A DNA stretch of 64,000 nt. Source: Nereocystis luetkeana. Its lineage: Eukaryota; Sar; Phaeophyceae; Laminariales; Laminariaceae. A model generated the notes under the pieces. It had not been told where the DNA came from. It did no database searches and was given only the letters and a program-made list of their open reading frames with translations. The stretch spans positions 4,239,114 to 4,303,113 of the forward strand of contig JARUPZ010000034.1 of NCBI GenBank assembly GCA_031213475.1, given 5' to 3'. Shown one piece after another: positions 1 through 64,000 of the stretch (the first letter of the stretch is position 1; the number at the start of each line of letters is the position of its first letter). Made by a program: the position numbers and the translations under genes.

Positions 1-345
1 CGCCCCACGTGCTCGTTCACACTGCTCTACCCTTTAGGTAGATTTGTTTTTTTCGATTTTTTAATTTTCAAAAAAACAGTGCTCCTGGATCCTCGCCTGC
101 ACGAAATCGATCACTCACTTTTCCATGCACCCCTGCTTTTTTTTTGGTACTCAGCAGCGAATGGTATATGGTACGGGTTTTGCTTCATCGAGGAAGGTTC
201 CCGCCCCTCCTCCCCCAATTCTCTATTTTTCTACGCACAATGCTCGGACGAAAAACAGAACGAAAATAATGAAATTTGAAGCAGGATGTTGCAAAATAAA
301 AGGCCTGAACAAAAAAACAAATCAAGGCTATACGTAAATTGCCTC
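1..345. other. Downstream flank, no feature seen
   Basis: AT-rich stretches with T and A runs. No ORF with recognisable content and no clear repeat until the C-tract at 349. Confidence 0.5.
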
Positions 346-900
346 GTCCTCCCCCCCCCCCCCCCAGCTGGGTTGGCGTCGGTTGGCAACGACACTGTAA
401 AACATGCCGCTCACTACGTGAGCTAGACAACCAGGGTGCCGTTTTTTCTTTTCTTTTCTTTTGGCGGTCGTCCACAGCTGGTTGTCGAGTTAGATCATTT
501 ATGCGAGGTAAAGAACCTTTACTCCCCACAAGGGAATTGATCGTATCACGTAGTATTTAAGGTAAGGCACTCAAGAGGCAGTTACATAGCACCCCCATTG
601 CTTTCTCTGGAAGAGCCTACGCCGGAAATGGAATCAATTCATTGAAGCCGTCATCCATATGCAAGTCCGCCCCACAAGCGGTTCTTAGTAGGATGCAGCT
701 CACCCTTCCCTTCATGCGACTCGCCGGACACCTCACGGCGCTTCGCGCTTGGTGCAAGCGATGTCTGCCTGGTCGGTGAAAACCCGACATGCTCCGTCCC
801 GGCATTGTAGGGATGCGAGGGTCTATGGCCATACGACTACGGCCATGCATGAGATCGAGTACATCTCCTATCAAGTACCCCCCCCCCCCCTCCTCCCTTC
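346..900 (+). repeat. Family A repeat, near full-length
   Basis: It starts in a C-tract, then GGGTTGGCGTCGGTTGGC. It runs through GCTCACTACGTGAGCTAGAC, the GGTAAAGAACCTTTACTCC motif and the GGTCGGTGAAAACCCGAC 3' block, and ends ATCGAGTACAT..CCCC. The order matches the copies at 27.7, 53.4 and 58.5 kb. The long ORFs over it are repeat shadows. Confidence 0.85.
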
Positions 901-1750
901 CGCCTGGACCTCTGCTCGACTCACTCATCGTTTAAAGTGTGATGCCCACATCACCTCAAAATGGCATAGATCACTTGTCTGTTTTGATCTTCATTTTTCA
1001 CTCGTTTTGTTCTTCAATTTTCGTGCTGGTGGAGCCGTAGGGTTACCCGACGCCTCTTAAAAAATCCCTCCAAAACTCTGGAACCCCTCCCCCCCTCCCC
1101 CCTCGCCCGCCCCCTGAATTCCAAACCTTCGCATTCGCGACCATCTTTAAAAAAAAATGTATTGCACCTCATCCATCCTAGCGCACATACCCTCCCGACA
1201 AAATCGAAAGTAATCAGACACCGGATACTAGATAGATCACGATCTAGATCATCTAAAGCCTATTTTTGTCGTGATGAGACGGATATCGTGCAAGAGCTGT
1301 GCCATACAGATCCATCTCACCCGGTCAACATGTGCGCTACACAGAGCCGTGCCATACAGATCCCATCCGGAAAACTTGACCAAGGTCGTGCAGATCATCT
1401 CCTAATTCAGGGGTCCCTCCGCCCCGAAAAGCCTCCCGTTGTGGTAGTGGTGGTGACGGTGCTAGTGGTGACGCTACCGCTGCTACTGCTACTGTCGCTG
1501 TTACTGCATCCCCTACTATTGCGCTGCAGCAACCTGATGATGGTGGGAGTGGCGGTGACGGCGGTGGTGGCGATGTTTGTCTTTGCCACAGCTGCTGCTG
1601 CTGCTGCTGTTGCTGCTGCTGCCACCGCTGGCGTTATAGCTAGAGTGCTCGAAGCCCCCAACCGTGCGCCAAGAACGACCTTCCCCCAACAGTATTACAG
1701 CCATCAAGCCCCCCCCCCCCCCCAAACCCCCTGCGCCCTCCCCCCAAATC
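901..1750. other. Intergenic flank with CTG/GTG microsatellites
   Basis: Short unique stretches, a GATAGATCACGATCTAGATCAT patch (about 1230) and GTG/CTG trinucleotide-rich DNA at 1440-1660 that opens spurious ORFs on both strands. Confidence 0.5.
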
Positions 1751-1751
1751 A

Positions 1752-1998
1752 TTCGACGCTGTCGTCCATATGCAAGAAAGTCCGCCTCACAAGCGGTTCT
1801 TACTGAAGTAGGATGGAGGTCGCCCTTCATGCGACTCGCCGAACACCTCACGGCGCTTCGCGATTGGCGCGAGCAAAGTTTGCCTGGACTGTGAAAACCC
1901 GGCGCGCTAAGGTCCCGACAATGGAGGGATGCGAGAGGGTCGATGGTCATACAAACGACGAAGGCCATGCATGACATCAGTTTACCCCCCCCCCCCCC
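1752..1998 (+). repeat. Family A repeat, 5'-truncated
   Basis: It begins at the CATATGCAAG..TCCGCCTCACAAGCGG block and keeps the 3' half. It ends in a C-tract 58 bp from the stop codon of gene 1, so it probably lies in the 3' UTR or just beyond. Confidence 0.8.
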
Positions 1999-2056
1999 TG
2001 CCCCGCTCCTCCCTACATCGGCATGCCTCTGCACAGCAGAGGCAAGGCCAAGCCAC

Positions 2057-2350
2057 CTAAGTTCGTGCACGCTTTCCAGCCCCGCCATCGTCAACATCGC
2101 CACCACCACCACCACCAACGTCGCTACCACCCCCTCCCCCCTTCCCCTTCCCAGCCCCCGCCTCCTCCATCGCCGCCGGCCGCTTCGTGCCGGTAAAAGA
2201 AACGTCACCCGTGACAGCCGCGGGTTCTTCATCGTGTACTTGCCCCCTGTCGCCGTCTCCCCTTTTCTCCGCCGCCTCTTTGTTGTTATCCCCTCCTCCC
2301 TTCTCCTCCTCCTCCTGTTCTTCTTCCGCCAGCTGCGTAAAGTCGAACTC
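2057..2350 (-). CDS. CWF19L1: Gene 1 exon 19: EFDFT end and acidic/Gly tail, stop
   Basis: Residues 759-855 and stop. EFDFTQL equals the C-terminal 'FEPYDFTLDD' of the family. A non-conserved tail follows: an acidic EEEQEEEEK run, then TKRPAAMEEAGAGKGK, which looks like a weakened nucleoplasmin-type bipartite NLS, then Gly/Asp repeats and GKRART. Acceptor GAACAG|GAG. Confidence 0.9.
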   Translation of the reverse strand, partial: EFDFTQLAEEEQEEEEKGGGDNNKEAAEKRGDGDRGQVHDEEPAAVTGDVSFTGTKRPAAMEEAGAGKGKGGGGGSDVGGGGGGDVDDGGAGKRART

Positions 2351-5300
2351 CTGTTCGGGTAGAAACGCCGGGGGGGGGGCAAGGGGGGATAGTGGAGGGA
2401 AGGGAAGGGAAGGGAGGGGGGGCAGGGGGTGAGTCAACGATCGGTACAGCAACAGGAAAAGGACACGGAATGGAAGGGAATGACGGATGCGGGGGGAGGG
2501 GGGATAAGTCGAGTGTTGGTGCAGTTACTACGCTGTTTATCCTACTCCTATCATGAATACTACTCACACTACAGCTACTTCTACCCAAAATACTCATCCT
2601 ATTTCTACTACAACTATTGTACAACTAATACTACAGTAGTTCTACTGCTATTCTTATTGCTCTCACTCCTAATACTCTACTACCATTACTGCTACTGCTC
2701 ATACTACTACTTATTTTCCTGTTCCTCCAGGCCTCACGCGCATGCTCTACACCACTATTCCGATACCCACCAAATGGCACGCTAAGTAGCCTGGTCGGTG
2801 AAAACCCGACGTGCTCCGTCCCGGCATTGTAGGGATGCGAGGGTCTATGGTCATACGACTAACCATGAATGATAAAGAGTACACCCCTCCCCCCCCGTGC
2901 TCCGTCTCGAAAGCAATGCGTGGTCAATGGTCAAATGACCAAGGCAAGCAACAAATGAGTACCCCCCCCCCGCCCCCGCCCCCCCTCCCCCCTCCAACCC
3001 CCGTCCCCTAACCCCTCCCTGACCTTAAACGCCTCTTTGAAAATATCAGCTTGGAGAATCTCCTTGGGTTTGGGCAACGCGCAGTGCCTCCAGTGGGCTC
3101 GCTCCGGCATACTCAGTAGCCTCGCCGCCACATCCCTCCCGAACTGCAGAGGAACGCTGCGGCGCCGCCCATGGAGGTCGGTGTTTCCACCCTGTCCACG
3201 GCGGCGTTATTATGCGGCGCAAAATCACCACCGAAATGCGGCCCAGACATCATTAAAACGCGCCGCAATTGTCGTCGTTGAAAAAAAAGACGCGGGTGGC
3301 GTGGGATGGGGAGAAGGAAAAAGGGGAGGGGCGGGGTGCGGTGTACAGGTTTCACAGAGGGAGGGGAAGGACGGGGGGGGGGGGGGGGGGCGCGGGGGGG
3401 GGGGAAGAAGGAGGGGAAGGAGAGCGAGGAAGTTGAAGGAGGAAGAGAGGAGAACGGGGAGGAGGGAGGAGGGAGAGGGGAGGGAGGAAGCGGGAGGAGG
3501 GAGGAGCGCGGAGGGAAGAGGGAGGGGGCAGGAGGGGCGGGTGAAGCGCGAGGCAGGAGGAGAGAGATGGGAGACGGGAAGGGGGGAGGAGGGGAAAGGA
3601 GGAAAGGGGAAGAAACGGGGGGGGGGGGGGGGGGGGGACGAGGGAGGGGGAGGGGGGAGGTACGCTTAGTGACCTGGCAGAGAACGCCAAGCAATGCAAT
3701 GGCATGGGGCCTAATGCTACGAACTAGGGGTGTACCTTTTTCCACAGGTCGGATACATCACGACGTATCTGTCTACAGATAGATCATTTACACCCTAACC
3801 TGCCGTGGTGGTACACATCTGACCCAGACATAATGCCCTATAGATCACGCAGGTTAACTCGGCTGTCACCAGGCCACATGAGCTAGATCATACAGATCAT
3901 ACAGATCATACAGATCAGGAATATATCTGCCGTGAAAGATTGCCTGTCCGAGGTATGTATGCAACCCTGACAAAATACGACGGAAAAAAAAACGAAGGGG
4001 AAAAAAATAACAAAATGTGGGCTTGAAAAAAAACAACTCAAACGCTTGCACCAACTATTTCTGGGGACTATGGTAAATAGGACCAAATATCGTTAGTAAA
4101 AATAGGCAAATATAGAGGCTTTTGGGTGTACCGTAGGTCGTATTTACTATGGTCCCCCGTAACAGACTGATGTACGTACCATCCTCAAAAACATGGTACC
4201 GGTTTCCCGTGATGGCGAGAAAATAGATACAGAAACACACCATGTACCAGGTACCTGTTTTAACATCAAGAGCGTGGGCAACTATTACGGGGGGCCATAG
4301 TTAATAGGACCTATGGTATACATAAAAATCTATATATTTAACCATTTTTACTAACAATATTTGGTCCTATTAACTATGGTCCCCCGTAATAACGCGTCCG
4401 GATACTAACGCGTCCGGATACAATACGGACAATGGCCGTCTCTACTACTACTCCCCCGATTTTCTCGATAGGAACAGCCCCCAAGTGCACCCCCCCCCCC
4501 CCCCCCCCCCCTCCTGCCTCTCTTCCTCCCTACCTCCCCCCCCCTCACCCTCCATGCGACTCGCTCAACACCTCAAGACACTTCGCAAAGCTTGGTGCAA
4601 GAAAACGATGTCTGCCTGGTCGGTGAATACCCGACGTGCTCCGTCCCGGCATTGCAGGGATGCAAGGGTCTATGGTCATACGACTACGGCCACGCATGAT
4701 AATGGGTACACCCCTCCCCCACCCCCTGCCTCACCCGTGGATCCCTGCCCCCCCCATCCCTACCCTCCCTCCCTCCCTCTCTCCCCCCCGTTTCCCCTCC
4801 TCCTCCCCCCCCTCTCCCTCCCTTCTTCCCTTCCTCCTCAGCTCCCCCCACCCTACCCCCTGTTCACCTCCCCCGACACCCGCCCCCCACCCACACAAGC
4901 CCAGAGGGCTGTCTACACGGCAACACAGCAGTAGGTAGCCCCCTTTGCGGTACCCCACGACAGGAAAAAGCGGTACCCGAAAAAGGGACATCAAACACAT
5001 TCGCGCACAGTTTTTTTTGCCCGCTGTTAACCGTAAGGGGCCGGTAGCAACTCTGATAATAAAAGGGACGTTGGTGTTGTAACGGGGGACCATCGTTAAC
5101 AGGACCTACGGTATACACAAAAACCTATATATTTGCCTATTTTTACTGACAATATTTGGTCCTATTAACTATGGTCTCCCGTAATAGCTACTGTCGGATA
5201 TGGGATATCGTATGGTATCGTATCGACGGCTTTGATGTATCGATATTTATTTATCGAATGTATCGATCGCATCGCACGTGCTTTTGCCCTTCATCCCCTG

Positions 5301-8268
5301 TGGCATAGACCCCCGTAGTGCTCTGTATGCAGGCTTTGAACGAAAAAAAACTTCCAGCCTTTCAAAACACATCGAGATCTTGATTGATCCGATCGATCGA
5401 TCGATCGAGTAGATTTTTTTTCTTTCTTGCTATTCGGTGTGGTATTGAACTACCAGGTACTATTTAATACTACTAATTATTAATTGGGTCCCTTCACGCT
5501 TTCCAAACTGGCGTCCAGTTTTGGGGACGAAAAATGCTTGGAATTTGAGTGGTAAAAACCGCTATTTACGGGGGACCATAGTTAATAGGACCTACGGTAC
5601 ACTCAAAAACCTCCATATTTATCTATTTTTCCTAACAATATTTAGCCCTACTTACTATGGCCCTCCGTAATATGAATTTGAGCGGTTTAGTACCCGAGAC
5701 GGGACTACTGCAGTCTGTCCCAAAAAGGGTTACAAGAGACTGCCTACCGCTGTAATGTACGTACCTCGGCGACCCTGTGGATGAGCCTGACCCTGCTCCC
5801 CACCACGTCTCCCGGCAGCTCGGCGTAGAAGTACTGGCCCTCTTTCAAGGCCTCCTTCAAGTCAGCGTCCGGAGACACCTGCCCGTCACGTATGGTTCAC
5901 CACCGTCTTCGTTAACCACATTTTCACAAACCACGTTCATCACCATATTTTTCAATACCGTGTTCCAATACCATGTTTTGAGCACCATGTTTGGTTACCG
6001 TTCGTTGGGTAACATGTTCCCCGTAGTCATACCAGGGAGGGGGGGAGGAGAGACTCTGCTGTGTGACCCAATGGCTGATCTGAGATACCACTGTTACGGG
6101 GGGGCGTAGTGAATAGGACCGAATGTGGTTATTACGGGGGACCATAGTTAACAGGACCTATGGTACAAATAAAAACCTATATGTTTAACCATTTTACTAA
6201 CAATATTTGGTCCTGTTAACTATGGCCCCCCGTGATAGTAAAAATAGCTATTTAAATAGGTTTTTGTGTGCACCGTGGGTCCTATTTACTATTTAATATG
6301 GCCCTGCGTAATGTCAACTGGAGGGAGCGAAAAAATGAAGGGCGAAAAAATCATAAATCGGATGGGACGAAAACAAAAAACAAAAAAACATCTTAATTAC
6401 CATTTTCAGTACCATTTTCAGTACCATTTTAATTACCATGTTCGTTACAGCTACGAGTGCACACACAGGTACTACTGTATGTGTTAGAGCTATAGCTATG
6501 CGCGGAAAACGGCGGGACTCGGCGTCTTTTGCCTCTGTTCGGCGCGTTTTCAATTTGTCAAGGGGGGCCATAGTGATCAGACTCCACAATGGATGCAAAA
6601 GGAGAGGGAAATGGTTGACACTCCTGCGAGAAAATGGTTGACACACACTGTGTACGAGACTGGCAGCAGCTAAGCCTAACCCCAAGCCAATCCGAGCAAC
6701 CCTTACCCTGACCCTGAGCCAATCAGAACAGTCCTAACCCTGACCCTAAGCCAACCAGAGCCACCCTCACCCTGACCCTAAGCCAAACAGGGCAACTCTC
6801 GCATGAGTGCTACAAAGCTCCATCACGGGGGACCATAGTTAATACCAGGTATGACCAAATATTGCTAATAAGAATGGTTAAATATAAAGGTTTTTATGTA
6901 TACCATAGGTCCTGTTGACTATGGCCCCCCGTAATACAGCAAAAAGAAAGGTATCGCTATGTTAACGCAGCATCGTTCGTTCTGGTTGCCATGTTCCCCC
7001 GTCGCAGCGAAGCCAAAAGTCAAGTCGGTCGGTTTACTTCGTCACCCAGCGAATAACTAGCCGCGAATACAGTCAAGGTCGCAGCCCTATCAAACCTGTA
7101 TTTGGTCACTTGTCCCCCCCCCCCCCCGAACACCCCATTGCTGTCTCTGGAAGTGACCACATCAGGAAAAAAATGTACCCACATAATTCGACGCTTCCAT
7201 CCATTTCCAAGAAATTCCGCCTCACAGTCGGTTCTCAGTGCGATGCAGCTCAAACCCTACATGCGACCCGCCCAGCACCTCACGGCGCTTTGCAAAAGCT
7301 TGGTCCAAGCAATGTTTTATGCCTGGTCGGTGAAAGCCCGACGTGCTCCGTCCCGGCAGCGTAGGGATGCGAGGGTCTATGGTCACACGACTACGGCCAC
7401 GCACGACATGAGTATGCCCCCCTCCCCCCCCCCCTCCTCCCCTACACCCAAAATGCCTCCAGCAAATGTGATAACATTCTCCTGTGACCCATCACTATTA
7501 AAAAAAGTCGCTTGTACGAGTATACACGCACCTCCGTCTCTAGGCCGCACAGCAAAAAAACCCTAACCTCCTTCACTTGTCGGGGTAAAAAAACTACTCA
7601 GAAGTAGAACGGGAATTTCTAGGCAGTAGGGGACGGGTTAACCGCGCCTTCCGCCCCATCCCCACGAAAAACACTGGGAGAAAAAAGACAAGACAAGACC
7701 AGCCGAGATATAGCAGAGCAACAACACCACCACCACCACCGCCAACGTCAACACTGCCACCAACACCACATGACCACTAACATCAACACCACCACCACCA
7801 CACGCCACCACCACCACCAACACCACCACCAACATCCCCACCCTCAAACAACAACCACAACAACAACCACACGCCACCACCACCACCAACACCACCACCA
7901 ACATCCCCACCCTCAAACAACAACCACAACAACAACCACCACCACCACCACAACAACAACAGCAACAACAACCAACACCACCAACACCAACACCAACAGC
8001 AGCAGCAACAACAACCAACACCAACAGCAACAACAACCAACATCACCAACACCAACAGCAACAGCAACAACAACCAACACCACCAACAGCAACAACAACC
8101 ACCACCACCGCCACTACCAAGACCACCACGCTTGGCTCACATCCTGGAAGGACATGCCGTGTCTCGTCCCCTCGGAGCGCATGAGTATCCTGGCTCCTCT
8201 CGACGCCTCCCCCGTTGGGATCGGCACCGCCTGAAACAAAACGAACCAATCCAAACACAAACGAAGAC

Positions 8269-8309
<41 letters not shown>

Positions 8310-11300
8310 AGGGGGGTTGGGTCGTGCAGAAGGGAGGGGGCGGGGGGGGTGTACTCATTATCATGTATGGCCCGTAGTCGTATGACCATAGACCCCCGCG
8401 TCCCTACAGGGACGGAGCACGTCGGGTTTCCACCGACCAGGCAGACATTGCTTTTGCTTGCACCTATTAATAGCGCGAAGCGCCGTGAGGTGTTGGGCGA
8501 TTTGCATGAAGGGTGAGCTGCATCCTACTAAGAACCGCTTGTGAGGCGGACTTGCATATGGATGACAGCTTCAATGAGTTGCTTTAATTTCCGGCGTAGG
8601 CACTTCCAGAGACAGCAATGGGAGTACTATGTAACTGCCTCTAGGGTGCCTTACCTTGAACACTACGTGATACGATCAATTCCCTTGCGCGGAGTAAAGG
8701 TTATTTACCTCGCACAAATGATCTAACTCGACAACCAGCTGTGGGCGACCGCCAAAAAAACAAAAACAAAAGACGGTACCCTGGTTGTCTAGCGAGGGGG
8801 GGCAATCGGTATCATGTATGGCCCATAGTCGTATGACCATAGACCCTCGCATCCCTACAATGCCGAGACGGAGCACGTCGCATTGTTTTCACCGATCAGG
8901 CAGACGTTGCGTGAAACCAAGCGCGAAGCGCCGTGGGGTGCTCGGCGAGTCGCATGAAGGGTGAGCTGCCTCCTAAACTAAGAACCGCTTGTGAGGCGGA
9001 CTTGCACATGGATGACATCTCCAAATAATTACCTTAATTCCCCGGTGCGGCCAATTCCAGGGAGGGGGAGGGCTTAGGCAGCACGGGGACAAAAAAGGAG
9101 CGTTCCCGATTGGAGCGTGGGGGATAGGTGAGACTGGGTGAGATACAAATATGACGTTTTGGGGAGTAGGGGTGAAAAATGTAGGGGGGGTAGGGGGAGA
9201 AAAAAATCGAAAGGCACGTCGACCAATCAACGCGCGACGCTTGTCTCTCGCCTGAATGTGCAGGTGGTGGGCTCCCTTGGTGGGCACGCAGCGCTCGAAG
9301 AAAAACGGCTCGCACGCGCAGCTGTAGCAGTACCTGCATCAGTGTGGTCGGTGAATCCCGTCGGTTGATGCAGTCGGTCGGTTGGTTGGCCGAGTTAGTC
9401 ATTCAGTTGAGTCGGTCGATCAGTCAGTCGATCAGTGGGCCGCCCGGTAAAGTCTGTCCGTATTTTTCGGTTCGGTATTCAGTCTGTCGGTACACCTAGT
9501 TCGTCGGTCGGTCGATTACTATAGACGGTCGGCCCACTTAGCTAGTCGGTCGGTGGGAAGATTATCAAGTCGAACGGTAGGCTGATCATTTCGATCGGTT
9601 GGTCGGTCAATTCCTTCGGTCAATCGGTCAACTTGGCCAATCAGTCGGTCGACTATTCGGTCGGTCGGTCGGCCGGCTTTATCACTTCGATCGGTCGGTC
9701 GGTTGACTCAGCTGGTCAGCTGATCAACTCGATCGGTCCGTTAATTCGTTCGGTTTTACTGCCGGTCGATTAGTAGGTAGGTCAATCCATCGTCCGGTCG
9801 AAGATGCTGCCGGCCAGGCGATCGACTGGTCGGTCCATCTGTTGGTCATCAAGCCGATCAGTCACTTGGTTGGTTTGACAATTGGTCGGTCGGTCGATCG
9901 GTTCTTCGGCCCGTTAGCTCAGTCGATCGGCTGGCCAGTCAGTACGGTCGGTTCGTATTAGGACGATCAATTCAGTTGGACAGTCGGATATTGGGTAAGT
10001 CAATAAGTCAGTCGACCGGTTGGTCAGGTACTCGGCCGGTAAAATCAGTCGACCAGTCGACCATTCGATCGGCCAGTTGGTCTGTTGGTCGATCATAAGA
10101 TCGTTCGGAAGGCTTGATTGGTTGGTCGGGCGATCGGTCAGTCAGCCAGGCCGTCAGTCAGACAGTTAATCACTCAGTCAGTCGGCCGTGCGATGGTCGG
10201 TCGGTAGGTAGGTAGGTCGGTCAGTCTGCCGGTCGAACAGTCAGCAAGACATGATGCCACCTACCAGGTATTGGCTGAAACACGCGCGCACATGCACGCA
10301 TTGCACAATGCGAATAGCTCTGCGCAAGCAGCGGAAACATTCAAACAAGTGCCACGATACAAGAAAAAAAAAAAAAAAACTTACACCCTCTTCTTTTGCG
10401 TTGCGAAGCGCCATCCAACACGTAAATTTATATTTTCAAGCGGTTCGTCCCGTATTCATTTTGGTGCCTGCAACAAATAGAGGAATGTAACTATTGATAC
10501 CACTCTGTCCCCACATATAATACTCGCTAGCATAAATAAGTACATATATATTCAAAAGGTGGTGATAGAACACGCGCGGCAGACGTATCACGCAGCCTTC
10601 AACCCTGAGCGAATCAACCACGCGATCGGCCGAACTCACAGCTGGCCTGTTTTGGAATAATAATTATTAGTAAAACACACACACACCTGCTGAAGGAGTC
10701 CTTGTACCGCTCGGCCTCCGTGACCCCTTCCGTCGTCAGCTCGCTGTACCGCTGCTGGTGGGATACAGGCACGATCAGCACGTGACCCGGAACGAGGCCG
10801 CCCTGAAGAAAACAAGGAAAAAACAAAAACAACCAACAACAACACCACCAACGACAACAGCATTAACACAAACCGAACAATTTAAACAATCCAACAAAAC
10901 AGAATCCGCATATATACAACAACAGCAACAACAGCAGCAGCAGCAACGACAACAGCATCAACAACAAACCGCACGATTTCGACAACCCAACAAAACAGAA
11001 TCTGTATATATATACCACAGCTACAACAACGGCAGCAGCAGCAGCAGCAGCAGCAGCGACGACGACAACAGCATCAACATAAAACCGAACAATTCAAACA
11101 ACCCAACAAAACAGAAGCCGTATATATAGAACAACAGCAACAACAGCAGCAACGACAACAGCAACAGCCTCAACAACAAACCGAACGATTTAGACAACCC
11201 AACGAAACAGAACCCGCATATACCCAACAACAGCAACAACAACAGCAGCAGCAACCACAACGGCAACAGCATCCACAACAAACCCAACGATTTAGACAAC

Positions 11301-14300
11301 CCAAACCGAACAGAATTCGTATTATATATACGAGTACACATAACTTAAAAACAACAACGAGCCACGCCAGCAACAAAACCAGAACAAAAATATGCAGAGC
11401 GTTTACTTGAAAAAAAAACAAAAAAAAAACAGAACAAAAAAACAGTGGAAAAAAAACAAAACAAAACATCAAAACAAAATGAGCACAAGATAATAAGCAG
11501 GACGGAAAAACAAAAAAAGGGCCTGAAAACAGAACAGAAAACATGTTGAAAATACTGAACAAGGACGAAACATCAGACGCGCCATGGCGGATCGCGCATT
11601 CTAGGCTCGTCTCTACAGCTATTGATCGTACATCTTAACCCTTTTAGAACCGCACTCCCATTTTCGGGACAAAACACTCTAATTAAAAGTAGTTTGTCCC
11701 CAAAACGGGCTGGGGTCCTAAAAGGGTTAATGGCAAGTCTGGCTGGTGTGAAAAAAAAACACGAACGAGTGACGTTAGTGTGGTGTTGTGTTGCGTGGCA
11801 TATGGTGTGGTATGGTATGCTGTATATGCGGTATGGCATCGTGTGGTGTGGTATGGTATGGCCTGCTACAAATGCGGTACGGTGCGGTGCGGTATGGTAT
11901 GGTATGGTATGGTATGATATGGTATGGTATGTTTTGGTCTCAAACACGGTGACGACAGACATCAATCAACACCCGATACCTGGGAGACAACAGCCAAAAA
12001 AACAAAACCAGCCAAATTGACAGTATACACATACCAGGTATGACAAGGCCCAAGAACACGACACAAAAGACATCTCATATGAAAAAAACGTTGGACAACA
12101 ACAACAACAACAAAAAGACAATACCAGGTAGCCAATTGCCAACACCTGATATACTAGTAAATAACCAATATCTGGCAGTCAATAGCCAACAGCCGTGATC
12201 TTGACCGAGACGCCCACCTTCGGCTGGGCCAGATAGATCTCGTCCGCTACGGAGCAGACGAGATGGTCTTCGAGCTGAGGAGAGGCCAGGCAGAACCAGC
12301 ACTCTTGGCGCGGGTCCGCCTCGTGGTGGCCGGCCTGCAACCCCCGTTTTGACCACGGAAGGGTTTTGGGTGTAAGTTGGTTTGATTTTGGGTGCTAGTT
12401 TTGGTTTCGGCTTTAGTGTTGGTTTCGGCTTCTGGTGTTGGTTTCCGCTTTGGTGCTGGTGTCGGTTTTTGGTGCGGGTTCGTTATATCTTGGGTGCTAG
12501 TTTTGGTCTCGGTTTTGGTGTTGGTGTTGGTTTCGGTTTTTTGGTGTTGGTTAGGTTGATTTTGGGTGTTCGATTTCGATGCGGGTTACTTCGATTTTGG
12601 GTGTTAGTTTTGGTTTCGATTTTGGTGTTGGTGTTGGTTCCGCGGCTCTGGTGTTGGTGTCGGTTTTTGGTGCGGGTTTGTTTGATTTTGGGTGTTAGTT
12701 TTGGATTCGGTTCTGGTGTTGGCGTAGGTTTTTGGTGTGGGCTAGTTTGATTTTGGGTGTTGGTTCTGGTTTCGGTTTTCGGTGTCGGTGTTGGTTTCGG
12801 TGTTGGTTTTGGTTGCGGGGTTGGTTTCGGTTTTGGTATTGCTGTCGGTTTCGGTACACAGGTATGGTTTGGGCTTTGGTTGGATTTTGGACTTTGTTTT
12901 GTTCTGTTATGTTTTGTTTGGTGCTGTTTTCACAAAATCGTACAAAAACGTCAGCTGTGAGTACGACCGATTGAACGGTTGAAACTCAACTCCGCAAGCT
13001 GCGAAATACGCCAGACACGCTGGTCGGGCGTGCTTGTTCATCACATTTGAACCGTGCTTTCTACCCGTCGACATCCAGCACAACCAGTGTCCGTGCCGAT
13101 TCTTCAACCCTAAGAGAGGTACAAGTTCTGTGCTCACAAAACTACGCCACAGAGATGCTACATCATTACGTACCACGTATCCAGTAAGCAGAGCAGACAA
13201 TGCAATAGTAGTTGTCATTCAGTCCCGTCAACTTCATGGCAAGTCGTCTGCGCGTGCTCTGTGTACTCAACCATCATGCAAGGATGTACCGCAGTTCGGT
13301 GACTCCCCTGGATGCTACCAGGGTCTAGTTTCCGTGTTACACGTACAGGCTATATCGTGTTTTGGTTCCGTTCGGCTCATTTCGTGCGGGATTAATTCAA
13401 TCCGTACATATCTTTGCGCGGGTCTGGTTTGGTTACCTCCGGCTCGTTCCACATCCCATCTCACCAGAAGGGTCCAGCTGCAGCCTGCTGGTGCGTAGCG
13501 CCACACGATACACGCATCAGCATGTGCGAGGCACGGAAAGAAAGAACCGCTGCTAACGGCCCCTACCCCCCCCTCTGACCTCTCCCCTCCCCGCCCTCAA
13601 CGAAAACAAAATAAACAACCGGAGGGAAACGGACAGCGGCGCGCTAGGCCTCCCAGGGCGCGACAAAACCATCACCACGACGACGAGCGAGCGAAGCCGC
13701 ACGCGCCACCAATGACAAGAACGGTCACCAACCACAACCCTTAGATGCCCAGGATAAACGGACGACAGAACGATCAACACGACGGCTAGCGAATGAAACC
13801 GCGCCGCCACCACAAGGACGGTTACAAAACACGCCTGAACAATCAATACCTTGCCGGCCCACTGCCCTCCGCCTTCCGCCGACGCCACCCCCACCGACTC
13901 GGGCTCCTGCCTTGATCTGGCCGGGTTCACCTTGCCCCACTTACAGCTCACCCTGAAGTTCTGGAAACCGCCGGAAAGGGAGGGGGGCGGTAGGGGCGGG
14001 GACGGGTACTCATTATCATGCATGGTCCGTAGTCGTATGACCATATACCCTCGCATCCCTAAAATGCCGGGACGGAGCACGTCGGGTTTTCACCGAACAG
14101 ACAGACTTTGCGTGCACCAAGCGCGATGCGCCGTGAGGTGTTGGGCGAGTCGCATGAAGGGTGAGCTGCATCCCACTACGAACCGGTTGTGAGGCGGACT
14201 TGCACATGGATGACAGCCTCAAGGCGGTTTGGGGGGGGGGGGGGAGACGGGATGGGGGTGGAGGATGGAAGGGGGAGGGGGCTAGGTGACCGGAGGGGGG

Positions 14301-17300
14301 GGTAGGGGAAGGGGGGGGGGGGGCATACCCATGCCATTCATGGCTATAGTCGTATGAGAATATGCCCTCGTATTCCTACGATGCCAGGACGGAGAACGTT
14401 GGGTTCCCGCCGACCAACCAGATATTGCTTGCATCCAGCGCGAAGCGCCTTAAGGTGTTGGGAACGGGTCGACTCGTCGCGTTCCGACTGAAAGCACAAA
14501 CCCCCGAACGTCTTCTACTGTTGACACAGCAAATACGGATGACATTATCACTTCCGTGTTCAAAGCCGACCAGAAGGGAAAACGTGGGAACAAAAAAAAT
14601 AACGCAGGTAAGGCAGCAAACAAACGCGAACGAACAAAAAAACAAAAAAACAAACAAACAAAAAAACAAGAACGGAAGGAAGGAAGGAAGAAAGGGGGGG
14701 GGGGGGAAGGAAGGAAGGAAACCGAGGAGGGAATAAAAAAACAGGAGGAACTAAAAGGGAGAAAGGAAGGAAGTCAGAAGAGGAAAAAGGAAGGACAGGA
14801 AAAAAGGGAGGTGAACAGAAAAGGAAGATAAAATAAAAAAACGCAAGATCGAAACGCAATGACTAAACCAGAGGGAGAATAAAAAAAGGGCAACACAGAC
14901 GGACGGCGGGGCGGGTTTTGAGCCAGACGTTTACAATTCAACGTACCACAAAGGACATCTGGGGTCTGTGGAGCGGGATTGAGTTTCAACAAACATGGAA
15001 GGCGTGTTTGACCAGGGAATACCAGGCACATCGGAGTACGAGGGAGAGAGCGAGTCTGGCTGAGGTTTAGTATAACCCTCCTCTCACCTTGATCGCGCCA
15101 TCAGCCATCGATTCGATAGCCCTGGCAGCCACCTCGTGCGTCGAGAACTCTACAAAGGCGTACCCCTTCTGCGTCATTCGCACCTGTTCACAGAAGAGAG
15201 ACAGGAGAAAAACATGTAGGGGGGCGTGCGCGGGAGGGGGGGGGGGGGGGGGGGGTACTCGATAGGAGAGATGTACTCGATCTCATGCATGGCCGTAGTC
15301 GTATGACCATAGACCCTCGCATCCCTACAATGCCGGGACGGAGCATGTCGGGTTTTCACCGACCAGGCGTACTCACTTGTTGCTTGCCTTTGAAGTAATT
15401 TGACCATCGACCACGCACCCCTTTCGAGACGGAGCACCGTTCCTAGCGCCGTTACTAGCGCCGTTCCTACTTCTGATTAAGAGACACCTCCAACATTGGG
15501 GCGCTCATGACGTTTTTTTTCCCATGAATTACGTGAAAAAATAAAAACGCTTGTCATATCACCTTCCTGTTTCGCCGTTTGTGGCCTCTACCGGGGGGGG
15601 GGGGGGGAGGGGTGTACCCATCATCATGGGGGAGGGGGGGGGAGGGCAAGCATTATTCGAGGTTTTGTAGTGAATATTCGGGCTGCTCATCTGTGCCTGT
15701 GATCGCAAATCCCCCCCCCCCCCCCCTCCCCCTCCTCTAACCTGCAGATCATACGTAGCTCGTGCGGTTGGGTGGGCAGTTCCCCCCACGTCCAGCTCAC
15801 TCTTTTTACAGCCTTCGCCTACCAGAAAAATCGACGCGTTGTACTCATTTGTCAAGCAAGGCTGTCGTCGTATGGCCATACCATAGACCCTCGACATCCC
15901 GGAACAATTCCTGGAAAAAATCGGGCCTGCCTCACCTCAACGATGTCCACCACCTTGCACCCGGCGGACACGAACGCCTCCCTGAGGTCCTGCACCGTTA
16001 CGCTCCCCTCGGTCTTCGGAAGGTTTCCAATGAACACGTTTCGATTTTCTGGGTCCACCGGGGGATCGCCCCCCCTGTCCCCCCCTCCCCCCCCAGCCGC
16101 GTAAGGGGACGCCCCGTGAGAATCCCCGTGCTGCTGGGGACGTCGCTGCGACGTGGGGTAAGGGAGGGAGGCGGAAGGGGTGGGGGGCGAGGGGGGGGGG
16201 GGGGGGGGGTGTTGCAAAAAACGCGATGCTTTTGAGTCATCACGTGGACCACCTTTGAGAACCGTGCCCACGGGTCGGGTAGGGTTATTGCAACTGCAGA
16301 CACGTTTCGGGAGCGCAGATCATCTACAGGTGAATGATCTACAGATAGATCATCAACAGATAGATCGTCTACAGATAAAGGTCTTCTACAGACAGATCGT
16401 CTACAGATAGATCATCTACATATGGATTATCCACACACGGATCATCAACAGATAAAGCATCAACAGATAAATCATCTACAGATAGATTATCAACAGATAG
16501 ATCATCAACAGATCGTCTAGACAATCGAAAACGTAACCTGCCCTTTACGACATGTCGTGCAGGGATCTGTCCCGTACCGATCCCAACCGAGGAAACACGT
16601 CACTATTGTACAGGGAATCATTCCAAAGTTATTCGGCTGCCGCACGACAACAAGAGCTGTGTACCGTAGATCGAAAAATCATGCAGATCAGGCATCTATT
16701 TATCTGCTCTCCGATTTATCTAAATCATGCGGTGGGAGTTGATGATCTCGTGCCAATACAGATCAGCAACCTATCGGCCCTGAAAGGTCTGGGTCATGCA
16801 GTGGGAGTCCATTCTCTGCACGAGGTGTGATCTACATCGAACTAGTGTTGGCCAATAGACGCGTTTTGGGAGACAAACCACGTGGAAATGGAGGGTTTCC
16901 CCACCCTAAATAGTCCGTAAAAAACGCCTGCAACTTCCACGACTGACTCCACGCCGTCTTCTGGCTCGCCCACTCTTGAAGAAAACCCGTTCGCAGAACG
17001 CCGCCACTGCCATGGCAAATCCGACTGCAACCCTTCGCCGCACCGAACCGCGACCGCACCGCCCCGTCCCGTACCGCACCGTACCTTCGTACCGTGCCGC
17101 ACCGCACCACACCACACCACACCACACCGTACCGCACCCTGCCGTACTGCACCGTACCGCTTTGCACCGAACCGCACTGTACCGTAATGTACCCCACCGC
17201 ACCGAACTGCACCATACCATACCATACCATACCGCACCGCACCGCATGGGACCGCACCGTACCACGCCGTACCGAACCGCACCGCACCGCACCGCACCGC

Positions 17301-20300
17301 ATGGGACAGCACAGCACCGCACCGTACCGCACCGTGCCGCGCCGTACCGCACCGTACCGCACCGTACCGTACCGTACCGTACCGTCTTGTGGTTGCCCCA
17401 CGTGAGGCGGATCTGGTTCCCCCCCACGCCGAAGCCTTCCATGGACGCAATGGCCCTGACAGCGTCCTGATGCCTCTCGAACTCGACGAAGCCAAACACG
17501 CTGCCCGGTGTTATGCGTACCTGATTTTTAAGAAAAAAAAAAAAAAAACACGTACAAAAAACAAAAACCGTAGAAGACACAAAAACAAAAAGCAAAGGAG
17601 AGGGAGGGGAAAAAAACCATCTCAAATACCCTAACTACGGTAGATGTGTACCCCGTTCGTCTATTCCCTGGGTACCCGACGGGTAGTACCCGGACGTGTC
17701 ACGATCCGCGCGGGATCGAGTGATACTCAACGCCCGCCGGGTATTGGGAATTGGACCCGGGTATCCGGCTAAAATATGTATACCCCCGTTCGAAGCATCC
17801 CTCCCCCATACTTTCGAAAACCTGTAGAAACAATATTGACTGACGAAAAGGTCAGGGTTTTCAACGCGCACACACAGACATGTGGTTTTTGTAGAAAAGG
17901 GGGGAGAGTTCACACCCGGGTACCCAGGGTACACGGGTACCCGACACGAGCAGGTACCTGGGTACCGGACATGAGCAGGTACCTGGGTACCGGACATGAA
18001 CGGAACCGGTACCCGGGTACCCGTTGCCGGTACCCGGGTACCCGTTATACTTTCGTTCGGGGTCGGGTGTATTCCACTTTGATTCGGTGCTGGTTAATTA
18101 TCGTGCCGGTGTGAAATTGTGGTTCTCCCCTTGCCATGCCGCTTTCATGCAGTAAACAGCACTGTCTGTTGTCCGGGTACCCGGGTACCTGGGTACCCGC
18201 AACCCGGGTACCCGCACTACCCGGTGTCCAGGTACCCGACGGGATACAACTCTTACTATATTTATGATTAAGAAGTAAAACGGACAAAACGAACAGAAGT
18301 AATACTCGTGAAAAAAAGAGAAAATAAGACGTGTGTGTGTGTGTGTGTGTTTTTTTTCAAGTGGATCGAGAAAATGAAACGAAAAAAGAGAAAGCAACAT
18401 CAAAACAAGACACAAACACAAAAAAAAAAAGACAATGATGCAACGGAAATTAGAGAAAACGAAATGAAAAAAAGAGAAATAACATGAAAACAACTCAAAA
18501 TGCAGGGATCGCTCAGCCTGAGCAGTGAGCGGGCGATGCCTGGCACAATACACCACCACCACCACCGCAACCCAACTCACCCCGTTCAACGGTCCCACGG
18601 CACCGAATAGAGTCTCGAGCTGAGCAGCCGTTACATCTCCCGACCTCAGGTTTCCGACGAAAACTGTTGTGTTGTCGGGGTTAACCGGCTGAAGACGGAA
18701 GACAAAAACAGCAGCAAAACAAACACCGACGCACACACACACGAGCGCACACAAGGTCGGGGCAGCGGTAAGGGGGAGGCTTAAAATTCTTCGGAAAAAA
18801 ACGGTCGGTCGTGTAATCGGTCGGTCGGTTGAAATTTATCGGAAAAAAAGTCGGTTCGATTTATTTGGTCGGTCGTTTAAACGGTCGGTTCCATTCCGTC
18901 GGTCGATTCCGTTGGTCGGTCGGTCGGTCGATCGGTTCAATATATTCGGTATCTTCTCAACCTATTTTTGGCCCGCCGGTCGGTCGGTAAATCGGTTCAA
19001 TTTATTCGGTGTATGTTCGATTTAGTCGGTGCGCCGATCACTAGGGATATGTTCAATTCCGTTGGTGAGGTAACAGGCAGTCCGCGTACGTACACGTCTG
19101 GTATCGTACCTGATTCCTGTCACTCTAAACGTGCACTATATTAATGATCAGAAAGTAGGCGGGTTGGCTCTGATGCCGCCCGGTCGGTGAATCGGTTCAT
19201 GATATCAGCTGGTCGGCCGCTTCAATTCGGTTGTCCATGCGTGCAATTTTCCGTCGGTCGATCGATCGATCGGTGCAATTTGGTCGGCCGACATCGATCG
19301 GTGCAATTTGCAATTCCGAGTCTGTTGCAGATACCACACATAGCATGCGCGGCTTGTTTTTAATCGTTTTTTTCGTATGCCCCCCCCATCATTCAGAGCT
19401 CGAGCCTGCTCTCCTCGTGTCCGTGGGTACACGTCGGATACATCTCGATCTACTGCAGACATGTAGATAGATGATGTAGATAGATAATGTAGATATATCA
19501 CGTAGATAGATCATGTAGATAGATCATGTAGCTAGATAATGTAGATATATCACGTAGATAGATCATGTAGATAGGTCATGTAGATAGATCATATATACAG
19601 GTAATGTAGATAGATCATGTAGATAGATCATCTAGACAGATCATGTAGATAGATCATCTAGACAGATAATGTAGATATATCATGTAGATAGATCAAGAAG
19701 ATAGATCATCTAGACAGATTATGTAGATCACCTGGATCCCACCACCCACTACATTCACAAAATTAGAAAAAAAAAAAACAACAACAACAACACCAACACC
19801 AACACCAACAGCTGTGAGATAATTGAGGATTTGGTCGAAAACTCACCTTTACAAGCTGTGTGTGGTAGGTTCTTCGATCGCGCGTGCACACGTACTACGT
19901 ACAGGTTTTCTACGGCCTTCTCCCGCAGGAAATACAGCAGCCCGTACATGAGGAAGACAAAATCGGAAAAGCTGCGGAAGTCGAGGAGTGTGTATGTCCA
20001 TATTTGGGATTAAAGAACAAACGAATTTCCGAGGTTGCGCGTACACAGCAGTATAATAGCTTGCTCCTATAGCGCAGATCTAACCAAGGAAACACGCGCG
20101 AGATGATACAGACTGCCGCTGTGGGGGGGAATATAAGGACCGTTTCGACATCCAATATGAAAGCAAACAGTTTATTCTATTCCACCCGTCAACATGAGCA
20201 ATCCGTAGACCATAGACAGGCACAAAAGAAAACATCTGCCCTGTTTAAGACACTTGCCTCTCTTGTCCCGAAATATAGTGAACACTTCTATACTAATATT

Positions 20301-23300
20301 CAACACAAAATTTCATTACATTTAGGGACAGAATGGTACGTCTCTGGCCAGAATTGTAAGGAATAGACACCTATCTCTCTTCTCCCGAAATAGAGTGACC
20401 ATTTCTATACTAACTTTCAATACAAAATATCAATATATTTAGGGACAAAGTGGTACGTCTCTGGCCGGAATTGTAAGGAATAGACACCTACCTCTCTGTC
20501 CCGAAATATAGTGAATATTTCTATATTAATATTCAATACAAAATTTCATTATATTTAGGGACAAAGTGGTACGTCTCTGGCCGGAATCGTAAGGAACAGA
20601 TACATACCTCTCCCTGTCCCGGAATATAGTGAATATTTCTACACTAATATTCAATACAAAACTTCATATATTTAGAGACAGAGTGGTACGTCTCTGGCCG
20701 GAGTTGTAAGGAACGCTGGGGGTGTAGGCATGAAGACCAAACATATCCTTACTAGTTAAGAGCTGAATGTCTGTCCGATGTGTGTTGGTTATCAGCCCCG
20801 CCTTTGGCAGAGGAAGGAGTGAGAATGGACGCACACCATTTTGACACTAGAAACAAACCTAACGTCTGTCGATGCTATTTTATTAGATACATAATGTGAC
20901 ACCGATTTTCCTTGCGCTGGTCGTCATGCCTTTCGTTCCAAGAGGGGGGGGGGGGTCTGCTGTATACATGTATAGACTTTCAAAATTCAACAGCTGGTGG
21001 GTCTTTCGTCGTTTTTATTAAAAAAATGCATAAAAAACGAAAAACAAAAAAAGTCGTCGGTGTTCACCTTGCGTCACCCCCGCCTCTGAACGCCTCCGAA
21101 GGGAAACCTTGTCGCATCTACCTTTACAACCCCTTCACAGCGCCTACTGTAGAAAAAAAGAGAAAGTTCAGGCCGTTTCTTTGGCGATACTAGTTTGAGG
21201 TTCAAAGGTGGTTGATGAGGCTCAAAGATGGTTGCTCAGGTTCCAAGATGGTGGATGAGGTTCAAAGATGGTTGATGAGGTTTCAAAATGGGACCCTGTT
21301 GTCTCTTTTGCTGTTCGTCGGGCTTGAGGGGGAACAAGTCGAACGTAAGCGCCGATTACAGCATCGTCCACACACCAATCACCCCCGGGCTGATGGAGCA
21401 CAATGGTCGACGCAACCAAGGTACATATACCGCACGCATGCAGCATGCTGATTGATACTCGTGCTGCTGCTGCTGCTGCTGTGCGCTCTTCCTGTACATG
21501 TACGGATGATGACATCGCACTTATCGTGGTTTCGGTCGATACCTGATACAATCAAGTCAGTAGGGTGGATCTATCAAGAAGAAAACAATATGCACGCACT
21601 CACACACTCAGCCTCCCCCCTCTCCCCTCCTCCCCCCCCCTCCCCCCCCGACGACCGCAGCAGCGTCCCCAAGCTCTCTCCCCCCCTTCCTCCGCTCTCT
21701 ACCCCCCCCCCCCTCCTCTCAGAAGTAGGAAAGGTGCTCCGCCTCCAGAGAGGTGCGTGGACAATACTAAATTGACTCAAGGCAAGCAACTAATGAGTAC
21801 GCCCACCACCCCCCCCCCCCCTAACCCGCCTCCCACCTCTCTCGCCCGCACCCCCCCCCTTCAACCTCTCCCACCCCTCTACCACCCCCTCCATCCCCAC
21901 TCCCCACCCTTAGCGCCTTTGTTTTACTCACCCCAGACTGCCCGCCGCCTCGGCCGCGTCCCCCCTGCCCTCCCCTCCCCTCCCCTCCCCGCCCGCCCCA
22001 AAAAAACATCCCGGAGTCGGCACGCCTTCCGTCTTCCTGCGCGGAAATCCTCGACGCCCACGCCTTGTCCCCCCCCCCCTGTCGAACGAAACGTAATGCA
22101 AACAGCGACACGAAGCCCCGTGTATGCGTGACAACAGCACGATGAAGATGAACGTAGTATAAGTAAGTGGCTGTTTTAACAAGAATTCCGGTGAATAGCA
22201 GGTTTCGTAAATACCTTGCAGGCCCCATCAGGTACTGGTACCCGGTACATTATTGGCACTGCGAAACGTTGGGCAGACTACATATAATTCCAAGAGTTTT
22301 GTCCCCCGTAAATTATAATTATAGGCACACACACGTCCTTTGAATTCTGCAGCTTCAGATTTCGTCTTCTTCACATGCGGGATGTAAATCCTGCATGAGG
22401 CCGTACGAAACTCGTAGTACGCGCGATTCGAAATACGAGTGGCGTGACTAGAGTACGACACACGGCTTGCAAACTTGACTTTCGACAAAACCCTCGATCT
22501 CGCAGCTGATGATTTTGTTCTTTTCAAGTTTATAAATAACGTGTGTGTTGTTCTTAAGGGGGAAACGAATACCAACATTACCACCAGCACCAACACCAGC
22601 ACCAACACCAACAACACCAACACCACCAGCACCACCAACACCAACAGCACCAACACCAACACCAACAACACCAACACCACCAGCACCACCAACACCAACA
22701 GCACCACCAACACCAACAGCACCAACACCAACACCAACAACACCAACACCAACACCAACACCGACACCACTAACACCTACAGCACCAACACCAACACCAA
22801 AATCACCACCCCCTACACCCACCAACACCCCCCCCCCCCCCTACCACCCACCCTCACCCACCATCGTCACCCCCAACCCCCCAACATACCTGAACACCGC
22901 CCCCCCGACCGCCTCCGCCACTCCCGCCCGCCCCGCCCAGAACCTTCCTCGCAACATAGGGGCAGTCGGTGGTGTCGGCGGCCCTCCTCGACAGCTCGTC
23001 CTTCTTCATGAAAGCGATAGGCTCGAGGTTGAGAGCGTGAATCCACTTTTTCGTCTTGTCCTTGGGCACAGCCAACCCCTGCGCTAGCTCCCCGAGGGCG
23101 ATGAATCTGTGCACCGTGGCGCGTGGGTTGGGGGGGGGGGGGGGGGGGGTTGGAGACAGGGGTGGAGGTAGGGGTGGGGGTGGGGGGAGAGTGGGGACGG
23201 GGCGGAGGGGTGTACTCGATATCATGCACGGCCGCAGTCGTATGACCATAGACCCCTCTCATCCCAGCAATGCCGGGACACGCGGACTCATTATCATGCA

Positions 23301-26300
23301 TTGGCTCTAGCCGTATGACCGTGGACCCTCGCATCCCTACAACGCCGGGACGGAGCACGTCGGGTTTTCACCGACCAGGAGCGTGTGAGGTGGGAGTTGG
23401 TGTGGGGGTGGAAGGAGCCGTGGGGGCAAGGGCGGGGGTTGGAGTGGGGGGAGGGGTGAGGGCTGGAAGGGGAAAACCGAGCCACAAGAAACAAATTCCA
23501 GCGTTTGGAAAAAGGCCATACTGGTACCTTTGTAGGGGGGGGGGGGGGGGGGGGGGAGGGGGGAACCCGGGTATCTAAACTGTCCAGGGAAAACAAGACT
23601 AAAATCCAACAGGTACTCTGGCTCATCTTTTTCGGCGTTCCCAAGACATCAGAGAAACTTACCGCGTCGTGTGCGTGCAGCCACCGGCGGCGGCTGCTGC
23701 GGAGCCGTAGTTGCGGTAAGGGGGACGCTGGAAGAACACCCCCTCCGACGCCGCGAAGTGGTATCTGGGCGGTGCGGGGTTTGGACAAGGGTGAGGCATG
23801 GCGCACCGGGAAAAATGTGCATCGTGAGAAAAAGCAGCACAGGACAGGACACGTACAAAATACGTAACAAGCAACGGGGCTGCTGGTCCTGGCTAGAAGC
23901 GGGGCAAAAAAAAAGACAATACTAAAAAAGTGGCCAAGCAAATACGACCAAAATACACGAAAATACACAAAGAACACGAGCACACACGGAAGAACGACAA
24001 GCACTTCCGAAACAAAGAAGCAAGCAAACAAAACAGAACAGAACAGAACAGAACAAAACAAAGCAAAAATCGAACATGCGAGTACCGGACACCAGACACA
24101 CGAAAAACACACACGAAACACACAAAAACACACGCAACGACCCACAGTAAAAACACACAACAAACCCACACGAAAAAACACAAAACAAACCCACACAAAG
24201 GGAAAAGGACACAGGAACACACAAGACAAAAACACACACACACAAACACACACACACAAGAAAAACACTCAACACGAAACAAAAACGTCCAAGAAGGCAA
24301 CAAGCCTCCGACGTCACTGACGCCATCACACCTCGGCTTCACCGTCACGGCCAGCTCCGCCACCGCCTCGCTCCCCACGGCCGCAGGGGCCACCCCCAGC
24401 TCCGCCAGCTCCTTGAAGCACCGCTCAGGAAGGTCGACCTCCATGCCTCGACCCCACTCAGAGGAGAGAAGGACGTCCGCCCCGCCATAGCCGGCCATGG
24501 TGGAGATCTTGCGGCAAGTGTCCAGGTCTGCGCGCCGTCGCGACGCGCAAAGAACAAAAATGACAAGGCATACCGTACATTCAGAAAATAGAAAGGGAAC
24601 AAAACAAAAAGAAACGAAAAAAAAAAAGAAAAGAGTAGGAAGAAAAAACATGATCTGTGACTGACATCGAGGCTTTCGCCGAAGCTCATATTTGCAAGCT
24701 TCGTGTGATACGTATTAGTTGTACCGCTACCGTATTTTCGATCCAAGCGTGCCACATGCAGGTTGTGTATGTGGCCTCGACACCTGGTCTACGGTAGCTT
24801 GAAACCACTGTATGTGAACATGTGCTACGATAGATCATGCCGACTATACGGCTCCCACGCGGCAACATGTTCTAGATCATACAGATCATACAGATCATAC
24901 AGATCATAACAGATCATACAGATCATACAGATCATACAGATCATACAGATCATACAGATCAGGGATGTATCTGCCCTGGGGAGGACCTACAAGAAATCAT
25001 GACGTGGTAACCGACCATCTGTCGGATGCGTGAAACGGTACAAGAAAGACACGCCGCATATAGGCGGAACATTTTACTGTACTCTTCAAAAAGGCAACCG
25101 TACCACACGGCGGGAAGGGTGAGTGTGTGAGGGTTGGCGTTTTCACCTTCTTGCTTGTGGGTCGGCGCCAAAAACGCCACCGTGAGTTTTCCAACGGTCT
25201 TGATGCCTCCCCGGCCCAGGTAGAACAAGTTTTCCGCCACCTGCTTGACAGCCGCTGCGGAAAAAGAATGTCGGCAGATCCGAGGCGTGTACGGTACGTA
25301 AAAAGGAGGGGGGGAAAGGGGGGGGGGGGGGGGGGGACGGGATGAGTAAGGAGAGAGACGAGGAGAAGAGCCGAGGTTACAAAATATGAAAAAAAACAAA
25401 AACAAAAACGGACGGACGCAGGGAGGGAACGGGGTGGCGTCGGACAGACGGTGAGAAACAAAAAAAAAACTGTCGAGGGTGGCAGGGTGTGATGTTGAGG
25501 TGAGTCCACGAGGACGGAAGCGTCGCCAAAAAAAAATACCACTGGCATGATGCAACTAGCCGAAAAGTACACCAAATGGGGGAGGGGGGGGGCGTACTCA
25601 TTTATTGCTTCCCTTAGTCATTTGGCCATTGACCACGCATCCCTTTCCGGACGGAGCACGGTTTCTGCTCCCAACAGAGACACCCCCGACAGTTGGGCGT
25701 TCACACGTTGTTTCCATACCACATAGACTTTGTTGCTACTATTATCCCGTTCCTGTTTCGCCACTCGTGGCCACCATTTACCTCCTAGGATAGCAATCGT
25801 TTTTTTTTTCCCACTACTATTAAATTTCGTACCAAATTTCTCCATCTCACATTCTTCTGTTTTCCTCACCTCCTTCTCCTCTCTCAACACATCCCGTTCC
25901 TCCTTGTACATTTCACATTCTCCAACTACGTGAGCTCTACTCTTCACTGTTTGACCACATGGGACAACATCTGTGCATCTATTTCCTCCTCCTCCCGGCT
26001 ACTGGGTATACCTCTTTCTTCTTTCTGGCAGGTGGTCCCAGGTCCCCTACACTAGATCGCAGTTTCACCCAAAAAGCAGAACCAGTACGTACCAGATACA
26101 CTATTTTTACGGTGGTCTTAATTGTGCGAAAAATATGTAACACAACGTTCGGCTTACAGGAGTGTTCCTCCAGCTTGGCCGACAGGCTGCTAGATTCCCC
26201 CGCATCGAAGAAGTAGACCGGCACAGCGGGAGGCGTTTCGCCCGCGAGGATGGGGGACAGTCCCGCTTCGTCTCCGGATGACGTCAGCGGCCCCACTACG

Positions 26301-29300
26301 AACACCATGTCGAACGGCCCAGCGCGCGACCTGCGTGTTCGTGGTGTGGCGTCGGTGTTGCTAGTGTTGGTATCGACGGTGATGTTGAAACTGTCGACGC
26401 CGTCATTCATTTGGTCACTGCCGCCGTCGAAAAAATGTCGGCACCACCGCTTCTCAAAAGTCGTTGCCATATAGTCACCGTTGAAATACCATCGTTGGAT
26501 GACAAATTATATTCCCGTTGAATATCGCCGTTACCGTTGTCAATCGTCATCTTGAGACAGACCGCCGATCGAAAATATCGCCGTTGTGCTTGTTGCGTTT
26601 TTTTTTTCTCTTCTTTTCTTTTGATACAATGCCGTTGAAGCATCGTCATCGCGAAATGGTCGCTGTCGTCGTCATTTCCTACCGTCATTGTCGCTCGTTA
26701 CTGCTTGCCATGCGTCATCCTTGTGATAATATACCGCTCTGTCCAAAAAAATAAGGAGGCGTTCGAACGCCGATTGCCGATAAAATACACAACTTCTAGT
26801 GCAACTGCGGAGGGAGCGGGTTGGACCGCGAGAGGCGCCTGCTGTGGAGGGTGTCTGTGCCTCGCGTGCGCGAGTTGTGTCTATCCACAGACTGGCTGTG
26901 AGAACGTCGGGGCAACGGCGTTGCGAAGGCGGAGGATACGTTTCGCGGGGTTCGTGGCTTGTTCGTGTGGGTAACGAAAAGACTATCCGAACGAGTGGTG
27001 TTTGGGGAACCGGAGGGGGAAAAGGGTTACTCGGGAGGGCAAGAGCAGGACTGGATGGGTCGTCTCGAGCGCGACCTATCGCTGTTTAACTTGCCCACCG
27101 AAGAGAAACAATGGACGCTGGCAGCGAAGAACTTGGGCAAAGTGGTTCAGACGTGTCGAAAAAAGCGGCTGAGCAGTACGTGCATGAAGCGCTGGTTCGT
27201 TAAGGAGAAGGAGACTGTAGCAAGACGTCGAGCACTTGAGGTACAAAATGCGCAGCAACTCAAGATACCGTTGGGCCCAAGGCCCGGGGGGAGAAAGAGG
27301 AGCCGCGTTGAGGGAGGCGTAGCAACAGCAGCTATTAATAGGCCGGGTAAGAAGGTGAAGGCACCCGCCGGAACTCGGTACTGGCCGTCTTTCTAGTTGA
27401 GGCGCGAAGTGACCGCTACCTAATGCTGTGTTACAATCCGTGTTTTTTTGTTTGTTGTGATGCCCTATTCCCTGTCAAGTCGATGGTACCCACCCCCCCT
27501 TGTACCGAGCCATTCTGCGTCGGCTGGGTCACATTATTGTTAGATTGGCGTGACCCTTTGCTATTCTGTCGACGTTTTTTATTTTCGTGCCCCCCCCCCC
27601 CCCCCCCCCCCCCCCTGGTCTGTCTTCCCCTCCTATCATATACCAGGTATAATATATTATATATATATAGGTTGGGTTGGCGTCGGTTGGCAGCGACAGT
27701 GTAAAACATGTTGCTCACTACTTGAGCTAGACAATCAGGGAACCGCTTCTTTTTTTTTTTGGGCGGTCGGTCACAGCTGGTTGTCGGGTAAGATCATCAG
27801 TTCAAGGTAAAGAACCTTTACTCCGCACACGTGGGGATGATCGTATCACGTAGTGTTTATGGTAAGGCACCCATGAGGCAGTTACATAGTACTCCCATTG
27901 CTGTCTCCTGAAATGTCTACACCGGGAATTAAATCAACTCATTGAAGCTGTCATCTATACGCAAGTCCGCCCCAAAAGCGGTTCGGAAGCAGCTCACCCT
28001 TCATGCGACTCGCCGGACACCTCACGGCGCTTCGCGCCTGGTGCAAGCAATGTCTTGCCTGGTCGGTGAAAACCCGACATGCTCCGTCCCGGCAGTGTAA
28101 GGGATGCGAGGGTCTACGGTCATACGACGACGGCAATGCATGAGATCGAGTACATAGAAATACTTATAGATATCTCACTCTCTGAGCGTGCTCGGTTGGT
28201 ACATCCCTGGCCTCTCAGAGCTCCCACTTCGAAACCGCCTCCTTTCATTACTTGCCTGACCTTTCCAGCGGTTCTTTGCACTCTTGGTCCTTTCTTCCTT
28301 TTTCTTCTTTCGTTACGTGTGTGTGCGTGTACTCCGAGTACGGCACCGCGGGATTTTAGAGAAGTGCGCTATCATAACGTGAAAACATCATCATCACCGT
28401 TGTTATTGAGCGATATCGCCCGGAATTATTCTCAAGAATTGCACCGCATTAGAAACCGACTCGGCTTCTTTATTTTACGGTTTATTTTTCTTTTTTTTCC
28501 TCGTTAGGCCACTTCTTATGCAGTCGGAATCTAGGATTGAAAAATCCGGTTTCCGATCGGTTACTTTTCCGACTGGATTGCGAATAGCTACCCTTCTTAT
28601 CGTCCGTCGGATCGAATATACAGTTTTTGCGTTTTTCCTCGAGACCAGGAGACGCTTGAAATGAGTGAGTGTAGCTTGACCACTGCTGCTGTAGCACCGA
28701 GAAAAAAGGGTAGGGTAGACGGAAGTCGGTTCCAAACGGCTTCGCCGTAATGCTCGTGGCGTCAGAGAGGTCTTCAGCCTCCAGCAGCTGTGCCCAACCA
28801 CACATACACGCTGATGTCTCGCTTCTTCCTCGAGCAGCGTGTGAGCTTCACACGCGGGGCGTTCTCCTCCATCTCGTCCTCGAGGCCATCAAGACGCTGG
28901 GTTTCTTCGACAGTTGCCAAAGCCACAGCCAGCGCAACAGTTGGCAAAAGGTCATCGATACCGCACACTGCGGCCATCGGGTGCTGCCACGTGCTGCTGA
29001 CGGACATAGATGAGGATATATCACGCTGACTAGAGCCGAGCAGCAGCAGAAGTGACAGCAGCCAAGCCAGCGTCGCCGATGTTGTGGTGTGGGGGTGTGC
29101 CGTATGTCGTGTTATTGTTGTTGTTGTTGTTCTCACATTAACTCTCTGACGAAGGAGTCCGTGGTCACACAAAGGTGCTGGAGCCCTAGGAAGATCCCAA
29201 AAACAAAAAAATCGAAAATTCGGCTGCCTCAAAATACACGAGACGAATAAAGCGCACACGTGTGGGTGTGTGATACTCGTACGAGTATGCGGCTGCACTT

Positions 29301-30791
29301 TCTAACATTTCCGATGCACGAATCCGACAGACGAGTTGGATCGGAAATCCCAGTTTTTTCGACTGTCTGGTCCAGTTGGAAGTCATAATCGTTTTTTTTA
29401 ATTGAAAAGGCGCTTTTTTAACTGCAGAAGATTTTGCCTTTTTAGTCTCCAATCGGAAACCGGCTTTTTCAATCCTAGTTCCCGACTGCATAAGAAGTGG
29501 CCTTAGGACTCAACCTGCTGTTGTTCACGAAAAATCGAAAGTCTTGTTCGTTTTCGTAGTTCGTATTTTTTCGTTTTTTTCCCCTCGTTATTAGGACCGG
29601 CCCTTGAAGTACGAAAAAACTGCTGCTGCAGTTTGGCAAGTTTGACGTTGACCATCTGTGGATGGTGGATATAGCTTTTAACCCTTTTAGAACTCCAGTC
29701 CCGTTTTGGGGGCAGATTACTCAAATTCCAAGTAATGCATCCTCAATTGTCCCCAAAACGAGACTGCAGTGCTATCTAATGCGTGGGCGGACAGCAGCAG
29801 CTCTTGACCTCTGCGTATGCTCTCTATGTATCGATACCACCACATGACGCGCCCCGCACAGGCCATCACACAGAGAAAAAGTATGGTCGACTGGCGACCT
29901 GACCCATGTCAAGAAAAAGTGCTCTCAGAGATTGAGGCATAGCAACGATATACCTGGTAGTGGACTTGGTGCATGGGTTTCCTTTCGTTTCCGAGGTTTT
30001 CTTCTTTCGGGAAAGTTATGAGTGATCAGTGTCGAAGATCATGCTGCATGCACATTGTCGGATGAGAAGAGAATTAATGAAATAATACATACCTGGTACC
30101 TGGTATATTGATAGTGGCCCCTGGGTCGCTGGTTGGGGGGGCGCCTCGATCAACACAGCCCACAGCAGTCTACAGCCCACAGCAGTCTACAGCCCACAGC
30201 AGACAGTCGGCGCTACTATCAATATTAATATTCATAACTGACAGCAGTGTTTGCTACGTACACGAATAGAGTGAGGAGACTATGGCATGATCAGCGCAGC
30301 TGCCTGTGTACTACTGCTGTGTATCCACGGTGGCGCCAGGTGGCAGATAAAAATTCAAACGAAATCGTCGTCGATCACACGGGAGCAGTCAGCGTGCTTC
30401 GTCTGCAGCCAGCCTTTCACGATTAACCTTTACCTTTTGAAAAAATGACCTACTGCTGTACATATATACAACAGCTAGTAGCGGGCGCCATTCGTACCCA
30501 TGATGACGAACGTCCACATGCTGGTTGGACGAAAATAAAAGGCATGCGCTCAGCACCCCCTCCCCCGCTGATGCCCAGCACTCGTTGTTGGAGTGTCGGC
30601 GGTTCAGCACAAACGCGGCCAAACTACAGACAGCAGTACCACACACCATAGATCATCGATCGCGAAAAACAATCACAGAGAGAGGGCGGTGAGGTGAAAC
30701 ATGAAATCGCTCACTTGTGGTGCTGAGCAACCCTGGCCAGCAGATGTGGCACGCTCCCTTTGACATCACCCGCTATCAGCACCTTGACCAT
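2057..30791 (-). CDS. CWF19L1: CWF19L1/Drn1-like CwfJ protein with two internal RRM domains (19 exons)
   Basis: Predicted 855-residue protein. CWF19L1/Drn1 proteins bind the lariat-debranching and intron-lariat spliceosome machinery in the nucleus; that role is family knowledge. Exons (minus strand, 5' to 3'): 30715-30791, 26158-26330, 25147-25254, 24332-24527, 23663-23764, 22944-23106, 21932-22036, 18581-18688, 17383-17520, 15936-16145, 15088-15183, 13850-13960, 12218-12334, 10687-10802, 9252-9333, 8141-8230, 5765-5878, 3024-3191, 2057-2350. They total 2568 nt and every junction keeps phase. Order: metallophosphoesterase-like domain (1 to about 270), RGG linker (274-308), RRM-A (about 315-390), RRM-B (about 425-505), CwfJ_C_1 (about 540-655), CwfJ_C_2 (about 675-765), acidic/Gly tail ending in a basic GKRART. 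The start at 30791 matches the N-terminal length of relatives; an in-frame ATG at 30899 would add 36 residues. The two RRMs are the oddity. Intron 15 appears to use a GC donor. The exon 6/7 border is the least certain. Confidence 0.92.
2500..2780. repeat. TAC/TACTAC-rich imperfect microsatellite, gene 1 intron 18
   Basis: Degenerate CTACTA/TATTAC trinucleotide DNA inside the last intron. No exon-like segment. Confidence 0.6.
2788..2975 (+). repeat. Family A 3' fragment followed by family B fragment
   Basis: 2788-2895 is the GGTCGGTGAAAACCCGAC..CATACGACTA 3' block of family A. 2896-2975 is a distinct family B sequence (GCGTGGTCAATGGTCAAATG, then GGCAAGCAAC..GAGTAC and a C-tract), also seen near 15.4, 21.75 and 25.6 kb. 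Confidence 0.75.
3024..3191 (-). CDS. CWF19L1: Gene 1 exon 18: VPLQFGRDVAARLL core of CwfJ_C_2
   Basis: Residues 703-758. VPLQFGRDVAARLLSMPE and HWRHC match '[27 protein letters not shown]'. KEAFK precedes the donor AAG|GTCAGG. The acceptor GACAG|GGTGGA gives a 12-residue lead-in and is the phase-correct choice. Confidence 0.92.
3295..3660 (+). repeat. 365-bp polypurine (GGA/GGGGA) tract
   Basis: Almost uninterrupted G/A on the plus strand (C/T on the transcribed strand of gene 1, intron 17). It opens long artefactual Arg/Gly and Pro/Leu/Ser ORFs. Mirror-rich polypurine DNA can form triplex structures. Confidence 0.85.
4058..4162. mobile_element. M1 MITE, degenerate left end
   Basis: It has the M1 core (AGGACCAAATAT, GTTAGTAAAAATAG) and a good right inverted repeat ending in CCCCCGTAA. 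The left repeat is eroded. It lies in gene 1 intron 17. Confidence 0.75.
4285..4389. mobile_element. M1 MITE, intact
   Basis: 105 bp, bounded by TTACGGGGGGCCATAGTTAA and its complement, flanked by TA on both sides (4283-4284, 4390-4391). It has no coding capacity; a Tc1/mariner-type TA target duplication is inferred. Confidence 0.9.
4483..4910 (+). repeat. C-rich tract with embedded family A 3' fragment
   Basis: C homopolymers and CCCTCC repeats surround a family A 3' part at about 4548-4715 (ATGCGACTCG..CATACGACTACGGCCACGCATGATAATGGGTAC). Confidence 0.75.
5079..5184. mobile_element. M1 MITE
   Basis: TGTAACGGGGGACCATCG at the left and a matching GGTCTCCCGTAA at the right, followed by TA. 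The core ACAATATTTGGTCCTATTAA is conserved. Confidence 0.85.
5565..5670. mobile_element. M1 MITE
   Basis: TTTACGGGGGACCATAGTTA..GGCCCTCCGTAA, with TA on both sides. It may interrupt an older repeat, since TTTGAGTGG and TTTGAGCGG flank it. Confidence 0.85.
5765..5878 (-). CDS. CWF19L1: Gene 1 exon 17: YFYAELPG, CwfJ_C_2 start
   Basis: Residues 665-702. GQYFYAELPGD and LIHRV match 'AAYFYVELDTGEKLFHRI', the opening of CwfJ_C_2. Acceptor GGCAG|GTG, donor GCCGAG|GTACGT. Confidence 0.94.
6094..6311. mobile_element. M1 MITE (outer copy) split by a second M1
   Basis: The left half is TTACGGGGGGCGTAGTGAAT..GAATGTGG (6094-6131). The right half is GTAAAAATAG..GGCCCTGCGTAA (6238-6311). The halves rejoin to the standard M1 order when the inner copy is removed. 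Confidence 0.85.
6132..6235. mobile_element. M1 MITE nested inside another M1
   Basis: TTACGGGGGACCATAGTTAA..GGCCCCCCGTGA, flanked by TA at 6130-6131 and 6236-6237, where undivided copies have one TA. This is direct evidence of TA target-site duplication. Confidence 0.9.
6668..6800 (+). repeat. Telomere-like minisatellite (about 3 units of 40-45 bp)
   Basis: Units are of the form CTGACCCTAAGCCAACCAGA followed by a CC-rich spacer. CCCTAA-like words occur, but the array is irregular and internal to intron 16 of gene 1 (between exons 16 and 17). Confidence 0.7.
6823..6934. mobile_element. M1 MITE carrying a CCAGGTA micro-insertion
   Basis: Standard M1 except that AATAGGACC reads AATACCAGGTATGACC. 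The extra 7 bp turns a TA into TA-CCAGG-TA, the same palindrome found 21 times in the window. Confidence 0.85.
7127..7430 (+). repeat. Family A repeat, 3' half
   Basis: After a C-tract, CCCCATTGCTGTCTCTGGAA, the TTCCGCCTCACAGTCGG block and the 3' GGTCGGTGAAAGCCCGAC block, ending at a C-tract. It lies in gene 1 intron 16. Confidence 0.8.
7720..8115 (+). repeat. CAA/CAC/CAG microsatellite block
   Basis: About 400 bp of (CAACAC)n, (CCACCA)n and (CAACAG)n, including two near-identical 62-bp units (about 7800-7920). It abuts exon 16 (low-coordinate side). Long Thr/His/Asn ORFs here are artefacts. Confidence 0.9.
8141..8230 (-). CDS. CWF19L1: Gene 1 exon 16: AVPIP block
   Basis: Residues 635-664. 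AVPIPTGEASRGARILM follows HHLHIQ just as 'VIPVPISCSTTDDIKDAF' does in human CWF19L1. Acceptor TTTCAG|GCG, donor CAGGAT|GTGAGC, phase 0. Confidence 0.9.
8265..8307 (+). repeat. (GA)n microsatellite
   Basis: About 20 GA dinucleotides, 35-75 bp upstream (in gene 1 orientation) of exon 16. On the sense strand it is a CT tract and could serve as the polypyrimidine tract. Confidence 0.85.
8345..9065 (-). repeat. Two tandem family A copies, minus orientation
   Basis: 8345-8795 is a long copy reaching the GGTACCGT..GGTTGTCTAG 5' part. 8795-9065 is a second, 5'-truncated copy. Each begins at the G-tract/TATCATG 3' end. Confidence 0.85.
9252..9333 (-). CDS. CWF19L1: Gene 1 exon 15: FFFERC and HHLHIQ triad
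   Basis: Residues 607-634. EPFFFERC and AHHLHIQ match 'VVFFERN' and 'HHLQLQ'; His 629, 630 and 632 form the HIT-like triad. Acceptor ATGCAG|GTACTG. The only phase-correct 3' end is CATTCAG|GCGAGA, a GC donor. Confidence 0.9.
9380..10245 (+). repeat. GGTCGGTC-type degenerate satellite, about 0.87 kb
   Basis: A run of GGTCGGTCG / CGGTCAGTC / CGATCGGT words, strongly diverged. It fills most of gene 1 intron 14. A related patch lies at 18795-19050. Confidence 0.85.
10687..10802 (-). CDS. CWF19L1: Gene 1 exon 14: GHVLIVPVSH strand
   Basis: Residues 569-606. GGLVPGHVLIVPVSHQQRY is the HIT-like core strand of CwfJ_C_1 ('GGLSDDHVLILPIGHYQSV' in human). TEAERYKDSF is the following helix. The exon ends phase 2 (AGCAG|GTGTGT). 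Confidence 0.97.
10850..11340 (+). repeat. Five-copy minisatellite, about 95-110 bp unit with CAG/CAACAG core
   Basis: Each unit has AACCGAACAATTTAAACAA (variants), a CCAACAAAACAGAA box, a TATATA box and a variable (CAACAG)n run. It lies in gene 1 intron 13. Two nested periodicities are present, the unit and the trinucleotide. Confidence 0.85.
11635..11730. mobile_element. M2 foldback element
   Basis: A 96-bp near-palindrome: TTAACCCTTTTAGAACCGCA at the left, CCTAAAAGGGTTAA at the right and TTTGTCCCCAAAACGGG in each arm. No coding capacity. Confidence 0.88.
11780..11945 (+). repeat. (GGTAT)n / GTGGTATG microsatellite
   Basis: Pentanucleotide ATGGT/GCGGT repeats in intron 13. Confidence 0.85.
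12218..12334 (-). CDS. CWF19L1: Gene 1 exon 13: CwfJ_C_1 entry, ECWFCLASP
   Basis: Residues 530-568. ECWFCLASPQLEDHLV matches 'CWFCLASPEVEKHLV' of CWF19L1 almost exactly. The Cys-x-x-Cys pair (541, 544) is conserved. The exon ends YLAQPK, with GG supplied by exon 14. Donor CCGAAG|GTGGGC, phase 0. Confidence 0.97.
12360..12905 (+). repeat. GGTTTTGG/TTGGTGTTGG minisatellite
   Basis: About 540 bp of TTGGTGTTGGTTTCGGTTTT and variants, directly upstream (gene 1 sense) of exon 13. G/T on this strand means C/A on the transcript. Confidence 0.85.
12945..13330 (+). repeat. Family D repeat copy
   Basis: It starts GTCAGCTGTGAGTACGACCG, then CTCAACTCCGCAAGCTGCG, and ends GGTGACTCCCCTGGATGCTA. Both ends recur at about 60.99-61.13 kb (plus) and 62.65-62.79 kb (minus); one end recurs near 10.6 and 50.95 kb. 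Confidence 0.65.
13850..13960 (-). CDS. CWF19L1: Gene 1 exon 12: last strand of RRM-B and linker
   Basis: Residues 493-529. NFRVSCKWGKVNPAR is the beta-4 strand and exit of the RRM. A Gly/Ser/Glu linker leads toward the CwfJ region. Acceptor TTCCAG|AAC, donor GGCAAG|GTATTG, phase 0. Confidence 0.88.
14005..14470 (-). repeat. Two family A 3' fragments in minus orientation with G-tracts
   Basis: 14005-14228 runs from CATTATCATGCATGG to the TCCGCCTCACAACC block. After a G-rich stretch, 14325-14460 is a more diverged copy. Confidence 0.8.
14630..14830 (+). repeat. Polypurine AAAC/GGAA tract
   Basis: AAAAAACAAAC then (GGAA)n and a G-run. Low-complexity intronic DNA upstream of exon 12. Confidence 0.75.
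15088..15183 (-). CDS. CWF19L1: Gene 1 exon 11: RNP1 of RRM-B
   Basis: Residues 461-492. It carries KGYAFVEF (466-473), a textbook RNP1, then helix 2 (VAARAIESM). Acceptor AACAG|GTGCGA, donor ATCAAG|GTGAGA, phase 0. Confidence 0.95.
15235..15480 (-). repeat. G-tract, family A 3' fragment and family B fragment
   Basis: 15235-15257 is a G-tract. 15258-15370 is family A (CATGCATGGCCGTAGTCG, then GGGTTTTCACCGACCAGGC). 15371-15480 is family B (TTGTTGCTTGCC..GACCACGCACCCCTTTC). Confidence 0.75.
15936..16145 (-). CDS. CWF19L1: Gene 1 exon 10: first half of RRM-B
   Basis: Residues 391-460. A Gly/Gln/His-rich linker precedes DPENRNVFIGNLP. RNP2 = VFIGNL (427-432), then an alpha-1 helix VQDLREAF and strand CKVVDIVE. 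Acceptor CGCAG|CGACGT, donor GTTGAG|GTGAGG, phase 0. Confidence 0.92.
16190..16212 (+). repeat. G homopolymer next to exon 10
   Basis: A run of G just upstream of exon 10 in gene 1 sense, giving a poly-C stretch about 45-65 nt before the acceptor. Confidence 0.8.
16315..16515 (+). repeat. CAGATAGATCATCAA tandem repeat
   Basis: About 13 units of ACAGATAGATCATCA-like 14-15mers in intron 9. Related GATAGATCAT arrays lie at 19455-19735 and CATACAGAT at 24.85-24.96 kb. Confidence 0.85.
17047..17396 (+). repeat. ACCGC/ACCGT pentanucleotide array starting at a splice donor
   Basis: About 350 bp of CACCGTACCG/ACCGCACCGC. In gene 1 sense it is (GGTAC)/(GGTGC)n and includes the exon 9 donor itself. 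All three minus-strand frames are open across it. Confidence 0.9.
17383..17520 (-). CDS. CWF19L1: Gene 1 exon 9: second half of RRM-A
   Basis: Residues 345-390. RNP1 is SVFGFVEF (351-358). The domain ends with NQIRLTWGNHKT, like 'QTVRLSWGRNP' of RBP45/47. The donor is ACG|GTACGG, and the intron immediately becomes a GGTACGG repeat array that stays open in this frame (see findings). Confidence 0.92.
17640..18245. repeat. GGGTACCC/CAGGTACC palindromic minisatellite patches
   Basis: Repeats of GGTACCCGGGTACCCG and AGCAGGTACCTGGGTACCGG at 17660-17770, 17910-18050 and 18170-18245. Each contains KpnI-type GGTACC palindromes. They lie in intron 8, with unique DNA between. Confidence 0.8.
18581..18688 (-). 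CDS. CWF19L1: Gene 1 exon 8: first half of RRM-A
   Basis: Residues 309-344. PVNPDNTTVFVGNL opens an RRM, with RNP2 = VFVGNL (317-322). It resembles the third RRM of plant RBP45/47 and yeast Nam8 ('NTTVFVGGL'). Acceptor CTTCAG|CCG, donor AACGGG|GTGAGT, both phase 0. Confidence 0.92.
18795..19050 (+). repeat. GGTCGGTC satellite, second patch
   Basis: The same TCGGTCGGTCG/GTTCGATT words as at 9.4-10.2 kb, in intron 7. Confidence 0.8.
19455..19735 (+). repeat. GTAGATAGATCAT tandem array
   Basis: About 20 units of 13-14 bp (GTAGATAGATCAT with GTAGATATATCAC variants), intron 7. Confidence 0.9.
20250..20717 (+). repeat. 118-bp tandem repeat, four units
   Basis: Each unit has TCTC..GTCCCGAAATATAGTGA, then TATTCAATACAAAATTTCA, TTTAGGGACAAAGTGGTACG and TCTCTGGCCGGAATTGTAAG. 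The units diverge by a few percent to about 15%. Intron 7. Confidence 0.88.
21600..21905 (+). repeat. C-rich tract with family B fragment
   Basis: CCCTCCCC repeats surround family B at about 21725-21810 (GGTGCGTGGACAATA..GGCAAGCAACTAATGAGTAC). It lies immediately downstream of exon 7. Confidence 0.7.
21932..22036 (-). CDS. CWF19L1: Gene 1 exon 7: MFFWGG motif and RGG-rich linker
   Basis: Residues 274-308. SGMFFWGG recalls the short '(Q)FFF' motif after the phosphoesterase-like domain of CWF19L1. It is followed by a GGRGGEGRGGQGGRGRGGG linker of RGG type, common in RNA-binding proteins. The acceptor used is GCGCAG|GAAGAC; an alternative acceptor would extend the exon to 22063, also in phase. 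The donor is TCTGGG|GTGAGT. Confidence 0.65.
22570..22850 (+). repeat. (ACCAAC)n / CACCAGCACC microsatellite
   Basis: About 250 bp of ACCAACACC hexamers ending in a C-tract, in intron 6. Thr/Pro/Asn ORFs here are artefacts. Confidence 0.9.
22944..23106 (-). CDS. CWF19L1: Gene 1 exon 6: TRFIALGELAQG and KKWIHALNLEPI
   Basis: Residues 219-273. RFIALGELAQG and KKWIHALNLEPI match '[23 protein letters not shown]' of the family, and TTDCPY matches the loop after it. The donor chosen is AAG|GTTCTG; TAT|GTTGCG four codons earlier is also phase 0. Confidence 0.9.
23125..23580 (-). repeat. G-rich DNA with two family A 3' fragments
   Basis: G-tract 23132-23150, family A remnants at about 23215-23280 and 23282-23382, then a G-tract at 23536-23560. 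Intron 5. Confidence 0.75.
23663..23764 (-). CDS. CWF19L1: Gene 1 exon 5: KPRYHF signature and Ala/Gly loop
   Basis: Residues 185-218. It completes the KPRYHFA signature and adds FFQRPPYRNYG, equivalent to 'YYERLPYRNH'. A short AAAAAGG insertion follows that relatives lack. The donor is ACGCG|GTAAGT, phase 2. Confidence 0.94.
24332..24527 (-). CDS. CWF19L1: Gene 1 exon 4: GADVLLSSEW block
   Basis: Residues 120-184. GGADVLLSSEWGRG corresponds to 'GVDILLTSPWPKCV' of CWF19L1. The exon ends in VTVKP plus two bases of the Arg of the KPRYHF signature, which is split by the intron (CCGAG|GTGTGA). Confidence 0.94.
24855..24965 (+). repeat. (CATACAGAT)n array
   Basis: About 10 units of the 9-mer ATACAGATC in intron 3. 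A shorter copy lies at 3885-3920. Confidence 0.9.
25147..25254 (-). CDS. CWF19L1: Gene 1 exon 3: AENLFYLGRGGI block
   Basis: Residues 84-119. AENLFYLGRGGI matches the highly conserved 'ENLTYLGRKGI' of CWF19L1/Drn1. The acceptor is CCGCAG|CGG and the donor GAAG|GTGAAA, phase 1. Exon length (108) fits both phases. Confidence 0.93.
25585..25760 (-). repeat. Family B repeat, longest copy
   Basis: GTACTCATTTATTGCTTCCC, then GCCATTGACCACGCATCCC, then GACGGAGCACGGTTTCTGC and GACACCCCCGACAGTTGGGC. A G-tract sits at its 3' end. Intron 2. Confidence 0.7.
26158..26330 (-). CDS. CWF19L1: Gene 1 exon 2: phosphoesterase-like strand with degenerate GD motif
   Basis: Residues 26-83. After CAG|GTCGCG it encodes SRAGPFDMVFVVGPL, which aligns with the 'FDLLLCVGNF' strand of CWF19L1. 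The canonical GDFQ aspartate of Dbr1 is absent (Gly-Pro here), so the domain is probably a pseudoenzyme. It continues to VPVYFFDAGE and ends in CTCCT|GTAAGC, phase 1. Confidence 0.93.
26860..27590 (+). mobile_element. LINE 3' end, copy 1 (degenerate)
   Basis: It encodes the C-terminal tail of a LINE reverse transcriptase: RRRRIRFAGFV, then a frameshift, then GEPEGEKGYSGGQEQDWM, DLSLFNLPTEEKQWTLAA, to a stop at 27396. A 3' UTR shared with copy 2 (GTGTTACAATCCGTGTTT..GTCGATGG) follows. It is in intron 1 of gene 1, antisense to it. Confidence 0.85.
27655..28160 (+). repeat. Family A repeat, near full-length
   Basis: A C-tract (27591-27615), a short spacer containing TACCAGGTA, then GGTTGGGTTGGCGTCGG through to ATGAGATCGAGTACAT. 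It lies about 65 bp beyond LINE copy 1. Confidence 0.88.
28185..28345 (+). repeat. Repeat H, paired with about 59685-59850
   Basis: GCGTGCTCGGTTGGTACATC..CTCAGAGCTCCCACTT is about 80% identical to the 59.69-kb copy. Function unknown. Confidence 0.6.
28507..29502. mobile_element. 996-bp terminal-inverted-repeat element with TTA duplication
   Basis: The ends are GGCCACTTCTTATGCAGTCG in inverted orientation, and similarity continues about 54 bp with 4-5 mismatches, including AGGATTGAAAAA and CCGGTTTCCGAT. It is flanked by TTA at 28504-28506 and 29503-29505. TTA duplications and GGCC termini fit PIF/Harbinger-like elements. It is probably non-autonomous and sits in gene 1 intron 1. Confidence 0.85.
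28774..29007 (-). pseudogene. ORF fragment inside the 996-bp element
   Basis: A minus-strand frame reads VETQRLDGLEDEMEEN-like text (residues VEETQRLDGLEDEMEENA) followed by a basic KLTRCSRKKRD, suggesting a short coiled coil plus basic patch. It is not recognised and no transposase motif was found. It could be a captured or decayed ORF. Confidence 0.3.
29678..29781. mobile_element. M2 foldback element, right arm decayed
   Basis: TTAACCCTTTTAGAACTCCA..GTCCCGTTTTGGGGGC at the left. The right arm has TTGTCCCCAAAACGAGACTG and then loses the terminal repeat. Confidence 0.75.
29960..30080 (+). repeat. Repeat E (copy 1)
   Basis: ACTTGGTGCATGGGTTTCC, CTTCTTTCGGGAAAGTTATG and GAAGATCATGCTGCATG are shared with 35635-35745 (about 85% identity). 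A weaker match is at 52.70-52.78 kb. Confidence 0.75.
30140..30215 (+). repeat. CACAGCAGTCTACAGCC tandem repeat
   Basis: Three units of the 17-mer CCCACAGCAGTCTACAG in intron 1. Confidence 0.8.
30715..30791 (-). CDS. CWF19L1: Gene 1 exon 1: start and GDVKG metal-site motif
   Basis: Residues 1-25 plus two bases. The short N-terminus runs straight into a hydrophobic strand and IAGDVKG (residues 6-12), equivalent to the GDVEG first metallophosphoesterase-like motif of CWF19L1. The donor is CACAA|GTGAGC, phase 2. The next coding base supplies G and restores Lys. Confidence 0.9.
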
Positions 30792-31560
30792 GGCGCCTTT
30801 GAGTCCCCTCTCTGCAACGAGTACTGCGAGCTTGTGTATCTCGCTATCTCGCTGCTTTCTGCTTTCCAGGCAACGGAGTTCCACCGTAGATGTTTGCATT
30901 GGTCACAAGGGAGAATTACTCGCACAGTAGGACTATCAAATACCTGGTAGGATTTTGGATTTTGGTTCTCCGCAGCCACTCGTATGCTCCTGTATGACAA
31001 GCACGAAGAACCGGGAAGACATACCATCAGCCGCCCTCCTGCCCTAACAATTAGGGCATGAAGACTCACTGATGAGCGCTGACCGTCCCTTCAGTTGCAA
31101 GTTTTGATATCCAACCCCGTGGGAATTGGCAATATCCTGATTGCTTTGTTTCTTTTTTCCGTTCTATGGTACGATTTGGTCGATGACATAACGATAATCA
31201 ACGTTTACATTCAAATCAAGATACCACACGGGTGTTATATTCCAGGCCATTAGTGTAACACTGTGTATACCTGTGAGCATTATTGTCATGGGATCCATGA
31301 TTCCGTTTCCCTCTATATTATTATTATGCTTGACATCCGACACAATGTGTCGTGTTGTTCTAATAAACGACTACTTGTATTAAAAACAGAAAGTGAAGAA
31401 CTCTCCAGAACAAAAGCGCGGCAGTATCCTACGACAAATCAGAACTGATGTGACGCTCATGAAGTCTACTACAACTAACATCCCTCCATCTCGTCCACCA
31501 AAAAACGACCACCACTCCCCTCCTTAAGCACCCCCGAAAAAGCATCTACCAAAAACCCGC
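30792..31560. other. 5' flank of gene 1; no other gene seen
   Basis: The proximal 300 bp would hold the gene 1 promoter, but I cannot point to a TATA or other element. TACCTGGTA occurs at 30942. No supported ORF. Confidence 0.4.
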
Positions 31561-31747
31561 TGTCCATCAAAATGGCTGGTTTATTACTGCTATACACGCA
31601 TGTTTCAACGCGCAGAAGGTCGTGCGGTCTTGCTTGTCTACACTGCTATCGGTAGTGTGCCTAGGGGAGAGTTCCTGCCGTCTCGCTCTTCCTGCGGCTC
31701 TTCCACCTTATTTTCCAACCCTTCCCTCCACACACTACTACTACTCT

Positions 31748-32810
31748 TCCCTCTATATTGTCGAGGAGAGGGGTGTTTCTGATTAAACGCGCCACGCAAA
31801 TACTTTATATAACCCCCCCCCCCCTGTTCTCAGCACTCTCTGAGAGCCAGGAAAGTGGGAATCATTAAGACATCAATCTCTGTGAGTAAGTACACACGTC
31901 TAGGACGAATTCGAGCCGTTCTGTTTACACATTTTTTTTTTTCGCGTTTTTTTTTTTTTTGCCGCGTTTTTTTTTTTTTTGCCACGTCGCACGCCGCGTA
32001 TCTTTTTTTAGATTCCTCGCGTCTCTCGGGGACAAACCTGCTTCCTACCGTAGGATGCAGAATGTTGTTGATTTAATCGGCTTTCGCCTTGTAAGTTATA
32101 GAGGTGTCGGAGTGGGTTGTGATTCCCCGTATCTTCGATCCATTTCTCAGAATTTTCTGGATGGGTTTTGTCCCCTCCAGATTTTTATGCATCTGCATAT
32201 ATATACAGCCCTTCAAGCTGGGCTTGTATCATGGCCTTCATTATCCTGTTTCCCTCTATTGTCGAGGAGGCGTGTTTCTGATGAAACGCGAAACAACAGA
32301 CAAATCGGAAAAATGGGAACGAAGCCTAAAATGATAACCAAGCCGTATCTCCAGAACCATGTGGTGTATCAGAGAACCAAAATGATCCTGCGAAACCCCT
32401 TGGCCAGCCCTGTGAGAGGAGCTCGTCAGAACGGTCATGCTCCATCTCGTGCCTTCGGGTGGGCGCAAAAAGCGATATACGCTTACTCTATTGTGATTTC
32501 TCTAGATGCTGGCTACGGCGGCGATGCCGAGGACTTCCAGCCTGAGCGACAGCTCATTCGAAGGCTGCTGTACAGCCCCACAGGACTGTCAACTTTTTTT
32601 CTTGGAGTTGTACACACATGGTTTGCTTTCTAAAAAAAAAACGTCCGTTCTCATTTTTGGTTTCGTTCCCATTTTTCCGATTTGTCTGTTAAACGCAAAT
32701 AATTTATATAAAAACCAGCCCCCTGTTCTCAGAACTCTCTGAGAGCCAGGAAAGTGGATATCATCAAGATAAGACATCAAGCTCTGTGAGAAAAAACACA
32801 CGTCTGGTCC
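31748..32810. repeat. Duplicated unit G, second copy interrupted
   Basis: Copy 1 (about 31748-31905): CCCTCTATATTGTCGAGGAG..TGTTCTCAGCACTCTCTGAG..ACACACGTCT. Copy 2 is split: 32252-32290 and 32691-32810. The insert is described separately. No coding content is recognised, and the 224-codon plus frame across it is not convincing. Confidence 0.75.
32291..32690. mobile_element. About 400-bp inverted-repeat insert in unit G
   Basis: ACAGACAAATCGGAAAAATG at the left and its complement at the right (perfect for about 28 bp, similar to about 45). The flanks read AAACGCGAAA and AAACGCAAAT, consistent with an 8-9 bp target duplication (hAT-like size, tentative). Comparison with the uninterrupted copy at 31.75 kb supports the insertion. 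Confidence 0.65.
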
Positions 32811-33080
32811 CAGGTTCACTTCTGGACTATACGGGTACAACAACCCGCGTTGATCTAATTGGTTAATTTCTCCCGTACATACAAAACCCATATTTTCTCG
32901 TACCTCGATAATACTCTCCGCATTCTTGAAACCGATTATTTTGACCCCCGACTCTAGACCTCGATCATCGCGATTTCTTGATTGCGATTGTTGGCCCTTG
33001 GTTCTTTACCCCGACTATCGCGTTTTTTTACTGACTATTGTACGTATTCTAACCGCAAAGAGTGGTGTGAGCATAAGCTA

Positions 33081-33185
33081 TTACGGGGGGCCATAGTTAA
33101 CAGGACCTATGGTATACATAAAAACCTATATGTTTAACAGTTTTTACTAACAATATTTGGTCCTGTTAACTATGGCCCCCCGTAA
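33081..33185. mobile_element. M1 MITE with perfect inverted repeats
   Basis: Best copy: 27-bp identical ends beginning TTACGGGGGGCCATAGTTAA, 105 bp in total, TA on each side. Confidence 0.95.
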
Positions 33186-33617
33186 TACATATTTCCACCA
33201 ATCCGCCGGAGGGTAATTCATAAACAAAAAAATAGTGCTTGTTGACCACCCCACCCAATAATCGCGATTCTTGAAGATAGCTGATCATTGAAACCGATAT
33301 AATATCAGGGTCCTAGCGAGGTCTTGCATGACGATAGCAGCAATGGAGTTGTTGCGTCGCGGGGTATGGGGGCGAGTACGTAGGCGATACTATACTGCTG
33401 TCGTGTGAACAAATATCCAAGTTGCATATCAACCTTCGAGACCGTGCTATCTTCGCATGCGGTTTTTGTGAAGTGAATGCCGAGGTTATGGGTGAGGGAC
33501 GCAGGTGTAGCCGGCAGCTGGGAGGAAGTACTCCGCTTCTTCTTCTGATGTAGATCTTCTGTATTGAATCTTGGCGAGAGATCTAAAGAGGTGCTCTGTG
33601 GTAGAGAAGTGAGAGGT

Positions 33618-33643
33618 AGGGGGGGGGGGGGGGGGGGGGGGGG
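33618..33643 (+). repeat. G homopolymer
   Basis: An uninterrupted G run of about 24 bases without a recognisable family A copy beside it. Confidence 0.85.
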
Positions 33644-33904
33644 CGACCTTAACACATTGACCCTTATTTTATACCAACGAACTACGACTAAAACCTTTAA
33701 CATTATGTTGAAGTCTGAGTCCGTTGGGCTATACTGGGAAAAGGTTAACCAACCGCCTGCCCAATCTAAGCCTTCTAACAGTCTCCCTCCCTGCAGAACA
33801 GCGGGATCGTTGGTCTTCGCATGGGGCTTTACGTGCCTAGCCCGAAGCTCTTAACAATCTCTGGGGACCCTGGAAGAGTGTTTTCTCAGATTCTTAACAA
33901 GAGG

Positions 33905-33998
33905 AAACCCACTTTGCTTTAAAAAGCGTTTTCATGGTGAACGTGAGATTCGAACTCACGACCAACGACCCATGTCCTGCCGGCGACGACAGCGTTAA
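33905..33998 (-). other. tRNA-like T-arm repeat (copy 1)
   Basis: On the minus strand GGACATGGGTCGTTGGTCG leads into GTGAGTTCGAATCTCAC, a perfect 5-bp T stem with a TTCGAAT loop. No acceptor partner, D arm or anticodon arm could be placed, so it is a tRNA-derived repeat at best. The same block is at 35110-35195 on the plus strand. Confidence 0.4.
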
Positions 33999-34037
33999 GT
34001 GTAAGGGCAGTATGGACCTAGGGACCGGCTACTGGTG

Positions 34038-34132
34038 TTAACCTTTTAGGACTCCAGTCCCGTTTTGGGGACAAATCACTTGGGATAAAAATGGTTTGTC
34101 CCCAGATTGGGACTGCGGTACTAAAGGGGTTA
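34038..34132. mobile_element. M2 foldback element
   Basis: TTAACCTTTTAGGACTCCAG..CCCGTTTTGGGGACAAA and a complementary right arm ending AAAGGGGTTAA. Confidence 0.85.
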
Positions 34133-35100
34133 AAATCAGGTTGATGTATTTGCCTCTGCTCTGGTCAGTCACACGGGGTGCTCGACGATGTTAGAAGTTA
34201 AGCTTTTGTAACAATTGCTGGTTGCCTCGTCAGATATCTTCTGTACGAAGGGGCGAGGTGTTCATCAGAAAGGCAGGCGATAACGCCTGCCAGGTACGAT
34301 GAGGGGGCGATTGCTACACAACCTTACGGCCGCAGCAGGGGAGAGAGGGCACCATAGCACTTTCCTATGTCTACCGATCGTTGTCCTGGTACTAAAATAA
34401 CTTATCATGTTATGGTCCTATCTCCGTTTAGGAACATTGCTCTCGTCTAACGGGCTGTTCACATTCCTAAAAGAACGTTACTCTCGACCAACGGGATATC
34501 CGCGGGAACAAGCCATTCGTTGGATTATTTCCGTAGTCCTGAGACTACAAAGCAGCAGACTATAGTGTCGATATCTATAGCCCATGATTACTTCACATAT
34601 CACATTAGCCCCCCCTGAATCATCGAATATGTAGACCACAAGGAGATGATCGAAGGATGATGACAAACTTAATCCCAAACGACCGGGGATGAGGTGGTCG
34701 AAGATACGGCGATTCGAAACAAAAGAAATGAGGTTATAGATTCCCCCACACCTCGTACTAAAACCCAAACACCACTAAGGGGAGGTGTTCACTAAGGACA
34801 GCCACTGACAAAAAAAAACACTCCCCACCGCACACGACACCTCACCGCACCGCATCGTACGCAGGATTATAAAAAAGTGATAGTCCGCACCCCATCGCGC
34901 AGTAAAACAAATTTCGAACCGCACAACATCGCACCGCACAACATCGCACCGCACCGCACCGCACCACACCGGACCAGAGGACTATTAACGGATCGCCCGG
35001 TAAGATCTTCCTGGGGTTGGTGCTATAGGGCTTATATTGAATAGGCAATCGGCTAAGCTTTCACCAGTACCCCAACGGACTAAGATCCTAACAAATGGCG
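34133..35100. other. No gene seen; ACCGC patches
   Basis: Mostly unique-looking AT/GC-balanced DNA. GCACCGCACC microsatellite patches lie at 34825-34975. Confidence 0.45.
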
Positions 35101-35104
35101 TCTA

Positions 35105-35200
35105 TCTGCAGGACATGGGTCGTCGGTCGTGAGTTCGAACCTCAAACCCACCGTGAATATGCTTTTAGAGAAAGCTGAATTTCCTCATGTCCAGTTCCAA
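35105..35200 (+). other. tRNA-like T-arm repeat (copy 2)
   Basis: GCAGGACATGGGTCGTCGG, then GTGAGTTCGAACCTCA and a tail GTGAATATGCTTTTAGAG resembling that of copy 1. Inverted relative to it, 1.1 kb away. Confidence 0.4.
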
Positions 35201-35634
35201 TTTTGTGTCTGGTAAGCACTTCCTGTTAGGATCAAGGTACGCGGGTGGACCCAACCCATCCCCTGTAACCCCAACCCTACAAGCCTAACGCGTCTGCTCC
35301 GCTATCGATTGTTTCGCTATTCCGAACCTGCGGACAACGATTTCCCCCCCATCACTATTAGTGCCTGTAAATATCTCGGAAACCTCCCGGAAAAATCCTA
35401 TCAGATGACACAAATGTGAATACTACTGCCGCACCGGAGGATTATTAGATTATAACAAAAATCCGAGCCGCGCCGCACCGTAGAGTGCTGGAGGGAATCC
35501 GTAGTACAGTCATTTCCTGCTACTGTGCGGATTGACCTGTGAGCCGTCGAAAGAAAACACCGCGCACCGTGTCGTCGAACGGTGGGGGCTGTATGATAGA
35601 GTAGACAAGCCGAAAGTTGGCACGGAAGGGAGGT

Positions 35635-35745
35635 AGACTTGGTGCATGGGTTCCCTTTTGTTTTCGAAGTGTTCTTCTTTCGGGAAAGTTGTGAGTGATC
35701 CATGTTGAAGATCATGCTGCACATTGCCGGATGGCAAGAGAAATG
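35635..35745 (+). repeat. Repeat E (copy 2)
   Basis: ACTTGGTGCATGGGTTCCC..CTTCTTTCGGGAAAGTTGTG..AAGATCATGCTGCACATTG, directly followed by the AAT microsatellite. Confidence 0.75.

Positions 35746-35813
<68 letters not shown>
35746..35813 (+). repeat. (AAT)n microsatellite
   Basis: About 22 uninterrupted AAT triplets. Confidence 0.97.
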
Positions 35814-35814
<1 letters not shown>

Positions 35815-36700
35815 TATCTCGGCTTAAGGCGTTCTACGATAGAGGTTCATCTTAATTTTTCTGAGGCTCCTCACTTGAGGAGCTCCATAGCTCACCCGAA
35901 AACTGACTCCAGCAAAAACCAAATTGCATCCCGATGAGTAATCCCATCGCCCAACTACACGAAGAAGTAATATTTAGGAACGAGACTGAGATTCTGACGA
36001 TTTTACGTTAAGGAACCCCATCATTCAGAAAACAAACACGGAAATGTGCTACCTCTATCGTAGCACGGGTCGCTTGTCGTACGACGATTGGGATGCGGAA
36101 AGAAAGGGAGAATTGGTTCAAAGCTGCTACCAGGTATTAGATAAGGCATGATAAGTACACCAACAGTAGTATGCTGCATATAAATTCACAAGCAGACTGC
36201 ACTAACCCAGACCGACGTTTTTTTCAACCCGAACCGTAAGGCTTGTGTACGGTGTGGCTACGGTTTAAACCTACAGTACGCCGGTTTTTCTAGTACCTTG
36301 CACGCTCAACCGCACCGTACGAAACAACTACTGGGGTTGAACGGATAACCGCACCACACCGCAGGGTATGATTCTTGAAAGACAAAATCCACCCCGCACC
36401 GAACCGCCCCGCACCGCACGGTACGAGTCCCCAAATCAATAAACTGTACCGAGCCGCACCGTGTGATTTCGAAAATAGAGGTAAAAAAGCCTTGCTCATA
36501 GCATGCACCAGGTAAATAGGAGGGAGGCTCGATGTCTACAAAGACGAACCTGGAGTTTCAACGTAGTAAATCAATTCATGGGTGCTTGCAAGTGCTCGGT
36601 ATAAATTTTTGCGTTGATCTTAACGGGCGTTCTGCTGAAAAAATGGAACTAAAAATACGAATCATATCGGACCGATCGATCACGATCTACCGTAGATCAT
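35814..36700. other. No gene seen; short ACCGCACCGC patches
   Basis: CACCGCAC/GAACCG patches at about 36300-36470, otherwise unremarkable. TACCAGGTA at 36127. Confidence 0.45.
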
Positions 36701-36703
36701 CTA

Positions 36704-36808
36704 TTACGGAGGACCATAGTGAATAGGACCAAATATTGTTAGTAAAAACAAGGAAATACATAGATTTTTGTGTGTGCCGTAGGTCCTATTTACTATGGTC
36801 CCCCGTAA
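36704..36808. mobile_element. M1 MITE, intact
   Basis: TTACGGAGGACCATAGTGAA..GGTCCCCCGTAA, flanked by TA. Confidence 0.9.
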
Positions 36809-36809
36809 T

Positions 36810-38220
36810 AGATCCTATACTTTCCGTTGCGATATAGCCCATGTGCAAGAAGAGCTGCACCGTACAGATCCCACCCAGCAACCATGTGCGCAGGAATCGC
36901 GTCATACATGTCCCACCCGGAAAAATATGAAAACATAGAGATGATTAGATCGTGCAGACAAGAACACAGGTCACGGTCATAATATATCTGCCCTTGGACA
37001 GATCTAGATTCTGAACATTAAGGGACTGATAAGCCCGACGCGCGAAATACCCGGACCCATCGGCTACGTACGTGCATGCTGATTCACGTGTTGCCTTGCC
37101 AGATTTATTCGTTGCCACCACGCCGTCCCGAGCTCCAAATCGGACGAAGAATAAAACAAGCCTGCCTACAGGTGTACCCGCCTCCCACATGAAAAATAAA
37201 GTATCCCCTCCCCAGCTATGCATATCTCTCTTTTTATACCTGGTCCGCGTATTTCACGTTACACGACGTCAAAAATATTAAGTAGCAAAGCCAGGGGTGG
37301 GGGGGGGGGGGTCTAAGTAAAAAGCAAAAGCACAAAAATTCGATCATCTATTTCAAAATATCTGAAGCCCAAGACACGCAACAAAAATGACGACCTTATA
37401 TACCATGCTGGGCATATTCTGTCGGGTCCGTATACATGCGTAAGGTATTCGAGATTCAGCAAAACAGCGGCAACACAGGATGCTTGCTGGGTAGCTTGCC
37501 GAAGAAAATGAAATAAAATCGTTGCCCTTGGCAGGCTCTCTCTACGAAATCACACCTAAAAAATTGTCCCCACCAATCGCTTCACGAGAGCTTCTAGCCG
37601 CACTATCACCCGCAATATCTACAAAATCTGAGCTTTGGGCTCGGGTCACCTATCAGGACCTCGTAAACGTGGGTCGCTCAATAAGCGTTGTTTGGCTGTG
37701 TAGATATTCTCCTACAGCAAGTAGTAAACGGCACCGTATATGTCACGCACGATAAGTGCAACTCCACACGAAGCCTACAGGCGGAAGGCACCAAAGAGGC
37801 GATTAGTTGCCCCCCTCCTCCCTCCCCCCACCCCCCCCCCCCACCCCCACCCTCCCAAAAACACATCGAACACACTAATATTTGTGATGGAGCTGATGGT
37901 ATACCCTTGCTAACTGACCGCCACCCTCGAATACTTAAAAATTGAAATGTCATTTACTCGGTAGACAAGAGGATCTCTGAGTAGCGGCATTGCTCATTCA
38001 TCACGCGCATGACAACACTCACACTACATCGGAAGGTACGACATTACACACCTCTGATACACACGACGGCAAGCGAGCCTCCACCAACCGGACACCCGCT
38101 TGAAGTAGAGTCTCCCTAAAGTGATGCAACACACCCCGCCAAAGCAGAAATGCTACGTACAAAGTAGCAGGTCTATCGCCAAAGCTGCATCCACCACGCA
38201 GTCATCCTTCCACCTTCCAC
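36810..38220. other. No gene seen
   Basis: A G-tract at 37298-37310 and a C-rich run at 37810-37856. No exon-like segment recognised on either strand. Confidence 0.45.
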
Positions 38221-38224
38221 CCGT

Positions 38225-38570
38225 GTATCCATCTACCCATTCACCTCTCCGTCAACCCACCCACCCATCCATCCACCCCTCCATCCATCTACCCATCCAC
38301 CCATCCACCTACCCACCCACCCACCCATCCACCCACCTATCCATCCATCCATCCATCCATCCATCCATCCATCCATCCATCCATCCATCCATCCATCCAT
38401 CCATCCATCCATCCATCCATCCATCCATCCATCCATCCATCCATCCATCCATCCATCCATCCATCCATCCATCCATCCATCCATCCATCCATCCACGCAT
38501 CCATCCATCCGTCCATCCATCCACCCATCCATCCATCCATCCATTCATCCATCCATCCACTCATCTCACC
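38225..38570 (+). repeat. (ATCC)n microsatellite, about 250 bp core
   Basis: Near-perfect CATC/ATCC tetranucleotides at 38338-38495 with degenerate edges. It makes a Ser-Ile-His-Pro frame on plus and Met-Asp-Gly-Trp frames on minus, all artefacts. Confidence 0.97.
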
Positions 38571-40460
38571 AAAACACAAATATCAGGTGCGCACCATGAT
38601 ACAACATTGCCCTCCTACCTCTGCTGTCGCCTGCCCCTCGACCAAGCTGCATACTCCCCTTCGGCCCGTCTCACGGCCTTGAAACAAACGCAACCATACC
38701 GATAGGCTACAAGGAGATTTCGTACATCAACCTTAGCGCACAAAATGAATCATCTCTCGTGATAACCACGTTAGGTACTACCCGCTATATCTCAAAACCC
38801 CGGCCCGGCAAAAAAAAACGGAGTGCGCCACATGCTGGCATAGACAGGTATCCCAACCCCGTCTATGAACAAGCGCCTAATTTATGCCCAACATGGCGCC
38901 CCATCTCCCTGGAGCCCTTACCTCCCTCTCTCCCTCGCTCCCTTCCTCCCTCCCTCTCTCCCTTCCTCCACCCCCCCCCCTCCCTCCCTCATCCGAAACT
39001 ATCGCATTTCGGCCGCTTGCAGCTTTCGTTTATAATTGCGACGGAACATAAAATCGGGATCCGAGTCCTAAACTTTTCGTACAACCACGCCGCTGGTCGG
39101 TTGGGGGAGGCAAGCTTTCCCCCCACTGCCGTTCCCCCCCCGACGGTACACCAATCATCGGTGCTATCCATATATCCCTGTATGTACACGCGCACAGACC
39201 CTCGCGTCTACGAATCGGGGAACCCTTACAACATCACCCTGCATAACACGTTGCCACGATTCACACACACGCAGAGCTACAATAAATCAGTTACGCCAAG
39301 TAAGTGATGCATTCTGGAGAAAACGAAGAAAGCAGACAACACCGGAAGAACGCGCCGGAGGGAGGGATCCTCATCGCTACGAAAAAAGAAAAAAAAAGAA
39401 AAAAAGGGAAACAAAACCCCCCAAAACTTCCAAGTCAACCCCAGGAGTCTGGAAATAACCAGAAACGCTTGAGAGAAAACAACGCGCGAAGGAACGCCAC
39501 AGCTATTGTAAAAAAGTAGTCGAAAAACAAAAAAACGCGACGACTACGTACAACCAGGAACCTCAACAAACAAAATTGTCGGCATGTTTTGTACAACTCG
39601 TTCCTCGCAGACCCCACCCACAACAACCAGAACGCAGCAGCGAGTACAAAAGCACCGGGCAGAAGGCAACACGGACGGGAGTTGACGGCAAAGCGATTTT
39701 CGCTGAACGCGAAGTTGGAGGGAAAAAAACACGCACGCACGTACACACAGCTAAACTTTTCACTGCAAACCACGCCGCCCTCTTTTTCATACCGAAAACA
39801 AGGGTCAGCCCTCCCACCCCGGACCCTAGCATGCGTGCTAGGCAACGCAGCGCGCGAAAAAAATCACGCCACCGTACCTCACCACTCCCACCGCGCACCC
39901 TACCATGTGCTCTTCGGTTCCGATCGGGACGTCCTCAGCAATCTGCCCCGCCTTCTCAACGACACTAGACGCATGCGACGATAGCGGCAGCACCTTAAAG
40001 TTTTTGAGGTCAATCTTCCCTCAATAGTGACCTCACCCCCCCCCCCCCCCCCAGTATAAAATGACTTGTGATGGAGAAAAAAAATCAAGCTTAACTCGAT
40101 GAAAGTGAACACAAAATCAAACTAGCCCGACGAGCAGTCGCGTGGCTCACCGTAGGGACAATGAATCATCATGTTGTAAAACACGAACGGGATGGGTAAC
40201 GCATCCGTTGAGGAAACCTCGGCCAGTCAAAAATGTTTCGGCCGAAACAAATTTTCCCTCTCGTAAGCGCCGTCACCAGGAGCGGGAAATTCTCCCTATC
40301 GTAAGTGACGTCACCAAGAGCGAGAAAGCTCTTCCGCAGTCAGGGCCGTTGCCTCGAAGAGGCAGCGCCACGGCCATATGGGCGGCCGAAGGCAAGGACT
40401 GGAACCCCCCCCCCCCCCCCGAAAAGCTCGCGATATGGGTGGGAAGGAAACCACGTGGTC
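38571..40460. other. No gene seen
   Basis: Mixed DNA with CCCTCC, GAAAAAAG and C-tract patches (40036-40054, 40406-40421). Long frames lack recognisable protein content. Confidence 0.4.
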
Positions 40461-40461
40461 T

Positions 40462-40670
40462 CTCCGATCATCTCCAACCGTCTCCGAGTATCTTCGCTAC
40501 TCTCCGATAACCTCCGATAACCTTTGATCGACCTCCGGCCGTCTCCGACTGCCCCCGATCATCTCCGATCATCTTCGACGACCTTCCATCATAACTCCGA
40601 AAACCTCGGGCAATCTCTGACTACATTCCACCCTCTCCAGTAACTACATTCCACCGTCTCCAATAATCTC
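40462..40670 (+). repeat. CTCCGATNATCTCCGA degenerate repeat
   Basis: About 20 units of TCTCCGATAAC/TCTCCAACCG-like 10-12mers. Confidence 0.8.
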
Positions 40671-41086
40671 CAAGCGCGGATAGACACACGCGGAGGAGGG
40701 GTGCACGCGCAAACCCTTGGGTCGAAAAAATTCGCGGGCAGAAACAGAGGCAAACTTCCACTCAGATAACCCTGAAACATAATCACTGCGAAAAATGCCA
40801 CCCAGCAGGCAGTCCGTATCCGCGATGTCCAGATAGCTCCTACATATATTCCCAACATGTGCAGTCCCGTAGTTGCTACTCCCGCAATCGGTAGAAACCA
40901 ACTCGAAATATAAGCAACAAAAAAGACGGGAATCGAAACGAAACAAATCAAGCCACTCCCGTTTGCCCGAGCGTGCGCGATCGTCGTGAGAATTGGTGCA
41001 GAAAACAAAACCTCGCCGGGCAACCCAACCCACGCAGCCATTTTGTGAAAATGACAATACACTACTATTAATAATAGCATACGCAT
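40589..41086 (-). CDS. Hypothetical hydrophobic ORF (doubtful)
   Basis: 165 codons with two or three hydrophobic stretches (e.g. LICFVSIPVFFVAYISSWFL and GLHMLGIYVGAIW). Its C-terminal end is encoded by the CTCCGAT repeat. It lies 266 bp downstream of the gene 2 stop, same strand. No family recognised; more likely a chance frame. Confidence 0.15.
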   Translation of the reverse strand: MRMLLLIVVYCHFHKMAAWVGLPGEVLFSAPILTTIAHARANGSGLICFVSIPVFFVAYISSWFLPIAGVATTGLHMLGIYVGAIWTSRIRTACWVAFFAVIMFQGYLSGSLPLFLPANFFDPRVCACTPPPRVSIRAWRLLETVECSYWRGWNVVRDCPRFSEL

Positions 41087-41351
41087 GCGTACTTCTTTAC
41101 ACCAAATGAGGGCGATGTCAAGTTACCCAGCGCCCCGGTGGTACTCAACACGCGCCGAGCCGCAAAAAAAAAAACATCAGAAAACAACATGCAGTTGCTC
41201 GGCCGACGAAGGCCCCAACTCTACACACTGCGCCCATAGCGCGACTGCTCTTTCCGGCGATAAATATAACCCGTTCTTCCTCGTCGCACCGGTTCGGACC
41301 GCCCCCGCCCCCCGCTACTCTTTCCCTCCTTCGAAATGCGCACCGCTCTTG

Positions 41352-42762
41352 TCAAAAAGAGGCGACCCTTCGAATAGGCGCGTCTCCAAGGAACGGCAGC
41401 GGAACCTTGCCGCTGCGTGCGCTCTTCCTGTTGTTGAGCGCTACCGACCCCCTCTCGGCCTGCCTACAAAGACCCGCCCCCTCCCTGCCGCCGCCGTCGC
41501 AACCATCGACAAAAACCGCACTGGGAACGGACTTCGCCCTTGTCGTGGCCGCCGCCGCTCCCGCGAGATACGGGGGCGACTTCGACAACCCCACTGCCGA
41601 TGACGCCGATTCTGCGATTTTCTCCACCACCCGACCGTTACCACTGCGATTGCTCACACGGCCGGATGCCGGCGTGGACGCCGATGCGCAGTCCTTGGTT
41701 GGGTCACCGCCTGATGCGCCGTCGTCCGATACGCCGGCGCCGTCTCCGACGCCTTTACTGCTATCACTGGCTGACGATCCCCCCGAAAACCGCCATGGTT
41801 GAACCCGCCCTTGCCTGCGCGGTGGTGTCGCCGTCGCGGTTGTCGCTGCAGCGGCAGTGGCGACGGTAGTGGCAGCAGTGGTAGTAGTATTCACAGTCGT
41901 AATTGGCTCCAGCACCGTCGCTACCGAAGCCGCCGCCGCCGCCACGGTCGCCACGATCGCCACAGCCGCTGGGGGGGGAAGAGCCTTCGGCGCCGCGCCA
42001 GACTGGTCGATACCAGGATCGAGATTTTCAGGCTCGGCGGTGGCCGCGGTGGCGGCCCTTCGGCTTTCTTCTTCCCTACCGCTGGCGGTCTTGCCGCCCG
42101 ACAGGCCAGCAGCAACGCCCGCAACAAAGCCGCTTCCACTACTGTCACTGCCACTGGTGGTTCCATTGGTGCCACCGGTGGCACTGACATCACCGTCATC
42201 ACCCCTGGTGGTGCTACTGGTGCCACTGATGTCACTGTCACTGTCACTTCCACTGCCACTGGTGGTGACACTGGTAACGCCACTAGTGTCACTGGTAACG
42301 CTGCTGTTTCCGCTTTCGCCGCTGCCCTCGATGACGAGGGAATGGCGCCGTTCCTGTTCGGGGGTGGGCGGCGGTGGTGGAGGCGGCAGCGATGGCGACG
42401 GAAGCGCCCGTGCCGCCGACGAGCAGACACCGCTGTCGTCAAGCAGCACGCCCGGGGATGTCCCGACACCCCCCCCTGGTGTGATCGGGGGTAGGGTCGA
42501 CGACGATGACGACGGCACCGAAGTTAACGGTGATGACGAGGCACTCCCTGACGTTGCAGCGAGCGTCTCGACCGTCACCACTTGGTTCTGCTCTACTTCC
42601 ATGCGGTGGCTTCCCACCTCCTGTCCGGTCACTTGGTCTTGCTTTCCTTCCGTGTGGATACTGGCCCTCGCCTGTCTCGCCATCTCCGCCTCAATCTTGT
42701 TCCGGCAGTTCGCCTCCTGGTCGATCACTGCTTTCTCCCGCGCTGCGATTATGTACGCACAT
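41352..42762 (-). CDS. Gene 2 exon B, to stop
   Basis: 469 codons plus stop. It starts at CTCAG|ATGTGC. The N-terminal 60 residues are mixed and helical (REKAVIDQEANCRNKIEAEM) and the rest is low-complexity Ser/Thr/Gly/Ala/Pro. The frame remains open upstream of the proposed acceptor through a CCCAA/CTCTA repeat, so the 5' edge could differ. Confidence 0.55.
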
Positions 42763-45700
42763 CTGAGGTGTTCAACGTTGGCATGTTTGAGGCGTTGGGT
42801 TGGGTTGGGTTGGGTAGAGTAGAACAGGGTAGAGTAGAGAGTAGAGTAGAGAGTAGACTAGACTAGAGTAGAGTAGAGTAGACTAGAGTCGAGTCGAGTA
42901 GAATAGAGTAGCGTAGCGTAGATTAGAGTAGAGTAGAGTAGAGTAAAATAGAGTAGATAAAGAGTAAGAGTAGAGTAGAGCCAGGTTGAGTTGAGTGGAG
43001 TTGGGTTGAGGTTGGCTGAACTGAGCGCAGGCACGGGTAAGGGAGTAGAAGATCGATTGGCCCGGATCGATAGGGAGGAGGAGGGTATGAGCGGGCGCTG
43101 TCGAGTTAAGTTGTGTTCAGTCGGGTTGAGTTGGATTCAGTTCGGATGAGTTAAGCGCTAGCACGGGTACGGGAGTAGATGATCCATCTTCCGGGGTTGG
43201 GAGGGGGTGAGGGTGCGAGCGGGCGTTGGCGAGGGGGCGGGCGCGAAGCTAACAAAAGGGAAATTTGCCGTCGCGGAGGGGGAAAGATAGACTTTTTGGC
43301 TTTCTTTTTTTGTTTTCGGCTTCCTGCGCAGATTAAGCGAGTTCTTCTTTTTTCAAGACTAACGCATAAATGTGTAAACCGCGGTGGGCTGCTAGCTGGG
43401 CTCTTCGCTACAGTACCTGTGTCCGGACAGTTCGCTACAGTGGCTTTCAACAGTGCTTTTTCGTTAGTTTTTCTTTGGGTTTCAAGCGTTTGATTTCTGC
43501 AGAAAAGCAGCTTTGTATTCACCAGGTATATTATACCAGGTGCCTGGAAAGAAACGAGTTGTTCCTAGCCAGGTTTTTTGTTGGCTGCTTGGCAGGGTCC
43601 TCCAACCTTCTTCACTCTCACGAAGGGCAAAAGCCCGGCATTCACATTTTTTCGCCTTCGTACGGTAGCTACCTGCCGTGCAGTGCTGTCGCTGAACCCT
43701 GGTCGCCCGCCGCTGGGGGCTGATCGCCCGCCACGGCTATAAGGCAGGGCGGGCAAGGTCGGGGCTACAACCTTTAGACCGCGGTTACTGCGAATACATT
43801 GTGTGTGTTTTGCGTGACTGAGACCGCGAAGAACCTTATCCACACCCAGTCTTAGGGTTTCCGGATGACTCTGATGTCTAGATATTTCCGCGGCGCAGTC
43901 AGTCGCGCCGCTATTTTGACATTAGTGTTTTCTCCACAGCAGCTTGTGATTCTCTCCAGATTGACCGTCCGCGGTTTCTCGACGGAGGTCTACACCTCGG
44001 GTTTGGGGTGCTGCTGTTGGCCGAAATTGGTCGAAAATCGGAAGCCACCACATGAGAAAGGAACAATCCCCATTTCAAGTTTACACTTGACGTGCGGACA
44101 GCTACGGCTCGCAAGCAGTCACGGCCCGCGAAATGAGGCACGCTTTTATCTTCTCGAAGTTGGCAGTCAACGCACCATAAAGGAAAATCGGGGAACGGTT
44201 GCATTTTCGCGGCTGGCCCTGGCTAGCACCTGCCACCAGACTACAGCACCCACGAAAAAAAAGACGCTCCTCGTCACAACGTCGCTGGAGAACTCGCAGA
44301 CGTACCCGAAAAAAGGCGGACGTTAAAACTTCGACCCAGATCTAGAGGTAGTAAACCATTGGGTTCAAAAGAGGGCAAAAACGGGCAAAAAAAATAATGT
44401 ATTCTAGTATATTGCATCGGCGTTCTGAAAGCGGGAAAAAAATTGATCTTGTTGTTTACACCTCACTCTGTTTCCACGATGTTTGTAGATTGTAGCGAAA
44501 GACCTAACCGTGCCTACTCGACGACAGATTCCTGAGGGGTCATCTCCGGGGATCAAACTGCGGCAGGCAATTTTGTTGGCTGAAATACGGCAATAAATCA
44601 ATGTTTAGATTCATGGGTATAGAACAACAATGCCGGGTGCGAATCATGAGCTTAATCTCGTTGCGCACGCCTGATATTGAGATTCCGATTGTTTTCAGCG
44701 ACCTGGGGGTTGGCTTACTCTCAAGTTGTCGACTAGATATTCAGTTGGCTGAGTATTATTGAAGCTAGTAGTGTGCGATATATTTGCGGAAATCTGCGTT
44801 CCTATATACATATCTGCCTGGCTCGTTTGTTCTTTGTTGTTAGTAAGGTACGAAACAAAACGTCGAGTGGTCGGCTCACTTCGCAACTCATAGCCCTACC
44901 GATTTTGAGATAGTTTGGACGTCGGTATCAGGGACCGCAATTCTGATGTGCGAAACTCTGAACTGCGCGACGGTGGACGGCCTCGCCTTTCTCGACCAAG
45001 CACAAGAAAAACTGATGTATGTACAGGACACCAACACATGCTCTGAACTCTCGGGTGCAGGTATGGTAGGAGGAAGTTGATTCGCCAGAGGGGAAGGGCT
45101 TTCATGCTGGTCGACATAACTCTCCAGGCGGAGGCCTCATCGTTGGGTCGTGGGCGGGACACGCTCGTGCGCTCGGTTGGGGTCGGCTCTTCGTCCCTTT
45201 CGCCCCGGCTCCCACATGTAGATGGGTCAGTCTTGTCTATTTTCCCCGCCCGAGGATCGGGTAAAGACTGCGGTCATGCCCTGCCTATTCGTCTGCAAGT
45301 GGGCCAAGGTGGTGCAGCTGTAGCCTTGAGAGTGCAGTTTCCGCCGTGCTACATACCGTCACGACGCAAGACGGGCACGCGCGACTTTGTTTCATGGCGC
45401 GGTGGAACCTCTTCGATGGCATTCTTGTCGGCCATAATTTCCAAGCTTCGGATGTCAGGGTCGTAGCATTGAGAGTGTCGCTACATCATCTTGATCTTGC
45501 AGGGCGGATATCTGCTGATCTTGGATGATCTAGCTCATGATGCCGGGTGAGAGCCGTAATCTAACCTGCATGGTCTAGGACGTGTTTCCTGGGTTGGATC
45601 TGTACTATGGATCTGTATGTACTGCACAGATCCTGCACGTCATCTCGTAACGGCGCTGTCCGAGGTGATAACTGTTTGCAACCTTTCTTCTTGCGCCACC

Positions 45701-48700
45701 CCCGTCTATTAAAAGCTGTGTGTAAAAAAAACTACCCGGTATGATAACACTACATTTTTTTATAATGTTTCCTGTGGTATCCTACGAATTGTTTTTGAAG
45801 ACACGTCAGAGGGAAAGCCGGCGGCCACAGACCGATAACACACGAAAATGTACCTGGTAAGACGCGCGTACTTGATACATACAGGAAACGGGAACACCCG
45901 CTTCTATTGCCTCCAAGCCAGGCGTAAAAAAACTCCGACCCCTGATCATGGATTTTCTCGAAATCTTCCCTTCGGTACTACAAGTATTCATAGCAATTTT
46001 CCTCGAGCTAAGCTCGAGCTCGGATTTTCTCTTGAAAGGGGCTGTTCGAGCTTTCTCCGAGGGGGCTCCAGCGAACCTGCCCGTTCCTACACGAGTTAAT
46101 TTCGGATTCTTTTCGGAAGGACAATTGGCGATCAACATGTACAGAAAAAAATCGAGATCTCGGGCAATTATATATGGCAAACATCGGGAATTTGTGAAAC
46201 TTGGCTGAATCTTGCGGCCCCGTCCTGAAAAAGGGTCGCTGCACCCCTGTAGAAATGTGCTGGTGCTTTGGAAACCCCTGGGAGAGGGCTTAGGCAATTC
46301 CTTTCGAGAGAACGTCTGATTTGGAACTCGCCTCGAGTAAAAATGCCATGAGTGGGTAAAAAAGGGGAGATCGGGTTTTCCATAACGTTCGACCCTATTT
46401 GGCGGCTACAATCTCCAAGGTACTTTTTCGAAGGGAGATATCGTATACCAGGTAGTTATATAGGAATATGTGATCACACGTCACTCATACAACTCAACTC
46501 GAGCTTGACCAACCAGGTTGCCCGCTGCACACTAAAATGTCTGTAGTGCTACGCGTAAGGTTTGCGAGCTGGGTTTTACGTGATACGTCAGTCGCGTCTG
46601 CTCTGCGTTCTCCATCAATTTCTCGTGGAAGATACAGCAGGGGTCTGGCGGTTTTTGCTCCGCCCCCGCCTCGGTCTACTTTGCTCCGTTTCTGTGGCAT
46701 CGTCTCCGCATCTCCGTGACTTTCGGCTTGTGCTAGATTGGTCCGCCTTCTGCACTGCCGCAACAGCCATTCATATTCCATGTGAAGAATAATCTTCGCT
46801 AATTTTCCACTACTACCAATACATTTAGACTGAATGACTAACATACGCTGGTACCCGCGGCATGTGCCTTGTTTGTACTGTCGGGTTTTTTTTTCAAGCT
46901 GCAAGAGTTTAGCTGGCCGAATCGTCCCCGCCAATGCTCCTAGAATAGGTAGAGTATGGGTGTAGGGGTTGTGTTCAGGGCTCGAACAAGGGTAGTTACT
47001 ATGTCCTGCTAAACCTGCTCTCAGGAGCCATACATACGCGGCCAGTTGCGAATACACATTTCCTGCACCATTCCCGCTATACCAACGACAGGTAGTGAAA
47101 GAAATAGGAACCATTGATAGTGGTGTCCTGCCAACACCAGCGGACTGAAGAAAATGTTACGCAAGATAATACGACCACCCACCGACACCCTCACCCACAA
47201 ACCTACCCACCCAACCACTGGAGCACTCACCCACTACCAATTTTCCTACCGACCCACTCACAACACCCAAAAAACGAAAGCATAAAAAAACAACGCAGAG
47301 AAGGAGGGACTTTAACCCCCTCTTCTGACCCTCAGAGTCGAAAGCTCTACCGGTGACCCAAAAGACGGTCAGTGGTTATTTGCCACACCCGGAAGAGCAC
47401 CTTACAACGCCCCCCCCCGCTCGCCGAGTCTGGCCACGGCGCCCCTTCTTTCGCCGGGGAAACCGACGGTTGCATTGGGGGAAGGTAGCTTGAGATGGTC
47501 GCGCTGCCGCGGCAGGTCAGGTGGCTCTCGGGAGCAGCCTGTGGTAAAATATTCTCATATACTTAAAAACAGAAATAACTGTGAAGATCCGTTCGGACAG
47601 CACCACTACACAACCGTATGGGGTCCTAAGGACAACAAATTTCAGTCTTATATTCCATTCAAATAGGGCCATGAGTACAGCTGTGCCGGTGGTTGTATAT
47701 TCGTAACATGCTTGTGCATAACATAGCAGCAGGAGGAGGAGGACTAGAAGTGTGCACGCAGCAGGAGCAGTAGTAAGGAGCGGACAGTCAAGGGAGGGAG
47801 ATGCGTCTATTACGGGGGGGCATACTAAATAGGACCTGTGGTATGCATAAAAACCTATATATTCAACCATTTCTAGTAACAATATTTGGTCATATTAACT
47901 ATGGTCCCCCGTAGTATGAGCAATGGCATATAGGCAAGACAGAGTTGGATAATGCGGTAGACAGCCAGCAGCTCTCCCTCCGAAGCTACAGAAAAGGATG
48001 ATATGCCACGCACTTCGAAGCTTCCCTCCACCCCTGCATAAACGGGTGTAGCCGCTTTCGCAAGGGGTACCGGTGCCGGTCGCAGGACGGGGCCCGTTGT
48101 TTGCGAGTGCGTGCGCAACAGCGGCGGGTAAACCCGGGACCCACATTCTCGAAAGGGTGCTTGACCGAAAAAAAAAAAACTGTACCTTGTGAAACACAAA
48201 AAAAGCGGTAAAATATACGCCGCCCGCTGTCCCTGCGCCCAGGCGTTGCGACGGTAACAAAAACTACAACCCAAACAAAAACAAAAAACGCAACCCCATC
48301 ATTGCCACCACCACCACCACCCCACCAACACCATACCAACACCAACACCAACATCAGCAACAACAACAAACAATGACCAGCGCACCTGAAATCGTAGTAG
48401 TCCCTCTCCCCCCACCAGACATCGGCTTTCACAGAGGACATTTCTCCGCGCGATGCCACCAGGACCACCTTGATCTGATGGTGAAACCTTACCCTCCCCC
48501 TCGGGGACGGCGGCGGCGGCAGCGGTGGCTGCTGCGGCGGCGACGACGGTGGTGACGACCGAAAATCCTCAACCGACGAGCACCGCCGCGGTCTTATCGT
48601 AGCCGAAGCTCGACACCCCTCCGTTGCCGCCGCTGTCGCCGTCGCTGCCGCCCATGCCTGCGCCCGCGCCCCCGGGCCACCGTGCATCGATCCCCTGCAG

Positions 48701-48965
48701 CCGCCGCTGCCTCGGCCGCCGCCGCCGATGTTGCTGTCGCCGTCGTAACCGCCGTGCGTAAAAAAAAACGGCGACAAAGTCAGGAGATTCAAAGCCGAAA
48801 TCCCCCACGCGAGGAACGGATGCACGGGCGCCGGCGTCGGTGTCGGTGGTATTCCTAGAGAGGGTGTCGGTGAGGATGAGGATGAGGCGGGGTCATGGTT
48901 GCCTCGAACACCCCCGGCGGGGTACCCCGAGCCTGGGGCGGGTGCCTCGACCGGAGGGCTCCTGC

Positions 48966-49060
<95 letters not shown>

Positions 49061-49623
49061 CAGCTGTTGATGTGGGTGTTGGTGTTGTTGCTGCTGTTGC
49101 TGCAGCTGCTGATGCTGCTGGTACTGCTGCTGCCGCTGCTGTTGATGTGGTTAGCCTTATCCTCGACAGTGTGGTTAGGCTCGCTGCTCGCGAAGTTCTT
49201 AGGCTGCGTTGATGGCGATGACAATGACGATAACGATAACGATGATGGTGGCTGCCTTTGCGGCTGCGGTAGCCGACGCTGTTGATGTTGCCGTTCCTGG
49301 CGCACTGCCGGCGTCTCGTTGTCGCTTCTGAGCGCGGCCGAAGATGGGCGTGCCACGCGCCTCGATACCTGCAGTAGCACCGGCTGTGCCGTCGTTGATG
49401 TCGTAGTCGTCGGTGCCGTCGCTGTGGATACCGTCCCTGTCGATGTCGGCGTTGTCGCCGGGGTCGCGGTGCTTCCCAAAGACGGGCTGGCGTCGCTCCA
49501 GCTGTAGTTGGCGCCACGTCTGGGGCGCAGCAACACCGGTACCGCACGAACTCTCCTCCACCTTTGCTTTCTCGTCAACATCAAGCACTCCCCGCTTATT
49601 CCTGTCGAACGTTTCGGGTGCAA
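41352..49623 (-). CDS. Gene 2: low-complexity Ser/Asn/Thr/Gly-rich protein (two exons)
   Basis: Not recognised by name. Exon A is 48386-49623 and exon B 41352-42762, joined in phase (TTCAG|GT donor to CTCAG|A acceptor), giving about 882 residues. Exon A is Ser/Thr/Pro/Gln-rich with a long alternating Ser-Asn tract. It ends in an ordered block (about residues 376-412) containing RFHHQIKVVLV, then VKADVWWGERDYYDF. Exon B starts CAYIIAAREKAVIDQEAN, a helical charged stretch, followed by about 400 residues of Ser/Thr/Gly/Ala low complexity. The 'beta strand plus WW..DY..F' block followed by a charged helix recalls short conserved segments of uncharacterised algal proteins, from memory only. The 5.6-kb intron could hide another exon and the start is uncertain. 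Other frames are also open here because of repeat composition. Confidence 0.55.
42785..43010 (+). repeat. (AGAGT)n / GGGTT pentanucleotide array
   Basis: TTGGG then about 200 bp of AGAGTAGAGTAG, immediately upstream (gene 2 sense) of exon B. In the transcript it gives CTCTA/CCCAA. Confidence 0.9.
43011..47805. other. Large intron of gene 2 (or intergenic): no exon identified
   Basis: About 4.8 kb with few low-complexity runs. TACC(A/T)GGTA occurs at 45850 and 46448. Several 120-200-codon frames exist, none resembling a known protein. A missed gene 2 exon here is possible. Confidence 0.4.
47810..47914. mobile_element. M1 MITE
   Basis: TTACGGGGGGGCATACTAAA..ATGGTCCCCCGTAG with a conserved core, in the proposed gene 2 intron. 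Confidence 0.85.
48386..49623 (-). CDS. Gene 2 exon A
   Basis: The chosen frame is the one containing the only complex segment (KVVLVASRGEMSSVKADVWW). A (Ser-Asn)n tract is encoded by an AGCAAC hexanucleotide array at about 48961-49060. The donor is TTCAG|GTGCGC. A competing minus-strand frame is open from 49681 to 49199, so the first 150 codons are uncertain. Confidence 0.55.
48955..49140 (+). repeat. (TTGCTG)n array within gene 2 exon A
   Basis: About 16 pure CTGTTG hexamers followed by CTG/TTG variants. On the coding strand this is AGC-AAC, giving alternating Ser-Asn. Confidence 0.92.
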
Positions 49624-49889
49624 GCGCGTGTGTGCCCGTGCGTGTGAGGATGTGTGCGTGTAGAGACGGTTGCACGGTCAAGATAGATGGGGGGGCCCGT
49701 TCTTGAAAAAAAAAAAAGAGGCGTTTTGTTTGAAAGAGCTGTTGTTTGCGGCGGCGCAGTTTGGTGCCTCGAGTTCATTGCGCTCTCCAGCAATAAAACG
49801 CAGCAGCAAGCAGCAACTGTACGTATTACTCGCTACCAGGTATGATACATATCTGGCACATGTGCACACTCTTCATTGCTAAGAACTAC

Positions 49890-50340
49890 TACAGTACCTC
49901 TCCTTCTACAACGATTTTGGAAAACGTTTTCACGATTGTTGGTATAATAGTAATAGTTGCGGTAAAACGTTCCACAACGCTTTCATCTCCACCATGATGG
50001 CAGGAATGTATCCACGCATACGTAGCGCTAGCACACAGGACGGACGAATTGGACACGTTTTCCTAAAACATGCAGTTCATCCTCTTGTTGACCCTGGATA
50101 ACGACCGGGGGAGAGTGCAGCACAAAAACAGGACGGACGAATTGAATAACCTTTTGCTGTAACGTGTAGTCGTGTCCTCCTGATGTGACCCCGGATCCCT
50201 ACTTAGGGGGAGAGTGGCTTGCTGCACTGCTGTAATCGACATATGGCGGTGGAACGTTTGGTATTGCCAGCAGGCGGCGGAAAAACCTTCAGTCACGTCG
50301 ACCTTTGGACTTGTGCTTACAGATTACCAAAAGGTGGCCA
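49890..50340. other. 5' flank of gene 2, no feature recognised
   Basis: Unique-looking DNA with TACCAGGTA at 49835 just before it. No promoter element identified. Confidence 0.4.
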
Positions 50341-50344
50341 GAGT

Positions 50345-50790
50345 ACCAGTACCGAGTCCTCGGGACTCGGTCAATGACTTGCCAGTCCGAGTCCTTTTTT
50401 TTTCGCGGACTGAAGTCCTCAGGTTACCTGGGGGGCTGAAATGACTGAGCCCCTCCAGTCCACAGGATACCTGGGGGGCTAAACGGATTGAGTCCCTCCA
50501 GTCCACAGGGTACTTACCTGGGGGGCTAAGGGGACTGAGTTCCACCAATCTACAGGGAACCTGAAATCTGGAAGGAATGAGTCCCTCCAGTCCACAGGGT
50601 ACCTACCTGGGGGGCTATAAGGACTGAGTTCCACCAGCCCACAGGGTACCTGAAAGCTGGAAGTACTGAGTCCCTCCAGTCCACAGGGTACCTGGGGGCT
50701 GAACGGACTGAATCCCGCCATTTCTACTCGGGCGCCAGTCCACAGGGTACCTGGGGGCTGGAAAGACCGAGCCTCCCCAGTCCCTAAGGT
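50345..50790 (+). repeat. Minisatellite with GTCCACAGGGTACCTGGGG core, block 1
   Basis: About nine units of about 40-57 bp: CTGAGTCCCTCCAGTCCACA, GGGTACCTGGGGGGCT and a short variable spacer. Some units carry an extra TACTTACC. Confidence 0.88.
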
Positions 50791-50999
50791 ACTTACCATA
50801 AAGCTTACATAACTGAGTATCAACTGCTAATCATAGGTTTTTAATGCACGAACACCACGCCATAACTTCGAATGTAGAACAAGCACTCCCGACGAGCGTG
50901 TCTGTCGTATCACGCAGCTTTCAAACCTGACTTTCAACCACCTAGTCGGCCGCACTCACAGCTGACGTACTATTAATAGCAACAATTACAAAGGCAGCC

Positions 51000-51265
51000 A
51001 GGGGGTACCAGTGTCAGTCCTCGGGACTCATTCAACACCTCGCCAGCCCGAGTCCTTTTCGAGGACTCAGCCCTCAAAGTACCTGGGGGAAACTCCCACC
51101 GGTCCCCAGGGGATCTGAGGGCTGAACGGACTGAGCCCCGCCAGTCCACACGGTACTTGGGGGCTCACAGGACGGAGCCCCTCCAGTCCACAGGGTACCT
51201 GAAAGCTGAAAGGACTGAGTCCCAACGGCCCACAGGGTACCTGAGAGCCGAAAGGGCTGGTACCT
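51000..51265 (+). repeat. Same minisatellite, block 2
   Basis: About five more units (GTCCACACGGTACTTGGGGG, ACTGAGTCCCAACGG). It is separated from block 1 by 200 bp that include a family D fragment. Confidence 0.85.
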
Positions 51266-51349
51266 GGAGGACTGTTTTTTATGTAAATATATATATAAAT
51301 ATCAATAGACGGTCCTTACATTCCGTCCAGAGAGGTACCCCACGGTCCT

Positions 51350-51444
51350 CGACCCTTTTAGCACCGCAGTCCCGTTTTGGGGACAAACCACTTATAATTT
51401 GAGTGCTTTGACCCATTACGGGACTGCAGTGCTAAAGGGTTTGA
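51350..51444. mobile_element. M2 foldback element
   Basis: CGACCCTTTTAGCACCGCAG..CCCGTTTTGGGGACAAA, with the complementary right arm ending CTAAAGGGTTTGA. Confidence 0.88.
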
Positions 51445-52786
51445 TAATATAATACCACTCTGGGCTGAAAGGCGAGGACCGTTATTGATATTTATAAAAT
51501 AGACGAGCACCTAAAACAGGTATACCTGGTCCGTGTTCACCTAAAAAACAGGTATACATCCTCAAATCAAGTAAAAAACATCCCCCGCGACCCACGTGAC
51601 TGGCCCGAAGGGACATCGTACATGTTTTTGAGACATGCCATGGTACCCGGTAGTGATATACTGTAGGTACACCTTGGGCTATCATGGCTGGCCGGCGTTC
51701 GACTGCTTTTGGTTTCATAGTTTTGCTCAATCACTTGCCTATAATGTGCTTTCGTCTCGCTGCTGCTGCGGCGGCAGGCTTTCAACTACTATTTTTGGCT
51801 TTCATTGTTTTGCTCAATCGATTGCCTATAGTGTGATTTGTGCTTGTTCACTGCTGCCGCTGCGTTTCCTTCCGAGCGCTTAGAGCCTTCCACTGCTGTC
51901 GCCCCGCTCTGTTCAACCATTATGCGCACCTGGGGGCGTGCGTCGACACATTCGTATATGCCAAGTACGTACAACCCATGCAACGCACGTGTCACACACT
52001 CGGTATATCGACTTCTGCACGACTGTAGGCTGACAAACACGCGCTAGCCGCCAGGACTCTGCTTCGAAAGCACCCTGCTCCCGCTTGGCACGCTGACCCA
52101 ACCCAGATCTGATCCACCCAAGCCTGAACCCTAAGAACTGAACGTAGATACGTCGAGGTAAATAAGTAGCCGACAGCAAGTGTAGGTCAACAGTGTCATG
52201 GTCCAGGTATGTACGGTATGCGCTGTGGTCAATCAAGCTCGTGACAGCTCGTGGGATGCGTTTTGACTCGTTTCCAGTGTGCACCTGTTTTTGACACCCA
52301 ACGGAAAGGGTGTACCAGTTTCTGGTCATTGCTCTTTATATATATTTACTGGTATACACAAACCGTACGTAATTTTCCGACCGGAGTGGGAATATTACCA
52401 TTGCACACGTCGGACGGATCACCTACTGATCATCTACAGATCATTCCCAGTTCATGACCTAGATCTTTCAAGACGGATGTATCCCTGATCTTGTATGATC
52501 TACTGGTGTAGCTCATAGCTGCCGGGTGGGACCCGTGCTATCTGCATGATCTATCTAGCGCATGTATCCCGGGCTGGATTTGCCCTATAAGGCAGATCCT
52601 GCAGAACCTCTCACAACGGCAGGTGAGGAAATACCGTAGATGATCTAGATCATGATCTATCTGATCTGTCCATTTGAATCGATGTTGTTCCGTTCTGCAC
52701 ATGTCTTCCTCTTTCTGCGAATGTTTAAAAGTGGCCACAGTAGAAGCTCACGCTGCACATAGCCGGACGACAAATATATGAGAACA

Positions 52787-52797
52787 GCAGCAGCAGC

Positions 52798-52828
<31 letters not shown>

Positions 52829-52842
52829 GCAACAACAACACT
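52787..52842 (+). repeat. (CAA)n/(CAG)n microsatellite
   Basis: CAGCAGCAGCAACAACAACA and on to 52842. Confidence 0.95.
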
Positions 52843-53439
52843 CAAGAGCATATATATCAGGTGCCTGGTACGTATTCACCGTACAATATACAAGGCGTTT
52901 CGATCGGCGGGCGGCGCTTGCTCACGAGGAAGAAAGTCAAAAGCGAGCGAAGCGGACAGAGAGGTGCACGATTGTAGATGCAAACTACCGGCTTCCAATT
53001 GCCAACAAGAGCTCCTACTTGTACGTACGAAAAAAAATATTCTTGTAGGCCGGGCAGATTTCGATGTCTCCGAATGGTATCGACAACGCGAGGTGTGTCG
53101 GTGCTCGACGACATTCTGGCTATCGCCAACTCTGAATGTGTGCTGGCTTGCGTAGTCGCGCTCTGATCGGGACGCATTTGCTTGCTTTGCAGCTTTGTGG
53201 AGGGCTTCTGGCCCGTGCTGTGCTGTACTTGCGGTAGATGCTCGATGACCAAAATGCTCGATCAGTGGGTACAAATTACAGCATTCATGTCCATGTACCG
53301 GGTGTATGTTTCGTTTGCTGTTTTTCCCATTCCCTGCATTGTCGTCCCCCTTCTTTCTCCTGCCTCTTCCCTAGCCGTGACTCAGATCCGGGGTCACATA
53401 CCATAGTAGGCTCTTCTCCCTCCCCCCCCCCCCCTATTT

Positions 53440-53945
53440 TATATTGGTTGGGTTGGAGTCGGTTGGCAACGACACTGTAAAACATGCCGCTCGACAACCA
53501 GGGTACCCTTTTATTTTTTTGGCGGTCGCCCACAGCTGGTTGTCGAGTTAGATCATTTGTGCGAGGTATAGAACCTTTACTCCGCACAAGGGAACTGATC
53601 GCATCACGTAGTGTTCAAGGTAAGGCACCCAAAAGGCAGTTACATAGTACCCCCATTGCTTTCTCTGGAATTGTCCACACCGGAAATTAAATGAACTCAT
53701 TGAAGCTGTCATCCATATGCAAGTCCGCCTCACAAGCGGTTCTTAATAGGATGCAGCTCCCCCTTCATGCGACTCGCCGGGCACCTCACGGCGCTTCGCG
53801 CCTGGTGCAAGCAATGTCTGCCTGGTCGGTGAAAATCCGGCATACTCCGTCCCGGCATTGTAGGGATGCGAGGTTCTATGGTCATACGACTACGGCCATG
53901 GATGAGATCGAGTGCGTCTCTCCTATCGAGTACACCCCCTCCACT
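53440..53945 (+). repeat. Family A repeat, near full-length
   Basis: C-tract, TATTTTATATTGGTTGGG, the complete internal order, then ATCGAGTACACCCCCTCC. Confidence 0.9.
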
Positions 53946-55405
53946 ACGGTAGGCGCCTTGCATGTATCGCGAGCAGGGTTCTGCGCTTTCTTCCTCCGTC
54001 GTTTTTCGCATCGAAATGTGCTTACCAACGCTAGCCCTCTGTGAGGATGCTCTCACACTAGCTCAGTTCCCTGAAATCTAGCCCGTGGTCACGAAACAGG
54101 TTACGTATTATATACCCAAGAAAGCATCTCGATGGAACAAAGCAAACACGTCTGATATACCAGGTACACAAAATAAAAGGCGCACCGTAGTACCAGTGCG
54201 CGAAGGAACGGCACTATTGAACAAACGAGCTGTGGGATATCATCCCGTATCACTCGCAGACCAAACAATACGAGGACACTCTTGGCTCGTTATTGCTGTG
54301 GTAATTACGTACTGGTACACAAACAACAGAATCGAATCGTGTGTACGAGGCCGCGGCTCCACCTACCATCTATCGCCGCTACCTAAAAACACCCCGACGG
54401 TTTGTTCTCTGTAAGGATAACAGCACAGCGGTGGACACATCGTAGACGCCTATATAACGGAAATGCCAGCCAGAGACGTCGAGCGGAGGCGGGGGCGGGG
54501 GGGGGTACTCCTGGCATGCATGGCTGTGTTAATAGTCGTATAATCTGCATTGCAGTGACCAAAAAAACAAAAATGAACAACTATCAGGTATAGAATAATG
54601 CCTAATTTGTAGAAATCGGGGATGGATCAACATAAGCCCCTCACAGGGTATTTTCCACAGGCATCGCGTTCCCCACAGAAGCCTCCAAATGCCACATCAC
54701 GCGCAGAGGAACTCGATCAAGTCATGGTAGAGCCTTTTCGGTACCTAACTGGTTCTCCTAGAGTTGGATAAATTTGGTTCTTCGCAGCTTGAAACAGCCA
54801 GCGGCCTCGGTCAAGGCAATTACGCCCCCTGTTTAGACAATCTTCACGGCCGAGGTCGCGATGGAAAACGTGGACGGAATCGCCCAGGACCCTTCCTGTG
54901 CTCGTGTATACAAGCAAAGAAGGTATTCCAGGACGGGAGACATCGGGATCGACCCAGAAGGCGCCGCAATCGGCCTCTGAAGTGTGCTCTAAAAATCGAA
55001 GAAATGTGTACAAAAACCCGGTCACTTTTTCATTTCCTGCTTTACGCGAGTAATCGCAAGGTACTCGTATATTTTTATGCCGAAGAAAAGGCTTGTTCTG
55101 AGCTGTGAAAGAAAACTTGTGCACACCCGTAGTACGAGTACAACAACGAAACCTGGAACCACATTTTCAAACTTCAGCGACGAAGTCGCACCCCCTTGAG
55201 AGCAGGTAATTTGTTGTCGCTTGGCTATGCCGTAGTGAGTGCACCGAATAGTATTTTGCGGGGCGGGAGACATCGGGATCGACACAGCTGGAGTTGTGGC
55301 AAAACTACGAAATGTCCTACAGGGAACAATTATAGGTAGAGGTGCTCCCAGTTGTTCTTTTCATCGAAATACTCTCACAAATCACGGTCATTTTGTGGGG
55401 TAGGC
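53946..55405. other. No gene seen
   Basis: A short G-tract with a GGCATGCATGG family A remnant at 54495-54530. A 22-bp box GCGGGAGACATCGGGATCGA occurs at 55262, and GACGGGAGACATCGGGATCG at 54931. Otherwise unremarkable. Confidence 0.4.
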
Positions 55406-55409
55406 AACA

Positions 55410-55642
55410 CAGGTGTATGACCATAGATCTTCGCATCCCTACAGTGCCGGGACGGAGCACGAAGGGTTGGGAGGGGGGCTGTACTGACGTCGTGCATGGT
55501 CGTAGTCGTATAACCATAGACCCTCGCATCCCTACAATGGCGGGACGGAGCATGTCGGGTTTTCACCGACCGGGCAGACATTGCTTGCACCAAGCGCGAA
55601 GCGCCGTGAGGTGTTGGGGGAGGGAGTCTCATGAAGGGTGAG
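55410..55642 (-). repeat. Two family A 3' fragments, minus orientation
   Basis: 55412-55468 is a short remnant (ATGACCATAGATCTTCGCAT). 55490-55640 is a better copy down to TCTCATGAAGGGTGAGC. Confidence 0.8.
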
Positions 55643-56899
55643 CAGAACTATAGAACAAGCCTGGTTCCAGGAAATTTCTTTGTTTCTGTTTGTTTCGTTT
55701 TTCGATTTTTATTTTTCGTTTTTAATGTTTTTTTTTGTGGCTGCAGGTGGCGGCTACTGCTGCCTACATGGGGTCAGGATAGCCCGGTGGGGTGCCGGTG
55801 GCTAGGGTCAGAGTAGCTGGTGGCCCTCCGGCGGGTTCTATTTCTGCACCTTATGGATGGGAGCAAGATACCAAATGGGATAATATCCGGGTGGGATCAG
55901 GGTGCGGCTGGGATCAGGATGGGAAAGGCCCAACAATAACCACCACCTATAGAATTTTCCTCAATTTTTCTTTTTTACGTGGTTCATACTCCGTATATAC
56001 TGACCTTTTTACCCCATAACCTCGTGGGCTCGTGGGCCTCCCGGAAAAAGTTGCAACACTTCCGGCACCAATCCACTGCCGTAAATATTGTTTCAGGTGG
56101 ACCGTACGGTCCTCCCTAAGAAGGATTACTCTTTCTTTACTTCCGCTTCCTCTTTACCAAAATATGGACAGGGTAGGAACGCTTGGAACCTATTCAGTGT
56201 AAAAGTAACTCAAAACCAATCAGCAGCAGATGGCCACTCGCAATAATATTGCATTCCTTCCGTTTCGGTGCCCGCGGAAGGGAGTTAAGACACACGCACG
56301 CCCTTACCGCTCTCATCTCCGAACCGCTCGTTTCCCCTTTTGAGAGCGACCGTATGTTGGGAGTAAGAGCGAAACTCCCTATCGTTAAAATCGGGATTCC
56401 AAACTGCTTGAAGCGCGAGAAGTTCCTCGAAAAACGGGGATGAGGGTGTGTCTTAACCCCCCCCAAAGAGCATTGGAACGAGCCGAATGGAATATTATTT
56501 GCCGCATGAATTGGTGTTGATTGGTTGTGGGAAACGAATAGATTCAGTGCAGCCCGAGAAAAACAGTATATCTAGGAAGAGGAAGAAGAAGTGTTGCACC
56601 CCTTTTTCTTGTTTGGGAGGACCGAACGGCCCGGCCGAACGGGAGCAAATAGCAGATTATTTGATGTAGATGGACACCACCGAAGATTATGTGGATACCA
56701 ATTGGTCGTGGCATGCGCAAAAGATACCGTTCGTGCCGATTCGGCTGGCGAGGCCCAGGATTCTGCGTGGACCCAAACACGTTTTTTTAGATAGGAATGG
56801 AACGAATGACCACGAGCAGCCTCGTTCCGTTCCGCTCGTTCCCATGCTCTCTGGGAGGGTTAAGACACACCCTGAGTCGGGCGAAGCCTTGATTTTTTC

Positions 56900-57262
56900 A
56901 AACCTCACGGGTCAGGTCGGGTCGGGTCGGGTCGTCTCAGCTGACCCGATCCGACCCGACACGCGAAATTTGATAAATGTCCTGACCTGACCCGACCTGA
57001 CCCGCGAGATTGTGGAAACCTCCTGACCCGAATCGACCCGACCCGTGAGATGTAAAAAGAACCCTCCTGACCCGATCCGACCTGGCCCGTGAAATTTGAA
57101 AAGCTCTTGACCCAACCCGACCTGACCCGTAGGATTTAGAACACGTCCTGACCCGACCCGACCCGACCCGACCCGACCCGACCCGACCCGACCCGACCCG
57201 ACCCGACCCTACCTGACCCGCCAGATTCCGATTGACCCGTGAGGTTCGGGTCATGTAGCTGG
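56900..57262 (+). repeat. GACCC minisatellite array 1
   Basis: CCTGACCCGACCCG blocks alternate with CGTGAGATT(T/G)-type spacers of about 25 bp. It ends in a pure (ACCCG)n run at 57150-57205. Confidence 0.88.
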
Positions 57263-58195
57263 TCGGGTCACCTTAACCCGCAAGGCCATTTACCTCCACC
57301 CGCGGGTTCGACCCGCGGATCCGGCCCGTGGGTCGGCGCTTGAGAAAACAATACCAAGTGTTTGTGCCCCGCAGCGATATGTGGCCTGGCTGTACAGGCA
57401 ATAATGGGCACGGATGGATGAGGACATGCGTTTGGGGATGTGGCGGTGTTTTAACCTTTGAACATGATGCCAAAGGAGTGTTGATGTTGATGGTGATGTT
57501 GTCACATTAACTCATTGCCCTCAAGCCTATCTGAGTCACAAAAACAGAGGCTGTGTCGTAGCAAGAACGCTCTCGATGGGAGAAAACAAACAAGTACGAA
57601 ATAGCGCGCATGGCAGTATCATACTAGCCCGCGGGGGGAAACGGTACCACATCAAGCTTCATTTTTACCAATCCGCCGGAGGATTGAAAAAAAAAAAAGG
57701 TAGTGTACCATCCCGTATCACATGCAACCAAATAACACCGGGAAAACATATCCATGTATTATATGTACATGTACACCCGAAAAAAAGGGGGGGGGGGGGG
57801 GGGGGGGAACACGAAGAGGGTTAAAAAAACAAAACAGAAAGAAAAAAAGAACGAAAGGAAAGAGAAAAGAGAGAAAGACGAAGTAAACATGCGCTCAGGG
57901 CGCAGGCCGAGTCCTGACGACAAGGTTGCTGTTTGCTGGTGCCATCAGTTCTATGATATGTCCAGCTGGTGGACCAACGTAAGGACGTCACAAAAAAGGT
58001 CAGACGGGGCTCGAGGACAACAAGCAGAGGGTAGAGACGAAGAGCTAAGAACATACAAAAAACGAGCAGTCCTATGCCCAGTCGGGGGCCAGAGAGAACA
58101 CAACCGACACAGAGAGGACAGAGAGAGGACAGAGACAGACGGACCGAAGGTGACCCAAAACATTTTAAAAGAAAAAACGATCACAAAATCGGAAA
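57263..58195. other. No gene seen; G-tract and GAAAG-rich DNA
   Basis: G run at 57788-57808, GAAAGAAAAAAAG-rich DNA to about 57890, then ordinary sequence. Confidence 0.4.
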
Positions 58196-58199
58196 CAAG

Positions 58200-59640
58200 A
58201 GAAAAAAAAAGCGAAGGGTCACACAAATAGGACAACAAGGTGACGCAACCGACGCAGAATGATAGGGTACGGGGGGGGGGGGGGGGGGGCGGGGGGGGGG
58301 GGGGGGGCATCGACTTGGCAGGGAATACTGCAGCACAGCACGACAAACACAAAACAAAAATAAACAAACGCCAAACACGGGTTGTAACATAGCACTAGAC
58401 AGTAGTCATGGGGCGTCTCAATTAGAAAGACGGCCAGTGCCACGTTTCGGCGAGTGCCTTCACTCTCTTGAGCGGCCTACAGTAGTTGCTGTTGAAAATC
58501 TCTTCAACGCGGCTCCTCCCCCCCCCCCCCCCCCCCCCCCCCCAATTTTATATAGGTTGGGTTGGTGTCGGTTGGCAACGACACTGAAGAACATGCCGCT
58601 CACTACGTGAGCTAGACAAACAGGGTACCGTTTTTGTTTGTTTGTTTTTTGGCGGTCGCCCACAGCTGGTGGTCAAGTTAGATCATTTGTGCGAGGTAAA
58701 GGACCTTTACTCCGAACAAGGGAATTGATCGTATCACGTGGTGTTTATGGTAAGGCACACAAGAGGCAGTTACATAGTACTCCCATTGCTGTCTCTGGAA
58801 ATGCCTACACCGGAAATTAAATCAACTCATTGAAGCTGTCATCATATGCAAGTCCGCCTCACAAGCGGTTTTTAGTAGGATGCAGCTCACCCTTCACGCG
58901 ACACGCCGACACCTCACGCGACCTGCTTGGTTGGTGAAAACCCGGCGTGCTCCGTCCCGGCATTGTAGGGATGCGAGGTTCTATGATATGGTCGTACGAC
59001 TACGGCCATGCATGATATCGAGTACATCTCTCCTATCGAGTACACTCCCCTCCCACGGGCCTTGGGCCCAACGGCGTCTTAAGTTGCTGCGCATTTTTTG
59101 TACCTCAAGTGCTCGACGTTTTGCTACAGTCTCCTTCTCCTTGACGAACCAGCGCTTCATGCACGTACTGCTCAGCCGCTTTTTTCAACACGTCTGAACC
59201 ACTTTGCCCGAGTTCTTCGCTGCCAGCGTCCATTGTTTCTCTTCGGTGGGCAAGTTAAACAGCGATAGGTCGCGCTCGGGACAACCCATCCGGTCCTGCT
59301 CTTGCCCTCCCGAGTAACCCTTTCCCCCCTCCGGTTCCTCAAACATCACTCGTTTGGGTAGTCCCTCGTCACCCACACGAACAAGCCACGAACCCCGCGA
59401 AAAGTATCCTCCGCTGTCGCACCGTCATCTCGATGTTCTCACCACCAGCCTCGGCCAGTGTGTCTGCACATGACGCGAGGTTTTCCCTTCCACCCTATGC
59501 AGCGGAGGAGCAATTGGTGGTGAGCTGTCTGCAGTACGGCGAGATGGGCCACGGCAGAGCTCCACGTGTCACACCCGTACAGCATGGTCTCCACAATTTC
59601 GGCTTTTGAGCATCCGTACTCTGGGCCGGAGCGGTGCGGT
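58200..59640 (-). mobile_element. LINE 3' end, copy 2, interrupted by a family A insertion
   Basis: Minus strand: RT C-terminal text AEIVETMLYGCDTW and LLLRCIGWKGKPR (59640 to about 59440), then RRILFAGFV, the same frameshift as copy 1, EEPEGGKGYSGGQEQDRM and WTLAAKNSGKVVQTC then a stop. Homology to copy 1 stops at GGGCCCAAGGCCCG (59065) and resumes at GGAGCCGCGTTG (58515), so 58519-59050 is an insert. The 3' UTR (58400-58200) matches copy 1. Confidence 0.85.
58519..59050 (+). repeat. Family A repeat inserted in LINE copy 2 (defines its ends)
   Basis: C-tract, AATTTTATATAGGTTGGG, the full internal order, ATCGAGTACACTCCCCTCC. Comparing with LINE copy 1 fixes both ends to within the flanking C/G run. 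Confidence 0.92.
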
Positions 59641-59684
59641 GGGCTGGTCGTACAGTGGCAGGCCATAGACTTACTTACTCTTGT

Positions 59685-59850
59685 CCTTTTCCTAAGCGTG
59701 CCCGGTGGGTACTTCCCTGGCATCTCAGGGCTCCCACTTGGACACCGCCTCCTTCTGTTACTTGCCGATGAGAGGCCTTTTTTTGTTCTCCCTTTTTTTC
59801 TTATTTTGTTTTGTGTGCATTCGTGTACCCAAAGCTCGGCACCGCAGGCG
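59685..59850 (+). repeat. Repeat H (copy 2)
   Basis: GCGTGCCCGGTGGGTACTTC..CTCAGGGCTCCCACTTGG, a partner of 28185-28345, adjoining the truncated end of LINE copy 2. Confidence 0.6.
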
Positions 59851-59859
59851 AGCGCGGCA

Positions 59860-60760
59860 CCATCGCGGGTGTCGGCGGGCGCTGGCGGGTAGAGGGGGGG
59901 TTGGAAGGAGCGCGGTCGCCGTTTTCGTGGCTAGGCGTCGCGTGTGCATTGAGACACGAGGGAAGCATAAATGGGCTCTGCCTGGCCTCCCGGTGTCGGA
60001 TTGAAGATAACACGTACCAGGTACCAGGTACCGGTACGAGTCTATTAAGGGTCGTTTTGGATTGCAAAAGAAGATTCAAGCGGTGCTGATTTTTGCGACA
60101 GAGCTGAATTTCAGAGAGAGAGCATCGCAGTCTGAGCACCAACATTGTCGAGCTGGCGAACGAGGGCGGCGGTGAGCACCGGGCTTCACGCGAGGCGCGC
60201 GACGGGACTAACTGGGGCAGAGAAGGACGAAAGCTTGACCCCGACCGAATCGGTGGCGAGGTGCTCGCGAGAGAGGCGGGCAGCGTACGAGGCTGAGAGA
60301 AGCTCTGCTGTTCGAATGTTTTTAGGCCGGCGCAAAGTGTTCCAACCAGGCAGGAAATAATTACATCAGAGGGGGCATTTTTTCTTGTTTTTCTTTGCCG
60401 ATTTTTCGATTTTTCAATTCGCATTGCTTTTACGGTGCGGTGCGATGCCGTGCTGTGCCTTCACTTTCGTACATATCAAAAAAAAAAAAAAAAAAAAACA
60501 TGTACCTGGTACGGAACATGCATGCGGCATCCGGCTTGTTTCCCTGGATGGAGTGTGGAGCTCTTGGCATTTGCGACTCGCCTGTTTGCACCGAATTGTT
60601 TGGACCATCTGTTCCGTTCCATCTGTTCCTCGTGAGCGAGCGTAGCCGGCGGAGCAACCCGCAGCGCGAAGCGCCTTGTGCTACCGACTGTAACTGAGTA
60701 TTGGTAAAGAAGCCTTTGGACAAGAAAGCGGGAAGTTTTTGAGGTGTCAGATCCGCGAGT
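59860..60760. other. No gene seen
   Basis: TACCAGGTA doublet at 60013-60029, A-run at 60479-60497, otherwise unremarkable. Confidence 0.4.
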
Positions 60761-60829
60761 AAGGTACGCGGGTCCAACCCGCACATCTACAGAAAACAAC
60801 TCGCGGGTCGTGCCGGTCCGACCCGCGAG

Positions 60830-60965
60830 TGGCCCATTTCTCGCGAGTCATGACCTGACTCGACCCGTGAGCTTTTCTTCTCCTCTTGACCCGCGACCTG
60901 ACCCGACCTGTGAAACTGGAAAAATTGTTGCCCCGACCCGACCCGACCCGACCCGACTCGTGAGG
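60830..60965 (+). repeat. GACCC minisatellite array 2
   Basis: CGACCCGTGAGCTTTTC and CCCGACCCGACCCGACTCG. Related to array 1. Confidence 0.85.
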
Positions 60966-60984
60966 TTTTATGAGAAACTAAAAG

Positions 60985-61130
60985 AGTACGTCAGCTGAGA
61001 GTTCAACCGATCGGAAGATCGATCGATACTCAACTTTGCAAGCTGCGTGAACCGATCGCGCGTTTTCCATTATTTCCCTAGCGATTGACTACTGGCCGGT
61101 GACTCCCCTGGATGCTACCAGGGTCGACGA
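60985..61130 (+). repeat. Family D repeat, compact copy
   Basis: ACGTCAGCTGAGAGTTCAACC..ATACTCAACTTTGCAAGCTG..GGTGACTCCCCTGGATGCTA. It is inserted between GACCC arrays 2 and 3. Confidence 0.7.
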
Positions 61131-61194
61131 GACGATAATACTTACCAGGTATACCATATCGTACACTGAAACAGCAGATCGACACGAGGTTTGA

Positions 61195-61385
61195 AAAAAT
61201 CTTGACCCGACCTGACCCGATCCGCGAGAGATAAAAATCCTTTGACTCGACCCAACCCTAACCGACCCGACCCGACCCGACCCGACCCGACCCGTGAGAT
61301 TGTGAGCAACTCCCGACCCGACCCGACCGGTGACATTTTTAACAACGTCCTGACCCGACCCGCGGTTCGGGTGATGACCCGCGAA
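61195..61385 (+). repeat. GACCC minisatellite array 3
   Basis: CTTGACCCGACCTGACCCG, a pure (ACCCG)n run at 61262-61295, then GTGAGATTGTGAGC and further units. Confidence 0.87.
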
Positions 61386-61842
61386 CAGGGCCCTAATATT
61401 ATAACTTCCGTGCCAAGCCGACTAGGAACACACCGCTCGCAAGAGTCAATTTTCTCTCAAAATGGACGCGTAAAAACGCCCTTACCTATTCTTAATCATA
61501 ACTGCTTGCTGTCAAGGGAGGAGCAGCGACAAATCCAGCAACCAAGGTTTAATAGCTTGGAGTAAAAAGTAGGGTTTGCTCTCTTGCTGCAAGGCACGAG
61601 GCCACGAACAAGAAACAGCTGGCCGTGAGCATGTTGACCTATATCTGCTGTCCTGCGAGCAACACATTTTCTTTTTTTTTGTCGTCCTCATGCCGTTTGG
61701 GGTCGTACCAAATGTGTTGTATGAAGATCGCCGCCGCCTTTTGTCGACCCCCCCCCCCCCCCCAAACTAAGAGCCGATGAAAAAAAAAACAAACTCGGGT
61801 ACGTATCATATGACACTACTCTGTACGTATCGTATTATGCGA

Positions 61843-61962
61843 TTTACAGGGGACCACCTACGGTACACACAAAAACCTTTATACGACCTCGTATGTCGCT
61901 ATTTTTAATATCAATATTTAGTCCCATCAGGTGTTTACTACCAGGGGTATGGTCCCCCGTAA
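61843..61962. mobile_element. M1 MITE, diverged
   Basis: TTACAGGGGACCACC..GGTATGGTCCCCCGTAA with M1 core words (ACACAAAAACCT, ATCAATATTTAGTCC). About 15 bp longer than usual. Confidence 0.75.
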
Positions 61963-62000
61963 TACTACTTTACATGGTAGTGCTGTACGTATCATAAGAG

Positions 62001-62095
62001 TACCCTTTTAGCACCGCAGTCCCGTTTCAGGGACACACCAGTCAAATTATAAGTAATTTGTCCCCAAAACGGGACTGCAGTCCTAAAAGGGTCAA
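62001..62095. mobile_element. M2 foldback element
   Basis: TACCCTTTTAGCACCGCAGT..and the complementary CCTAAAAGGGTCAAA. Confidence 0.9.
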
Positions 62096-62550
62096 ACGGT
62101 GCAAGTACCACACACAGGGTACCTCGTGCTTATTGCACCACTTGTATGCACCCCGACAGAAGAGATCTCATGAACCATCACGGCAAACCTGAAACAAGCA
62201 ACAGCAGCAAGCAGCAGAGCTCTCTGTTCTACCGTAGAACTTCAACTTTCAACCCAACGGAAAAATTATTTGCAGTACTTTTTTGCACGTGTATGTACGT
62301 CAAGACCTGCTCCTGCTGCTGCGACATTTTTACATCAGTATTTATCTGTCAATAATAGGATGGACGGACGTGTATCAGGGCTGATACAATGTCTTGTGTG
62401 CCCTGGTCCTCACGCGAAACAAACTCTTGATTTTGTCTTGAGTACCCCGGCCCTCCCGTGCGAACTGCCGTTTCAGTGCACGAGATCGTACCGGCCGAAA
62501 TCAATTGGAAATCGAGCCTGTAAACTAATATCGTCTCGTGGACCCTTGTA

Positions 62551-62647
62551 TTAACCCTTTTAGAACCGCAGTCCCGTTTTGGGGACACACCACTCAAATT
62601 GTTAGTGATTTGTCCCCAAAACGGGACTGCGGTCCTTTAAGGGTTAA
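62551..62647. mobile_element. M2 foldback element, best copy
   Basis: TTAACCCTTTTAGAACCGCA..GTCCCGTTTTGGGGACA and a right arm TGTCCCCAAAACGGGACTGC..TTAAGGGTTAA. Confidence 0.92.
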
Positions 62648-62795
62648 TAGCATCCAGGGGAGTCACCGGCCAGTATTAACAGTTAAAGGCGGGGGAAATA
62701 ATGAAATAGTGGAAAACGCACGAACGGTTATCACGAAGTTTGCAAAATCGAGTATCGACCGATCGGTTGAACTCACAGCTGACGTGCATTTTTGT
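62648..62795 (-). repeat. Family D repeat, minus orientation
   Basis: TAGCATCCAGGGGAGTCACC directly abuts M2. The other end is CGATCGGTTGAACTCACAGC, the complement of the 60.99-kb copy. Confidence 0.7.
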
Positions 62796-62799
62796 AGCA

Positions 62800-64000
62800 G
62801 GCTCAGGCTCGTTCTGCTGTGCCCGTATCTGGTACGATTACTATACCCCTACGTTTCGGTATTCACATTGATGTTCAAACGTTCCTTACAAAAATACCGG
62901 ACAAATTTAGGTACCAAGCGCAAGCCTCGGATGGCGTACATATTGCACGTGTGTAATAGTACCAAACTGCAGAAGAAGCTATCATACTGACTGCTGCTGC
63001 ATATGGGCATGATGGTGATCCTGGTACTGCTGCTGTGCCCGAAAGCGCCGACCAGAAAGGAAACAGATACGTAGATCATGCCTGGTATACAGATAGCAGG
63101 CCAGACTGCAAGTATAGATACGTGTAGATAGATCTAAACCCGGTAGATGGTACAATTCGAGGCGAGTCGACGAGGGAAGAAAACGCTGAAATCTTCTCGC
63201 GATAAAAAATGAAGGCACGTACTGTAGCGGGAAGGGGGGAGAAGAGCCTGCTATGTGACCCCGGATCTGAGTTACGAGTTGGAAGGAGAGAGAGAAGAAG
63301 ATGTGCGAAGACAATGAATGGGACGATAAAAAAGAAAAGAAAAAAAAAACATAAAGCTCTACTTACTGCTACCGCTGTAAATTCTGCGGCATCGAGGCGG
63401 CATCATGGCTCATGGACAAAGTGGGACTAGGTGTACCAGGTAGTACAACACTACGGCAGCAGTAGTGCCAGGTAGTAAGTACCTACGGCGTTCGTACAAA
63501 CACGGAGCGCGTCGTCCCCATCATGTGCATATTGTGTCTCCATTCTCCTCACCATGCCTGGAAGGCAACCAGATCAATCCACGTACGTAAGATATGACAC
63601 TCGAATTATTTGACGAGAGGTGGATACATATATCTGGTGGTGGTGGTGCTGCTGCTTGTACCGCTGCTGTAGTTGCGCACAGTCCCGCGTGCGTTGGCGT
63701 GGCGGTACAGAAACAGTAATGCTTGTGTAATATCGATCCATGTTCTAGAAAATGACGATATCGATATCCATGTTTACGTCCACCTGGTATTCTACGTCGT
63801 ACTGTCGGTCTGTTCGTGTAGGAATCGTATGAATACGTACTTGCACGAGTCTGCGCGAGCGTGCAGCGGAAATATTTTCCCTCCTATATATGTTACGCTC
63901 TCCAGCTCTCGTAGCGGGTCATACACAGACTTCCATCCATCGGATACTATTACCTCCTGCTGCTGTGTATGTCTAATAACACATGAGGCAAATGAGGAAG
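62800..64000. other. No gene seen
   Basis: Mixed DNA with TGGTGG/CTGCTG patches near 63.64 kb and TACCAGGTAG doublets at 63437 and 63468. A TGTGACCCCGGATCTGAGT word at 63254 recurs (inverted) at 53384. Confidence 0.4.

What the first reader, a model, noticed from the sequence alone, without database searches (positions are those of the whole stretch)
12218..18688. Two RRM domains built into a CWF19L1/Drn1 lariat-debranching cofactor
Seen: the exon chain runs uninterrupted in phase from a CWF19L1 phosphoesterase-like N-terminus through two full RRMs (RNP2 VFVGNL/VFIGNL; RNP1 SVFGFVEF/KGYAFVEF) into the ECWFCLASP CwfJ domain. Known: human CWF19L1 and yeast Drn1 have no RRM there; plant relatives carry a CCCH finger in that region. 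Inference: a lineage-specific architecture that lets the cofactor bind intron RNA directly, with RRM-A resembling RBP45/Nam8 type RRMs that read U-rich intron sequence.
Basis: partly seen in the sequence, partly recalled or inferred. Interest (0 to 1): 0.8.

Follow-up and report, generated by a model that had tools for sequence, protein, structure and literature searches.

The report
Lariat-debranching cofactor with two RNA-binding domains
In what looks like a brown alga, the gene for a conserved protein that helps take apart the splicing machinery and its discarded introns (CWF19L1) carries two extra RNA-binding domains that the human and worm versions lack, so this version may grip RNA directly.

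Summary
On the minus strand one gene model (window 30791 to 2057, 19 exons, 887 aa, ATG to TAG) reads in phase from a CWF19L1 N-terminal half through two RRMs into CwfJ_C_1 and CwfJ_C_2. 17 of 18 introns are GT-AG, one GC-AG. Both ends match human and C. elegans CWF19L1 best; there the linker has 57-58 residues, here about 299. Among 10 outside RRMs compared, RRM-A is most like NAM8 RRM3 (41%) and RRM-B like TIAR/TIA-1 RRM3 (40%). The genome, probably a brown alga, shows one CWF19L1 N-terminal region, one CWF19L2-like gene and a separate NAM8-like gene.

Best reading: a CWF19L1 orthologue that gained an RRM pair in its linker and so can touch intron or snRNA at the lariat spliceosome. RNA binding, transcripts and spread to other lineages are untested; no eukaryote collection was available. 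Exons 7-12 are multiples of three in phase 0, so the insert could be a skippable cassette. A new variant of a known kind.

The parts
30715..30791 (-). exon 1, start codon, MVKVLIAGDVKGS...
   Evidence: aligned to human/C. elegans CWF19L1
26158..26330 (-). exon 2, phosphoesterase-like domain
25147..25254 (-). exon 3, phosphoesterase-like domain
24332..24527 (-). exon 4, phosphoesterase-like domain
23663..23764 (-). exon 5 (YHFAASEGVFFQRPPYRN)
22890..23106 (-). exon 6, end of the N-terminal domain and start of Gly-rich linker; ends in phase 0
21932..22078 (-). exon 7, Gly/Arg-rich linker (no Pfam match)
   Evidence: splice sites, phase 0-0
18581..18688 (-). exon 8, RRM-A first half (RNP2 VFVGNL)
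17383..17520 (-). exon 9, RRM-A second half (RNP1 SVFGFVEF)
15936..16145 (-). exon 10, linker and RRM-B first part (RNP2 VFIGNL)
15088..15183 (-). exon 11, RRM-B middle (RNP1 KGYAFVEF)
13850..13960 (-). exon 12, RRM-B last strand (FRVSCKWGK) and linker
12218..12334 (-). exon 13, ECWFCLASP, start of CwfJ_C_1
10687..10802 (-). exon 14, CwfJ_C_1
9252..9333 (-). exon 15, CwfJ_C_1 with HIT-like HHLHIQ; GC donor
8141..8230 (-). exon 16, CwfJ region
5765..5878 (-). exon 17, CwfJ_C_2
3024..3191 (-). exon 18, CwfJ_C_2 (VPLQFGRDV)
2057..2350 (-). exon 19, end of CwfJ_C_2, acidic/Gly tail, stop codon

Best explanation
This is the algal CWF19L1 (Drn1) orthologue, a spliceosome-disassembly and lariat-turnover factor, in which the short linker between the phosphoesterase-like domain and the CwfJ/HIT-like domain is replaced by a Gly-rich stretch carrying two RRMs most like TIA-1/NAM8 RRM3. 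Shown here: the gene model, the domains, a single N-terminal region found in the genome, and kept RNA-contact residues. Inferred: the two end domains dock on the intron-lariat spliceosome and Dbr1 as in animals, while the RRM pair holds exposed RNA (intron lariat near the branch or 5' end, or a U-rich snRNA tail), so that disassembly or debranching is coupled to direct RNA recognition. The pair may have arisen by capture of one RRM and tandem duplication.
For:: 19-exon frame from ATG to TAG without internal stop. RRM_1 twice, CwfJ_C_1 and CwfJ_C_2 above cut-offs in one protein. N- and C-terminal parts separately match human 8ro2_L1 (2.0e-21; 2.8e-33) and C. elegans 8ro1_L1 (3.6e-25; 2.4e-23); of 10 genome matches to the N-terminal part, 7 are exons of this gene and 3 are weak, so no second CWF19L1 without RRMs was found. 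RRM exons have GC3 0.61-0.86, inside the range of the gene's other exons (0.60-0.89); no N in the window; no in-frame Met between the acceptor of E8, E10 or E13 and the nearest stop upstream; best single-domain matches are NAM8, TIAR and TIA-1 RRM3. RNP2 position 2 and RNP1 positions 3 and 5 are F,F,F in RRM-A and F,Y,F in RRM-B (positions recalled, letters); both RRMs are cut by a phase-0 intron at the same alignment column (before VRIT / VRMT), while RRM3 of the genome's NAM8-like gene is uncut. (PMC10470207, passages): human Drn1 and Dbr1 form a 1:1 complex. (PMC11958768, passages): CWF19L1 is listed among known disassembly factors.
Against: No RNA-seq or protein data; exon choice is mine. 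RRM-A has S instead of a basic residue at RNP1 position 1. In human assays Drn1 did not improve Dbr1 kinetics and substrate inhibition appeared (PMC10470207), and CWF19L1 was absent from one human ILS1 structure (PMC6461851) and not identifiable in the fungal one (PMC11958768). For RRM-B the first hit by whole-chain E-value is nucleolin (6.9e-15), ahead of TIA-1 (1.3e-12). The RRM tree is unresolved (0 of 9 inner branches starred, long branches), and RRM-A and RRM-B each match outside RRMs better than each other, so tandem duplication rests mainly on the shared intron. Twelve of 18 introns are phase 0, so the phase-0 run is weak evidence for exon shuffling. Whether Dbr1 is in this genome is unknown (search did not complete).
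Confidence: 0.55

Rival explanations
1. The RRM exons are a cassette: exons 7-12 are spliced in only in some transcripts, and the main product is an ordinary 617-aa CWF19L1.
For: Exons 7-12 are each a multiple of three and bounded by phase-0 introns; joining E6 to E13 keeps frame and gives 617 aa before the stop.
Against: No transcript data either way; frame-keeping alone does not show skipping, and exons 13 and 16-18 are symmetric in phase 0 too.
Confidence: 0.2
2. The RRMs serve protein contacts or fold stability rather than RNA binding.
For: Some RRMs act this way (recalled); RRM-A departs from the RNP1 consensus at its basic position.
Against: Both domains keep the three aromatic RNP positions (recalled as RNA-stacking), and the solved chains they match are known RNA-binding proteins such as TIA-1, NAM8, poly(A)-binding protein and nucleolin.
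Confidence: 0.2
3. Two or three neighbouring genes, or a misjoined contig, were read as one.
For: Introns of 556 to 4384 bases, with no transcript support. An unseen first exon for a separate RRM gene is not excluded; exon 7 has an in-frame Met upstream before a stop.
Against: All 18 junctions are in phase, 17 GT-AG and one GC-AG; E8, E10 and E13 have no in-frame Met between acceptor and upstream stop; no N in the window; no other CWF19L1 N-terminal part found.
Confidence: 0.05

Closest known systems
CWF19L1 of human and C. elegans (PDB 8ro2_L1, 8ro1_L1)
   Same: N-terminal phosphoesterase-like domain and CwfJ C-terminal part in the same order
   Different: Linker of 57-58 residues there against about 299 here with two RRMs; HIT-like motif HHLHIQ here against HHLQLQ (human) and QHLQVQ (worm)
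Yeast Drn1
   Same: Described as the non-catalytic Dbr1 homologue and partner (PMC10470207, passages)
   Different: Sequence not compared here; lack of RRMs is recalled
NAM8 / TIA-1 / TIAR, RRM3
   Same: RRM-A 41% to NAM8 RRM3, RRM-B 40% to TIAR and TIA-1 RRM3
   Different: Those are proteins of RRMs without a CwfJ part (recalled); the genome keeps a separate NAM8-like gene (L005)
Plant CWF19L1-like proteins with a CCCH finger
   Same: Also an added RNA-binding module, by recall
   Different: Zinc finger, not RRM; not tested here

Membership tests
CWF19L1/Drn1 | N-terminal Dbr1-like phosphoesterase domain | tested here: met
   aligned over residues 2-269 to 8ro1_L1 (3.6e-25) and 3-269 to 8ro2_L1 (2.0e-21). 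Pfam itself gave no phosphoesterase match
CWF19L1/Drn1 | CwfJ_C_1 plus CwfJ_C_2 at the C-terminus | tested here: met
   85.7 bits (cut-off 21) and 45.6 bits (cut-off 28.8); 8ro2_L1 2.8e-33
CWF19L1/Drn1 | closer to CWF19L1 than to CWF19L2 | tested here: met
   CWF19L1 2.8e-33 against CWF19L2 4.9e-8; the other CwfJ_C_1 place, L001, matches CWF19L2 best (1.1e-7 against 0.00096 for CWF19L1)
CWF19L1/Drn1 | binds Dbr1 and the intron-lariat spliceosome | not testable with these tools
   Needs biochemistry; the Dbr1 search of this genome did not complete
RRM domain | Pfam RRM_1 above gathering score, with RNP1/RNP2 | tested here: met
   52.1 and 39.1 bits (cut-off 20.7); RNP motifs
TIA-1/NAM8/RBP45 RRM3 type | groups with RRM3s of that family in a tree | tested here: inconclusive
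   best pairwise matches among 10 outside RRMs are such RRM3s, but no well-supported fork places RRM-A or RRM-B

The most novel reading that the evidence does not exclude
In this lineage lariat disassembly and debranching is guided by direct RNA recognition: a CWF19L1 with a captured and tandem-duplicated TIA-1/NAM8-type RRM pair reads intron or U6 sequence and, through in-frame skipping of exons 7-12, is switched between an RNA-reading and a plain form.
Probability: 0.12. Interest if true: 0.75.

Novelty: new variant of a known kind. Interest (0 to 1): 0.45.

Why it matters
CWF19L1 acts at the last step of splicing and its job is still poorly understood. A natural version with built-in RNA-binding domains would make it testable which RNA this factor sits on, and would give a ready tool for mapping it. 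It would also show that the linker between its two conserved halves tolerates large functional modules.

Tried and rejected
An extra exon around 10411-10385 (ALRNAKEEG) was considered and dropped: I saw no AG acceptor that opens it in frame, and joining E14 to E15 directly aligns to human CWF19L1 without a gap there. A first RRM-B slice began too late; its figures were replaced. A search for a linker motif shared with solved CWF19L1 gave 43 chains up to E 10, the best by glycine runs, and 8ro1_L1 at 0.85 over the N-domain end only. Scans of viral contigs and genome contigs with the CwfJ part gave no relative (5 and 40 pattern matches, none confirmed); these are viral and prokaryotic collections, so this says nothing about spread in eukaryotes. 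NCBIfam gave 9 RRM families, each below its cut-off. Three other window ORFs had no Pfam match.

Paper searches, 10 in all: CWF19L1+RRM+Drn1 1 paper; CwfJ+'RRM domain' 0; CwfJ_C_1 3, of which one passage was read, naming a Plasmodium protein with CwfJ_C_1 and CwfJ_C_2 as DRN1 orthologue (PMC3090354); CWF19L1+zinc finger+debranching 0; CWF19L1+'intron lariat spliceosome' 2; Drn1+Dbr1+lariat 7, 6 listed; CWF19L1+DHX15+TFIP11+disassembly 1; CwfJ+'RNA recognition motif' 1, on RNA editing, listing only; any two of CWF19-like/RRM/stramenopile 37, 15 listed; CWF19L1+'RNA recognition motif' 0. PMC12990809 does not hold 'CWF19' or 'Ectocarpus' in its main text. The 2024 lariat-spliceosome structure paper and Garrey 2014 are not held.
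Full report
What is there. Reading the minus strand by hand and checking it in scripts gives one gene model from 30791 to 2057: 19 exons, 887 residues, ATG to TAG, no internal stop. Of 18 introns 17 are GT-AG and one is GC-AG (after exon 15). The interval of the finding, 12218-18688, is exons 8 to 13, and its ends fall exactly on my splice sites.

Domains. In the spliced protein Pfam finds RRM_1 twice (80 bits in all; alone 52.1 and 39.1 bits), CwfJ_C_1 (85.7 bits) and CwfJ_C_2 (45.6 bits), all above cut-off. The first 277 residues match C. elegans and human CWF19L1 from lariat-spliceosome structures at 3.6e-25 and 2.0e-21, the only 2 chains up to E = 1. The C-terminal part matches the same two at 2.4e-23 and 2.8e-33, ahead of CWF19L2 at 4.9e-8 and the rest of 44 chains up to E = 1. 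In the human chain the two matched parts end at 266 and begin at 324, in the worm at 259 and 318; that leaves 57 and 58 residues, too few for one RRM. In the alga they end at 269 and begin at 569.

One gene or several. All junctions keep frame. Exons 8, 10 and 13 have no in-frame Met between their acceptor and the nearest stop upstream, so no simple start lies there; exon 7 does have one upstream, and an unseen first exon elsewhere is not excluded. There is no N in the window, and the RRM exons have GC3 of 0.61 to 0.86, inside the range of the other exons (0.60 to 0.89); overall intron GC is 0.50. A search of the 465-Mb genome with the N-terminal part gave 10 matches: seven are exons of this gene, three are weak (E 0.02-0.03). 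For CwfJ_C_1 the genome gave two places: this one and L001, which matches CWF19L2 best (1.1e-7, against 0.00096 for CWF19L1). In that search 3 of 14 control genomes also rang over the cut-off, so the family model alone is not specific; the CWF19L1 naming rests. These genome searches score only the best candidates, exon by exon, so short or diverged copies could be missed.

The RRMs. RRM-A spans residues 349-414 and RRM-B about 459-525, with a last strand in exon 12. Against 10 outside RRMs, RRM-A matches NAM8 RRM3 at 41% and the genome's own NAM8-like RRM3 (L005) at 39%; RRM-B matches TIAR and TIA-1 RRM3 at 40%; A and B are 36% alike. Over the whole PDB the first chain for RRM-A is TIA-1 (2.4e-17), then NAM8 (1.7e-14), with NAM8 RRM3 the best single domain of the five chains shown. 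For RRM-B the first chain is nucleolin (6.9e-15), then TIA-1 (1.3e-12), with TIA-1 RRM3 the best single domain of the five chains shown. In the genome search RRM-A gave 3 matches, two its own exons and one L005; RRM-B gave 3, all its own exons. L005 holds two RRMs, the second of which has NAM8 as best solved match (7.4e-21). A 12-row tree did not resolve the origin (0 of 9 inner branches starred). Both RRMs are interrupted by a phase-0 intron at the same aligned column, while the L005 RRM3 is not; this suggests tandem duplication but is a single character.

Phases. Exons 7-12 are all multiples of three, between seven phase-0 introns. This would allow capture as a block and also in-frame skipping to a 617-residue product. 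But 12 of the 18 introns are phase 0, so the run is only mildly unusual.

Organism. The genome holds 150 scored EsV_1_7_cys places, over cut-off, out of 1711 candidates of which only 150 were scored; 0 of 14 control genomes ring, but the three controls named are prokaryotes and say nothing about other eukaryotes. The expansion of this family in brown algae is recalled, so 'brown alga' is an inference.

How it may work. From passages read: human Drn1 (CWF19L1) forms a 1:1 complex with Dbr1 but did not improve its kinetics, while in yeast the interaction is said to enhance branched-RNA turnover (PMC10470207); CWF19L1 is listed among known disassembly factors that copurify with DHX15 in a thermophilic fungus, although it could not be placed in that structure (PMC11958768). 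A human structure paper reports CWF19L2 but not CWF19L1 in its ILS1 complex (PMC6461851). I recall, but could not read, that the 2024 structures place CWF19L1 with DHX15 at U6. My reading is that the end domains dock as in animals and the RRM pair holds nearby RNA. The RNP aromatic positions are kept in both RRMs, which fits RNA binding; which RNA is not shown.

Compared with what is known. It is a CWF19L1 by every sequence feature I could test, with an architecture I did not meet in the ten paper searches. That library lacks most subscription journals, I read passages only, and domain-architecture databases were not searchable here, so the combination may well be listed there already. I therefore call it a new variant of a known kind, of moderate interest.

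Noticed in passing
window 9252-9333: The HIT-like motif reads HHLHIQ here, HHLQLQ in human and QHLQVQ in C. elegans. By recall HxHxQ is the GalT-type triad, so the algal domain may keep a catalytic His that these animals lack.
   Followed up: partly
window 17040-17390: The intron after exon 9 begins inside a short GGTAC/GGTGC-type repeat that offers many GT donors in a row (seen by eye).
   Followed up: no
window 26902-27396, + strand: A 164-aa open frame (DWMGRLERDLSLFNLPTEEKQW...) lies inside intron 1 on the other strand; no Pfam match.
   Followed up: partly
window 41352-42857, - strand: A 501-aa low-complexity open frame (stop to stop) with no Pfam match.
   Followed up: partly
window 789, 2811, 4636, 7343, 8837, 14041, 15307, 23319, 53842, 55421, 55514, 58947: A 40-base word (GTGCTCCGTCCCGGCATTGTAGGGATGCGAGGGTCTATGG) occurs 12 times in the window within 3 mismatches, on both strands, against 0 in 100 shuffles. 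Seven copies lie in introns of this gene; perhaps part of a short dispersed element.
   Followed up: partly
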